A program made the translations under genes and the position numbers. Shown here piece after piece: positions 1 through 64,000 of a DNA stretch of 64,000 nt. The notes under the pieces are model-generated. The model was not told where the DNA came from, did no database searches, and worked only from the letters and a program-made list of their open reading frames with translations. Position 1 is the stretch's first letter, and every line of letters begins with the position of its first letter. Source of the stretch: Tricholomella constricta (taxonomy: Eukaryota > Basidiomycota > Agaricomycetes > Agaricales > Lyophyllaceae); NCBI GenBank assembly GCA_013368375.1, contig JAACJP010000037.1:124001-188000 (forward strand), given 5' to 3'.

Positions 1-3000
1 GGGCCCGTGTGGGGCACGTGTGTGCTGTCTGCCGTGCTGGCGCTGCTGGGCCCCGCTGCGATGGAGATGGAGCACGCGCCGCTGAGGAGCCTGGTACAGC
101 TGGGGCTGCGGCACAGGAATCGCTCGGTGCGTGCGCTCACGGCGATCATGTGGCGCGTTGTGATTTGGGTGTTTTTGCGGGGAGCGGAGCCTGTTATCGG
201 CGGTGATGAGGAAGGCGAGACGGAGGCTGATGATGATGATGAGGAGGGGGAGAGGAGGAAGGAGGAGAAAGAGAGGAGGACGAGGGATGAGTGGTGGCGC
301 CTTGTTGCGTCCGTGACGGAGTTTGAGACGGGCGTGTGTGCGATTGTGGCTACATTGGGATCGGTCAATCCAGGTGTTCCGGTGTACGAGCCGCGGGCAA
401 AGGAAGGAGAGGCAGAGGGGGAGCTAGAGCTGCGCCGCGCACTGGAGGTGCTGTATGCGATGGTCTGCAAAGACGCGCCGACGTGTAACAGTGCCATTGA
501 CACGATGAAGCAGCTCGTCTCCGCACCCTCTGCGGAGTCATCGGTATGTGGACGGGAGGTTGAAGAAAGAAGGTCTCTCCTGCCCCGCGGCTTGTTCTCG
601 GCGCTGCCTGGCCTGTTGTCAACGGAGTTCGGCATTTTAAAGGGCGCAGTCAATGCGCTGTTTGACGAGACCCCGAAAGCAGAGGATGTCCGTGTTCTCA
701 CGAGAAAAGAAGTGGGGAAGACGTGGGTATGGGATGGGTTAGTGAAGGCCTGGAGGGCCGCGGTGGGCGGTGCCGGTAGGGGTGCTGTGCCGGGAGAGCA
801 GGGTGAGAAGGAGAAGGAAGAGCTTATCCGCGTTTGGGAGGGAATGGTGGGGTTGGGTCTGGCTGCCGTTCTTGGTAAGTGTTGGCGAGGTCCATGCTCA
901 TGGGTCACTAATTATTTACTTTGTGTATGTGCAGATTCGGTCGACGATGTCGATCCAGACTCAGAACTGTCGGATCGTGAGCACGAGCACGACCCCGATG
1001 CAGTCGCAGAGTTCACCCTCCGTGCTGTCAACGTGCTCATCAATGATATTCTCGAAGACGCGAATCTCTCGTTGCCTGCGACTCGCGCTGAAGCCCGGAC
1101 ACCCACACGCTCGTCGTCAACGCAGCAGCACGGCCTCGACATTCCAGGATTCACCAGCACACCTGGCAGTGCCTTTGTAAAGTTGTCATTTGTACGCGAT
1201 CTCTGGCGCGTCCTGTGCCGTGTCGTCCCGCACGCCATGCTCGGAGTCGCCGCTCAAAAGCTCGCTGTGTCCTTGGCGCACAACGTCGACGAGTATACTA
1301 CATTTGCCGGGGAGGAGGAAGGGGAGACGGAAGCAGGAGAGGAGATAAATGAGGCGTGGGCCGAGTTTTGTGTTGACGTGTTGGCGGTCTGTGGGGCGGA
1401 CGCGGTGCATGCGTTTTGGGGTATCAACGAAACGGACGGGGGGAAGGAGAAAGGATGGAGGACGTGCAGAACGACGTCGCAGCAGCGTGCGGTTGTCTGG
1501 CGTGTGTTTGTGAGGGGATGGATGGAGCAGGGGTCGGCGGCGGGGTGGGAGGGCGCGGTGTGTATCCTTGGTGTGCCATTTTCGCAATCGGAGGCGTGGG
1601 CAGAGACAACGGTAGGGACAGGGGAGTCGTGGGTGCTTACGATCGAGGATGGAAAGGCGTGGCAGGAGCTGTTGGATCATACAGTGGCTACTGCCCTCGA
1701 CTACGGACACGACGCCAATACTGTGCTTGCCGCCATCGCCGCTCTGGTTTCCGACGATGCATATATGCCGACCCATATTCGACTCGTTGAGTTCATGCTC
1801 ACCCACCTCGCCACCATAGCTGCTGCTGGCGACCTTCGCGAGCTACCTGAAGCTGTGCTGGAGTTCGCTGCCGCGACGATGATAGCGATGTACCCTCCCC
1901 CTCTTCTGGATCAGACAACATACACTTGGGCTGTGCGAGCTGTTACGAGTCTCGTTGAGCTATGTCCCAGGGAGCTGGTTGGTGTACTTGGTGAAAAGAT
2001 GAGCGAGGCAGCTGCGCTGTGGATTGGTGATTCGGAAGGAAGGTGGGATAGTGGAGTTCTTGAATATGATGTGAGTATATGCAGCCGCCTTGAAAACTCT
2101 CTTTACATATTCGATGACGCTAACGATATCCTTGTAGATCCTCCCGCTATACCAGACATTTGTCATTGCCATTCAAGGTCTTCCCCTCTCACCGGATGTC
2201 CTGCAGACTTTCGGTTCTTTGTTGTGCGCGCCTCTTACTGCTGACGCACGCGAAGAGATCCGCAGGTTCGCGCTGGAGTCGTTCCGGGAGTTCTGGGACG
2301 CAACGTATGCTGGCATCCACTTGCCCGAAGAAGGTTGGGGCGAGGACATAGAGACTTGCCTCCATGCTGTCTACGGCTTGCCTGATAATAGGACTAGTGA
2401 GAAGACAGAACTTGTCGTACAGCTCGAGCCTGCATTCATCCCGCGCCCGAGCACCCCCACTCCGACCACGGCCCCAACTGTCCCAACAACACCCACCACT
2501 TCATCACCATTGTTCTCCACCCATTATACTGCAAATACCATGTCCACCCCGCCTCGTCCACGCCCGCACAGATTCTCCAGAGTCTTCGAACGGCTGCCGC
2601 CGATTCAGTCGCCCGAATCTCCGATGCCTGCGTCGCGGCCCTCGGTGTTCAGCCGTCCACCGACACCCTGGGCGACCAGAGCGCAAAGAGATTTACCTGC
2701 GAAACGCCGTAAACTTGCGAATGGGAACAAGGAAAATTTGTCACCGGTGCAAGAGGTGATACCATCTGTGCTTGAACGTATTGGCGTCCTTGGATCTCCG
2801 AAGGCATCAGCATCGAAAGTTGCGTTGGGCAAGAGGCGCCTTGAAGAGGATACAGGAGATAGCGATGAGGAGCGAACTGCAGTTGAGAGCTTGGTCCTAC
2901 CCCTCGACGAGGATGTGTTCCTCGTCGCGCCGGCCAAATTGACACAAGTGGACGCCGCGAAAATCCCTACACTGCATAGGAAGAGGAAGAGGATGATGCT

Positions 3001-3550
3001 GGACGCGGTGGAGGTTCCGTTACTCAGCCAGGTGTACCCACGGCTTCGGGCCTCGGCGAGTTTCGAGGAGAAGCCGACGGTGCGCACACCAATGGTGTTG
3101 AGGAGGTCGATGCGCCGAACAAAGTCAGAGGCGAAGGCTCGTTCTACGTGGACTGGTCCTTCAGGGTCAGGCTTAGCTCGTAAGCGGAGGAGGGGAAGCT
3201 GGAACAGTACGGACGAAGAGGAACCAGAGGTGGAGGAGGTGAATTCTATCGCGTACGCGCCGCTGCGCGCACCGGTGTCTTGGCCTCGCGGGCCATACCA
3301 CTCGCAGTCTCAGCAGGCCCGTCTGCCATCGTCGGAGCTTTCGTCGGACGACGACCCTCATATTGGGCAGGTTACGCCACATCGTTTGATTTCGCCAGAA
3401 TTGAAGCGGGGGAGGGGGCAGGATTTTTCGGATCCGCCGAGCGACGATTCAGTGATGGCGCCGAGTCCGTCGCGGGATTTACTTCAACGGAGACTACAGA
3501 GGCAAGGGTTTTTGAATGGGAACGTGCGCTTGAAGCCGTTTGTTGTATGA
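1..3550 (+). CDS. RIF1-like protein, 5' end outside the window
   Basis: Exons 1-874, 935-2070 and 2138-3550. Intron 1 (875-934, gtaagt..gcag, 60 nt) has no in-frame stop; intron 2 (2071-2137, gtgagt..ttgtag, with ctaac branch site) changes frame. Joined from base 7 this gives 1138 residues. The first 700 residues are helical and HEAT-like with a pattern such as RSVRALTAIMWRVVIWVF, as in the N-terminal domain of Rif1 (PF12231). The tail from about 2400 is Ser/Pro-rich and basic, with repeated RKRKR-type nuclear signals and acidic patches. Rif1 proteins are chromatin-bound regulators of telomere length, replication timing and double-strand-break repair, usually recruiting PP1. I see no unambiguous PP1-docking pair. 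The family call rests on overall pattern, not on a signature residue; a different HEAT-repeat nuclear protein is the alternative. The next gene starts 261 bp downstream on the same strand. Confidence 0.6.
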
Positions 3551-3811
3551 TAGAGACTAGTGTACAAAGTATAATACAGAATTATTGCAGATGGAGAAAC
3601 ACCCACCAAAGCAGACAGAGTCGAGTCACCCCACTCCACCGGGTATCGACGATTACATATTGTCGACGGAGGCAGAACGCCAGCCGGACACGAGCCACTG
3701 AAACCTATATCGGGAATCAGAATTTCCTGTAAAGGATACGAAACACATCCATATCCGACACCATTACATCTCAAGCGCAGTCGTTCCTTGTACCACGCAA
3801 CCGACTCATCC

Positions 3812-5187
3812 ATGGACAAACACGCGATAGCGCTTTTAGCGGAGGCGGAGTCTTGGACCTGGCCACCCACGCTGCGCATCCTGGAGAAGCAAGGGGGCAA
3901 CTACAAGGCGATCATGCTAAAGCTGTTATCTTACTTGATCAAAGAGTCGCAACTGCTCGGCGGTACCGTTCTGGATCAGTTCTGGAAACAGGTCGAAGAA
4001 TGCCATCCTAAGTTCAAGGAAAACGGTGCGTCGTGATTCTGGTAATATACTGACATCAGACTGATATGCCTAGTCAGTAACATTCGCAACGCTCCGTCCG
4101 TATTGTTCGACGAGGCCCCCGCAATGTTGTTTGAGGGGGTAGACCGAAACGACGTTGACTTTGAACCAATATTCAAAATGGCAGCAGAGTATTTCACCCA
4201 TCTCGGAATTGCATGTACGTATACACTATCATTGCCTGGGAAGGTTACAAAATGACCGAATGGTAGTTATGAATCCGGGAGGACCTAAATCTGGAGGCGG
4301 CACTCCTCACTCTGTTAGCGATGTTGTCAAAATGGAGACGGACCAGCTCCTATCCGTCGCCCAAGAAGTGGGTTTCGGAGTGCGGAAACAGGCGGCCCTC
4401 AAGCGCTTGGTGTGTCCTGGAGCCATATAACTGCCTTCAAGAACTGACTTTATTGCGGTTTAGTCGTTCAAACGCGATGGCTACTCATGTGTAATGACTG
4501 GGGTGAAGTTTAACGAGGTCCACAGCCGCTACAAGCTCCACCGCGGCTACAACTTCAATCCGATTCTTTCCCACATTATCCCCAATTCAGTGCATGGCGA
4601 AGTTAGTGTCACTATCGTTAAACACCTTATTTACTGACCTATTTCGTCCTCAAGCCGGATACGCTCAAGTGTATTGCCATGTTTGCTGGGAATGAAGCGA
4701 GGGACCTCGTTGTCCAGCATTTGAATGCAATCGGGAATGTTATGAACCTAGAAAAAAATGCACATGAAGCATACAATGACCTTCAATGGGGGATTGAAGC
4801 TTGGAATGAGGATGGAATGGTGCAAACTATGAAATTTGTTGTCTGCTGACGTCGTAACTTACTTTGGAATGCCAGGTCAAATATGTCTATCGGAGAGTTC
4901 CACTCATACTTGAAACTGGCCCGGCATCCATTACATTACGGGATGGTGATCCAATCAAGTTCGGACTAGGAACTGAAGGATCACGACTCGGAGGTGGACC
5001 CTTGCCATTACTGTGCAACCTCCAGCTTGCTGTGGCTCGTGCTCTGAACATGAGTGGTGCTGCAGAAGTCATCTCACAATTGATGGAGGATGCCGATGAT
5101 TCGGACTTCCCTCATATTCTTCTCTCCTCGAAGGATTTCTGTGATATTCTGGATGCCAAGTTACTTCTCAAGAGTATTTGTCTTTAG
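3812..5187 (+). CDS. HNH_2-type nuclease-domain protein, six exons
   Basis: Exons 3812-4025, 4074-4214, 4267-4409, 4464-4601, 4655-4819 and 4876-5187 keep one frame (370 residues). All five introns are 48-56 nt with GT..AG ends. The start is the ATG in catccATGg; an upstream in-frame TTG was not used. The nuclease core spans exons 4-5: the KRDGYSCVMTG segment, then LSHIIP with the presumed metal/general-base His, then GNVMNLEKNAHEAYNDLQWG with the conserved Asn and His. This order is the HNH_2 (PF13391) layout seen in many lineage-expanded Agaricomycete proteins of unknown role. The N-terminal 200 residues are helical with no recognised domain, and there is no signal peptide or membrane segment. 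All HNH residues look intact, so activity is possible, but neither substrate nor pathway can be read from the sequence. Confidence 0.8.
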
Positions 5188-5487
5188 TATTCCAAGTTAT
5201 GTGCTCATGTTGCATTGAATCCACCTAATTAGACAGCACAAGTAATCATAGGCATTTGCAATGCTCTTCTGTGGCATGTTAACACTATGCTAATTGGTAT
5301 GTCTGTCATTTTTAGTTGGATCTGGGTGGCATTATTCTGAATAGGAACCCCCTGCAATGACACTGCAGGCATTAATCAAGATTTAAGTGTTGGATATCTT
5401 TGAAATGTTGGATTTATGTTGAATTTATCTCATTTCAGACTCATTATTAAAATATATTCAACATAAAATCTCTGATGTCTTTGGTCT
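5188..5487. other. AT-rich intergenic region / 3' UTR
   Basis: About 300 bp after the nuclease stop codon. It is AT-rich, has stop codons in all frames and shows no repeat or RNA gene that I can recognise. It probably holds the 3' UTR of the nuclease gene and the junction with old element D. Confidence 0.5.
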
Positions 5488-5602
5488 CCCTCCGCGGTGT
5501 GACTCCTTCACATTCAGAGCTCGTCTTCCGACTTGACAACATCAGACCTGTCCGCTAGTCCTGGAAGAACTCCGAAACCAGCGTGCTAATCAGGTCCTAA
5601 CA
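5488..5602 (+). repeat. 3' part of an old LTR (element D)
   Basis: This stretch resembles the last 115 bp or so of the solo LTR at 6468-6825: both share cagacctgtccgc-like, aactccg, ccagcgtgct and the end ggtcctaaca. It ends in CA directly before a gag-like ORF that starts at 5632, as expected for a 5' LTR. The 5' half of this LTR is not recognisable. Confidence 0.55.
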
Positions 5603-5631
5603 TAATATCGAGGTCCTCCCACCCACCGGAC

Positions 5632-5772
5632 ATGTCCTCGACGATAGTGGAGCCCAACACCACCGTCTGCTATCAAAATTTTGAAGGTCCATCCTTCATA
5701 CAAAGAAGACCTTCACCACCACCTTTTGAAACCTCCCCTGCCTCAACAGGACCCATGACGCAAGGGACCTTT
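5632..5772 (+). pseudogene. Gag-like ORF of element D, 5' fragment
   Basis: The ATG at 5632 opens a Pro/Ser-rich frame that runs without a stop to the A1 insertion point. It continues in the same frame at 46050 once A1 and one TSD copy are removed. The position 30 bp after an LTR end suggests a gag gene. No zinc knuckle or known domain is visible. It was broken by A1. Confidence 0.5.
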
Positions 5773-5993
5773 TGTAAGGGCACTTACTATCTTATCTACT
5801 AATCTGATCTAATCGTATCTTATCGACACGATTACGCTATTGTTTGGCAACACCTTCCGGTGTTGCCTATTTAATCCTCTACATTACATAATTAAATAGT
5901 AGACCTTGTACACCTATACGTAGCAATCGACAGACTTGTCAAGCTTACGTCTAGCGTGCACAGCAAGGTCCCCAATCTTGTAACTCCGTTACA
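5773..5993 (+). repeat. A1 5' LTR
   Basis: Begins TGTAAGGG and ends CCGTTACA. It contains a perfect 9-bp hairpin at 5846-5867 (ggcaacacc / ggtgttgcc, 4-nt loop) directly before tatttaat, which may serve as a TATA-like element. Paired with 45824-46044. Confidence 0.93.
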
Positions 5994-6101
5994 TTTTTTT
6001 AAGCTACCTTGCTTTCTATTGCTGCGTACCCACGACGTCACGCAGACCCACATTCCATTTAGAACACCCATCATCAAAAGAACCCACGAGATCCAGACCC
6101 G

Positions 6102-9100
6102 ATGACACCAACTCCCACACCCGGAAAGAGCCGAACCCCGGTCCTCGAGGATGCGCTCACAGCGCATCCTCCATCACAACCTCCACTGCAACCAGTGGAA
6201 GTCGGATCAGTCGCTGGTGGACAAAGTCCACCAGCGCAGAATACACTAGGATTAGAATCGGAGGAGTTGTGGCCGACAGCAAGCACCAATGTGCATGGGA
6301 GCTTGGCCGACGAATTGGCCAGGTCACAACGACCTGGCTCCACGTCGGGAAGCAGATGGCCAGACAGCCGTCTATCAAGCAGAGCGTTCGGGGTATCCAC
6401 CTTGAGCATAGTCAAGATGGAGTCGGACGAAGACGACTTGTCCGACCCCGAGGCCAATGAAGAAGAATGTCACGACCGCCCCTAACAACCACCCCTAAAA
6501 TCACATCCCACTACGCTTTCCCACGCCTACCCACTGTATATAACATGACACCACTTCTTTCCAGACTCTTCACCTCGATATTACCATTTGTTACGACTAG
6601 TTCCCGTTCCCGTTTCTTATTCTCTCTTACTCTCTCGGTTTACTCAGCTCCGCAATTGTATCACTTGTGCTCATTCGTTCGAACAAGCTCCGGTGAACAT
6701 CCTCGTCAACGCTCACGACCTCCGATTACCCGATCGGAGCCCGTCTTCCTTGACGACGTCAGGCCTGTCCGCTTCGGTGGTCTCGGAATAACTCCGCAAC
6801 CAGCGTGCTACGCAAGGTCCTAACAAAGAAGCCAGCGACAGGGAATTGCTGGCGCTAAAAGTGAAGCAATTCTGGGACACCACCGATGTTGCTAGCGAAC
6901 ATCGACGAAGACGACTGGAGGAACGAGCGGATAGGCTTGTTCTACGATCAACCGGAGCACAGTCCGTTGGAGAAATGGTCGCACAGGAGTATGCCGACCG
7001 ATACTTGGAAGCGCTGTCCGTAGTAGTTTCGGAATACAGGAAGAAGTACCCTAAGGGAACTTCGAATTCAGCAGTCAGTTCGATCGCTGGGACTTCTATA
7101 CCTAAGAAAGCTCCGCTCAACAAAGGAAAAGGTCGTTGGGATGACCTTTTCACTCCTCAAGCAGTGGCCTCTGGATCGAACCAGCCTCTTGATGAGGCTG
7201 CCATGGCAGTATCGGCGCTGCATCAAGCGCGCCAGTTAGGAGAATCTGACGACGATTATCGTCGTCGGGCCGCGGCAGCGAAACACGAAAGAATGACTCG
7301 TGAAGAGCACCTTGCGCAACCACAAGATTCCCGATGGGCCCCTGTTAGTGAGTCTACACTAGACCCACCCACTGAGCATAAGGACACGAATTCGCAACCA
7401 GCTGGCACTGAAAGCGTGCCAGCTATTCAAGTACCTCCGGAGGCTAAGGATGGCCGTGTTCCATTAGCGAAAGAGTGGAACAACCGGATCGCTTACCAGC
7501 GTCTGAGAAATGCTGATCTATCACGGAGCAAGTTCACGAATTATGACGACCAAGGAGTCGTCTTTGAAGGACATATGCCTGTGGATGAGATGGCGAGGCA
7601 ATGGGCCTCGCAAACTCAAGGTTCGGATGGTGGGTTGGTAACTGGATTTGAAGCCATCGAAAAGAATAATTCGACGGCGACAGCTAACGGTCGTCGAGAC
7701 ATGCGGGTTCGAATAAGTGAACCCGCGGAATGTGCGCAGCCCTGAGCTCAGACTCGAGGCTATTCAATGCCTGCTCTGATCCGCCGGAGTCAATCAATTG
7801 CGGATGGAATACATGCTGCCGGAGAGCAGCATAAAACTAAGATGCATGAGCGATTGCATCAATTAATGCACGAGCGCTTGTCAGTACGACTGTCGCTCCC
7901 GGACGGGATGAAATCTCGGCGTGCGGACTCAAAGTCCGTAGGCACTTATAGTGGAAGTGCAAAGTTTGGCGACCTAGAAGAATGGCTGTCGAGCCTCGTC
8001 GTTATGCTGGCAGTGAGTCAGTTTGGAGGAGAAGAACACGACCAAGAGCGCGTTCTGATAACATCCGAGTTTCTCGATGGCGAAGCTCGAAAGTGGTACA
8101 ATCGCCACGTTATACATGTGAACTGCGAGAAGCAGTTCTGGACGTTTGAAGACGTCGTACTTGGATTGTATGACCGGTTCGTGCTACCCTCAACCATGCA
8201 AGATGCTCGTAACGACTTCAATGCCGTTACTTACTCGGCGAGCAAAGGAATACAAGGTTTATATGATGACCTTGTGGACCATGCCATGAATATGGCAGCA
8301 AGAACGGACGATTGGACGTTCTTGGAGAAATTCCTCAAGACACTTCCACGTGAGATGCGGAAGGCATTATTCGATGACGGGCTATCACCCGAAATCAACA
8401 CGGCCCAAGAGTTCCTAGCGGTGGGCTTAGTACACCAAGCCACCCAGAAGACGGCTGATTACTTTGAGCAGAACATAACCGCTCAGCGAAGTCAACCGAG
8501 TCAAACGCGGAAACCAGATGGGGGGCGAGTAAACACCCCACAAAACAATTTCAACAGGCCTCGACGTGTGTATGGCGCACTTAATGAAAAACCATATGCC
8601 AAGCCAGCGTATCAGGATCAACCGGGACGTGGAGAGCAAAAGCCCCACGTCGAAAAACCAGCGATGAAGACAGGAGATCATCCGCGTTACGATCAAACCA
8701 AAAACCACGATCATCACAACCATCCTCCGGGTGAAGTGTGCTTTAATTGTGGAAAACTAGGGCATTTTGCAAAAGATTGCAAACAGCCCAAGAAACAGCG
8801 AGCGTTCCTACGGGCCGCACGTACAGCGGCACCTGACGCAGCAAGTGAGGCGGACAATGAAGATACTTCTCCCGAGGACCCGGACGGACGAGACAATGGA
8901 CGCCCTGATACAGAGGCGGACAATGAAGACGAAGGCGATGAGTTCGTAGACATGGAGGTCTACGAAAATGAATACTATGCTCAGGACGATGAGACCGAGC
9001 GTATGTTTGCAATGACAGAAGTAATTGCGTCAGAAGAACGCAATGATAAACCACCAGGTCGCAAAGTGAAAGTGCGGATGGGTAGGGACAAGATTGCTCG

Positions 9101-9551
9101 TCCCGTAGTTCCGATAAAGGACAAGGAGTGCCTTGTCACCTACATTAACGTAGGTGGACATGAGGCTTGGACCCTCTGGGATTCCGGGAGTACGACTACC
9201 GGACTTACGCCGTCATTCGCTCAAGTGGCCGATATTCGAGTGTTTCCGCTGGAGGATCCATTAATCCTCCAGCTCGGAACTAAAGGAAGTCGGGCCACAG
9301 TAAATTTTGGCACGACAGTGGAAGCCGCTCTTCCAGGGTTTAAAGGCAAGGTTTACATGGACCTTGCTAACTTTGATCGATACAACGTAATTATAGGCAC
9401 GCCGTTTATGTGCGCAAATAACGTCGGGCTGGACTTTAACCGTGACGAAGTTGTCGTCAATGGAGTCGCTACACCAGCGACTAAAGTAAAAATGGAGGAT
9501 ACCGATGGCCGAGTTAGATGCCATCGGTCATTGGAGAAACGAAGAGAATGA
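6102..9551 (+). pseudogene. A1 gag-protease, disrupted
   Basis: The ATG at 6102 lies 108 bp after the LTR at the same place as in A2. The frame is broken by a 358-bp solo LTR (6468-6825) and by a TGA at 7743-7745 where A2 has CGA. After 7767 the frame is open to the UGA at 9549. It encodes a capsid-like region, a CCHC zinc knuckle (CFNCGKLGHFAKDC, near 8740) and a retropepsin with LWDSGST near 9180. The family role is virion-like particle formation, RNA binding and polyprotein cleavage. Confidence 0.9.
6468..6825 (+). mobile_element. Solo LTR inserted in A1 gag
   Basis: A 358-bp segment absent from A2. It begins TGTCACGACC, ends GGTCCTAACA and is flanked by direct repeats AAGAA (6463-6467 and 6826-6830). 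A tgtatataac TATA-like motif lies near 6534. No internal region remains, so it is a recombination product of a full element. Its 3' third resembles the old LTR end at 5488-5602, so the two belong to related families. Confidence 0.9.
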
Positions 9552-9554
9552 CTA
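9549..9554 (+). promoter_or_regulatory. A1 UGA-CUA stop between gag-protease and pol
   Basis: The protease frame ends in TGA followed at once by CTA, and the same frame is then open into RT. An identical context is found in A2 (17869-17874). Confidence 0.75.
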
Positions 9555-10678
9555 AAAGTAACAGTAGAAGATGACAATGATCCTGATAACGAGGGTAGGC
9601 TGATAAACAGCCTACCGAAGGATCACCCAGCACTTCTATTATCCGATGAAGAGTTTCAAGAAACTCTTAAGGAGGGGGATAAGCCACCTCCAAAGAAGAG
9701 AAAACCCCAACGACAACAGCAGAAGGCACAAAACGAGCCTTCGAACGAACGAGCACGGACTCACGAGCCATGCGAAGAACGTCAGCGCGATAATGAAGCG
9801 CGTAAGACGAGCGGGGCCGATAAGGATATGGAATCAGAGCCGTATACGAATGCGAGTAATCGATCATTTTGGGATAGACCAAATCCACATCCACAATATG
9901 AGTGGATGTTCGACCCACGGATGCCGCAAGAATGGAACACAGTAATAGCATCAATGCGGGCTCACGAAGGAAGAAATGTAGGCACGCGAGGACAAGCGTA
10001 CCGAAATCCACGGCCTGAGGAAGTATCGGAGCCAACGGAAATGAATTTTCCGGTGAATATACAACGGGCTAAACGGCCGTTGTATCGGTTACCAGTGAAG
10101 GATGAGAGTGACTTTGCTCTCGTAAAACTACCAGCTAGGTTTGATGTTAAACCTAGCAATAAAGACACAGCGCACATTCGCGCTGCAAGAACGGTGAACA
10201 GAAAAGGTAAGGCATCCAATGGAGGCCTTACCGCGGAAGATTATCCACGACTTCGCCAGCAATGGCATGACGAATTCGAAGATATGGTGGGTGGTACGAA
10301 ACAACAGCTACCACCCTGGCGGGAAGTCAATCACGAGATTACTCTCGTCGACGATGAGAAACAGTACCAGTACCATGCACCGAGGTGCCCAATGTCCCTT
10401 CGCGAGGAATTCTACGCGAAGGTCAATCGGTATACAGACTCTATATGGTGGGAGCCTCGTTCGGTGAAGCAAGCAGCGCCGCTGCTATGTATCCCGAAAA
10501 AAGACGGCTCCCTGAGAACACCCTTGGACGCACGGCAGCGTAACGACAACACGATCAAGGACGTTACGCCCTTGCCAGACCAAGAAGTCATTTGCGAGGA
10601 TGTTGCCAGAGGGAAGATACGATCAAAGATTGACTTAACAGATGCGTACAAACAAGTACGCATCCTCGAGAAGGACGT
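9552..10678 (+). pseudogene. A1 pol, 5' fragment (linker and start of RT)
   Basis: Same frame as gag. A charged linker with a KKRK-type basic patch is followed by the N-terminal RT fingers (WWEPRSVKQAAPLLCIPKKDG) and the first palm motif SKIDLTDAYKQVRI. The frame stops where element B was inserted, 4 bp after the TSD start at 10675. It resumes at 39573. Confidence 0.92.
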
Positions 10679-11743
10679 TGATGAGCACCGTCCCGCGCTA
10701 TACACAGAGCCAGCCCATAATACGGACCTCAACCGCTGCGCCACAACGAACACACTCCCGAATACGACCGAAGCGCTAAACCGACCGACCGACAATACGA
10801 CAGACCGACCGACAATACGACAGACCGACCGACAATACGACCAAACGACCGACGTACCGACCAAGAGACAGAGTAACTTGAAACGCCAGTTCTTCTCCCT
10901 GGGTACACGGAGCACGGAACGCCGTATAACCTGTCAGCGACCGCGCACGTTTGTATGCCAAGGTCTCAACCCGGCGACAACCAAACCCGATTGGAAATTA
11001 CCCTAGGAAACACCTTGCCCAGCCATTCGCAGAGAGGATCCGGCCGCACCACGGAGTTCCGCCTCCAAGAGCCACTACCGATCGAAAAGCCGCCACCAAT
11101 CACACATCCGACCCGACGCCTCGAACCGATCAAAAGCCCCTTTGCCGAGCCAAGGAGCGCCACACTCTCTAAAAAGCGCCGCGTGGTACCAAGCTTGGCG
11201 ACGCTTGTCTCAATAAACCAGTAAAACACCTGCCTCGCCGGCCTGCGAGAGGCGAGTCGGTCACATAGTATAAAAACATACCCATGTACTACCTACCTCC
11301 CCCAGTGAATTACAGCCCGTATTTTCCCTCACACTCAGAGTGAATAGCTCGAAACCGTCGTCTCTGTCGTCTCTGCACCGTCCTCATCGTATAAACCGTC
11401 GCCACTGTCGTAAATCTCGTAACTGCCGTCTCTGTCGCCTCGTACTCGTCGCCCGAACCCGTGAGTTCTCCGTATTAACCCTGTTCGTCTCGTTGTCGCA
11501 TGACCGACACCCAAAGTCGCGTCGCCAACCCGTTCCACTCGGGAACGTCGCGTTCCATCGCCCCCGTCGCGTTGTTGTCGGTTCGACTAGCTACGAGTCG
11601 GATCGTCCCTTACCTTCGTCAAACAACCCTTACAAAGCCCTGCACACTCGCGTGTTTGGGAACTTTTAACATTTCTCGCCCCCCCATAGTTGTTAGTTGT
11701 TTTGTTGTTGTGCACAGCACCTACAGGCCTTCTAGCTCTATCA
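10679..11743 (+). repeat. B 5' LTR
   Basis: 1065 bp, colinear with 38508-39572 without indels. It carries three copies of a 20-bp tandem repeat (cagaccgaccgacaatacga, about 10781-10842) and a TATA box at 11269. An ATG at 11500 opens a frame that runs through U5 into gag; the same site is ACG in the 3' LTR. Confidence 0.93.
11269..11276 (+). promoter_or_regulatory. TATA box of the B LTR
   Basis: TATAAAAA followed about 30-60 bp later by pyrimidine-rich sequence; identical in the 3' LTR at 39098-39105. It is the likely U3/R promoter for the sense transcript. Confidence 0.6.
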
Positions 11744-11746
11744 TTC

Positions 11747-11763
11747 TGGAGCCCACCGCGAGG
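11747..11763 (+). promoter_or_regulatory. Candidate primer-binding site of B
   Basis: Three bases after the 5' LTR, tggagcccaccgcgagg starts with TGG, complementary to a tRNA 3' end in ...GGGCTCCA. I could not assign the tRNA. Confidence 0.5.
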
Positions 11764-12228
11764 GTTTTAAAAGCCACCGCCGAACACGCAACCTCATTCC
11801 TCTTGTTCATAAAAACCTACGACTCGTCGACCATTCCGCCCGCAACCCGACAAGAAGCTAAAGCCCGAACCCTCCGTGCCGAAATTCGCGCTGCTCTCGG
11901 ACAAGTCGACACCGACTCAGAATCGCTCTCCCCGTTCTTCCGCTCAGTAACCCCACACCGCGCGATCCATAACAACCTCAGCCCGCTCTTCTATAGCCCT
12001 TCGTCGACACTACCGTCGCCTACCCCGACCGATCAAACACCGCTCCCCGAACCAACCGCGCAACCCGACCTAGCTTTCGACCCCTTTGCGTCGGAACCTC
12101 CTACCACCGATCAAGGAGTTGAATTTAGACTCCCCTATCTATCGCCCGCGACCCCAGAAATCTCAGATTCTTCTTCACCGTCGTATTCCTCCTCCCCGTC
12201 CCCTATCCCGAAACCAATACCATCTATC

Positions 12229-14461
12229 ATGGCACAACCACCAATCATTATAAAGCCGATGCCCGCACGCGGACAAAGCTCGGCGCCGACGTTCGTACCC
12301 GAACGCGCGCGTGAACTGCGCCGATATTTTTCGGACTTAAATCATCTCTTCATCGAGTGTAACGTCGTAGATGAGCAAGAAAAGAAAACGCACACTACGC
12401 GATACACCGACATCGATACCGCGGATCTGTGGGAGCAACTTGACGAATTCGCAGTCGGTACCACATACGACGACTGGCGAAAAGCGATAATGGCGCTTTA
12501 CCCAGGCGCAAGCGAAGAAAGAAAGTATTCAATGGCCGACCTCGACTACCTGATCAGAGAACGACACCGACTCGGGATCCAGTCGAATAGTGACCTCGGG
12601 GAATATTACCGACAGTTCCTTTCTGTTACCCAGTTCCTTGTCAGCAAAAACCGACTTTCGATAAACGAACGCGACCGCCAATTCCGTCGCGCGTTCCAGT
12701 CCGATCTATGGTCAAAGATCCATCGCAGGCTCGAGATCCTAAACCCGAACCACCATCCCGACGACCCCTACGCCACGGAAACCGTTCGCGCTGCGGCTGA
12801 ACATATCCTCCATAGAACAAACGCCGGCCAACGACAGGAAGCGCCATCGGGCGCGCCCCCACAAATTACGATCGCGCCAAGCGGGTCGTTAACGGGCGCG
12901 ACCAAGTCGCCTAACACGGGACAGCCCCTCAAGTTGGAAGAGCTCTACGAAAGAATCAACCTGTTGGAACAACATATCCAACGCTTAGGACAAGACAAAG
13001 GAGGCGACGGCGGCCGACCGAATCAGTCACCTAATGACAACTGCCACTTCTGCGGTGGTGAAGGACATTATATTCCTAACTGTCCCATACATCAAACATA
13101 CGCGACCGAAGGACGCTGCCGACGAACCGACGACAACAAAATAGGCCTACCAAGCGGCGCGCGCATACCGGCGGGAACTCCAGGCCGATACATAAAAGAC
13201 AAGTTAGACGAGTGGCACAGACGCAACCCCGGCCAAATGGCGACAGGACAGCTATCAGCGAACGCGAACCCGACCGAAAGCATGATGTTGGAAATACTAC
13301 AGTTTAACGACGTCACCGACCATGACCTGAAAATCGAGGATCGCATGATCGTGTTAGAACGAGAACTCAACACCCTGCGCGCAAGGAAAGAGGTGTTCGA
13401 CGGCGTAGAACTTATTAGCCGCGCACCGCAAAAGCGACCCGTCACGGTCGAAACCGTTCAAGACGCCGACCAACCAAGGATCACACCAGTCAACAAATCA
13501 GCGCCCGCGTCGCAGCCCGTCTCGGACGCGACGAAAAGCCAAGCCAAGGCTCCCCCGCCACCGGCCAACATACCTCTGATCCCCAGTACCAAGACCGACG
13601 CCACAGGCAATGCCCACGACCAGACTCCAGTACACCCTTTCTCTAACATTCCTGAGAACCGATACATCCCCCCTACCACGCGAAACTTAGCCGCCACGGA
13701 GAAGGCGAAAGCCGACAGTGCGTATCGCACACAAGCGCCCATTACAGATCCAACCAAATCAACGACTCTATTCGAACGCGCACTCGACGCCACCATACCG
13801 GTCACAGTTCGAGAACTCTGCGGGGTAGCGCCAGAGGTTCGCGGAAAGTTTAGGGAAGCTAATACACCGAAGCGTATCGTCGCCGGCAACCTCACAACGG
13901 TATACCAAGAAGTCCCCACGTCGGCGTTCATTGAGGAACTCGACGCACTACCTTGCGAATCCAACAGCGACAACGCGACGCCACCGCCCGGAGCGCTAGT
14001 CACCGGCGACATCTACGACACGTATTACCAGACACTACTACCTGGCGAGCATCCGGACCGACTGATCGCCGCAATGGAATCGCACGCACTCAGGTCGATC
14101 ATGATAATGGTCGACGCGAGAGAACAGATAGAAAGCATCGTCGACAGCGGGTGCCAGATCATAGCCATGTCGGAAGAAGTTTGCCATGGACTAGGGGTCA
14201 AATACGACCCAACTATAGTGCTGCAGATGCAATCAGCGAATGGAACAACCGACCCGTCGCTCGGTCTAGCACGAAACGTACCTTGTACGATAGGAGAGGT
14301 CACGCTCTACCTCCAAATGCACGTCATTCGCAATCCCGCATACGATATACTCCTCGGCCGCCCGTTCGACGTACTTACTTGCTCTAACGTGAAAACGAGA
14401 TCCGCCGACGATACGATCATAACCATCACCGACCCGAACACTCGAGAGGTCATCGCGATAC
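12229..14461 (+). CDS. B gag-protease (interrupted near its 3' end by A2)
   Basis: The frame is open from 11500, inside the LTR. The first ATG after the LTR is 12229. From there to the stop at 25503-25505, with A2 and one TSD removed, it encodes 767 residues. A retrotransposon-gag helical region (around residues 20-190) is followed by a CCHC knuckle (CHFCGGEGHYIPNC, near 13041), a long Pro/Ala linker, and a retropepsin with SIVDSGCQI near 14140 ending in the conserved DPNTREV stretch. Apart from A2 the frame is intact. Upstream in-frame sequence 11744-12228 also looks protein-like, so translation may start at 11500. Confidence 0.88.
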
Positions 14462-14681
14462 TGTAAGGACGCCCACTATCTTATCTAATCTTGGTTATCT
14501 AATCGTATCTTATCGAGACGATTACGCTATTGTTTGGCAACACCTTCTGGTGTTGCCTATTTAATTCATTACATTAATTAAGTATAAACAACCTTGTACA
14601 CCTATACGTAGCAATCGACAGACTTGTCAAGCTTACGTCTAGTGTGAACAACAAGGTCCCAAATTCTGTAACCCCGTTACA
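14462..14681 (+). repeat. A2 5' LTR
   Basis: TGTAAGGACG..CCCCGTTACA. It contains hairpin 14536-14557 (9-bp stem) and a 7-bp stem taatcgt/acgatta around 14499-14525. Confidence 0.95.
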
Positions 14682-14790
14682 TTTTTTTAAGCTACCTTGC
14701 TTTCTATTGCTGCGTACCCACGACGTTACGCAGACCCACATTCCATTTAGAACACCCATCATCAAAAAGAACCAACGAGACCGAGACCCG

Positions 14791-17700
14791 ATGACAACAA
14801 CTCCCACATCCGGAAAGAGCCGAACTCCGGTCCTCGAGGATGCGCTCACAGCGCATCCTCCATCACAACTTCCACTGCAACCAGTGGAAGTCGGATCAGT
14901 CGCTGGTGGACAAAGTTCACCAGCGCAGAATACACTAGGAGTAGAATCGGAGGAACTTTGGCCAATAGCAAGCACCAATGTGCCTGGGAGCTTGGCCGAC
15001 GAATTGGCCAGGTCACATCGACCTGGCCCCACGGCGGGAAGCAGATGGCCAGACAGCCGTCTGTCGAATAGAGCGTTCGGGGCGTCCACCCTGAGCATAA
15101 TCAAGATGGAGTCGGACGAAGACGACTTGTCCGACCCCGAGGCTAATGAAGAAGAGGCCAGCGAAAGGGAACTGCTTGCGCTTCAAGTGAAGCAATTCTG
15201 GGACACCACCGATGTGGTTAGCGAGCATCGGCGAAGGCGACTGGAGGAACGAGCGGATAGGCTCGTTCTGCGATCTACCGGAGCACAATCCGTTGGAGAA
15301 ATGGTCGCACAAGCATATGCCGACCGATACTTGGAAGCGCTGTCCGTAGTAGTTACGGAATACAGGAAGAAGTACCCTAAGGGAACTTCGAATTCAGCAG
15401 TCAGTTCGATCGCTGGGACGCCTGTACCTAAGAAAGCCTCGTTCAACAAAGGAAAAGGTCGTTGGGATGACCTCTTCACTCCTCAAGCAGTGGCTGCCGG
15501 ATCGAACCAGCCTCTTGATGAGGCTGCCATGGCAGTATCGGCGCTGCATCAAGCGCGACAGTTAGGAGAATCTGACGACGATTATCGTCGTCGGTCTGCG
15601 GCAGCGAAGCGCGAAAGAATGACTCGTGAAGAGCATCTTGCGCAACCACAAGGATCCAAATGGGCCCCTGTTAGTGAGTCTACGTTAGACCCACCCACGG
15701 AACGTAAGTATACAACCACGCAAGCAGCTGGCGACGAAAGCGCGCCAGCTATTCAAGTACCTATGGATGCGAAGGATGGCCGTGTTCCATTAGCGAAAGA
15801 TTGGAACAACCGAGTCGCATATCAGCGTTTGAGAAACGCTGATTTATCACGGAGCAAGTTCACGAATTATGATGATCAAGGAGTCGTCTTCGAAGGACAT
15901 ATGCCCGTAGATGAGATGGCGAGGCAATGGGCCTCGCAAACTCAAGGTTCGGATGGTGGACTGGGAAATGGGGCCGTCGGAAAACATAATACGACGGCGA
16001 CGGCTAACGGCCGTCAAGACATGCGGGTTCGTATAAATGAACCCACTTCACACGCTCAGCCTCGATTTCAAAGTCGAGGCTACTCAATGCCTGACCCGAT
16101 TCGCAGGAGTCAATCAATTGCGGACGGAATATATGCTGCTGGAGAGCAGCATAAAACTAAGATGCACGAACGGTTGCATCAACTGATACACGAGCGACTG
16201 GCTGTACGCCTATCGCTCCCTGATGGTATGAAATCTCGCCGTGCGGACTCAAAGTCCGTAGGCACTTATAGTGGAAGCGCCAAGTTTGGCGAATTGGAAG
16301 AATGGCTAGCCAGCCTTGTCGTGATGCTAGCCGTGAGCCAGTTTGGAGGAGCAGAACGCGACCAAGAGCGCGTTCTGATAACATCTGAGTTCCTTGATGG
16401 TGAAGCTCGGAAATGGTACAATCGCCATGTTATCCATGTGAACCGCGAAAAGCAGTCCTGGACGTTTGAAGACGTCATACTAGGGCTGTACGATCGGTTC
16501 GTGCTGCCTTCAACCATGCAGGATGCTCGTAACGACTTTAACGCCGTTACCTATTCGGCGAGCAAAGGCATACAAGGTCTGTATGACGACCTTGTGGATC
16601 ATGCCATGAACATGGCAGCAAGAACGGATGATTGGACGTTCCTGGAGAAATTTCTCAAAACACTTCCGCGCGATATGCGGAAGGCATTATTCGATGACGG
16701 GCTATCACCCGAAATCAATACAGCCCAAGAGTTCCTAGCGGTGGGCCTAGCACTTCAAGCCACCCAGAAAACGGCTGATTACTTTGAGTGGACCATAACC
16801 GCTCAGCGAAGTCAACCGAGCCAAATGCGGAAACCAGATGGAGGGCGAGTAAACGCTCCACACAATACTTTCAACAGGCCTCGACGGGTGTATGGCGCAG
16901 TAAATGAAAAGCCATATGTCAAGCCAGCGTATCAGGATCAACCTGGACGTGGAGAGCAAAAGCCCCACGTCGAAAAACCAGCGATGAAGACAGGAGATCG
17001 TCCGCGTTACGATCAACCTAAAAACCACGATCATCACAACCATCCTCCGGGGGAAGTGTGCTTTAATTGTGGAAAACTAGGGCATTTTGCAAAAGATTGC
17101 AAACAGCCCAAGAAACAGCGAGCGTTCCTAAGGGCCGCACGTACAGCGGCACCTGACGCGGCAAGTGAGGCGGACGATGAAGACACGTCTCCTGAGGACC
17201 CGGACGGACGAGACAATGGACGCCCTGATACAGAGGCGGACAATGAAGACGAAGGCGATGAGTTCGTAGACATGGAGGTCTACGAAAATGAATACTATGC
17301 TCGGGACGATGAGACCGAGCGTATGTTTGCAATGACAGAAGTAATTGCGTCAGAAGAACGCAATGATAAACCACCAGCTCGCAAAGTTAAAGTGCGGACG
17401 GGGAGGGACAAAATTGCTCGTCCCGTAGTTCTGATAAAGGACAAGGAGTGCCTTGTCACCTACATTAACGTAGGTGGACATGAGGCTTGGACCCTTTGGG
17501 ATTCCGGGAGTACAACTACCGGACTTACGCCGTCATTCGCTCAAGTGGCCGATATTCGAGTATTTCCGCTGGAGGATCCATTAATCCTCCAGCTCGGGAC
17601 TAAAGGAAGTCGGGCCACAGTAAACTTTGGTACGACGGTGGAAGCCGCTCTGCCAGGGTTTAAAGGCAAGGTTTACATGGACCTTGCTAACTTTGATCGA

Positions 17701-17871
17701 TACGACGTGATTATAGGCACGCCGTTTATGCGCGCAAATAACGTCGTGCTGGACTTTAACCGTGACGAAGTGGTCGTCAATGGAGTCGCTATACCAGCGA
17801 CTAAGGTAAAAATGGAGGATACCGATGGCCGAGCTAGACGCCATCGGTCATTGGAGAAACGAAGAGAATGA
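14791..17871 (+). CDS. A2 gag-protease polyprotein
   Basis: 1026 residues. The ATG at 14791 is chosen because A1 has its ATG at the matching place; an in-frame upstream start would lie in the LTR. The acidic N-terminal third precedes a retrotransposon-gag capsid region (roughly residues 480-660, with WTFEDVILGLYDRFVLPSTM). Next come a basic linker, a CCHC zinc knuckle CFNCGKLGHFAKDC (near 17063), an Asp/Glu-rich spacer and a retropepsin with LWDSGST (near 17503) and the later IIGTPF strand. It packages element RNA and processes the polyprotein. It ends in TGA-CTA, after which the same frame continues into pol. No premature stop was found. Confidence 0.93.
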   Translation: MTTTPTSGKSRTPVLEDALTAHPPSQLPLQPVEVGSVAGGQSSPAQNTLGVESEELWPIASTNVPGSLADELARSHRPGPTAGSRWPDSRLSNRAFGASTLSIIKMESDEDDLSDPEANEEEASERELLALQVKQFWDTTDVVSEHRRRRLEERADRLVLRSTGAQSVGEMVAQAYADRYLEALSVVVTEYRKKYPKGTSNSAVSSIAGTPVPKKASFNKGKGRWDDLFTPQAVAAGSNQPLDEAAMAVSALHQARQLGESDDDYRRRSAAAKRERMTREEHLAQPQGSKWAPVSESTLDPPTERKYTTTQAAGDESAPAIQVPMDAKDGRVPLAKDWNNRVAYQRLRNADLSRSKFTNYDDQGVVFEGHMPVDEMARQWASQTQGSDGGLGNGAVGKHNTTATANGRQDMRVRINEPTSHAQPRFQSRGYSMPDPIRRSQSIADGIYAAGEQHKTKMHERLHQLIHERLAVRLSLPDGMKSRRADSKSVGTYSGSAKFGELEEWLASLVVMLAVSQFGGAERDQERVLITSEFLDGEARKWYNRHVIHVNREKQSWTFEDVILGLYDRFVLPSTMQDARNDFNAVTYSASKGIQGLYDDLVDHAMNMAARTDDWTFLEKFLKTLPRDMRKALFDDGLSPEINTAQEFLAVGLALQATQKTADYFEWTITAQRSQPSQMRKPDGGRVNAPHNTFNRPRRVYGAVNEKPYVKPAYQDQPGRGEQKPHVEKPAMKTGDRPRYDQPKNHDHHNHPPGEVCFNCGKLGHFAKDCKQPKKQRAFLRAARTAAPDAASEADDEDTSPEDPDGRDNGRPDTEADNEDEGDEFVDMEVYENEYYARDDETERMFAMTEVIASEERNDKPPARKVKVRTGRDKIARPVVLIKDKECLVTYINVGGHEAWTLWDSGSTTTGLTPSFAQVADIRVFPLEDPLILQLGTKGSRATVNFGTTVEAALPGFKGKVYMDLANFDRYDVIIGTPFMRANNVVLDFNRDEVVVNGVAIPATKVKMEDTDGRARRHRSLEKRRE

Positions 17872-17874
17872 CTA
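17869..17874 (+). promoter_or_regulatory. A2 readthrough stop UGA-CUA
   Basis: The only stop between protease and RT. The UGA CUA context is the one known to promote readthrough in alphaviruses and in fungal genes that gain peroxisomal isoforms (reported for Ustilago). It is conserved in A1. Confidence 0.75.
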
Positions 17875-20800
17875 AAAGTAACAGTAGAAGATGACGATGA
17901 TCCTGATAATGAGGGTAGGCCGATAAACAGCCTACCGAAGGATCATCCAGCACTTTTATTATCCGAGGAAGAGTTTCAAGAAACTCTTAAGGAGGGGGAT
18001 AAGCCACCTCCGAAGAAGAGAAAACCCCAACGACGACAGCAGAAGGCACAAAACGAGCCTTCGAACGAACGAGCACAGGTTGACGAGCCATGCGAAGAAC
18101 ATCAGCGCGATAATGAAGCGCGTAAGACGAGCGGGGCCGACAAGGATACGGAATCAGAGCCGTATACGAATACGAGTAATCGATCATTTTGGGATAGACC
18201 AAATCCACATCCACAATATGAGTGGATGTTCGACCCACGGATGCCGCAAGAATGGAACGCAGTAATAGCGTCAATGCGGGCTCACGAAGGAAGAAATGTA
18301 GGCACGCGAGGACAAGCGTACCGAAATCCACGGCCTGAGGAAGTATCGGAGCCAACGGAAATGAATTTTCCGGTGAATATACAACGGGCTAAACGGCCGT
18401 TGTATCGGTTACCAGTGAAGGATGAGAGTGACTTTGCTCTCGTAAAACTACGAGCTAGGTTTGATGTTAAACCTAGCAATAAAGACACAGCGCACATTCG
18501 CGCTGCAAGAACGGTGAACAGAAAAGGTAAGGCACCCAATGGAGGCCTTACCGCGGAAGATTATCCACGACTTCGCCAGCAATGGCATGACGAATTCGAA
18601 GATATGGTGGGTGGTACGAAACAACAGCTACCACCCTGGCGGGAAGTCAATCACGAGATTACTCTCATCGATGATGAGAAACAGTACCAGTACCACGCGC
18701 CGAGGTGCCCAATGTCCCTTCGCGAGGAATTCTACGCGAAGGTCAATCGGTATACGGATTCTAAATGGTGGGAGCCTCGTTCGGTGAAGCAAGCAGCGCC
18801 GCTGCTATGTATCCCGAAAAAAGACGGCTCCCTGAGAACACCCTTGGACGCACGCCAGCGTAACGATAACACGATCAAGGACGTTACGCCCTTGCCAGAC
18901 CAGGAAGTTATTCGCAAAGATGTCGCTAGGGGAAAAATACGGTCCAAAATTGACTTAACGGATGCGTATGAACAAGTACGCATCCTTGAAAAAGATGTAC
19001 ATAAAACCGCCTTCGCAACGATAGCGGGAACATACATCAGTAACATCATGCAAATCGGGGACTGTAATGCTCCCGCGACATTTCAACGATTAATGACGTC
19101 CATCTTTCGGGACGTCATTGGGAAGTTCATGCATGTATACTTGGACGATATATTCATATTCTCGAACTCTATTGAGGAACATGAAGACCACTTGCGAGTT
19201 GTGTTCGAACGATTACGCGAACAATCGCTCTACCTTAAATGGAAGAAATGCGAATTGTATTCGGATCGCGTTGATTGCCTTGGTCATATTATTGACGACC
19301 AAGGAATTCACCCTGACGCCGACAAACTGGCACGGATCCGTGACTGGAGGATACCACGGAATTACAACGATATCCAACGATTCGTTGGACTTGTTAACTA
19401 TCTGGGACAGTTTCTCCCAGATATATCTGCATACACTGGTCCACTAATGGCGATGACCGAGAATGGGTCGCCATTTTATTGGAGACCAATTCATCAGCGA
19501 TGCTTTGAAATGATAAAGCATATATGCTGCACAACGCCAATTATTCGGCCGATTCAACCGAAGACAGGCGAACCAATTTGGATTATCTGTGACGCCTCCA
19601 AGTCAGGCGTCGGTGCGATGTATGGACAAGGACCTACATGGATCCAAGCCCAGCCGGCTGGATTCATGTCCAAAAAATTCACTAATGCACAGCAGAATTA
19701 TGCTGTGCATGAACTCGAGACCTTAGCTATTCTCGAAGCGTTACTTAAGTGGGAGGATAAACTTGTGGGCTATAAAATCCACATCATTACCGACCATAAA
19801 GCCCTCGAATTCTTTAAGACCCAGGTGAATTTATCACCTAGGCAGCGTCGATGGATGGAATACATGTCGCGATTTAACTTCGACATAACCTATGTGAAAG
19901 GCGAACTGAACAAAGTCGCCGACTGTCTATCGCGATACTTCGAGAGCGATAACCATCAAGATCGTTACGACGTCCACGACTTCGTAGCTGCTGATGCTAG
20001 AATCGATCCTACTGGTGAAGATCTACCAGTACCACGATACCATGAAATCGTGGAAAAAGTAGTTGAGATTCGAGCGATGAAAGACGTAGAAATACGTCGA
20101 AGCAAGCGTCTTCAAGAACGCCAGGAGGATCGAGATGTCGAGGCTCAGATAATGGAGGCTGCGGCACCAAGTACCGCATCCGGAACATCGTCACACCCTC
20201 AGAAAAGCATGAGTCCAACCGAACGGGAACGTACGGTCGGAGATATTGTCCTCGGGAGGGACACAGTTTCTCCTCCCCCAGACAAAACGGATGAAAAGAT
20301 CCGTCACGACGTTATCCTTGGATACCCAAAGGATAAACTATTTTCAGTTATTCTCGCTAACCCCAGGGACTTTCGTACGTTCACCACGAAAGACAATCTC
20401 ATTTGGACCACGAACGCTATAAATGATAGCGTTCTATGTATACCGCGAGAACCCGAGCTCATCACCACAATTATTGAGCAAGCCCATAAAACTATGGGCC
20501 ATTTCGGTGCCGAACGGACTACTGAATATATTCGACGATGGTATTGGTGGCCATCACTAGCCACGACCGTGCGTACGTTTTGTAAAACGTGCGAGTACTG
20601 CCAGCAGATCAAGACGTCGAATCAAAAACCGTCAGGGAAACTACACTCCCTGCCAGTACCAACTAAGCCTTGGGATTCTATCGGAATGGACTTTATCGGT
20701 CCATTTCCAGAATCAAAGGGATATAATTACCTATGGGTAGTAATTTGTCATATGACGAGTATGGTGCATATGATACCCATACATACGACGATGACAGCAG

Positions 20801-21771
20801 CCCAATTATCATGGGTATACTTACGGGAGATCGTCAGGCTCCATGGCCTGCCAAGCTCGATCGTAAGCGATCGAGACTCTAAGTTTACTTCACGCTGGTG
20901 GCGCGAACTACATAAGTTATTAGGAGCTAAGCTCCTAATGTCGACATCTTTCCATCCTCAGACGGATGGACAAACGGAGCGAGCCAATCGTAGTATTGGC
21001 CAGATATTTCGTGCCGTTGTGAGGCATGACCAAAAGGATTGGGTAGATTGTATACCCATGGCTGAGTTCGCGATAAATGCGAGCGTATCGGCTACTACCA
21101 AGTTCGCTCCATTTGAGCTGAATAGTGGATACATGCCGTCCATGTTGAAAGAGATACACTCAGACAGCGTAATACCGAAGGGAATTCGAGAGTATGCGGA
21201 ACGCGCATTGCAGAATATAGCGGAGGCGCATGACGCTATAATCGAAGCGCGCGTATTTCAAACGCGCGAGGCAAACAGGCGCCGATCCGCTGGTCCAGAA
21301 ATAAAGGGGGGAGACTTGGTGTATTTATCCACCAAGAACTTGAACCTCCCCAAGGGACGCGCCCGTAAATTGTGCCCGAAATTCGTCGGGCCCTACAAAG
21401 TGCTGAAGGCCATGCCAGACACGTCGAACTATACGTTGGAATTACCTACGGCACTCATGGAGCGCCGGATACATCCAACATTTCATATATCGATGTTGCG
21501 CCCATACTACGCAACGAATGATACAATGTTCCCTAATAGAACTCATCCGGAGCCCTACGATTTTGGGGCGCCGGATAATCACGAATGGTTTGTAGAAGAT
21601 ATTTTGGGCCATAGATGGACCCAAAATAATACTGTGGAATATCAGGTTAGGTGGAGCCTGGGAGACACCACCTGGGAACCGCACACCAATTGTAACAAGT
21701 TAGCGGCACTGGATCGCTACTTGGAACTACAAGGGGTGAAGAGCGCGTCGAGATTACCGCGACGAACCTAG
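17872..21771 (+). CDS. A2 pol: RT, RNase H, integrase, chromodomain
   Basis: 1299 residues in the gag frame, probably made by readthrough of the UGA. In order: charged linker with KKRKP; RT with SKIDLTDAYEQV and the catalytic MHVYLDDIFIF (about 19131); RNase H with IICDASKSGVGAM, ELETLAILEAL and ITDHKALEFF; integrase with an HHCC finger (HKTMGHFGAERT...CKTCEYCQ), DFIGPF, SIVSDRDSKF and TDGQTERANRS supplying the D,D,E triad; a GPY/F-like region (FVGPYKVLKAM); and a C-terminal chromodomain (EWFVEDILGHRW..VEYQVRWS..TTWEPHTNC). Chromodomains of this type direct insertion to heterochromatin in chromoviruses. All catalytic residues are present. Confidence 0.95.
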   Translation, partial: LKVTVEDDDDPDNEGRPINSLPKDHPALLLSEEEFQETLKEGDKPPPKKRKPQRRQQKAQNEPSNERAQVDEPCEEHQRDNEARKTSGADKDTESEPYTNTSNRSFWDRPNPHPQYEWMFDPRMPQEWNAVIASMRAHEGRNVGTRGQAYRNPRPEEVSEPTEMNFPVNIQRAKRPLYRLPVKDESDFALVKLRARFDVKPSNKDTAHIRAARTVNRKGKAPNGGLTAEDYPRLRQQWHDEFEDMVGGTKQQLPPWREVNHEITLIDDEKQYQYHAPRCPMSLREEFYAKVNRYTDSKWWEPRSVKQAAPLLCIPKKDGSLRTPLDARQRNDNTIKDVTPLPDQEVIRKDVARGKIRSKIDLTDAYEQVRILEKDVHKTAFATIAGTYISNIMQIGDCNAPATFQRLMTSIFRDVIGKFMHVYLDDIFIFSNSIEEHEDHLRVVFERLREQSLYLKWKKCELYSDRVDCLGHIIDDQGIHPDADKLARIRDWRIPRNYNDIQRFVGLVNYLGQFLPDISAYTGPLMAMTENGSPFYWRPIHQRCFEMIKHICCTTPIIRPIQPKTGEPIWIICDASKSGVGAMYGQGPTWIQAQPAGFMSKKFTNAQQNYAVHELETLAILEALLKWEDKLVGYKIHIITDHKALEFFKTQVNLSPRQRRWMEYMSRFNFDITYVKGELNKVADCLSRYFESDNHQDRYDVHDFVAADARIDPTGEDLPVPRYHEIVEKVVEIRAMKDVEIRRSKRLQERQEDRDVEAQIMEAAAPSTASGTSSHPQKSMSPTERERTVGDIVLGRDTVSPPPDKTDEKIRHDVILGYPKDKLFSVILANPRDFRTFTTKDNLIWTTNAINDSVLCIPREPELITTIIEQAHKTMGHFGAERTTEYIRRWYWWPSLATTVRTFCKTCEYCQQIKTSNQKPSGKLHSLPVPTKPWDSIGMDFIGPFPESKGYNYLWVVICHMTSMVHMIPIHTTMTAAQLSWVYLREIVRLHGLPSSIVSDRDSKFTSRWWRELHKLLGAKLLMSTSFHPQTDGQTERANRSIGQIFRAVVRHDQKDWVDCIPMAEFAINASVSATTKFAPFELNSGYMPSMLKEIHSDSVIPKGIREYAERALQNIAEAHDAIIEARVFQTREANRRRSAGPEIKGGDLVYLSTKNLNLPKGRARKLCPKFVGPYKVLKAMPDTSNYTLELPTALMERRIHPTFHISMLRPYYATNDTMFPNRTHPEPYDFGAPDNHEWFVEDILGHRWTQNNTVEYQVRWSLGDTTWEPHTNCNKLAALDRYLELQGVKSASRLPRRT
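18381..18741 (+). repeat. Sample of the hairpin array in A2 pol
   Basis: Consecutive perfect inverted repeats at 18381-18403 (7-bp stem acaacgg), 18424-18441 (5), 18454-18477 (9, gctaggttt), 18488-18505 (6), 18526-18552 (8, ggtaaggc), 18610-18635 (7), 18664-18678 (6) and 18718-18741 (7, cttcgcg). The same density holds across gag, pol, the third ORF, the 3' UTR and the LTRs of the A family. Confidence 0.9.
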
Positions 21772-21899
21772 AATGTGGCGCGGTCATGTGACCACGGCGA
21801 TCAAGAAAATTACATAACCATCAAAAGTTATGACAGAAGGTTAAATATGTTTGGCGCTAGACGCGCAACCGATTTTCAACCCTCTCAACACAAACCAAC

Positions 21900-24853
21900 A
21901 TGTACCCCAGCCAAGTACCAACCTCCAGCAACGACGCGATTCGGGGCGGCGACAGCCGCACCGACCAGCAAAATTTGAACCCGGGGCCGAGTTCAAGTGG
22001 GGAGGGAGCGCAGGGGCGCGCGGAAATGCGCCCCTGCCCCCAACTTACATGGGCTCGCAGCCCCAATTATACCAATATCCTCCGGTTGGCCATATGAGCC
22101 AACCGCCCCATCAGGGGCAACAAACATTTCCGACGGTTGGCCATATGAGCCAACCGCACCACCAAGGGCAACAACCACCTATGGGTGGTTTTTACCCGCC
22201 AGGGCTGGCATTCCAACAGATGCCATCAATGGCGGGTTTCATGGGGTACCCGCAACCGACGTGGTACCCCCAAATGCCCATGCAGCCTGTACCGCACAAT
22301 ACGCGGTACAACGAATCGGAGAAGATGGAGGTAGACGACCAAAGTCGTCTGCAAGCAAATGTCCCGCCGGCGCAAGTGGTGCGCGGCGAACCGGTGCGGC
22401 AACATGTTGCACCGAATGCAGACGACAAAGCGTCGTCGGCGTCGAGTTCGCGGAGGATGGCAGACGATCGTAGAGTATCGCCTGCGTCAAGTTCGAGGAG
22501 ACCATTCGCAGACGATGGTCTCCTTTCTTCTCTCTTGGATCGATTGGAAGACGCGGGTATTCACCGCGAATTTTGTGATTTCTTGGACGATGGAATGGCG
22601 CAGCTGGTTATAACCCAGCTGCTTGATGCATACGATGGAGTTTGCGCGGATTTGAGACGCGTGAAAGCGAGAGAAGCGGCCATGGCTGAGCAACTCAGCC
22701 TGGCAAGAAAACGGCCGGCAGTAGCGTCGCCGGATCGCGGGGAGGGACCATCGTCCCGACCCATAAAAAGGCAGCAAATGGAGGTGCGTCAAGAAGAACG
22801 CACCTCATACGAGCCGCGACGACAAGAGAGGAGCGAGCCCAGGCGTCCGGAACGACGCCTGGAACAGGAGAATCGGCGGTACAACCGCCACCCCGACCAG
22901 GAAGTGTGGCGTGACGAACGCCCACTTGATTATGGTTCTCAACGGGAAGAGCGCCGAGAGGATCAAGGGACGCGCGAAGTGCGCCCCTTACCTGCTCGAG
23001 AAATCGAGCGCACGGCGTCGACATCGTCGACGTCAGCGGAAGCAAAGCCGCAAAACCTATCCGGAGCGTTACCGCCCCCGGGAGAAAGCCGGGTGCGGAA
23101 CCCAGAACGAGGTTCTCAGAAGAAGGAACCTGTTGGCAAATATACTTTGCCAGCGCCAGCCCCTGCACCACCTAGTACGATGGTGCAGCCCCCAACGCCG
23201 CCATCCAAAGGCAAACAGAAGGCATCGGATCCATATGCCGAGGCTATGGATGAATCGGACTGGGGCGAGTCGTCTGACGACGACAAGCCTGTCAGCAAGA
23301 AGAAGGCTGCCGGGCAAAAGCAGCATCGCGAGAATATGGCTCGCAAAGCTGAGAAGGAGATGCCGGGGCGGATCCCTGACGAGCTCGGGGTGGTCTTCAT
23401 CAACGACCGCCACGAGAGGGACAACCGTTTTTGGGATATGCTAGTGCGGACGATATATGTATCGTCCGCCCAGAATCGTGCCTACGCACTAGGCACCGCA
23501 GCGCGAGTGTCCGAAAGCGAGTTGGGGACGGGACACAATTCTCGTCCCCCATCGGGACGGCTATATGCCGTCGCACCACGCGGGTTCCCAATGAACCCTC
23601 GTGAAGTTGATCAGTTGTATGCACTGATCAACGATCGGCGCCCCGGCGTGACGGATGAAGAGCGGGCAGAGGCCTTTATGCTCTTTAGGGAGTTCCGGCG
23701 AGTCTCCCTCTCGGTAGCGCCCCATTTGCGCGACCGATCCATGGCTCGAGCAGCCATGGATGAATTTAGAAGCGTCAACCGACCGTTCGATACACGGTCA
23801 CCCATTTGGCAGGCCGCGCCAATTAGGCGGCCTGGGAGGGCATTCGAATATAGGCCGGACAAGCCTACACGAGGCGCTGGCCTGCCTCAGCCAGGCCCCG
23901 ACCATGCCCTCGATGTCGAGCACTGGTGCCGACATATGATTCACCATGGGCGTATTGGTTCAAAGAACCAATACGGAGGAATCGTCATGGACTACCGGTT
24001 CCGCGTACATAGGCGCGGAACTTGGGGATACTTGTTGGCGAATGTACTAGCGCCAACTACCCACAGCATGCGGTCATGGTTCATGCGACTTTTCGCGACC
24101 ATTACTGCGCGGCCATACCTCTACGCAGAGGCTGTGGCTGCCTATAACGAGGCCAACCCAGATCGGCCTTTCACACCGATCGAAGGCCCTGAGGTTACCA
24201 TACCTCGCATCCAAGTGATCCCTCCGGAGGTGCGGATCACTGAACAAGGTGTCTTGCAACACCTTATCAACATTGGTATTCCAGTAAGCTGGATACACCA
24301 TAGCTACACTTATGGTCTACATTATTTGGACCATAACTACTCTAACTCAGGTCCCTATAAGGACCTGTTCCGCAATGTTGACGACGATCGAGTTCGTCGT
24401 CTAGATGAAATGGGTGTTCCGCCCGCCATCCCTGAGTGGGATGGGTGGTACCATCCCACCACCGACGACATCACGCGCATCCAAACACTGATGCACGTGG
24501 AATTCCAGACCGAATCACTAGACTGTCTAGTGAGTTCGGAATGGATGTTTGTGGGTGAAGACCCACACTTCCGAGGACTCCGTGTTCGGGTGGGGGAATA
24601 TCTCCCCCCAGGCCTGCATCACCCAGCTTCATCAGGATCGACGTCCATCAACGTCGAAATGGCGGACCCGGCGGCAGCTATACCTGCCCCCGCGACACCC
24701 TCCACAGTCGTGGCAGCTCCAACTGGAGCTACCGAAACCCAAGTGGACCCCGTGTCGGCCCTTACAGGGCCTTTATCACTGGCGGTGATTACCACCAGCC
24801 AGGGTCTGGTGGACAACAACACCACCGACCCCGACACAGTGATGGAGTCATAG
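21900..24853 (+). pseudogene. A2 third ORF (ORF3), frameshifted near its start
   Basis: The sense ORF lies between integrase and the 3' LTR, the env position. ATG at 21900. Relative to A1 (42475-45447) one base is missing near 22030, so the first 43 or so codons are out of frame with the remainder, which is open to 24853. The protein has a Pro/Gln-rich N-terminus with two GHMSQPxHQGQQ repeats, an Arg/Glu-rich middle, a basic patch (SKKKAAGQKQHRENMARKAE) and a conserved C-terminal half rich in Trp, His and Tyr (for example DVEHWCRHMIHHGRIGSKNQ). No signal peptide, membrane segment or known enzyme motif is visible. I do not recognise the family. Confidence 0.75.
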
Positions 24854-25209
24854 GTCGGGGAGACAACTTAATCCCCCCGTCAACGAACCGACCTCGACAC
24901 GTAGGGCGTACCGCCGGGCCGACCGCCATTGTCAGGTGCAGACCACCTGACTCCCGAGGAGCAATCCGCAGGTTGCGTATTAACGCAACATTGGATGTCC
25001 TCACCACCATTCTTTGCCGCACGGCACTTTGAGGCCGTGCAGTGGCGCTAATGCATCCACTACTCGTTAAGTCAAGAATACGTATTATACCTACGTATTC
25101 TTGCATTATTTGATAGGTCTAGGTCGCCGGGACCTAGACCCTCCTTTTACTCTCTTTTTCTGCCCAACTCCCTGGTGAAGATCGCTACACGCGATCTTAA
25201 AGGGGGGTA
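24854..25209 (+). other. A2 3' untranslated region and polypurine tract
   Basis: No ORF. Strong hairpins at 24931-24951, about 25070-25105 (11-bp stem aagaatacgta), 25116-25140 (10-bp stem) and about 25188-25201. The tract ttaaaggggggta immediately precedes the 3' LTR and is the likely plus-strand primer. Confidence 0.75.
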
Positions 25210-25429
25210 TGTAAGGACGCCCACTATCTTATCTAATCTTGGTTATCTAATCGTATCTTATCGAGACGATTACGCTATTGTTTGGCAACACCTTCTGGTG
25301 TTGCCTATTTAATTCATTACATTAATTAAGTATAAACAACCTTGTACACCTATACGTAGCAATCGACAGACTTGTCAAGCTTACGTCTAGTGTGAACAAC
25401 AAGGTCCCAAATTCTGTAACCCCGTTACA
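25210..25429 (+). repeat. A2 3' LTR
   Basis: Same sequence as 14462-14681; followed by the TSD GATAC. Confidence 0.95.
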
Positions 25430-25434
25430 GATAC

Positions 25435-25505
25435 CGACCTTCGCGCGCGGACAACGTCGCCGCCCCAAGACCGACGTAAATTTTCGTATACTCTCGAGGA
25501 AATAA
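25435..25505 (+). CDS. End of B gag-protease after A2
   Basis: Completes the protease frame (PTFARGQRRR...), ending TAA 25503-25505. The -1 frame is open through the same stretch into pol. Confidence 0.85.
25478..25484 (+). promoter_or_regulatory. Candidate -1 ribosomal frameshift site of B
   Basis: In the gag-protease frame the bases read gtA AAT TTT c, a canonical X XXY YYZ heptamer. It lies 18 bp before the gag stop and inside the overlap with the -1 pol frame. A downstream pseudoknot was not assessed. Confidence 0.6.
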
Positions 25506-28500
25506 GTCGAGATCACGGCGATCTTGCACTCCTCCTCGAGTACGACCCACTAAGCTATACCCCGACTGTCCTTTCTTTCTGTGAACTACCGACCGAATTT
25601 AATAGCGATGCCACCTACGACGCGCAACTAGCCTCACTCTACGTCGCGGCATCCGAACTAACCGCACCAGCAATCGCCGACCAATCCGTTAATACCAACT
25701 CTAACCCTCAAAAACGAACGACCCTCTGCACTATTTTACCGAACAACGAGCGCCATAGTGGACGCCACACCCAATCCCTGACCAACGCCGCCACCGACGC
25801 CTTCGTGGTGAAAATCAAAGGCGTACAAACCAAAAAGAAGTACAAACCAGTAGCGCAAAAAGTGCGATCGATTATAGCAAGTTGTCCCGACCACTTCCGC
25901 ATCGAGCGCAAAATATTGGGCGACCCTCTCGCCGACATGCCGACTCTGCTCCCCAACCCGCCACCTTTCCAACCCACCGGCCGCTACACTCTAGAGCGAA
26001 AAGACGACTTAGACCGTGAACACCCAGACTTCTTAACGCCCTCCGAACGAGCAATTATGCATGACCTCATGTGTAAGCAGAATCTCGCTTTCGCATGGGA
26101 CGATTCCGAACGCGGTAGTTTTCGATCGGATTTCTTTCCCCCTATCGATATCCCGGTCGTCGCACACACACCCTGGATCGAACGAAATATCCCCATACCG
26201 CCTGGCATCTACGATGAAGTTTGCGACATTATCAAAACTAAACTCGCCGCTGGCGTTTACGAACCGTCCAACTCCAGCTACCGATCCCGTTGGTTTTGCA
26301 CTCTAAAGAAAAATGGCAAGTTCCGCCTCGTCCACAGCCTCGAACCGCTCAACCGAGTAACTATCCGACACTCGGGGGTCACTCCGATACCAGACCACGT
26401 CGCTGAACAATTCGCCGGCCGCATTTGTGGCGCAATGTTAGACCTGTTTGTCGGCTACGACGAACGGCTAATCGCACCATCGTCGCGCGACCTTACCACT
26501 TTCCAAACACCTTTCGGCGCGTTACGCCTAGTCACCTTACCTATGGGCTGGACCAACTCCGTCCCAATCTTCCACGACGACGTCACTCACATCCTGCAAC
26601 CGGAGATCCCGGACTATACACTGCCTTATATCGACGACGCTGCTATAAAGGGACCAGCAACTTGGTACCCCGACCCGGACACAGGATTGCCGAAAACACA
26701 CCCCGACAATGCCGATGTGCGATTCGCAATCTGGGAGTTCTTCAACAACGTCAACCGAATCCTCCAGCGCATGAAGTACTGCGGCGGCACCTTCTCCGGC
26801 AAGAAGCTGATTTTATGCGCACCACAATTTAAAGTCCTCGGACACGTCTGCACGCCCAATGGTCGCATACCCGACGCGGACCGACTCGCTTTACTGCGTA
26901 ATTGGAAGTCGTGCGCCACCCTATCAGAGTTACGCGCGTTTTTAGGAACGGTCGGAGTACTAAGGATATTCGTCAAAAACTTTGCTCATCGCGCACACCA
27001 CCTCGTAAAACTAACCCGCAAGGACGCAGTCTTCGAGTTCGGCCCCGACCAGATCGCAGCACAGCGTGACATCGTCGAGGCGATCGCAGAAGCGAAACCC
27101 CTCGTACCCATCGACTACGCCTCGGACGACCCCGTCATCCTGGCCGTCGGCACTTCCCACATAGCAGTCGGATTCTACCTCTGTCAAGCCGACCCCGTCG
27201 ATCGGAAACGACGCAGATACAATCGGTTCGGTTCCATTACACTGAACGACCGCGAATCACGGTTCTCTCAACCAAAACTCGAATTTTATGGCCTATTTCG
27301 GGCGCTTGGCGCTTTACGACTGTACGTTATAGGCGTCCGCAACTTGGTCGTCGAAGTCGACGCGCGCTACATTAAAGGAATGCTCTCCAACCCCGACATC
27401 CAGCCGTCAGCTTCCATAAACAGGTGGATCGTATCTGTCCTCATGTTCCACTTCGAACTTGTCCATGTTAAAGGCACGTTCCATGGACCCGACGGTTTGT
27501 CCCGGCGCCCACGACAACCCGACGATCCAGCCGACAACTACGACGCAGAAGAAGCCGACTTCGAAGATTGGGTCGACCGAATGCAAGGACTCATGCACAT
27601 TATTCAACCGCTGCCACGACCGCCGTCGCCGTTGCATGTGTGTCAGATCTTCGCTATGGCTCAGATCTCAAGTAAGGAGGAGATGGTGGCAGTATACACT
27701 GACACGGTACCACCAGACTCAACGACTCACGAACTCGCAGCCGACCCCCCACGACAACCCAGAATCCGTACCGACGACGATACAGGAATAACCGACCCAA
27801 ATGCGAATTCGACCGACATGTCATACGACGACGTACCCAGGACCGACGCCGCTAAAGCCCAAGACCAACGCATAGATGCGGTTAGACAATGGTTGACCAA
27901 CCTCGAACGGCCAGAAGGCATGTCCGACGATCAGTACGCCACCTTCATCCGATACGCCACCGGGTTCTTCCTAGACGGAACACGACTCTGGAGAAGAGAT
28001 AGCCAAGGCGCACATAAACTAGTCGCCCGCCCCAATGCACGATTAGAGATTCTGCGATCCGTCCACGACAACCTCGGACATAAGCGCTTCTACGCGACAC
28101 GCGCAACCTTGCTCGAACGCTTCTGGTGGCCTAATGTTCGGGCCGACGTCGTGTGGTTCGTACAGACATGTCACATATGCCAGATCCAGCAAACGACCAA
28201 GGTCCTGATCCCCCCGGTCGTTGCGACACCCGCGCCACTGTTTGCAAAAATGTACATCGACACTATGCACCTACCGCCGTCGAATGGTTTCAAATACATT
28301 GTCCAAGGTCGTTGCTCCTTGATTCACTTTCCTGAATGGCGCGCGCTCCGAAAGGAAAACAGTCGCACCCTCGGCGATTGGATGTATGAAGACATCATCT
28401 GCCGGTGGGGCGGACTGCGCGAAATCGTAACCGACAACGGTCCAGCCTTCATCAAAGCCGCGGAACACCTCACAAAGAAATACCACATACACAATATTCG

Positions 28501-29248
28501 AATCTCGGGCTATAACTCTAGAGCCAACGGGCTCGTCGAGCGATCCCATTTCGACGTACGACAATCCCTTTTCAAAGCCGCCGACGGAAACGAAAGTAAA
28601 TGGTCACAATCCGCGTATTCAGTCTTCTGGGCTGAACGCGTCACGATCCGCAAGCGAATGGGGTGCTCCCCCTATTACGCCGCGACAGGGACCCAACCCC
28701 TTCTGCCACTCGATATCGTCGAAGCCACGTACCTACAACCACCGCCCGACTCTATCCTGTCCTCCACCGACCTCTTGACACGTCGCGCGATCGCCCTACA
28801 GAAACGAGCGACCGACCTAGAACGACTGCATTCAGACGTATACGCAGCGCGACGACAAGCGGCGATTCGCTTCGAGCTTAAACACGCCAGAACCTTGCGC
28901 GACTATAACTTTAAACGCGGAAACCTCATCCTGATGCGCAACACGAAAATCGAGAAGTCGCTCAACCGCAAAATGCGATCTAGATACCTAGGACCGCTCG
29001 TTGTGATCTCGCGCAACCGCGGGGGCGCCTACATCCTCTGCGAACTGGACGGCACCGTCTTACACCGGCCTGTAGCAGCGTTCAGACTCGCGCCCTACTT
29101 CGCGCGAAACAACATCCTCCTACCCGACAGCGCTCTGGACATAGACACCAAGCGACTCAGAGAACTGGAAGCAACAACAATCACCGACGACGAAGACCGA
29201 CCCGAAGTCGTAGGCGACGACTCCGAATCGGAAGGCGAGCAAAACTAG
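25484..29248 (+). CDS. B pol, copy 1: RT, RNase H, integrase
   Basis: About 1254 residues in the -1 frame relative to gag, starting at the shift site; the first in-frame ATG-like start is much further in. RT has AMLDLFVGYDERL and the catalytic LPYIDDAAIKG (about 26630). The RNase H segment reads ILAVGTSHIAVGFYL, with Gly where the first catalytic Asp is expected, then FSQPKLEFYGLFRAL. Integrase has an HHCC finger (HDNLGHKRF..CHICQ), YIDTMHL, EIVTDNGPAF and SRANGLVERSHFD for D,D,E, and a GPY/F-like RYLGPLVVISRN. No chromodomain. No stop or frameshift is seen. Confidence 0.9.
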   Translation, partial: SYTLEEISRDHGDLALLLEYDPLSYTPTVLSFCELPTEFNSDATYDAQLASLYVAASELTAPAIADQSVNTNSNPQKRTTLCTILPNNERHSGRHTQSLTNAATDAFVVKIKGVQTKKKYKPVAQKVRSIIASCPDHFRIERKILGDPLADMPTLLPNPPPFQPTGRYTLERKDDLDREHPDFLTPSERAIMHDLMCKQNLAFAWDDSERGSFRSDFFPPIDIPVVAHTPWIERNIPIPPGIYDEVCDIIKTKLAAGVYEPSNSSYRSRWFCTLKKNGKFRLVHSLEPLNRVTIRHSGVTPIPDHVAEQFAGRICGAMLDLFVGYDERLIAPSSRDLTTFQTPFGALRLVTLPMGWTNSVPIFHDDVTHILQPEIPDYTLPYIDDAAIKGPATWYPDPDTGLPKTHPDNADVRFAIWEFFNNVNRILQRMKYCGGTFSGKKLILCAPQFKVLGHVCTPNGRIPDADRLALLRNWKSCATLSELRAFLGTVGVLRIFVKNFAHRAHHLVKLTRKDAVFEFGPDQIAAQRDIVEAIAEAKPLVPIDYASDDPVILAVGTSHIAVGFYLCQADPVDRKRRRYNRFGSITLNDRESRFSQPKLEFYGLFRALGALRLYVIGVRNLVVEVDARYIKGMLSNPDIQPSASINRWIVSVLMFHFELVHVKGTFHGPDGLSRRPRQPDDPADNYDAEEADFEDWVDRMQGLMHIIQPLPRPPSPLHVCQIFAMAQISSKEEMVAVYTDTVPPDSTTHELAADPPRQPRIRTDDDTGITDPNANSTDMSYDDVPRTDAAKAQDQRIDAVRQWLTNLERPEGMSDDQYATFIRYATGFFLDGTRLWRRDSQGAHKLVARPNARLEILRSVHDNLGHKRFYATRATLLERFWWPNVRADVVWFVQTCHICQIQQTTKVLIPPVVATPAPLFAKMYIDTMHLPPSNGFKYIVQGRCSLIHFPEWRALRKENSRTLGDWMYEDIICRWGGLREIVTDNGPAFIKAAEHLTKKYHIHNIRISGYNSRANGLVERSHFDVRQSLFKAADGNESKWSQSAYSVFWAERVTIRKRMGCSPYYAATGTQPLLPLDIVEATYLQPPPDSILSSTDLLTRRAIALQKRATDLERLHSDVYAARRQAAIRFELKHARTLRDYNFKRGNLILMRNTKIEKSLNRKMRSRYLGPLVVISRNRGGAYILCELDGTVLHRPVAAFRLAPYFARNNILLPDSALDIDTKRLRELEATTITDDEDRPEVVGDDSESEGEQN
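27668..27683 (+). promoter_or_regulatory. Internal copy of the polypurine-tract motif in B pol
   Basis: tcaagtaaggaggaga, identical to the 16 bp directly before the 3' LTR. It lies between RNase H and integrase, as a central PPT would. Duplicated at 32613-32628. Confidence 0.5.
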
Positions 29249-29620
29249 CCGCTCGACTCCCGGCTACTCGTATACCCCCTTTTTAATAAACATTTCGATA
29301 TCTATCCCTCTCTGGTTTCTTCACGCCCTAAATCTACCCAACGTCCCACGACCCGACCGTTCGCGAAGTTCAAACACCCTGAACGACAGTCTTTCCTTTC
29401 GTTCTTTTAAACCCCCACTCAAGTTCCAAGATCACACACTTAATGCCAGACTCCGCAGGAGAACCACACGACATATATTACATTTTTTTAAAGAAAAGCC
29501 CATTTACGGGCACCGACAAGTCCACAGCACGAGATATATACGTGCGACGCCTCTAGCGGAGGAACGACGCAAACACGACACCAAGAAGAGTCCAGACACG
29601 ACGCCGACCCCCACCTACAA
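29249..29620. other. Convergent gap between B pol and antisense gene X (copy 1)
   Basis: About 370 bp without an ORF, repeated at 34197-34568. It contains taataaac near 29284, a possible poly(A) signal for the sense transcript, and a small gcccatttacgggc hairpin near 29497 on the side of the antisense gene. Confidence 0.5.
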
Positions 29621-30997
29621 CTACTCCCCAACCTCCAAGTCCCCTCCCGCCTCCTCTTCGTCGTCCTCTTCATCCGTCTCCACTGCTTCTTCCTCCGAAT
29701 CCGCGCCGCTGTCGCTCTCCGAGAACTCGACGCCAGCCGCTCGCATCAACTCAGCGCGTCGCCTACGGAGTGCAGAGATCGCGTTCGCCGTCCCTGCGAA
29801 TTGCTCACGCACCCGTATGAGGCCCCAGCGGGCGATCTCCTGACGCGATTCCCATAGCTGCGCCTCTTGGATTAGCGACCGCAGTAGTGCGTTACGCGAC
29901 GACAAGGCCCGGTCGACGTCCCCCAGGGAAAGAGAGGCGACACGCGACAAATCGGTCGCGTATCCCAGGCCATCCAAATCGCGATTACGAGGAAGGCTGG
30001 TACCGCGGGGTACGCGTCCACCGTGAACGAAACTGGCGCCCATGTCCGAACCCTCGACGGCGTACTGGGCGGACTGAAAAGCACCTGCAGTCGGCCCGAA
30101 GTCCTCGTCACTGAGCGCCGTTAAGTCACGCGCTCGGCGACGCGCGACAGTGGGTGACACGACCTCCACGTCCTCCTCTGAGTCCTCCACAACGGACTTG
30201 GAGGCGACGCGACGACGACTCCGGGGGCGCGACTTTTTGCCAACCTCCACGTCGGTCTTGTATTTCACCGTTTCGCAGCGCTTGGAGAAGATCTTGCACC
30301 GCGCACAGATCCCGCCCTCAGGCTTCTGGAAACAATCCACGGCGGCGTCTGCGCAGCGATCGCACTAGAAGTTCGTCAGAATGCGACCGACCCGACGAAG
30401 CACACGACAACTTACCGGCTCGTCGCGGATGAAGTGGTTCGGGTGGGCGACTTTGAACTCCTCTAGTCGCTCCAGCCACTTAAACTCGGCGGCGGCCTTC
30501 CTCGCTGCCGTAGTCTGCTCCCGCTTCTTGGCCGCCGTGGCCCCCTTCTTACCAGTCGCCTTCCCCGCCTTGACCGCCCCAGGCACCTTCTCTGCCTTGC
30601 TGACCATCGCCACTACCTCAGGCGCGGACCCCTCGCCTTCGTCGTCGACAGCGCGCTTCCGCTTGCGGCTAGCTGGCGCTGGCACCGTGTCGATGAGGAC
30701 GACGGGTGGTCCACCTACTGAAGGTGTCAGTGGGAGCCCGTCGATCGGACTAAAAATGACGGGTGAAACAAACGCGAACTCACCCGCGGCACCCGCTTTC
30801 GGACGTCCCCCTCCGGCCGACATATGGGGTAGCGTCACTGGGCGATATTCGGGGTCGCGCACGCTCGTCACCTTGGCCCTAGCTTTCGCCTTCCCCTTTG
30901 GAGGAGCGGCAGCGACGGGCGACGCGGGGGGTGCCAGATCAAGCATAACGACGTCGGACGCCGGAGGTGAGCGCGACAGGAGGGGGGCTCGCATCGG
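29621..30997 (-). pseudogene. Antisense Zn2Cys6 gene X, copy 1, 5'-truncated
   Basis: Matches the complete gene X at 34569-36646 but lacks exon 1 and the first part of exon 2, lost at the duplication junction. It retains the end of exon 2 (to 30416), the 51-nt intron (30415-30365) and all of exon 3 with the Zn2Cys6 cluster, coiled-coil-like segment and acidic tail. Without its promoter and N-terminal domain it is probably not functional. Confidence 0.85.
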
Positions 30998-33900
30998 AAT
31001 TATGCACGACCTCATGTGTAAGCAGAATCTCGCTTTCGCATGGGACGATTCCGAACGCGGTAGTTTTCGATCGGATTTCTTTCCCCCTATCGATATCCCG
31101 GTCGTCGCACACACACCCTGGATCGAACGAAATATCCCCATACCGCCTGGCATCTACGATGAAGTTTGCGACATTATCAAAACTAAACTCGCCGCTGGCG
31201 TTTACGAACCGTCCAACTCCAGCTACCGATCCCGTTGGTTTTGCACTCTAAAGAAAAATGGCAAGTTCCGCCTCGTCCACAGCCTCGAACCGCTCAACCG
31301 AGTAACTATCCGACACTCGGGGGTCACTCCGATACCAGACCACGTCGCTGAACAATTCGCCGGCCGCATTTGTGGCGCAATGTTAGACCTGTTTGTCGGC
31401 TACGACGAACGGCTAATCGCACCATCGTCGCGCGACCTTACCACTTTCCAAACACCTTTCGGCGCGTTACGCCTAGTCACCTTACCTATGGGCTGGACCA
31501 ACTCCGTCCCAATCTTCCACGACGACGTCACTCACATCCTGCAACCGGAGATCCCGGACTATACACTGCCTTATATCGACGACGCTGCTATAAAGGGACC
31601 AGCAACTTGGTACCCCGACCCGGACACAGGATTGCCGAAAACACACCCCGACAATGCCGATGTGCGATTCGCAATCTGGGAGTTCTTCAACAACGTCAAC
31701 CGAATCCTCCAGCGCATGAAGTACTGCGGCGGCACCTTCTCCGGCAAGAAGCTGATTTTATGCGCACCACAATTTAAAGTCCTCGGACACGTCTGCACGC
31801 CCAATGGTCGCATACCCGACGCGGACCGACTCGCTTTACTGCGTAATTGGAAGTCGTGCGCCACCCTATCAGAGTTACGCGCGTTTTTAGGAACGGTCGG
31901 AGTACTAAGGATATTCGTCAAAAACTTTGCTCATCGCGCACACCACCTCGTAAAACTAACCCGCAAGGACGCAGTCTTCGAGTTCGGCCCCGACCAGATC
32001 GCAGCACAGCGTGACATCGTCGAGGCGATCGCAGAAGCGAAACCCCTCGTACCCATCGACTACGCCTCGGACGACCCCGTCATCCTGGCCGTCGGCACTT
32101 CCCACATAGCAGTCGGATTCTACCTCTGTCAAGCCGACCCCGTCGATCGGAAACGACGCAGATACAATCGGTTCGGTTCCATTACACTGAACGACCGCGA
32201 ATCACGGTTCTCTCAACCAAAACTCGAATTTTATGGCCTATTTCGGGCGCTTGGCGCTTTACGACTGTACGTTATAGGCGTCCGCAACTTGGTCGTCGAA
32301 GTCGACGCGCGCTACATTAAAGGAATGCTCTCCAACCCCGACATCCAGCCGTCAGCTTCCATAAACAGGTGGATCGTATCTGTCCTCATGTTCCACTTCG
32401 AACTTGTCCATGTTAAAGGCACGTTCCATGGACCCGACGGTTTGTCCCGGCGCCCACGACAACCCGACGATCCAGCCGACAACTACGACGCAGAAGAAGC
32501 CGACTTCGAAGATTGGGTCGACCGAATGCAAGGACTCATGCACATTATTCAACCGCTGCCACGACCGCCGTCGCCGTTGCATGTGTGTCAGATCTTCGCT
32601 ATGGCTCAGATCTCAAGTAAGGAGGAGATGGTGGCAGTATACACTGACACGGTACCACCAGACTCAACGACTCACGAACTCGCAGCCGACCCCCCACGAC
32701 AACCCAGAATCCGTACCGACGACGATACAGGAATAACCGACCCAAATGCGAATTCGACCGACATGTCATACGACGACGTACCCAGGACCGACGCCGCTAA
32801 AGCCCAAGACCAACGCATAGATGCGGTTAGACAATGGTTGACCAACCTCGAACGGCCAGAAGGCATGTCCGACGATCAGTACGCCACCTTCATCCGATAC
32901 GCCACCGGGTTCTTCCTAGACGGAACACGACTCTGGAGAAGAGATAGCCAAGGCGCACATAAACTAGTCGCCCGCCCCAATGCACGATTAGAGATTCTGC
33001 GATCCGTCCACGACAACCTCGGACATAAGCGCTTCTACGCGACACGCGCAACCTTGCTCGAACGCTTCTGGTGGCCTAATGTTCGGGCCGACGTCGTGTG
33101 GTTCGTACAGACATGTCACATATGCCAGATCCAGCAAACGACCAAGGTCCTGATCCCCCCGGTCGTTGCGACACCCCCCGCGCCACTGTTTGCAAAAATG
33201 TACATCGACACTATGCACCTACCGCCGTCGAATGGTTTCAAATACATTGTCCAAGGTCGTTGCTCCTTGATTCACTTTCCTGAATGGCGCGCGCTCCGAA
33301 AGGAAAACAGTCGCACCCTCGGCGATTGGATGTATGAAGACATCATCTGCCGGTGGGGCGGACTGCGCGAAATCGTAACCGACAACGGTCCAGCCTTCAT
33401 CAAAGCCGCGGAACACCTCACAAAGAAATACCACATACACAATATTCGAATCTCGGGCTATAACTCTAGAGCCAACGGGCTCGTCGAGCGATCCCATTTC
33501 GACGTACGACAATCCCTTTTCAAAGCCGCCGACGGAAACGAAAGTAAATGGTCACAATCCGCGTATTCAGTCTTCTGGGCTGAACGCGTCACGATCCGCA
33601 AGCGAATGGGGTGCTCCCCCTATTACGCCGCGACAGGGACCCAACCCCTTCTGCCACTCGATATCGTCGAAGCCACGTACCTACAACCACCGCCCGACTC
33701 TATCCTGTCCTCCACCGACCTCTTGACACGTCGCGCGATCGCCCTACAGAAACGAGCGACCGACCTAGAACGACTGCATTCAGACGTATATGCAGCGCGA
33801 CGACAAGCGGCGATTCGCTTCGAGCTTAAACACGCCAGAACCTTGCGCGACTATAACTTTAAACGCGGAAACCTCATCCTGATGCGCAACACGAAAATCG

Positions 33901-34196
33901 AGAAGTCGCTCAACCGCAAAATGCGATCTAGATACCTAGGACCGCTCGTTGTGATCTCGCGCAACCGCGGGGGCGCCTACATCCTCTGCGAACTGGACGG
34001 CACCGTCTTACACCGGCCTGTAGCAGCGTTCAGACTCGCGCCCTACTTCACGCGAAACAACATCCTCCTACCCGACAGCGCTCTGGACATAGACACCAAG
34101 CGACTCAGAGAACTGGAAGCAACAACAATCACCGACGACGAAGACCGACCCGAAGTCGTAGGCGACGACTCCGAATCGGAAGGCGAGCAAAACTAG
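30998..34196 (+). pseudogene. B pol, copy 2, N-terminally truncated
   Basis: Identical to copy 1 from IMHDLMCKQN onward except for a Pro insertion (about 33175) and an Ala-to-Thr change near the C-terminus. It contains complete RT, RNase H (again with Gly for Asp) and integrase but has no link to gag. The open frame extends upstream to 30381 only because the opposite strand of gene X happens to lack stops in this frame. That N-terminal extension is not a real domain. Confidence 0.85.
32613..32628 (+). promoter_or_regulatory. PPT motif, pol copy 2
   Basis: Duplicate of 27668-27683. Confidence 0.45.
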
Positions 34197-34568
34197 CCGC
34201 TCGACTCCCGGCTACTCGTATACCCCCTTTTTAATAAACATTTCGATATCTATCCCTCTCTGGTTTCTTCACGCCCTAAATCTACCCAACGTCCCACGAC
34301 CCGACCGTTCGCGAAGTTCAAACACCCTGAACGACAGTCTTTCCTTTCGTTCTTTTAAACCCCCACTCAAGTTCCAAGATCACACACTTAATGCCAGACT
34401 CCGCAGGAGAACCACACGACATATATTACATTTTTTTAAAGAAAAGCCCATTTACGGGCACCGACAAGTCCACAGCACGAGATATATACGTGCGACGCCT
34501 CTAGCGGAGGAACGACGCAAACACGACACCAAGAAGAGTCCAGACACGACGCCGACCCCCACCTACAA
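34197..34568. other. Convergent gap between pol copy 2 and gene X
   Basis: Second copy of 29249-29620; no ORF, AT-rich centre with taataaac. Confidence 0.45.
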
Positions 34569-36646
34569 CTACTCCCCAACCTCCAAGTCCCCTCCCGCCT
34601 CCTCTTCGTCGTCCTCTTCATCCGTCTCCACTGCTTCTTCCTCCGAATCCGCGCCGCTGTCGCTCTCCGAGAACTCGACGCCAGCCGCTCGCATCAACTC
34701 AGCGCGTCGCCTACGGAGTGCAGAGATCGCGTTCGCCGTCCCTGCGAATTGCTCACGCACCCGTATGAGGCCCCAGCGGGCGATCTCCTGACGCGATTCC
34801 CATAGCTGCGCCTCTTGGATTAGCGACCGCAGTAGTGCGTTACGCGACGACAAGGCCCGGTCGACGTCCCCCAGGGAAAGAGAGGCGACACGCGACAAAT
34901 CGGTCGCGTATCCCAGGCCATCCAAATCGCGATTACGAGGAAGGCTGGTACCGCGGGGTACGCGTCCACCGTGAACGAAACTGGCGCCCATGTCCGAACC
35001 CTCGACGGCGTACTGGGCGGACTGAAAAGCACCTGCAGTCGGCCCGAAGTCCTCGTCACTGAGCGCCGTTAAGTCACGCGCTCGGCGACGCGCGACAGTG
35101 GGTGACACGACCTCCACGTCCTCCTCTGAGTCCTCCACAACGGACTTGGAGGCGACGCGACGACGACTCCGGGGGCGCGACTTTTTGCCAACCTCCACGT
35201 CGGTCTTGTATTTCACCGTTTCGCAGCGCTTGGAGAAGATCTTGCACCGCGCACAGATCCCGCCCTCAGGCTTCTGGAAACAATCCACGGCGGCGTCTGC
35301 GCAGCGATCGCACTAGAAGTTCGTCAGAATGCGACCGACCCGACGAAGCACACGACAACTTACCGGCTCGTCGCGGATGAAGTGGTTCGGGTGGGCGACT
35401 TTGAACTCCTCTAGTCGCTCCAGCCACTTAAACTCGGCGGCGGCCTTCCTCGCTGCCATAGTCTGCTCCCGCTTCTTGGCCGCCGTGGCCCCCTTCTTAC
35501 CAGTCGCCTTCCCCGCCTTGACCGCCCCAGGCACCTTCTCTGCCTTGCTGACCATCGCCACTACCTCAGGCGCGGACCCCTCGCCTTCGTCGTCGACAGC
35601 GCGCTTCCGCTTGCGGCTAGCTGGCGCTGGCACCGTGTCGATGAGGACGACGGGTGGTCCACCTACTGAAGGTGTCAGTGGGAGCCCGTCGATCGGACTA
35701 AAAATGACGGGTGAAACAAACGCGAACTCACCCGCGGCACCCGCTTTCGGACGTCCCCCTCCGGCCGACATATGGGGTAGCGTCACTGGGCGATATTCGG
35801 GGTCGCGCACACTCGTCACCTTGGCCCTAGCTTTCGCCTTCCCCTTTGGAGGAGCGGCAGCGACGGGCGACGCGGGGGGTGCCAGATCAAGCATAACGAC
35901 GTCGGACGCCGGAGGTGAGCGCGACAGGAGGGGGGCTCGCATCGGCCCCAGGGCTTCCCGCCCCATCCGCTCCGCCATCGCCATAACTGTCGCCGCTTCA
36001 GCTTCCTGCACGACACCCGCTACGGTATGGGTATCTCCACCAGCCGCAGCCGCGCCAGCGATACCACTTGATCGCGCACCCGACTTCGGACGAAGGGGCG
36101 CGTCGTCAACCGTCGCGGACGCTGGGAGGGCACTTCCAGCTCCCACAGGGACCGTAGCCTTGGCATCGGTCGTGGGCAGACGCAGGTCGATTGGTAGAGC
36201 CGCCACAGTCGACGACGCTGGCAGGTCCTCGGGCGCCACCGACTGTGAAGCGCGTATATTGGCCGCCGCACCTAGGCGAGCACGACGTGCGCGACGACGG
36301 CGCGCGTTCTCACTCTGGGGAGGCTGGATGAGCAGCCCACCCACGGGCCAGTCAAAACAACTGAACAACGACATACCTCAGGCTCTAGGCCACCAAAGGG
36401 CACCTTCCATTCAGCATCCTCTCCTATGACGGCCCAGATGGCCCGCAACGCAGACTCCTCCTCTTTCCACACCCAACGCGGTTCATCGCCCCCCTGGGCA
36501 CGTAACGCCGTAACTCCCTCTAACAGACCTTCGAGGATGGCGAGGCGTGTCTTACGCGACGCATCGGGAGGCAGTGCTCGCCAGTCGTCCCAGTCGCCCT
36601 GCAGGTCCTCGAGGACGAGCGCGTAGTTTGGCGGGAGGCTAGCCAT
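34569..36646 (-). CDS. Gene X: antisense Zn2Cys6 protein of element B
   Basis: Three exons on the minus strand: 36646-36377, 36314-35364 and 35312-34569. Introns of 62 and 51 nt are both phase 0 with gtatgt/gtaagt donors. 654 residues. The start at 36646 makes exon 1 exactly 90 codons, as in paralogue Y; an ATG 12 bp upstream is possible. Domains: residues 1-90, a Trp-rich helical domain (DWDDWRALPP..WVWKEEESALRAIW); residues 91-400, a long Ala/Pro linker with RKRKR nuclear signal; WLERLEEFKVAHPNHF just before intron 2. Cys408, 411, 418, 427, 430 and 437 are spaced C-X2-C-X6-C-X8-C-X2-C-X6-C, the fungal binuclear-cluster spacing. Then come a basic KKSRPRSRRR, a heptad-like region and an acidic tail. 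It is probably a nuclear DNA-binding protein; the target is unknown. Confidence 0.8.
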
Positions 36647-36658
36647 ACCGACGGACAT

Positions 36659-37039
36659 GGAGGGAGCCGAGAAAGACAGAGGGTCCTTGAGAACTTGACG
36701 CGAGGTCAAATTCTGTTGCACCGCCACCGCCATCTCACGCCACACACGCGTCAGTTCTAGAATTTTTTCGGCCGGTCCCCGGGCCGACTGAGGACAGCCG
36801 GCATTTCAAGTAAGGAGGAGACAGGAACTACAGATGAAACGACAGCCGATACTAGCAACCGACACCGCCAACCACAAAACCGACCGACACAACGAACCGA
36901 CCTGCGCCACTTAAAACACGAAAAGTTCGAATTATAAAAGAACGACCCAATTTTAGGGCCCGAACAACAAAATAGGTATATACGGAATACGCGACCGGTA
37001 ACGAACACAACCCGACCGCAAAACACGACAAACCCGAAG
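36659..37039. other. Spacer between genes X and Y with an internal PPT block
   Basis: Contains the upstream region of gene X and, at 36779-36821, a 43-bp block (ggggccgactgagg..tttcaagtaaggaggaga) nearly identical to 38466-38507, which abuts the 3' LTR. 36822-37039 is AT-rich, with no ORF, and would hold the 3' UTR of gene Y. Confidence 0.6.
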
Positions 37040-38343
37040 TCAAGGCGACGAACCCTCGCCACTATCGTCGCGTACGCCACCGCCGACACCGCGTCCACTG
37101 CCGCTGCCCCCACTCCTCGAATTACCCATCGCAGACGCACCAACTAACTCTGCGCGCCGGGCCTGAAGCAAGTCAAGGGCCGACGACGTAGACACGACCT
37201 GCTCGTAAAGCTGACGGGATGACGAACGCATGACCTCTTGGCGCGATTCAAGGACTTGAATTTCCTGGACCAAAGTACGCAAGAAAACGGTGCGCGCCGA
37301 TAGCGCCCGATCTACATCGGCAAGACCGAACCGCGAAATAACCGACAACGGCTGGGTGAAGCCCAGACCACGCAAATCTTCGTTACGAAGGAAGTCCTCA
37401 GGGCGAAACACCGGACCCTGATAAAGGAGACCCGCACCCCAGTCTACCGAATCCGCAGAACGAGTCACGACAAGGCGCTGGGCGGCCCTCGCCAGATCGG
37501 GCGATTGGACATCGTCGAACAGCGGAGGGGGCATACACGCGTCACAAAAGTGTCCCACTCCTGAGCACGACACAAACTGGTGCGGAGCTGGCCGAAACGA
37601 CCCCACCTCGTTTGTCTCGCATGGTCGGGATTGAATCTCGCAAACCGCGCAAGTATCAATGTCGCTACGCTGAACGCAGTCCAAAGCGTAGCTCACACAA
37701 CGATCGCACTAAACAACAAAATGAGCAGGAAAACAAGGCTACACGAGAACCGACGACTTACTGCTTCGCTACGAGTGTAATGCTCAGGATATTCCTTCTT
37801 AAATTCCTCAAGCCGCTCCAGCCACAAACCGTGTCGCCTCCCCTGTGCTGCCAATACCGACTCCCCAGAGATCTCGACGACAGACTCTTCTTGGTCCCCG
37901 TCTCCAACAGAGGAAGCGCACGAACGCTCCCGCACAACAGACGCTGCCTCTTCTCCAGCAGAGGCGGCGCGGATACGCTCCCGAGCGTCCGACTCTCGGT
38001 CGGGGTGGTCGGACTACCAACTAGCGCGTTAATACCCTGCAGAAACGACCAAATAACCGGAGAACGAACGCACACTCGGTTCTAGGTCCGCGAACCGCCC
38101 GGACCATTCGGGGTCGGACTTGATCGTAGACCAGATGTTGAACAATGCCTCTTCCTCGTCGCGCCACATCCAACGCCAGGGACTAGCTGCCGGCGACCTA
38201 AGCACTTCGAAGCCGTTTGACAAGTATTGCAGCACACGAGTGCGCGCGTAGCGAGGCGAGTCGGCCGACAGCGATTGCCATTCGTCCCAGTCTCGTTCCA
38301 AGAAGCGGAGAGTGCGCTGAAGATCGACAGGAGGTCTCGACAT
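37040..38343 (-). CDS. Gene Y: second antisense Zn2Cys6 protein of element B
   Basis: Three exons: 38343-38074, 38013-37762 and 37708-37040 (introns 60 and 53 nt, phase 0), 396 residues. Paralogue of X with the same intron positions: exon 1 is 90 codons with DWDEWQSL..WMWRDEEEALFNIW. The linker is only about 60 residues before WLERLEEFKKEYPEHY. The cluster is Cys175, 178, 185, 194, 197 and 204 with identical spacing (CDRCVSYALDC..CAVCEIQSRPC). It is followed by LADVDRALSARTVFLRTLVQEIQVLESRQEV, alignable to X, and a Gly/Ser-rich end instead of an acidic tail. A tatatata run at about 38375-38390 lies just upstream on the minus strand and may be its TATA box, 120 bp from the LTR. The function is inferred only from the cluster. 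Confidence 0.8.
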
Positions 38344-38491
38344 AACGATGAGTGAACCAAACGAGAACCTGGATAGATATATATAGGTCACCAGCGCGTC
38401 GGCACCGCCACGTCCTCCTATCCCAGTCCCCCCTTTCCAAGACATACGCCCCCTGACCGAGGCACGGGGCCGACTGAGGACAGTCGGTATT

Positions 38492-38507
38492 TCAAGTAAG
38501 GAGGAGA
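38492..38507 (+). promoter_or_regulatory. Polypurine tract of B
   Basis: tcaagtaaggaggaga directly before the TG of the 3' LTR; expected primer for plus-strand synthesis. Confidence 0.8.
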
Positions 38508-39572
38508 TGATGAGCACCGTCCCGCGCTATACACAGAGCCAGCCCATAATACGGACCTCAACCGCTGCGCCACAACGAACACACTCCCGAATACGACCGA
38601 AGCGCTAAACCGACCGACCGACAATACGACAGACCGACCGACAATACGACAGACCGACCGACAATACGACCAAACGACCGACGTACCGACCAAGAGACAG
38701 AGTAACTTGAAATGCCAGTTCTTCTCCCTGGGTACACGGAGCACGGAACGCCGTATAACCTGTCAGCGACCGCGCACGTTTGTATGCCAAGGTCTCAACC
38801 CGGCGACAACCAAACCCGATTGGAAATTACCCTAGGAAACACCTTGCCCAGCCATTCGCAGAGAGGATCCGGCCGCACCACGGAGTTCCGCCTCCAAGAG
38901 CCACTACCGATCGAAAAGCCGCCACCAATCACACATCCGACCCGACGCCTCGAACCGATCAAAAGCCCCTTTGCCGAGCCAAGGAGCGCCACACTCTCTA
39001 AAAAGCGCCGCGTGGTACCAAGCTTGGCGACGCTTGTCTCAATAAACCAGTAAAACACCTGCCTCGCCGGCCTGCGAGAGGCGAGTCGGTCACATAGTAT
39101 AAAAACATACCCATGTACTACCTACCTCCCCCAGTGAATTACAGCCCGTATTTTCCCTCACACTCAGAGTGAATAGCTCGAAACTGTCGTCTCTGTCGTC
39201 TCTGCACCGTCCTCATCGTATAAACCGTCGCCACTGTCGTAAATCTCGTAACTGCCGTCTCTGTCGCCTCGTACTCGTCGCCCGAACCCGTGAGTTCTCC
39301 GTATTAACCCCGTTCGTCTCGTTGTCGCACGACCGACACCCAAAGTTGCGTCGCCAACCCGTTCCACTCGGGAACGTCGCGTTCCATCGCCCCCGTCGCG
39401 TTGTTGTCGGTTCGACTAGCTACGAGTCGGATCGTCCCTTACCTTCGTCAAACAACCCTTACAAAGCCCTGCACACTCGCGTGTTTGGGAACTTTTAACA
39501 TTTCTCGCCCCCCCATAGTTGTTAGTTGTTTTGTTGTTGTGCACAGCACCTACAGGCCTTCTAGCTCTATCA
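38508..39572 (+). repeat. B 3' LTR
   Basis: Colinear with 10679-11743. Differences by eye include c/t in the aaaYgccag motif, ATG to ACG at the site matching 11500, and three other transitions. Followed by TSD ACGT. Confidence 0.93.
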
Positions 39573-42349
39573 ACGTACACAAGACCGCCTTTGCAACGAT
39601 AGCGGGAACATACGTTAGCAACATAATGCAGATCGGGGACTGTAACGCCCCCGCAACATTTCAACGATTAATGACGTCAATTTTTCGGGACGTCATTGGG
39701 AAGTTTATGCACATATACTTGGACGACATATTCATATTCTCGAACTCCATCGAAGAACATGAAGATCATCTTCGAGTAGTGTTCGAGCGATTACGCGAAC
39801 AGTCCCTTTATTTGAAGTGGAAGAAATGCGAACTATATTCGGATCGCGTCGATTGCCTTGGTCATATAATCGACGACCAAGGAATTCATCCCGACGCCGA
39901 TAAATTGGCACGGATTCGCGATTGGAGGACTCCACGGAATTACAACGATATACAGCAATTCGTTGGACTGGTTAATTATCTGGGTCAATTCCTCCCAGAT
40001 ATATCCGCGTACACTGGGCCACTAATGGCGATGACCGAGAATGGGTCGCCATTCTATTGGAGACCAATTCATCAACGATGCTTTGAAATGATAAAGCATA
40101 TATGTTGCACGACGCCAATTATTCGGCCTATTCAACCGAAGACAGACGAACCAATTTGGATTATATGTGACGCCTCCAAGTCAGGCGTCGGTGCGATGTA
40201 TGGCCAAGGACCTACATGGATCCAAGCTCAGCCGGCTGGATTTATGTCCAAAAAATTCACGAATGCACAGCAGAATTACGCCGTGCATGAACTCGAAACC
40301 TTAGCTATTCTCGAAGCATTACTTAAGTGGGAGGATAAACTTGTGGGTTATAAAATCCACATCATTACCGACCACGGAGCCCTCGAATTCTTTAAGACCC
40401 AGGTGAATTTATCACCTAGGCAGCGTCGATGGATGGAATACATGTCGCGATTTAACTTCGACATTACCTATGTGAAAGGCAAACTGAATAAAGTCGCCGA
40501 TTGTCTATCGCGATACTTCGAGAGCGATAACCATCAAGATTGTTACGACGTCCACGACTTCGTAGCTGCCGATGCTAGAATCGATCCTACTGGTGAAGAT
40601 CTACCAGTACCACGATACCATGAAATCGTGGAAAAAGTAGTTGAGATTCGAGCGATGAAAGACGTAGAAATACGTCGAAGCAAGCGTCTTCAAGAACGCC
40701 AGGAGGATCGAGATGTCGAAGCTCAGATAATGGAGGCTGCGGCACCAAGTATCGCATCCGGGCCATCGTCACACCTTCAAAAAAGCAAGAGGCCAACCGA
40801 ACGGGAACGTACGGTCAGAGATATGGTCCTCGGAAGGGACACAGTTGCCCCTCCCCCAGACAAAATGGATGAGAAGATCCGTAATGACGTTATCCTTGGA
40901 TACCCAAAGGATAAACTATTTTCAGTGATTCTCACTAACCCAACGGACTTTCGTACGTTCACCACGAAAGACAATCTCATTTGGACCACGAACGCTATAA
41001 ATGATAGCGTTCTATGCATACCGCGAGAACCCGAGCTCATCACGTCAATTGTTGAGCAAGCCCATAAAACTATGGGCCATTTCGGTGCCGAACGGACTAC
41101 TGAATATATTCGACGATGGTATTGGTGGCCATCACTAGCCACGACTGTTCGTACGTTTTGTAAAACGTGCGAGTATTGCCAGCAGATCAAGACGTCAAAT
41201 CAGAAACCGTCAGGGAAACTACATTCCCTGCCAGTACCCACTAAGCCTTGGGACTCTATCGGAATGGACTTTATCGGTCCATTTCCAGAATCAAAGCGAT
41301 ATAACTATCTATGGGTAGTAATTTGTCGTATGACGAGTATGGTGCATATGATACCCATACATACGACGATGACGGCAGCCCAATTATCATGGGTATACCT
41401 ACGGGAGATCGTCAGGTTACATGGCCTGCCAAGCTCGATCGTAAGCGACCGAGATTCTAAGTTTACTTCGCGCTGGTGGCGCGAACTACATAAATTATTA
41501 GGAGCTAAGCTTCTAATGTCGACATCTTTCCATCCTCAGACGGATGGACAGACGGAGCGAGCCAATCGTAGTATTGGCCAGATATTTCGCGCCGTTGTAA
41601 GGCATGACCAAAAGGATTGGGTAGATCGTATACCCATGGCTGAGTTCGCGATAAATGCGAGCGTATCGGCTACCACCAAGTTCGCTCCATTTGAGTTGAA
41701 TAGTGGATACATGCCGTCCATGTTGAAAGAGATACGCTCAGACAGCGTAATACCAAAGGGAATTCGAGAATACGCTGAACGCGCATTGCAGAACATAGCG
41801 GAGGCGCATGACGCTATAATCGAAATGCGCGTATTTCAAACGCGCGAGGCAAACAGGCGTCGATCCACTGGTCCGGAAATAAAGGGGGGTGACTTGGTAT
41901 ATTTATCTACCAAGAACTTGAACCTTCCCAAGGGACGCGCCCGGAAATTATGTCCGAAATTTGTCGGGCCCTACAAAGTATTGAAGGCCATGCCAGACAC
42001 GTCGAACTATACGCTGGAATTACCTACGGCGCTTCTGGAGCGTCGAATACATCCAACATTTCACATATCGTTGTTGCGCCCATACTACGCAACAAACGAT
42101 GCAATGTTCCCTAATAGAACTCACCCGGAGCCCTATGATTTTGGGGCGCCGGACAATCACGAATGGTTTGTCGAAGAGATTTTGGGCCATAGATGGACCC
42201 AAAATAATAAAGTGGAATACCAAGTCAGGTGGAGCCTAGGTGACACCACCTGGGAATCACACACCAATTGTAACAAGTTAGCGGCATTGGACCGCTACTT
42301 GGAATTGCAAGGGGTGGGCAGCGCATCGAGGTTGCCGCGACAAACCTAG
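39573..42349 (+). pseudogene. A1 pol, 3' fragment (RT palm to chromodomain)
   Basis: Continues A1 pol after B. It includes YLDDIFIF, RNase H, integrase HHCC and D,D,E motifs, and the chromodomain ending VGSASRLPRQT. The frame is intact from the junction to the stop, about 90% or more like A2. One difference is TDHGALEFF versus TDHKALEFF in RNase H. It cannot be expressed with gag because B separates it. Confidence 0.92.
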
Positions 42350-42474
42350 AATGTGGTGCGGTCATGTGATCACGGTGATCAGAAAAATTACATAACCATC
42401 AAAAGTTATGACAGAAGGTTAAATATGTTTTGGCGCTAGGACGCGCAACCAAATTTTCAACCAACAACCACAAC

Positions 42475-45447
42475 ATGTACCCAACCGCAGGAGCAAACTC
42501 AAGCAACGACGCGACTCAGGGCGGCGACAGCCGCACCGACTATCAAAATGTGGCCTCGGGATCGAGTCCAAAAGGGGAGGAGGTGCAGGGACGCGCGGAA
42601 AGCGCGCCCCCGCCCCCAACCTATATGGGCGTGCAGCCCCAATTACTTCAATACCCATCGGTTGGCCACATGAGCCAACTGCCCCACCAGGGGCAACCGC
42701 TCCATCAGGGGCAACAATTATACCCTATGGTTGGCCACATGAGCCAACCGCCCCACCAGGGGCAACAACCACAGACGGGTGGGTTCTACCCACCGTCGAT
42801 GGCATATCAACATATGCCATCAATGCAGAGTTTCATGGGGTACCCACCACCGACGTGGTACCCCCAAATGCCCGCTCCAACCGTACCGCAAAATACGCGG
42901 TACAACGAGTCAGAGAAGATGGAGGTGGACGACCAAAGTCGTCAAAAAACACCTACTCCACCGGCGCAAGTGGCGCGCAGCGAACCGGCACGGCAATATG
43001 TCGCGCCATATGCAGACGAACAAAGAGGGTCGTTTGCGTCGAGTTCGCGGAGGCCGGCAGACGATCGCGCAGCATCGTCTGCGTCAAGTTCGAGGAGACC
43101 ATTCGCAGACGATGGTCTCCTTTCGTCTATCTTGGACCGATTGGAAGACGCGGGTATTCACCGCGAGTTTTGTGATTTCTTGGACGACGGGATGGCGCAG
43201 CTGGTTGTAACCCAGCTGCTTGATGCGTACGATGGAGTTCGCGCGGACTTGAGACACGTGAAGGCGAGAGAGTTGGCCATGGCTGAGCAACTCAGCCTGG
43301 CAAAAAAGCGACCGGCAGTGGCGTCGCCAGATCGCGGGGAGGGACCATCGTCCCGACCCATGAAAAGACAGCAGACCGAGGTGCGGCGAGAAGAACGCAC
43401 CTTATATGAACCCAGGCATCAGGAACGACGCCCGGAACAAGAGTATCGGCGGTTCGACCGCCACCCCAACCAGGAAGTGTGGCGTGATGAGCGCCCACTT
43501 GATTATGGTCCTCAACGAGAGGAGCGTCGCGAGGACCGAGGGACGCGCGAAGTGCGTCCCTTACCGGCTCGAGAAGTCGAGCGAAGGGCGTCGACATCGT
43601 CGACATCCGCGGTGCAGGCACCGCAACAGCAACAGATAGCGGGAGCATTACTCCCACTACCGACCCCGGGAGAAAGCCGGGTACGGAACGCGGAGAGGGG
43701 TTCCCAAAAGAAGGAACCTGTTGGCAAGTATATCTTGCCGGCACCATCCCCTGCACCACCCACTACGATGGTGCAGCCCCCATCGCCTCCGCCAAAGGGC
43801 AAAGGCAAACAAAAGGCGTCTGACCCGTACGCCGAATTTATGGACGAGTCGGACTACGGCGAGTCCTCCGACGATGAGAAACCCGTCAGCAAGAAGAAGG
43901 CTGCCGGGCAGAAGCAGCATCGCGAGAATATGGCTCGCAAAGCTGAGAAGGAGGCGCCGGGACGGATCCCTGAAGAGCTTGGGGTGGTCTTTATCAACGG
44001 CCGCCACGAGCGGGACAACCGCTTCTGGGATATGGTGTCGCGGACGGTATATGTGTCGTCCGCCCAGAATCGTGCCTTTGCGCTAGGCACAGCAGCTCGC
44101 GTCTCAGAGAGCGAGCTAGGGACGGGACAAAACTCCCGTCCCTCAGATGGATGGCTGTATGCCGTCGCACCACGTGGGTTCCCAATGAACCCCCGTGAAG
44201 TTGATCAGCTCTATGCGCTGATCAATGACCGACGTCATGGGGTGAGGGATGAAGAGCGGGCCGAGGCCTTTATGCTCTTCAGAGAATTCCATCGGATCAC
44301 CCTGTCGGTCGCGCCTCACTTGCGCGACCGAGCCATGGCTCGTGCAGCCATGGACGAATTCCGAAGTGTCTCACGACCGTCCAGTGAACGGTCACCCATC
44401 TGGAATGCTCCGGCCATTAGACGGCCGGGTAAAGCATTCGAGTATCGGCATGACAAGCCGACACGAGGAGCTGGTCTCCCCCAACCCGGCCCAGCTCATG
44501 CATTGGATGTCGAACATTGGTGTCGACATATGATCCACCATGGGCGTATTGGTTCTAAGAACCAATATGGAGGTATCGTCATGGACTACCGGTTCCGCGT
44601 TCATCGTCGCGGGACCTGGGGATACTTACTGGCGAACGTATTGTCGCCAGTAACTCATAGTATGCGGGCATGGTTTATGCGAATTTTCGCAACCATCACT
44701 GCACGGCCATACTTCTATGCAGAAGCGGTGGCGGCCCATAACGAGGCCAACCCTGATCGGCCTTTCACGCCGATTACCGGACCCGAGGTTATCATCCCTC
44801 GGATCCAACCTACCGCTCCCGAAGGGCGGCTGACGGAACAAGGTGTCCTACAACACCTTATTAACTGTGGTATTCCAATTAGTTGGATAAACCACAGTTA
44901 TACTTATGGTCTACACTACTTAGACCATAACTACTCTACTGCAGGTCCTCATAAGGACCTGTTCCACAATGTTGATGACGATCGCGTGCGTCGACTCGAT
45001 CAATTGGGCATGCCACCTGCCATTCCGGAATGGGACGGGTGGTACCATCCTACCACCGACGACATCACGTGCATTCAAATGTTAATGCGCTTGGAGTTTC
45101 AGAACGAGGGGCTGGATTGTTTATCCAGCGTGGAATGGATGTTTGTGGGTGAAGACCCACATTTCCGAGAACTCCGTGTTCGGAGAGGGGAGTTTCCCCC
45201 TCCGGACCTGCACACTCCCGCTCCATCGGGATTGACGTCTACCAACGTCGAAATGGCGGACCCGGCGGCACTCACACCTGCCCCCGCGACACCTTCCACA
45301 GTCGTGGCAGCTCCAATAGGAGTTACCGAAACCCAAGTGGACCCCGTGTCGGCCCTCACAGGGCCTCTATCACTGGCAGTGATTACCACTAGCCAGGGTC
45401 CGGTGGAATCCAACACCACCGACCCCGACACAGTGATGGAGTCATAG
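42475..45447 (+). CDS. A1 third ORF (ORF3), intact
   Basis: 990 residues from the ATG at 42475 (MYPTAGANSSNDATQGG), 125 bp after the pol stop. Layout: Pro/Gln/Gly-rich head with GHMSQ-PHQGQ repeats, two SSSRRPxDD motifs, a predicted helical stretch (LLSSILDRLEDAGIHREF), an Arg/Glu-rich region, a Pro-rich patch, a basic SKKKAAGQKQHRENMARK, and a conserved globular half from about residue 510 to 960 (for example GFPMNPREVDQLYALINDR and MDYRFRVHRRGTWGYLLANV). It is conserved in length and frame relative to A2, so it was maintained by selection in the family. It lacks a signal peptide or membrane segments, so it does not look like an envelope. Function unknown. Confidence 0.8.
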   Translation: MYPTAGANSSNDATQGGDSRTDYQNVASGSSPKGEEVQGRAESAPPPPTYMGVQPQLLQYPSVGHMSQLPHQGQPLHQGQQLYPMVGHMSQPPHQGQQPQTGGFYPPSMAYQHMPSMQSFMGYPPPTWYPQMPAPTVPQNTRYNESEKMEVDDQSRQKTPTPPAQVARSEPARQYVAPYADEQRGSFASSSRRPADDRAASSASSSRRPFADDGLLSSILDRLEDAGIHREFCDFLDDGMAQLVVTQLLDAYDGVRADLRHVKARELAMAEQLSLAKKRPAVASPDRGEGPSSRPMKRQQTEVRREERTLYEPRHQERRPEQEYRRFDRHPNQEVWRDERPLDYGPQREERREDRGTREVRPLPAREVERRASTSSTSAVQAPQQQQIAGALLPLPTPGESRVRNAERGSQKKEPVGKYILPAPSPAPPTTMVQPPSPPPKGKGKQKASDPYAEFMDESDYGESSDDEKPVSKKKAAGQKQHRENMARKAEKEAPGRIPEELGVVFINGRHERDNRFWDMVSRTVYVSSAQNRAFALGTAARVSESELGTGQNSRPSDGWLYAVAPRGFPMNPREVDQLYALINDRRHGVRDEERAEAFMLFREFHRITLSVAPHLRDRAMARAAMDEFRSVSRPSSERSPIWNAPAIRRPGKAFEYRHDKPTRGAGLPQPGPAHALDVEHWCRHMIHHGRIGSKNQYGGIVMDYRFRVHRRGTWGYLLANVLSPVTHSMRAWFMRIFATITARPYFYAEAVAAHNEANPDRPFTPITGPEVIIPRIQPTAPEGRLTEQGVLQHLINCGIPISWINHSYTYGLHYLDHNYSTAGPHKDLFHNVDDDRVRRLDQLGMPPAIPEWDGWYHPTTDDITCIQMLMRLEFQNEGLDCLSSVEWMFVGEDPHFRELRVRRGEFPPPDLHTPAPSGLTSTNVEMADPAALTPAPATPSTVVAAPIGVTETQVDPVSALTGPLSLAVITTSQGPVESNTTDPDTVMES

Positions 45448-45823
45448 GTCGGGGAGACAACTTAATCCCCCTGTCAACGAACCGACCTCGACACGCAGGA
45501 GGTATCGTCGGGACGACCGCCATTGTAAGGTGCAGACTACCTTACTCCCGAGGAGCAACCCGCAGGTCGCGTACTAAAATATATGCAACACCGGATGTCC
45601 TCAATCCCATGCCACCTCGGGCGGCACTTGGAGGCCGTGTAGTGGAACTATTGTCTCCACTATGTATTCGGTCATGAATACGTACCAGTAATACATATTT
45701 ATATGCATGCGATATTGGGTGTAGGTCGCCGGGACCTACACCCTCCCTCTTGTCTTATTTCTATTATTATTTATTGCCTTACTCCCTGGTGAAGATCGCT
45801 ACTAGCGATCTTAAAGGGGGGTA
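45448..45823 (+). other. A1 3' untranslated region and polypurine tract
   Basis: No ORF. Hairpins at 45525-45545 and 45717-45743 match A2 positions with compensatory base changes. The tract aaaggggggta precedes the LTR. Confidence 0.75.
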
Positions 45824-46044
45824 TGTAAGGGCGCTTACTATCTTATCTACTAATCTGATCTAATCGTATCTTATCGACACGATTATGCTATTGTTTGGCA
45901 ACACCTTCCGGTGTTGCCTATTTAATCCTCTACATTACATAATTAAATAGTAGACCTTGTACACCTATACATAGCAATCGACAGACTTGTCAAGCTTACG
46001 TCTAGCGTGCACAGCAAGGTCCCCAATCTTGTAACTCCGTTACA
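45824..46044 (+). repeat. A1 3' LTR
   Basis: 221 bp, pairs with 5773-5993; followed by TSD CCTTT. Confidence 0.93.
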
Positions 46045-46049
46045 CCTTT

Positions 46050-46823
46050 GGATACAACAAATTCCGGCTGGAACACCACATGGTCCCACCCGGCCAACAT
46101 GAGGGAGATTTTTCCTCAGCCAGTCAGGACCCACGAGGACCACTACCACGGACTCCGTCGAACATATTCAACCTGTCCTACCAACTGGCCACCCCTAACT
46201 ATCCCCCCTTACCACCATCGGCAATGACCTCCGGACCCTTACTTTCAAGTAATCAGACTCCGGGGTCATACTACGAGAGGTTGAGGAACCCAGAGATGTT
46301 CCAAAGAAAGGACAGGGCTCAGAAGGAAGGACAAGGATGATTCGCGCAACAACAAAACCCCTTTCTACATGCTCAATCCACGAAAGGATACTCTATGAGC
46401 TCCGCATGTTGCGAGAAGAGTTTTTGCATCAAGCGCATGAGCCCCTAGTCAAAACCATGTGGATGGATCACCAACCCAGAACACCGGAGCAATGGGCGAA
46501 CCTTGTGTTGTCAACTATGCAACTGCACAAAACACACCGGCTACCCCCACAACTGACGGTATTGTTGCAATTGGGAGGGAATGAAAGAAGACTACGCACC
46601 CTGGCTGGAGAAATCCAAACGTCGAACGAAGAAAGAAGATTCTCTGACCCCCAAAGCGTGGGACAATCTTTCCACATACCAATACAAGAGCCCGTCCCCT
46701 CCAAAATCAAAACTAGATTCGAAGAACCCCCCACGAGCGACAAGCACTGGCAATACGCAGACAGCTTCAGCTCTACTCAGAAGGATGAACCAGGGGAACA
46801 CAGCCCCCAGTCAAGAAGGGTTC
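46050..46823 (+). pseudogene. Gag-like ORF of element D, 3' part, decayed
   Basis: Continues the frame begun at 5632 to a TGA at 46338-46340. A shifted frame (46337-46852) holds further protein-like sequence (MLREEFLHQAHEPLVKTMW and QPRTPEQWANLVLSTMQL), suggesting one more frameshift. No catalytic motif or zinc knuckle is visible. C1 is inserted at 46824, cutting off the rest. Confidence 0.5.
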
Positions 46824-47308
46824 TGTTAGGGCGACCTCCGAGCAGAGCTTAGTCGTACTGGCAGAAGGGAATCCAATGTTATATTATGTACGATAGAGAG
46901 AACGTAAGTATGGCCTACCTGGCAGAGGAGAATCCAATGAGAATAGAGTAAAGGATTCCCCCATGTCAGGAGGACGACTATATGCGAGTATGTACATGAG
47001 GGCCAGTGGGGTGTATGGTACGTAAATGATATCAGATGGTCAGCAGCATGTGTATGTACACATTCCCGATGCTGTCCGATCCTCGTGGCTCAGGGTGCGG
47101 GCACGAGGTCGGGCGACCGACGTCGGGATGTCGGGCGTCGGGATTGGGCGCACGCTGGAAGGAGGAGTAATGACAGGAGGGTATAAGTATGTACACTGAT
47201 GCTTGGGTCGGAGCGTCGGGATTGGGATTGCGATCAGTCAGTAACGATTGCACGGGTCGGGGGATGGCCGGTGAGCGTCGGAGGGTGTGAACGGGTGTTC
47301 CCCTAACA
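46824..47308 (-). repeat. C1 3' LTR
   Basis: 485 bp, plus-strand ends TGTTAGGGCG and CCCCTAACA; reverse-complement relative of the C2 LTRs. The adjacent internal sequence on the minus strand ends aaaaggggggtga, a polypurine tract. Confidence 0.9.
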
Positions 47309-48120
47309 TCACCCCCCCTTTTGAATTGCAACGACTCGGTGCGGGGTAGCGGTGGTGAAGACAGCCGGGGATAGTGTGAATATGTCATGAATGTGGTGGG
47401 CGGTGTCAGGGTTGTCGCGGTGGAACTTTTGTACCAGATCGGGGGCGGCACATTTTTGCGAGGTTCCCAAGAAGCTTCTTCGTAACCATAGCCCTTCCAC
47501 AGGACCTTGTACTGTAGTTTTTTGCAGAAGGTTCGGCTATCAAGGATCTTTTCAACTTCGTAATGGGGTTCATCATCGATTATGTCGGGGGGCGGAGGGG
47601 GATCAGACCGACGACCTTTGATCAGATCAGCGACAGCAGGGATGAGCTTCACGACGTGGAAGACTGGGTGGATGCGCTTCATGGACTGAGGCAGCAGGAG
47701 GCGGTATGCGAGCGGGCCGACTCGCCTTTGCATGACAAAAGGGCCAAGGTAGCGATGCGACAACTTCTTAGATGGTCGGGTCGTAGAAATGTCGGTTGCG
47801 TCCAAGTACACCTTGTCGCCAGGCTGGTAGTCAGGCGTTGGGGCGTGTCGCTGATTGTAATACCGCTCCATGTCGTCTTTGGCCTTTGAAAGCGCCGCCT
47901 CGGCTTCCCCCTGTGCTTCCTTCATGCGCTCCACGAACTCATTGGCCGACTCATTCTTGGAAGCGCCCCGATGCGGCTCAAAGCCCATGTGCGGATGCTG
48001 ACCAGTGTCGAGCAGGAAGGGGGTCTGCTGCATCGCCAAATGTACATGGTTGTTGTAACTGAATTTGGCGTCGGGCAGGAGGTCCTCCCAATCATTCTGG
48101 CGCTCATTGCAGAAGACCCG
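47309..48120 (-). pseudogene. C1 pol, integrase C-terminus and chromodomain
   Basis: Encodes the TPFLLDTGQHPHMGFEP segment, GPY/F motif (HRYLGPFVMQRRVGPLAYRLL) and a chromodomain (HYEVEKILDSRTF..LQYKVLWKGYGYEEASWEP). A 1-bp deletion near 47450 shifts the last 50 residues. Confidence 0.88.
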
Positions 48121-48624
48121 TGTTAGGGCAACCCTTACAGTGGAGCGTGATCACACTGGCAAGGGGGAATCCGAAGTTATATTGATGTACAGTAACGAAG
48201 GTAAGTAAGGCTTACCTGGCAAGGGGGAATCCGAAGAGAATAGTGTAAAGGATTCCCAAATGCCAGGGGGCCGACTATATACGAGTGTAGGATGTGAGGG
48301 CCGGTCCTCCAGAGTGTACTGTACATGTAATAATAACGAATGGTGTGCGGCGCGTGTATGGACACGTTCCCGACGCTGTCCGATCCTCGTGGCTCAGGGT
48401 ACGGGCACGAGGCGGGGCAGCCGACGTCGGGATGTCGGGTGGTCGGGATCGGCGTCGGGCGCGCGCAGGGAGTGAGGGGAAGCAACAGGAAGTGAGTAAG
48501 TATGTACACCGACGCTTGGGTCGGAGCGTCGGGTCGGGATCGCGATCGGTCGGTCGGGGGCGAGCGCGTGAGTCGGGGAACGATCTGTGAGCGTCGGAGA
48601 GCGTGAGCGAGAGTTCCCCTGACA
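48121..48624 (-). mobile_element. Solo LTR of family C inside C1 integrase
   Basis: 504 bp with ends TGTTAGGGCA and CCCCTGACA, flanked by perfect direct repeats ACCCG (48116-48120 and 48625-48629). Related to the C1 and C2 LTRs. Confidence 0.92.
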
Positions 48625-50601
48625 ACCCGCAAGAACTGTTCCAGCTCCTGGTTGACGCGCTTAGCCTGTCTGTCGGTCTGTGGGTGGTACGCCGTCGAGG
48701 CCGACAGCTTGATACCCAGGAGTCTCAGTAGTTATGTGACACCAATTCAAGCGTCTTCCAGCGACCGGGGTGACCAGCGACCTTGGAGTCGTGGTGCTGC
48801 TCCACAATGCGTCGGCGGAGGTCTGGGACGTTCGGGACATAGATCCGTCCACGGAACGTGAGCAGACCGCCTTCCTCTCCCCACTCGCCGAAGCTAGGGA
48901 GCGACTGGCAATCTTGGATGCTTTCACCAGTTGCGCCGCTTTCGCGACTGCATCCTCCTGCGCTCCATCGTAATTGCCCTTGCAGATCGCTTTCAGCACA
49001 TCATCCTCCTCTCCGACCAGTGCAAGACCTTTGGTCGCGCGAACGGCGAAGAACTCGGGCTTGAGTAGTACGATGTCGGCGTTGCCGGCGCTTCCGTCGC
49101 CATGGTCGGAGCGACGCAATAATGTGTCGGGCTTGCCCATGCTATGGCCAGGACGGTGGTGGAGGGCAAAATCGAAGTTGGTGAGGTAGAGCGACCATGG
49201 GGCTTGACGCCGATTGAGTTTCTTCGCAGTGAGGAAGTACTCGGAGTTCTTGTGGTCGGTCCAGATCTCCACTTTGTGCTTTGCGCCTTCGATGAAGTGT
49301 CGCCACTCCTCCAGAGTCCGGATGATCACCAGCATCTCCTTGTTGTGGATCTCGTAATTCTGCTTGACTGTGTTCAAACTCTTCGAGTAGAACACAACTG
49401 GGTGCCATTTGCCATCGGTCGGTGACTCTTGCGACAGGACCGCGCCCGTTGCAAAGTCGGACGAATCGGCTTCGATGCGGTACGGTCGGTCGTCGTCAGG
49501 GAACATGAGGACTGGCCCCGACGTGATTGCAGACTTCAGAAGGGCAAAGGCCGACTGCTCCGACTCTCTCCATCGCCAGTCGACATCTTTACCAGTCAGG
49601 TCGAACAGGGGTCTGGCGTAGTGCAAGAAGTCCTGAATGAACCGTCGGTAGAAATTGGTGAAGCCTAGGAACACTTGCATCTCCTTCTTGTTCTTCGGCG
49701 CCGGCCATTCCAACACTCCAGTGACTTTAACTGGGTCCATCTCCGCTTGCCCTTGCAAAATGATCAGCCCAAGATACTCGATCTTGGTCTGTTCAAATTC
49801 GCATTTCTCGGGCTTTAAGAACAACTGATGTTCGCGGAGTCGGTCCAGTACCAGTCGCGCGACCCAACTGTGTTCCTCTAGAGTCTTGGTATAAATCAAG
49901 ATGTCATCGAGGTACACGCAGACAACACCTTCGGCAATCAGATCGCGGAAGATATCGTTCATCATGGTCTGAAATGTGGCGGGGCTGTTCGTGAGGCCGA
50001 AGAACATCACGAGCGGCTCGAAGAGACCGCGGTTCGTCCGAAACACTGCCTTCCACTCGTCGCCTTCCTTGATCCGAACATTGTTGTACCCCCATCGGAC
50101 GTCCAACTTGGTGAAGTACCGTGCGCCGTGAAGGTTATTCACCAGTTTGCTAATAAGGGGCAGCGGGTATCGGTTCTTCACCATGAGTGCATTCAGCGTC
50201 CGATAGTCTTGAACCAGTCGGAACGACCTGTCCTTCTTCTTGATGAAGAAGACCGGCGACGCCATGGGCGACTTGGATGGTCGGATGCAACCCGTCTCGA
50301 GGTTCTCCTTGAGGAACACGTCAAGTTCGACCTGTTCTGCTGGTGAGAGCGGGTAGACCTTCGTGCCTGTCAGCGACGCGCCCGGCTCCAGTTCGATGGC
50401 ATGGTCCCATTGCTTGCGCTCTGGGAGCTCATCAAACGCGACTTTGGAGAACACATCTTCAAAGTCGTGGAGGTGGGTTGGTATGGTGCCACGGAACGTT
50501 TTGGGTACGGAGTTAGCAGCATGCGCTTCCGCAAGTCGCTGCGATGTCGTTTGGCTGGCCCGAATATGTTCGGCGGTCGGGGTCGGGTCAGGTAGGGGCA
50601 T
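48625..50601 (-). pseudogene. C1 pol, RT, RNase H and remnant integrase
   Basis: RT with VCVYLDDILIYTKT intact, RNase H (RIEADSSDFATGAVLSQ), then a 1-bp deletion near 48894 relative to C2. A deletion of about 370 bp near 48727 joins NYW to the segment before LLGIKLSAS and removes the first two integrase Asp residues. The third catalytic position reads AKR where C2 has TER. Confidence 0.9.
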
Positions 50602-51055
50602 TACAATGTAGCGTGTCCTACGGTCCAGCGGGCCCATACATTGTAGCGTACTTGACGGCACCAGCGGGCCCGCTGGAGCGCCAGCGGGGCCCCTACATGT
50701 AGCCGTCTGGCACGGTGCCAGCGGGACCTCTACATGTAGCGTCTGGCACGGTGCCAGCGGGACCTCTACATGTAGCGTCTGGCACAGCACCAGCGGGCCT
50801 GCTGGTGCTGCAGCGGGCCTATATGGTGCTGCGGGGGGCAGCAGGTGGGGGCTATTGGGGCACTACCCACATCCGCGGACCTCCGCGGGTCGTTGTCTGT
50901 GGAGCATACCCAGTATTGCAGGGGGCCGTTATGGTGCTGTGGGGGGGCAGCAGGGTGGGGGGGCTTGCGGAGCACTGCCCATGTCCGCGGACGTCCGCGG
51001 GTCGTTGTCTGGGGCACACCCAGGATTGCTGCAGGCCTATATAATGCAATAGGGG

Positions 51056-52330
51056 GCCACAGAGCAGGTGCTGTTACACACCTCCGCGGACTTGCAGCGG
51101 AGCACATTACATATAGTATGTCCACACAACATTGAGCTTGCAGGGCATTACCCACGTCCGCGGACCTCCGCGGGTTGTTGCCTGTGGGGCACACCCAGCA
51201 CTGCAGCAGGCTTATATGGTGCAGTGGGCCATAAAGCAGCACACCTCCGCGGACTTGCAGCGGAGCACACTACATATAGTATGTCTGCATGACATTGAGC
51301 TTGCAGGGCATTACCCACGTCCGCGGACGTCCGCAGGTCATTGCCTGTGGGGCACACCCAGCACTGCAGCAGGCCTATATGGTGCAGTGGGCCATAAAGC
51401 AGCACACCTCCGCGGACTTGCAGCGGAGCACACTACATATAGTATGTCTGCATGACATTGAGCTTGCAGGGCATTACCCACGTCCGCGGATGTCCGCAGG
51501 TCGTTGCCTGTGGGCACACCCAGCACTGCAGCAGGCCTATATGGTGCAGTGGGCCACAAAGCAGCACACCTCCGCGGACTTGCAGCGGAGCACACTACAT
51601 ATAGTATGTCTGCATGACATTGAGCTTGCAGAGCATTACCGACGTCCGCGGACCTCTGCGGGTTGTTGCCTGTGGGGCACACCCAGCACTGCAGCAGGCT
51701 TATATGGTGCAGTGGGCCATAAAGCAGCACACCTCCGCGGACTTGCAGCGGAGCACACTACATATAGTATGTCTGCATGACATTGAGCTTGCAGGGCATT
51801 ACCCACGTCCGCGGACGTCCGCAGGTCGTTGCCTGTGGAGCACACCCAGCAATGCTGCAGGCCTATATGATGCAGTAGGGGGACACAGAGCAGGTGCTGT
51901 TACACACCTCCGCGGACTTGCAGCGGAGCACACTACATATAGTATGTCTGCATTACATTGAGCTTGCAGGGCATTACCCACGTCCGCGGATGTCCGCAGG
52001 TCGTTGCCTGTGGAGCACACCCAGCAATGCTGCAGGCCTATATGGTGCAGTAGGGGGCCACAGAGCAGGTGCTGTTACACACCTCCGCAGACTTGCAGCG
52101 GAGTACACTACATATATCATGAGCACACTATGTATATCATGTCCAATGTACGAGCACATCATCTACGTGCAGCCATCTGGCATAGTGTCAACAAGCCCGC
52201 TGGGGCTGCCGTGGGCCTATATAGTACTGTAGGAGGCCACAGAGCAGGTGCTGTTACACACCTCCGCAGACTTGCAGCGGAGCACACTACATATATCATG
52301 CTTGCAGCGGAGCACACTACATATATCATG
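51056..52330 (+). repeat. F left arm tandem array
   Basis: About eight units of 160-180 bp. Each unit contains acacctccgcggacttgcag, a gcggagcacactacatatag segment, attgagcttgcagggc, and one or two gtccgcggac palindromes. Open frames across it are only repeat translations. Confidence 0.85.
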
Positions 52331-53724
52331 CTTGCAGCGGAGCACACTATATAGCATGTCCAACATACGAGGCATAATGCCGGTGACCTACTCTGCACTG
52401 TGCAATGTAGGCTCCAATTCAAATACCGACATCACATTACAGAGCAGGTATATGACATTTGGCATGTCCGCGGACTTCAGTCACTTCCGCAGTGTGGCGT
52501 AACCAGTATGCAAGACCTGCAGGTTTCCATGCCCTGTAATAGAAGTGAATTGTATTGATGTAATCTTCAGCCTTGGTTCCACTGACACTTCATCACTCCG
52601 ACAGCACAGCAGCAGTGTGGCAATGCATTTCAAAGTATATTTATTGTTACGCCACGGTCAATCAAAAAATGTATATGTGCTTGGATACACAAGCTTTGAA
52701 TTTAGTCTAACTGGTCCAAGCCTACGTCTAATATGTGGGCTGAATTCCAAAGAGAGTGCATAAGTGTACCACTTTGGTACACTTTACAGACAAGTGGACA
52801 TGTCCAATATCCAAAAGATTGCTTATTCTGCAGTACTTATGTTCACTGCAGCATCATGCTATTGTAGCTTTCTTATATCATCTCTACCGTATACTAGCAT
52901 TATTTACACTATGTAAGCTATTCTTACAAATTCACAGAGAGAATGTATTGAGAGTAGCCCTGTGTCCTCTTATAGCTGTCAATCAGCAGTCTTTGTTGTT
53001 TGTGCTTCAGAGTGCATGATACAGCACCATCTTTCATATTGAGCTTTACACTTACTTTGCTACTGCGATATAATGTACTCTTTATGCACAGCATTGTCAA
53101 TGTCGAGCTAGAAACAGCCGTTGCGGCCCTTCAGCTGTTGCAGCCCTCCTGCTATTGAAATACTAAGGAACACAAAGGTCATACTCATTACAAAACACTC
53201 CCTTGATACTTGATACAGGCTTTGTTAACTCCACACCACAGTTATAGTGGAGCTACAGGTTTAAGTGTAGCCTCCACTGTAGGCCCATGATTGAATGGAG
53301 GTAAACCATAACATAGGATTTGATGGTGATACTGTATACTGTTGAGGTTGTATACCAGTAGAAATGTAGGACATGCTACATGTAGTGTGCTCCATTGCTA
53401 CTCCGTGGAGGTGTATAACACCTCTGCTCTATATCCCCCTAGCACTGTATAGGCCCACTGCAGCACCAGGTGTGCTACACAGACAACAGTCCATGGAGGT
53501 CTGCAGATGTACTTTAGACATGCTACATGTAGTGTGCTCCACTGCAACTCCGCGGAGGTGGCAAAACAGCCCTGCTCCTTGTCTGTAACCATACTCAAAT
53601 CGTATTTTCCTGGCAAGGCTGGTGCCCGAACTGCCCAATAGGACCATGATCAAAGACACCCAGTTCCATCTTTCAAGGAGTATTATTCCTTCGTTCTTGA
53701 TTTTGTGCTCCACTGCTACTGCTA
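52331..53724. other. F central region
   Basis: About 1.4 kb, AT-richer and mostly single-copy. Two short frames (52545-52763, 53019 end) have no recognisable motif. Near 53380-53570 degenerate copies of the array motif (ctacatgtagtgtgctcc) reappear. Confidence 0.5.
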
Positions 53725-55110
53725 CTCCGTGTGCTCCGCTGCAAGTCTGCGGAGGTGTGTAACAGCCCCAGCTCTGCGGCCCCCTACTGCACCATATAGG
53801 CCTGCTGCGGTGCTGGGTGTGCCCCACAGGCAATAACCCGCGGAGGTCCGCGGACGTGGGTAATGCTCTGCAAGCTCAATGTCATGCAGACATACTATAT
53901 GTAGTGTGCTCCGCTGCAAGTCCGCGGAGGTGTGCTGCTTTGTGGCCCACTGCACCATATAGGCCTGCTGCAGTGCTGGGTGTGCCCCACAGGCAACGAC
54001 CCGCGGAGGTCCGCGGACGTGGGTAATGCCCTGCAAGCTCAATGTTATGCAGACATACTATATGTAGTGTGCTCCGCTGCAAGTCCGCGGAGGTGTGCTG
54101 CTTTGTGGCCCACTGCACCATATAGGCCTGCTGCAGTGCTGGGTGTGCCCCACAGGCAACGACCCGCAGGGGTCCGCGGACGTGGGTAATGCCCTGCAAG
54201 CTCAATGTCATGCAGACATACTATATGTAGTGTGCTCCGCTGCAAGTCCGCGGAGGTGTGCTGCTTTGTGGCCCACTGCACCATATAGGCCTGCTGCAGT
54301 GCTGGGTGTGCCCCACAGGCAACGACCTGCGGACATCCGATGTCCACGGACGTGGGTAATGCCCTGCAAGCTCAATGTCATGCAGACATACTATATGTAG
54401 TGTGCTCCGCTGCACGTCCGCGGAGGTGTGCTGCTCTGTGGCCCCCACACCACCATATAGGCCTGCTGCAGTGCTGGGTGTGCTCCACAGGCAACGACCC
54501 GCGGACGTCCGCGGACGTGGGTACTGCCCTGCAAGCTCAATGTAATGCAGACATACTATATGTAGTGTGCTCCGCTGCAAGTCCGCGGAGGTGTGTAACA
54601 GCACCTGCTCTGTGTCCCCCCACAGCACCATATAGGCCTGCTGCAGTGCTGCGTGTGCTCCACAGGCAACAACCCGCGGACGTCCGCGGACGTGGGTAAT
54701 GCCCTGCAAGCTCAATGTAATGCAGACATACTATGTGTAGTGTGCTCCGCTGCAAGTCCGCGGAGGTGTGCTGCTCCGTGGCCCTCACAGCACCATATAG
54801 GCCTGCTGCAGGGCTGCGTGTGCTCCACAGGCAATGACCTGCGGACGTCCGCGGACGTGGGTACTGCCCTGCAAGCTCAATGTAATGCAGACATACTATA
54901 TGTAATGTGCTCCGCTGCAAGTCCGCGGAGGTGTGCTGCTCCGTGGCCCTCACAGCACCATATAGGCCTGCTGCAGGGCTGCGTGTGCTCCACAGGCAAC
55001 GACCTGCGGACGTCCGCGGACGTGGGTACTGCCCTGCAAGCTCAATGTAATGCAGACATACTATATGTAATGTGCTCCGCTGCAAGTCCGCGGAGGTGTG
55101 TAACAGCACC
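53725..55110 (-). repeat. F right arm tandem array
   Basis: About nine units that are the reverse complement of the left-arm units, with the same spacing and ccgcgg motifs. Confidence 0.85.
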
Positions 55111-55649
55111 TGCTCTGTGGCCCCCTATTGCATCATATAGGCCTGCAGCATTGCTGGGTGTGCTCCACAGGCAATGACCCGCGGACGTCCGCGGACATGG
55201 GCAGTGCCCGCAAGCCGCCCACCCTGCTGCCCCCCCACAGCACCGTATCGGCCCCCTGCAATCCTGGGTGTGCCCTAGACAACGACCCGCAGACGTCCGC
55301 GGACATGGGCAGTGCTCCGCAAGCCCCCCCACCCTGCTGCCCCCTCACAGCACCATATCGGCCCCCTGCAATACTGGGTGTGCTCCACAGACAACGACCC
55401 GCGGAGGTCCGCGGATGTGGGTAGTGCCCCACTAGCCCCCACCTGCTGCCCCCCGCAGCACCATATAGGCCCGCTGCAGCACCAGCGGGCCCGCTGGTGC
55501 TGTGCCAGACGCTACATGTAGAGGTCCCGCTGGCACCGTGCCAGACGGCTACATGTAGGGGCCCCGCTGGCGCTCCAGCGGGCCCGCTGGTGCCGTCAAG
55601 TACGCTACAATGTATGGGCCCGCTGGACCGTGGGACACGCTACATTGTA

Positions 55650-56567
55650 GTGCCTGTATGTGGTCGGGTGGATCGCGGTCGCGAAGATGCGATCACCGTT
55701 CAAGAAGGTTTCCACCAGGAAGTCGTCGGACTCTGGGTCGGGTTCCTCCAGGGTCGGAGTGTAGGGGAGGAACTCGTCGTCATCAGAGTCATCCTCAACG
55801 TACGGGTTGGTCGGAGCTCGCAGATCGGGCTCAGTCACCGGGATACCGTCAGCTCGACAGGCGCGAATCGCTGCGCGCACCTTGGTCCATGCGCGTCGAT
55901 CGGCTTTGACCTCGTCTCTGCAGGTGTCGCACTGCATCGGACAGCGACTCATCTTCACCTCTTTGGTCTCCCAGTCGATCTCAGGGTTGTGGTTTTTAAG
56001 CCAGTTGAACCCGAGGATCATGTCGTGCTTGCCTAGCTGGGTGACCCCGAAGACAGCTCGTTCGGTATGACCATTGTATCGTAAGACAGCTTCTACGATG
56101 CAAGAGACCGAACCGCCTTCATTGAGGGTGCCGTCTACATTGTAGACCGGGGATGGCCGACTGAGCACCTTCGTCGTGAGCTTGTGTTTCTCGACAAAGG
56201 CGACATTGAGAAAGCTACCGGTCGCTCCGCTGTCCACTAGCGCGGTGACGGCGTGCGACTCCTGGGTGTCGGTGGTCTCCAGTTCAACGTTGAGCCACAG
56301 GGACCTGGGGCAGGGGGAGGCAGCGGCGATGAAGTGACTAGGGAGTCGCTTTTCCCAGCGGGGTAGGCCACGACGCGACGGAGCGATCGGTTTCGCGACT
56401 GCGATCGGTGTCGTCGGGTCGGAGGGGTTTTGTATGTCTTTGTCGGTCGGTTCACTCATGGGAATAGCAGCAATATTAGGTGTATTGGTGTATTCTATGG
56501 ATAAAGGAGCGAACCGATTACGACTAGACAACGGGGGTGTAGGTTCCACCCGTTGTGCGATTAAAAA
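55650..56567 (-). pseudogene. C1 protease region of pol
   Basis: The -1 frame after gag opens with PPLSSRNRFAPLS. The retropepsin motif is TALVDSGATGSF (about 56240). It continues to AIHPTTY, where F is inserted. The overlap with gag keeps T TTT TAA, as in C2. Confidence 0.85.
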
Positions 56568-57449
56568 CCCTCCTCCGCATCGGAGGGGCCTGCATCAGCT
56601 GATGATGGAGTCTGGTCAGCGGGGACTGCATCTTTGTGAGCTAGGCGCTCCACGATAAGCGCCTCCAGCTCGTCATCGAACATGTGGCGCACGTCCCAGC
56701 GCAAGGGGCAGTCACGAGAGAAGTGACCCTTCTTCTTGCACCGGAAACAGTGGTCGTCGGCCGGCGCGACTCGATCGCGCATCCGATCTACGTCCATCGG
56801 AACACCCTGGGGGAGCGGCCTAGGGGCCGGTGCAGTGGGAGCGCGAGGGACAGGAGGAGCAGGAGCAGGAGTGGGGGCAGGAGCGAATGCTCATCGTACA
56901 GCTGCAGCAGTGGTTGGGCGGCTGTCCGACGCCTTTGTCAGAATCGCCCGGCGGTGGAAGTCGTCCTCTGTCCTCATGATGAAATCTTGAGAACGGGCGG
57001 TCCTCAGCCATTCCTCGATCTTCTCGTTGTGCGGGCGACCCGTGGTGATGCTTCCGAGTCGCCTCGAGAGCTTGGGGTCCATCCCTCGGCAGAATTTGAG
57101 GACCAGGTGGCACCTGTCGGGGTAGCCCGCCTTGACCCACAGGGATCGATACGAGTCGATGTACTCGTCGATCGACCGACCGTTCTGGAAGTACGCTGTT
57201 GACTCCAGCATGAGCGCGGCGTCGGCAACTTCATCGAACAGGAAGAACTCGCTGCGGAAGGTGTCTTCGAAGTCCTTCCAGGTGGGAAAGACATCCTTGG
57301 CGGTTCTGAACTGGAACACCCGACTGATGAAGTCGGCTGCTCACCCATGCTGCATGTACGACAACACCCATATGATTCGGGCATTGTTGTCGGCGAAGCT
57401 TCCCCCACACAGGGAGAAGTAGAGCTTGCACGCGTTCAAGAACATGCGT
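56561..57449 (-). pseudogene. C1 gag, main part with two nonsense codons
   Basis: Capsid-like region (FPTWKDFEDTFRSEFFLFDE..YFQNGRSIDEYIDSYRSLW) and CCHC knuckle CFRCKKKGHFSRDC (about 56740). In-frame TGA codons at 57343-57341 and 56893-56891 both sit where a CGA/CGN Arg codon is expected. C2 is inserted at 57449. Confidence 0.88.
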
Positions 57450-57917
57450 GTTAGGGGAACTCCCTTTCGCGCCCTCCGACGCTCACCGATCGTCCCCCCG
57501 CTCATGCGATCGCTCCCCCGACCGTTCGCGATCCCGACCCCCGACGCTCCGACCCAAGCGTCGGTGTATATACTTACACACTTCCTGTCGCTTCCCATCT
57601 CTCCTGAGCACGCCCGACGCCGATCCCGACCACCCGACATCCCGACGTCGGCTGTCCCCACTCGTGTCCGTACCCTGAGCCACGAGGATCGGACAGCGTC
57701 GGGAACGTGTCCATACACGCGCCGCAGACCATTCCTTGATTATTATGTACAGTACTCGTATATAGTCGGCCCACTGGCATTGGGGATCCTTAGTCTATTC
57801 TCTTCGGATTCCCCTCTGCCAGGTAAGCCCCTCTTTACATTCCTTACTGTACTTAATATAACTTCGGATTCCCCTCTGCCAGTACGACTCAGCTCTGCTC
57901 GTGAGGTCGCCCTAACA
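57450..57917 (+). repeat. C2 5' LTR
   Basis: Contains tgtatatact as a possible TATA region (about 57565) and two ttcggattcccctctgccag copies near the 3' end. Confidence 0.92.
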
Positions 57918-58045
57918 GCAGAATAGACTAAACCTAAGACCCGGCGAGGCCGACCAATCAAGCTTCCGCGTCAAAACATGTGTCTGCTACACGCAACCCG
58001 TCCAACACGCGCCCGCTCCGATCATCGCCCAAGCCCCGTCTCGAG

Positions 58046-59263
58046 ATGTCCGAATTCGGTGATTTTGACACGCCATCGTCTCCCCCTGCGCTTACGCCAG
58101 AAGAGCGACTGGCGAGCCTCGAAACCACGATATCGGCTCTCTCCCACACCCAAACCTCCAACTCGGCCACCCTGGACCGCATCTCCTCTCTTTTAGATAC
58201 CCTCATTTTGGGGAACCCCTCCGCTGCCTCCCCAGCAGCATCTACGACCCCCGCGACGCCGGCGCAACCCTCGCCAACGTCTCCCCCTCCGCGATCAGGA
58301 TCGCACATTCGGCCGTCGCCTCCTCCCACCTACGATGGCGCACGATCGGGCAGACGTGCCTTCTGGAATGCGTGTCAGCTCTACTTCTCGCTGACCACCG
58401 GGCAGTTCACCGACGACCACGCCCGAATTAGCTGGGTGTTGTCGTTCATGCAACACGGCCGCGCTGCCGACTTCGTCGGTCGTGTCTTTCAGTGCGGGTC
58501 GGTGAAGCGCGCGTTCCCGACCTGGGACGACTTCGTATCGAACTTCGAGAAGGAGTTCTTCCTGTTTGACGAGGTCGCCGACGCCGCGCTCATCCTCGAG
58601 TCGACGGCATATTTCCAGAACGGGCGCACCATCGACGAGTACATAGACTCGTTCAAGGCCCTGTGGGTCAAGGCCGACTACCCGGATGGTCGCCACCTGG
58701 TCCTCAAGTTCCGTCGGGGCATGGACCCGAAGCTTTCAAAGCGACTCGGAAGCATCACCACGGGTCGGCCCAACGACTCCAAGATCGAGGACTGGCTAGC
58801 GATCACCCGCTCCCAGGACTTCATCATGAGGACCGAGGAGGACTTCCACTGTCGGACACCTCCGACCATCCCGTCGGCTAGTCGCCCGACCGCCCTTGTC
58901 CCTGTGCACCCAGTCGCGCCAGCTCTCCACTGGCGACCTTCTGCGCAACCAGTCGCTCCTGCTCGTGTGTCGGCCCCGACGCATGTCGTGTATGCCCCCC
59001 GAGCGCCGGCTCTTTCTCCCGGTGTCCCTATGGACATTGATCGATTCACCGGTCGCCCTGTTCGCGACGACAAGTGCCGTCGGTGCAAACAACCGGGGCA
59101 CTTCTGGCGTGACTGTCCATTGCGCTTCGATGTGCGCCACATCATGCCGGAGGAACTGGATGAGTTGATCATGCAGCTACTGGCGCGCAAGGATGCGATC
59201 CCGGCTGACCCAACTCCCGAGTCGGCCGACCCGACCGCCTTGGCCACGGAAGAGGATTTTTAG
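58046..59263 (+). CDS. C2 gag
   Basis: 405 residues from ATG 58046 (MSEFGDFDTPSS); the frame is open further upstream to 57980 without an ATG. Coiled-coil-like LASLETTISALSHTQ, capsid region (WNACQLYFSLTTGQFTDDHA to SQDFIMRTEEDFH), Pro/Ala linker and CCHC knuckle CRRCKQPGHFWRDC (about 59084). It ends GAT TTT TAG, with pol in the -1 frame. Intact. Confidence 0.9.
   Translation: MSEFGDFDTPSSPPALTPEERLASLETTISALSHTQTSNSATLDRISSLLDTLILGNPSAASPAASTTPATPAQPSPTSPPPRSGSHIRPSPPPTYDGARSGRRAFWNACQLYFSLTTGQFTDDHARISWVLSFMQHGRAADFVGRVFQCGSVKRAFPTWDDFVSNFEKEFFLFDEVADAALILESTAYFQNGRTIDEYIDSFKALWVKADYPDGRHLVLKFRRGMDPKLSKRLGSITTGRPNDSKIEDWLAITRSQDFIMRTEEDFHCRTPPTIPSASRPTALVPVHPVAPALHWRPSAQPVAPARVSAPTHVVYAPRAPALSPGVPMDIDRFTGRPVRDDKCRRCKQPGHFWRDCPLRFDVRHIMPEELDELIMQLLARKDAIPADPTPESADPTALATEEDF
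59257..59263 (+). promoter_or_regulatory. Candidate gag-pol -1 shift site of family C
   Basis: T TTT TAG at the gag stop; the -1 frame (ttt tta gtc) is open. C1 has T TTT TAA at 56567-56561. Confidence 0.5.
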
Positions 59264-62200
59264 TCGCACAACGGGTGAAAAGTACGCCCCCGTTGTCTAG
59301 TCGTAATCGGTTCGCCCCCCTATCTGTAGAGTACCCCAATATACTTAATATTGCTGCTACTTCTACGGGTGAACCAATCGACGAAGACGTACAATCCTCC
59401 CCTGACCAATCGCCATCTCCGTCGGTCGCTCCGACCAAGCCGACCGCACCGTCGCGTCGCAGACTACCACGCTGGGAAAAACGACTACCCCGTCGCTTCG
59501 TGATCGCCGCCTCCCCCGACTCCTTATCCCTGTCGCTCAAGGTCGAGCTTGAGACCACCGACACCCAGGAGACGCACTCGCTCTCTGCCCTTGTTGACAG
59601 CGGAGCCACCAGATGCTTTATTAACACCGCCTTTGTTGAGAAGCACAAACTGAAGACCCGACCGTTAAACCGCCCTACACTAGCCTATAACGTCGATGGA
59701 ACCCCTAACCAAGCGGGCGCCATCGGATATGTTGTAGACGCGGTTCTACGCTACGACGGTCACTCCGAACGGGTGCTGTTCGCGGTCGCAGGCATCGGGA
59801 AGCAGGATCTCATCCTCGGATTCACCTGGCTTCGAGACCACAACCCCGACATTGATTGGGCGACGAAAAGGGTGAAAATGAGTCGGGCGCTGTCGCGTTG
59901 CGACACCTGCAAGGTTGAGGCCAAAGAAGAGCGACGCTCGCGCACCAAACTGCGAGCTGCCATTCGGGCCTGTTGGGCGGAAGGAATTCCGACCACAGAG
60001 CCGGATCTGCGTGCCCCGACCAGCCCCTACGTCGAGGACGACTCTGACACGGACGAATTCCTCCCCTACACCCCAGTCATGGAGGAACCCAATCCAGAGT
60101 CGGACGACTTCCTTGCGGAGACCTTCCTGAACGGCGACCACATCTTTGCGACTGCGATCCACCCTCCTCCGACTGTGGCGCACATCCGTGCCAGTCAAAC
60201 GACATCGCAGCGACTCGCGGAAGCGCATGCCGCGAACTCTGTGCCCAAGTCGTTCCGCGACGCCGTTCCGACCCACCTCCACGACTTTGAGGACGTTTTC
60301 TCCAAGGTCGCGTTCGACGAACTCCCCGATCGCAAACAGTGGGATCACGCGATAGAGTTGGAGCCGGGCGCTTCGCCGTCCGGCACCAAAGTCTACCCAC
60401 TGTCGCCGGCGGAGCAAGTCGAGCTCGATGTGTTCCTCAAGGAGAACCTCGAGTCGGGTCGGATCCGTCCGTCGAAGTCGCCCATGGCTTCGCCAGTGTT
60501 CTTCATCAAGAAGAAGGATGGTGCGCTCCGGCTGGTGCAGGACTATCGGACGCTCAACGCGCTTACGGTGAAGAACCGGTACCCACTGCCACTCATTAGC
60601 GAACTGGTGAACAACCTCCGCGGCGCGCGGTACTTCACCAAGCTGGACGTCCGATGGGGGTACAACAACATTCGGATCAAAGAAGGCGACGAGTGGAAGG
60701 CAGCGTTTCGGACGAACCGTGGTCTCTTTGAGCCGCTCGTCATGTTCTTCGGCCTCACGAACAGCCCCGCCACATTCCAGACCATGATGAATGACATCTT
60801 CCGCGATCTGATCGCCGAGGGTGTTGTTTGCGTGTACCTCAACGATATCTTGATTTACACCAAGACTCTCGAGGAACACCGTCGGGTCGCGCGACTCGTA
60901 CTGGACCGACTCCGCGAACATAAGTTGTTCTTAAAACCCGAGAAATGCGAGTTTGAACAGACCAAGGTCGAGTATCTTGGGCTGATCATCTCGCACGGGC
61001 AAGCGGAAATGGATCCGGTCAAGGTCGCTGGAGTGTCGGAGTGGCCGGCGCCGAGGAACAAGAAGGAGGTGCAAGCATTCTTGGGCTTCACCAATTTCTA
61101 CCGACGGTTCATCCAGGACTTCTCGCACCACGCCCGACCCCTGTTCGATCTGACGGGCAAGGACGTCGCCTGGCGCTGGGAAGCGTCGGAACAGTCGGCC
61201 TTTGACCTCCTGAAGTCTGCGATCACGTCGCGACCAGTGCTTGCATTCCCCGACGACGACCGACCGTACCGCATCGAAGCTGACTTGTCCGACTTCGCGA
61301 CGGGCGCGGTCCTGTCGCAAGAGTCGCCGTCCGATGGCAAGTGGCACCCGGTCGCGTTCTACTCGAAGAGCTTGAACGCAGTCGAGCAGAACTATGAGAT
61401 CCACGACAAGGAGATGCTGGCGATCATCCGGTCTCTGGAGGAGTGGCGACATTTTGTGGAAGGCGCAAAGCACAAGGTAGAGATCTTGACCGACCACAAA
61501 AACCTTGAGTACTTCCTCACCGCGAAGAAACTCAATCGGCGGCAAGCCCGCTGGTCGCTCTACCTCGCCAACTTCGACTTTACCCTCCACCACCGTCCGG
61601 GACGCAGCATGGGCAAACCCGACGCCCTGTCGCGTCGCGCTGATCACGGCGACGGAAGTGGCGACAATGCCGACATTGTACTCCTCAAACCCGAGTTCTT
61701 CGCGATTCGCGCGACCGAGGGTCTGGTACTGGTCGGAGAAGAAGACGATGTGCTGAAGGCGATTCGCAAGGGCAATCGCGACGGTGCACAGGAGGACGCG
61801 GTCGCGAAAGCGGCGCAACTGGTCAAGGCATCCAAGACTGCCGGTCGCTCCCTACGCTTCGGCGAGTGGGGGGAGGAAGGTGGTCTGCTCACGTTCCGTG
61901 GACGGATCTATGTCCCGAACGTTCCTGACCTTCGCTGACGCATTGTGGAACAACACCACGACTCCAAGGTCGCTGGTCACCCGGGTCGCTGGAAGACGTT
62001 AGAACTGGTGTCGCGCAACTACTGGTGGCCTCAGATGTCGCGCTTTGTCGGTTCCTACACCAGCACCTGCGACATGTGCTTGCGCACGAAACCCCGCCGC
62101 CAACTCCCCGTCGGACAGCTGCAGCCGCTCCCAATCCCCGAAGGTCGCTGGAACGTCGTATCGGTGGACTTCATCACCGAGCTCCCCGAGTCCAACGGCC

Positions 62201-63300
62201 ACGACGCGATCATGAACGTCGTGGATTCGGTCGGAAAGCGAGCGCACTTCATCGCATCGCACACGACCTGTTCGGCCTTGGGAGCTGCCAACCTCTACCG
62301 TCGTCACGTCTGGAAGCTGCACGGTCTCCCCGACGCATTCGTCTCCGATCGAGGTCCACAGTTCGTCGCCGAGTTCATGCGCGAGCTGTACCGACTCCTG
62401 GGTATCAAGCTGTCGGCTTCGACGGCGTACCACCCGCAGACCGACGGGCAGACTGAGCGCGTCAACCAGGAGCTGGAACAATTCTTGCGGGTCTTCTGCA
62501 ATGAGCGCCAGAACGACTGGGAGGACCTGTTGCCCGACGCCGAGTTCAGTTACAACAACCACGTACACTCGGCAACGCAGCAGACCCCCTTCCTGCTCGA
62601 CACTGGTCGGCATCCGCGCATGGGCTTTGAGCCGCGTCAGGGCGCTTCCAAGAACGAGTCGGCCGAAGAGTTCGTGGAGCGCATGAAGGAAGCCCAGGAG
62701 GAAGCTAAGGCGGCGCTTGCAAAGGCAAAGGACGACATGGAGCGGTATTACAACCAGCGACACGCCCCAGCGCCCGACTACCAGCCTGGCGACAAGGTGT
62801 ACTTGGATGCGGCCGACATTTCTACGACCCGACCGTCTAAGAAGTTGTCGCATCGCTACCTCGGCCCTTTCGTCGTGCAAAGGCGAGTCGGTCCGCTCGC
62901 ATATCGCCTTCTGTTGCCTCAGTCCATGAAGCGCATCCATCCGGTCTTCCACGTCGTAAAGCTTGTCCCCGCCGTCGCGGACCCCATCGAAGGTCGGCAG
63001 TCTGATCCACCGCCGCCCCCAGATATCATCAACGACGAGCCCCACTACGAAGTCCACAAAATCCTCGACAGCCGCATCTTTCGCAAGAAACTCCAGTACA
63101 AGATCTTGTGGAAAGGCTACGGCTACGAAGAAGCTTCGTGGGAGCCCCGGGAGAATGTCGTCGCCCCCGACCTGGTGCGAAAATTCCACCGCGACAATCC
63201 CGATGCTGCGCGCCACATCCGTGGCATCTTCACTCTGTCCCCCGCCGTCTTCGCCACCGTCACCCCGCACCGAGCCGTTGCGACTCAAGAGGGGGGGTGA
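59260..63300 (+). pseudogene. C2 pol: protease, RT, RNase H, integrase, chromodomain; two lesions
   Basis: The -1 frame opens within the gag end. Retropepsin ALVDSGATRCF (about 59594). RT has RYFTKLDVRWGYNN, but the active site reads VYLNDILIYTK: the codon at 60841 is AAC, giving YLND where C1 has YLDD. RNase H IEADLSDFATGAVLSQ. A TGA at 61936-61938 follows PNVPDLR; the same frame resumes with an integrase HHCC finger, SVDFITEL, FVSDRGPQF, DGQTERVNQ, GPY/F, and chromodomain (HYEVHKILDSRIF..YKILWKGYGYEEASWEP). The stop codon TGA directly abuts the 3' LTR after a ggggggg tract. It cannot make active RT as it stands. Confidence 0.92.
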
Positions 63301-63770
63301 TGTTAGGGGAACTCCCTTTTGCGCCCTCCGACGCTCACCGATCGTCCCCCCGCTCATGCGATCGCTCCCCCGACCGTTCGCGATCCCGACCCCCGACGCT
63401 CCGACCCAAGCGTCGGTGTATATACTTACACACTTCCTGTCGCTTCCCATCTCTCCCTGAGCGCGCCCAACGCTGATCCCGACCACCCGACATCCCGACG
63501 TCGGCTGTCCCCACTCGTGTCCGTACCCTGAGCCACGAGGATCGGACAGCGTCGGGAACGTGTCCATACACGCGCCGCAGACCATTCCTTGATTATTATG
63601 TACAGTACTCGTATATAGTCGGCCCACTGGCATTGGGGATCCTTAGTCTATTCTCTTCGGATTCCCCTCTGCCAGGTAAGCCCCTCTTTACATTCCTTAC
63701 TGTACTTAATATAACTTCGGATTCCCCTCTGCCAGTACGACTCAGCTCTGCTCGTGAGGTCGCCCTAACA
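63301..63770 (+). repeat. C2 3' LTR
   Basis: Pairs with 57450-57917; several differences by eye, mostly C/T, plus small indels. Confidence 0.92.
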
Positions 63771-64000
63771 GTGCGACTGCCCGATCGGGCGCCGTCGTAA
63801 ATGGGGGGTGGCAACGGTCGGAGGTGATGCGATCCTGATCGCGGAGAGCCTGGTGTCAGAGTGGTCGTGACATGCGGCGGAGGGGTCATGTCTGCTTCGG
63901 GAGCAGCGGGGGTGGGATTGGGGGTTGTCCCCGACATGAAGGCTTCGGAAAGAGTGGAGATGTAAGGGTTGTGACTGGGTGACACTGGAGTATATCATGC
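63771..64000 (-). pseudogene. C1 gag, N-terminal part
   Basis: Minus-strand frame starting near 63985 (MSPSHNPYISTLSEAFMSG) and ending PPPIYDGARSGSR at the C2 insertion. It aligns with the C2 gag segment PPPTYDGARSGRR. The 5' LTR of C1 is outside the window. Confidence 0.75.

Follow-up and report, generated by a model that had tools for sequence, protein, structure and literature searches.

An LTR retrotransposon in the genome of the agaric Tricholomella constricta raises the question of why coding and non-coding sequence alike should be filled with short perfect hairpins, and whether selection or a mutational process has put them there. The window that we analysed is a stretch of 64,000 nucleotides (contig JAACJP010000037.1, positions 124,001 to 188,000); it holds this element, A2, a diverged relative in two pieces, A1, and the hairpin-poor neighbours B and C. 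LTRs, gag and a pol with the order RT-RNase H-integrase are all present in A2, which is a Ty3/gypsy-type LTR retrotransposon with a 5-bp repeat (GATAC) in its flanks. A chromodomain in pol is a weak match (Chromo, 21.3 bits against a cut-off of 25.1). Two homologues of ORF3, both from Lyophyllum, were found among 7989 candidates scored, and the AlphaFold model of this frame has a mean pLDDT of 34.9. The coordinates are collected in Table 1.

Table 1. Parts of the hairpin-rich element, selected hairpins and the related copy, with positions in the window.
Feature	Position	Strand	Remarks
Element A2, hairpin-rich Ty3-type LTR retrotransposon	14462..25429	+	113 perfect stems of at least 7 bp
5' LTR of A2, 220 bp	14462..14681	+	Identical to 3' LTR; TGT...ACA; GATAC repeat in flank
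gag frame of A2 (stop to stop, TGA end)	14578..17871	+	CCHC zinc knuckle
pol frame of A2	17872..21771	+	RT, RNase H, integrase and SH3_Tf2-1 matches
ORF3 of A2, 1002 aa	21845..24853	+	Without Pfam match
3' untranslated stretch of A2, 356 bp	24854..25209	+	6 stems of at least 7 bp, 0.3 expected
3' LTR of A2	25210..25429	+	2 perfect stems of at least 7 bp, 0.2 expected
Example hairpin of A2, 11-bp stem, 3-nt loop	14836..14860	+
Example hairpin of A2, 9 bp	18960..18985	+	Within conserved RT region
12-bp stem in A2 3'UTR	25073-25103	+
10-bp stem in A2 3'UTR	25116-25140	+
Perfect 7-bp stem gained in clade II copies (e.g. L053)	19172..19197	+	Absent from A2 and L059
Hairpin retained between clades I and II via double change G-C to A-T	21315..21336	+
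A1, 5' part (related copy, interrupted)	5773..10666	+
A1, 3' part	39575..46044	+

A2 and its kin contain roughly tenfold more short perfect hairpins than chance would give, over their full length and largely through the choice of synonymous codons. In a count of perfect stems of 7 bp or more that do not overlap and that enclose loops of 1-20 nt, stem lengths from 7 to 12 bp occurred 51, 28, 19, 12, 2 and 1 times in A2, and dinucleotide shuffles of its gag, pol, ORF3, 3'UTR and LTR gave about 10 stems summed, against 113 in the whole element. The three ORFs account for 102 of these stems, compared with about 13 in shuffles that preserve both protein and codon usage. By synonymous-codon shuffle, 3.8 stems are expected in gag (30 observed; maximum 7 in 50 shuffles), 4.3 in pol (36 observed; maximum 8 in 50) and 4.9 in ORF3 (36 observed; maximum 10 in 50). 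Because synonymous-codon shuffling abolishes the hairpins, an ordered structure under selection is supported. The preliminary description, made from the letters alone, had placed hairpins in gag, pol, ORF3, 3'UTR and LTR alike, and every part indeed shows an excess over its shuffles. The ten hairpins that it listed all exist where it put them, and most of its stem lengths are right; three stems are 1 bp longer than it gave (14868-14891, 10 bp; 19092-19119, 10 bp; 19399-19423, 9 bp). The cluster that it described at 18381-18741 is likewise present, with six stems of at least 7 bp within it or at its edges rather than five.

The excess has a clear dependence on stem and loop length. For loops of 3-12 nt, the fold excess by exact stem length is 1.4 at 5 bp, 3.8 at 6 bp, 8.6 at 7 bp, 17 at 8 bp and 54 at 9 bp, and stems of 1-4 bp show none. 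Within A2 only loops of about 1-12 nt show it, nothing clear being seen beyond 20 nt; the related family A'' (see below) is also somewhat enriched in stems of at least 7 bp with loops of 41-60 nt (33, 16.0 expected). The hairpins are spaced irregularly, with a mean gap of 44 nt and a CV of 0.92 for stems of at least 6 bp and a mean distance of 96 bp between the centres of stems of at least 7 bp; a fixed period is ruled out, the gaps being near-random. Because of this irregularity, the earlier figure of one hairpin every 45-60 bp stands as a density and not as a period. No loop motif, tetraloop class or stem sequence common to the hairpins was seen.

The relative A1 had also been called hairpin-rich, correctly: 33 stems of at least 7 bp lie in 6792-10677 (3.6 expected), 22 in its pol ORF (39308-42349) and 32 in its ORF3 (42412-45447). 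B and C, for which no such enrichment had been claimed, agree with shuffle expectation (4 and 3 stems in the B ORFs, 3.6-3.8 expected; 3 and 2 in the C-region ORFs, 1.6-4.1 expected), as does the ORF at 11479 (2 stems, 2.2 expected). The comparison with codon- and dinucleotide-shuffled controls that had been proposed therefore comes out with A2 at about ten times the shuffled density and B and C at expectation, and local composition as the cause of the excess is ruled out by the shuffles together with the hairpin-poor neighbours. Two palindromic tandem repeat arrays at 50-56 kb also score high for hairpins, from a different cause.

The same property is found in other copies across the host genome, for which we searched the 44-Mb assembly that contains the window (G000). 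Searching at the DNA level with a 1-kb piece of A2 (40 of 167 candidates scored) returned identities of 94-100%, and a protein search with the RT region (142 of 803 candidates scored) separated three identity levels, with RT identities to A2 of about 91-100% (A), about 81-85% (A') and 67-69% (A''), plus one pseudogene at 72%. Sixteen A loci, among which several represent one copy twice and two (L001, L039) are A2 itself, carry 28-39 hairpins per ~4 kb where 2.4-4.6 are expected, and the density is about 3 per kb in A' and about 4-6 per kb in A''. The RVT_1 profile picked out thirty loci (L009-L038) that have 0-2 hairpins each (1.6-4.8 expected); they look largely like copies of one family, E, and count as one control family rather than thirty. 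The Ty3 elements used for comparison do not show the excess. Relatives of the pol protein are numerous (454 at E <= 1e-100), and among the 120 of these matches that were listed most bear no organism label; the labelled ones come from Phanerochaete, Trametes, Mycena, Agrocybe and Phlebia, mushroom-forming or wood-decay fungi of the Agaricomycetes. Two scans of viral contigs found no relatives.

Predicted folding energies tell the same families apart. In 150-nt windows the mean folding z is -2.75 for A2, -1.99 for A' and -2.5 to -2.9 for A'', compared with 0.00 for B and -0.15 for E; the C region is intermediate in 200-nt windows (-1.08). In 348-nt windows, MFED against a dinucleotide null is 28.1% for A2, 19.5% for A' and 23.1% for A'', and against a synonymous null 26.1%, 17.2% and 19.9%, with controls at -1.3 to 7.4%. 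Over the whole of A2 it is 26.9%, and 58 of 61 windows exceed 10%. For scale, the accessible text of a survey that used 350-base fragments, RNAfold and dinucleotide-preserving shuffles gives about 15% for SARS-CoV-2 and 23.4% for the highest vertebrate RNA virus (PMC7642675); the 27-28% of A2 lies above that maximum, a comparison that is approximate since the shuffling programs differ.

Hairpin density is retained between A, A' and A'', and the positions turn over. In codon-aligned pol, the centre of a hairpin in A' or A'' coincides with that of only 3-5 of the 36 in A2 (1.6-2.6 expected), and no hairpin is strictly conserved between families; within A'', the copies L048 and L050 share 15 of 24. 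One gain can be followed base by base: the clade II stem at 19172-19197 arose through five synonymous changes that split two to three between the arms, are fixed in the clade and leave the protein unchanged. Covariation is weak, with pairs changed on both sides at 1.24 times a slid control and 78 of 135 of them still Watson-Crick (about 48% expected), as would be expected if hairpins were mostly gained and lost rather than repaired.

Whether selection acts on the stems was addressed by divergence. Naive pairwise stem divergence is biased, because stems are picked as intact in one copy, and it was replaced by three-way tests in which stems are defined in one lineage and divergence is measured between two others. 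Third positions of A pol diverge by 0.176, 0.123 and 0.062 in stems against 0.280, 0.216 and 0.152 outside (p 0.002, 0.009 and 0.015), and those of A'' pol point in the same direction (p between 0.035 and 0.27). Stratified by degeneracy, base and neighbouring C/G, the pooled odds ratio in pol is 0.57 for stems and 0.96 for loops, the stem value having a z of -5.5 that is optimistic because the comparisons share sequences; the A'' pol comparisons in this analysis are individually marginal (z -1.6 to -2.0). In gag and ORF3, with all codon positions pooled, stem divergence is lower in 13 of 13 comparisons, 6 of them at p < 0.05 and 7 not significant. Stems do not appear to be mutational cold spots, since the differences private to single copies, which mostly postdate insertion, do not avoid them (stems hold 21 of 123 singletons, where site counts predict about 15), in contrast to the fixed differences between clades I and II, of which 6 of 171 fall in third-lineage stems (12.2 expected; singleton versus fixed, p 0.012).

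The mutational alternative is that the element's own reverse transcriptase makes palindromes, the nascent strand folding back and copying an arm (quasi-palindrome correction) while selection on the protein filters the products. Template switching of this kind (compare PMC7202029) would give perfect inverted repeats with short loops, and it would suit the perfect Watson-Crick pairing of the stems, in which G.U is not preferred over A.C, the strand symmetry of folding, and the restriction to one element clade, where an element-encoded factor is possible. It also predicts changes copied into one arm, and these were not found among the gains. We compiled 55 gap-free hairpins that are perfect in one lineage and lack at least 2 pairs in both others, the polarity being weaker in A'' gag, where 32-33% of sites separate L048 from the others. 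Where a pair was created by a single change, that change lies in the 5' arm in 48 cases and in the 3' arm in 50. Among the 30 informative gains, 20 are mixed and 10 one-armed, and independence predicts 10.8 of the one-armed kind; the derived changes fall mainly at third codon positions (99 of 167), and the differences between near-identical copies are single bases that are scattered rather than clustered. Because the gains draw on both arms as independent substitutions would, template switching, one of the two explanations originally offered, is rejected, and we consider palindrome-making by the reverse transcriptase very unlikely. That selection put the hairpins there is, by comparison with palindrome-making mutation, a reading we hold with high confidence. 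The other explanation offered at the outset, genome-scale ordered RNA structure under selection, fares well in its second half (codon shuffles, slow third positions, singletons), whereas its RNA nature is questionable in A, with G.U not exceeding A.C and the strands equal.

Which molecule is selected bears on what the hairpins may do. The A family has a stricter, strand-symmetric form of structure, more so than RNA alone would predict: A2 helices with one G.U number 28 (12.7 expected) and those with one A.C 39 (14.5 expected), and sense and antisense fold equally (z -2.75 and -2.78), as they also do in A-II and A'', with a hint of sense bias in A-III (p 0.09). One could therefore suppose that selection acts on DNA, where hairpins of the single-stranded cDNA, or else cruciforms, would protect it, guide its synthesis or hinder strand exchange between copies; the indifference of A2 to G.U and A.C, the equal folding of the strands in A and A'' and the stems within the LTRs all fit. 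Against this stands A', whose sense strand folds better (z -1.99 versus -1.32, p 2e-4 in 150-nt windows; -2.62 versus -1.56 in 200-nt windows, where L048 of A'' gives -3.49 versus -2.87) and whose helices show an excess with one G.U (9, 2.65 expected) and none with one A.C (4, 4.0 expected). Its copy L047 leans the same way (17 G.U and 13 A.C helices; 8.7 and 11.0 expected). The A'' copies L048 and L050 are about level (40 and 40; 31 and 27), and in a stricter count of single internal mismatches A'' leans to G.U (9 versus 3 A.C), compared with 3 versus 5 in A copies. Sense-RNA structure that accepts G.U is thus absent from A2, present in A' and mixed in A''. The sense bias and G.U lean of A' indicate that at least one family looks selected as RNA, and selection on DNA seems to us unlikely. 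A further possibility is that the hairpins are dispersed packaging or assembly signals, many of them bound on the genomic RNA by Gag (or the ORF3 protein), which would condense the RNA into the particle. Their presence all along the transcribed element (gag, pol, ORF3 and 3'UTR) and the freedom of their positions to move would accord with such signals, which nevertheless sit badly with the lack of any shared loop motif, tetraloop class or stem sequence, the irregular spacing, the lack of G.U tolerance in A and the equal folding of the antisense strand of A; we judge this quite unlikely.

On balance, we think it somewhat probable that A2 and its kin represent a retrotransposon version of genome-scale ordered structure, produced by selection on hairpins and working as a shield or armour. 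Selection would then favour local self-complementarity of about 6-12 bp wherever it is available, not particular hairpins, and the genomic RNA, and equally in A its complement (antisense RNA or cDNA), would fold on itself piecewise. At 6-12 bp the folded pieces are too short to serve as substrates of Dicer, and strands folded in this way would pair poorly with Argonaute-bound small RNAs or with complementary strands; reduced pairing of either strand would explain why both strands count in A. Shielding from RNA silencing in particular is a tentative suggestion, possible but doubtful; it is plausible because several Argonaute Piwi and RdRP domain matches lie in the host genome, and because compact structure has a published role, having been proposed to protect viroids against RISC (PMC3185485), while viral transcripts with ordered structure are described as poorly sensed in vertebrate cells (PMC3950689), both according to the text available. 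Taken to its furthest, the suggestion would be that a clade of fungal retrotransposons has recast all of its sequence, coding and non-coding, as perfect hairpins that form in either strand. Sense RNA, antisense RNA and cDNA would then each be self-paired, and the genome of the element as a whole would act in cis, through its synonymous codons, as a defence against homology-based silencing that is unlike the sense-RNA structure of viruses; this we regard as rather unlikely.

Genome-wide ordered structure (GORS) is, in the portions of the cited literature available, described for positive-strand RNA viruses (PMC7642675, PMC3950689). Such genomes and A2 alike exceed shuffled controls in folding energy over their full length and show one unbranched stem-loop after another with short uninterrupted helices, pairings poorly conserved between relatives and less diversity at paired sites; folding excess, local stem-loops, poor positional conservation and lower variability of paired sites are all found in the element. 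However, A2 is an LTR retrotransposon of a fungus and passes through a DNA stage, its stems are perfect with loops up to about 12 nt, it has no G.U preference, both of its strands are equally structured, and its MFED exceeds the highest viral value quoted, with the caveat given above. The RNAs of yeast Ty1 and Ty3 are likewise LTR retrotransposon RNAs with structured regions within coding sequence, but they are described as mosaics in which low-SHAPE structured regions make up to 30% of the RNA (PMC11381356, available text), whereas in A2 nearly every window is predicted to be structured. Viroids share the proposed protection by compact structure, and differ in being non-coding and rod-like or branched (PMC3185485), the structure of A2 lying in coding sequence as many small local hairpins. 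Apart from the probing of yeast Ty1/Ty3, the literature accessible to us, in which subscription journals are thinly covered so that it is weak evidence of absence, contains no account of a retrotransposon tiled with hairpins or ordered in structure over its full length.

The element offers a stronger predicted signal, many near-identical copies, graded families and hairpin-poor elements within one genome, and because all these elements face the same host, the function of ordered structure becomes directly testable. If our reading is true, the synonymous sites of a transposon are under pervasive selection, which would matter for the dating of its copies.

The hairpin excess of A2, the hairpin-rich Ty3-type LTR retrotransposon on the forward strand (14462-25429), ends sharply with loop length: 13 hairpins with 12-nt loops were counted versus 1.1 expected, against 2 versus 1.4 for 13-nt loops, and loops of 21–25 nt fall below expectation (3 versus 10.7). 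The same count revealed no such edge in the related hairpin-rich families A' and A''. In family E, a hairpin-poor family represented by loci L009-L038, hairpins lie below the shuffle prediction, mostly 1 versus ~3.

Some of the indels that distinguish the element copies L047, L049 and L051 delete one hairpin arm or entire hairpins, as if copying had skipped over them. Two copies of family A look like mosaics of its subfamilies: L054 is intermediate between clades I and II, and the match of L059 falls into two pieces (90.6% and 82.6%).

A2 and the copies of B, a hairpin-poor Ty3 element, sit inside the stretch separating the two parts of A1, a diverged relative of A2, and the insertions are therefore nested. 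Elsewhere in the window, the inverted arrays (listed below), with arms of up to 438 nt that are 95% complementary, are themselves palindrome-rich and together look like a large foldback element.

Coordinates of features in the window
Feature	Position	Remarks
A1, whole span including interruption	5773-46049	two parts
Direct repeats bounding the stretch between A1 parts	10679-10978 and 38508-38807	
gag/pol junction of A2	17869-17874	single TGA between gag and pol
ORF3 of A2	21845-24853	without Pfam match
B copies	25391-34791	near-identical, direct orientation, ~4.95 kb apart
Two tandem-repeat arrays	50597-55654	mutually inverted; repeat unit ~163-175 bp

A search of ORF3 for Pfam domains matched none, and a protein search (7989 candidates scored) found homologues in Lyophyllum only, at 62% and 42%; a tannase-like annotation is fused to the shimeji homologue. 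In all six copies read (A2, L047, L048, L049, L050 and L051), a single TGA parts gag from pol, both in the same frame, and the following codon is CTA in A and A'' and CTC in A'. Readthrough is known to occur at stop codons in the context TGA-CTA, and readthrough of the gag TGA may therefore be the route to pol.
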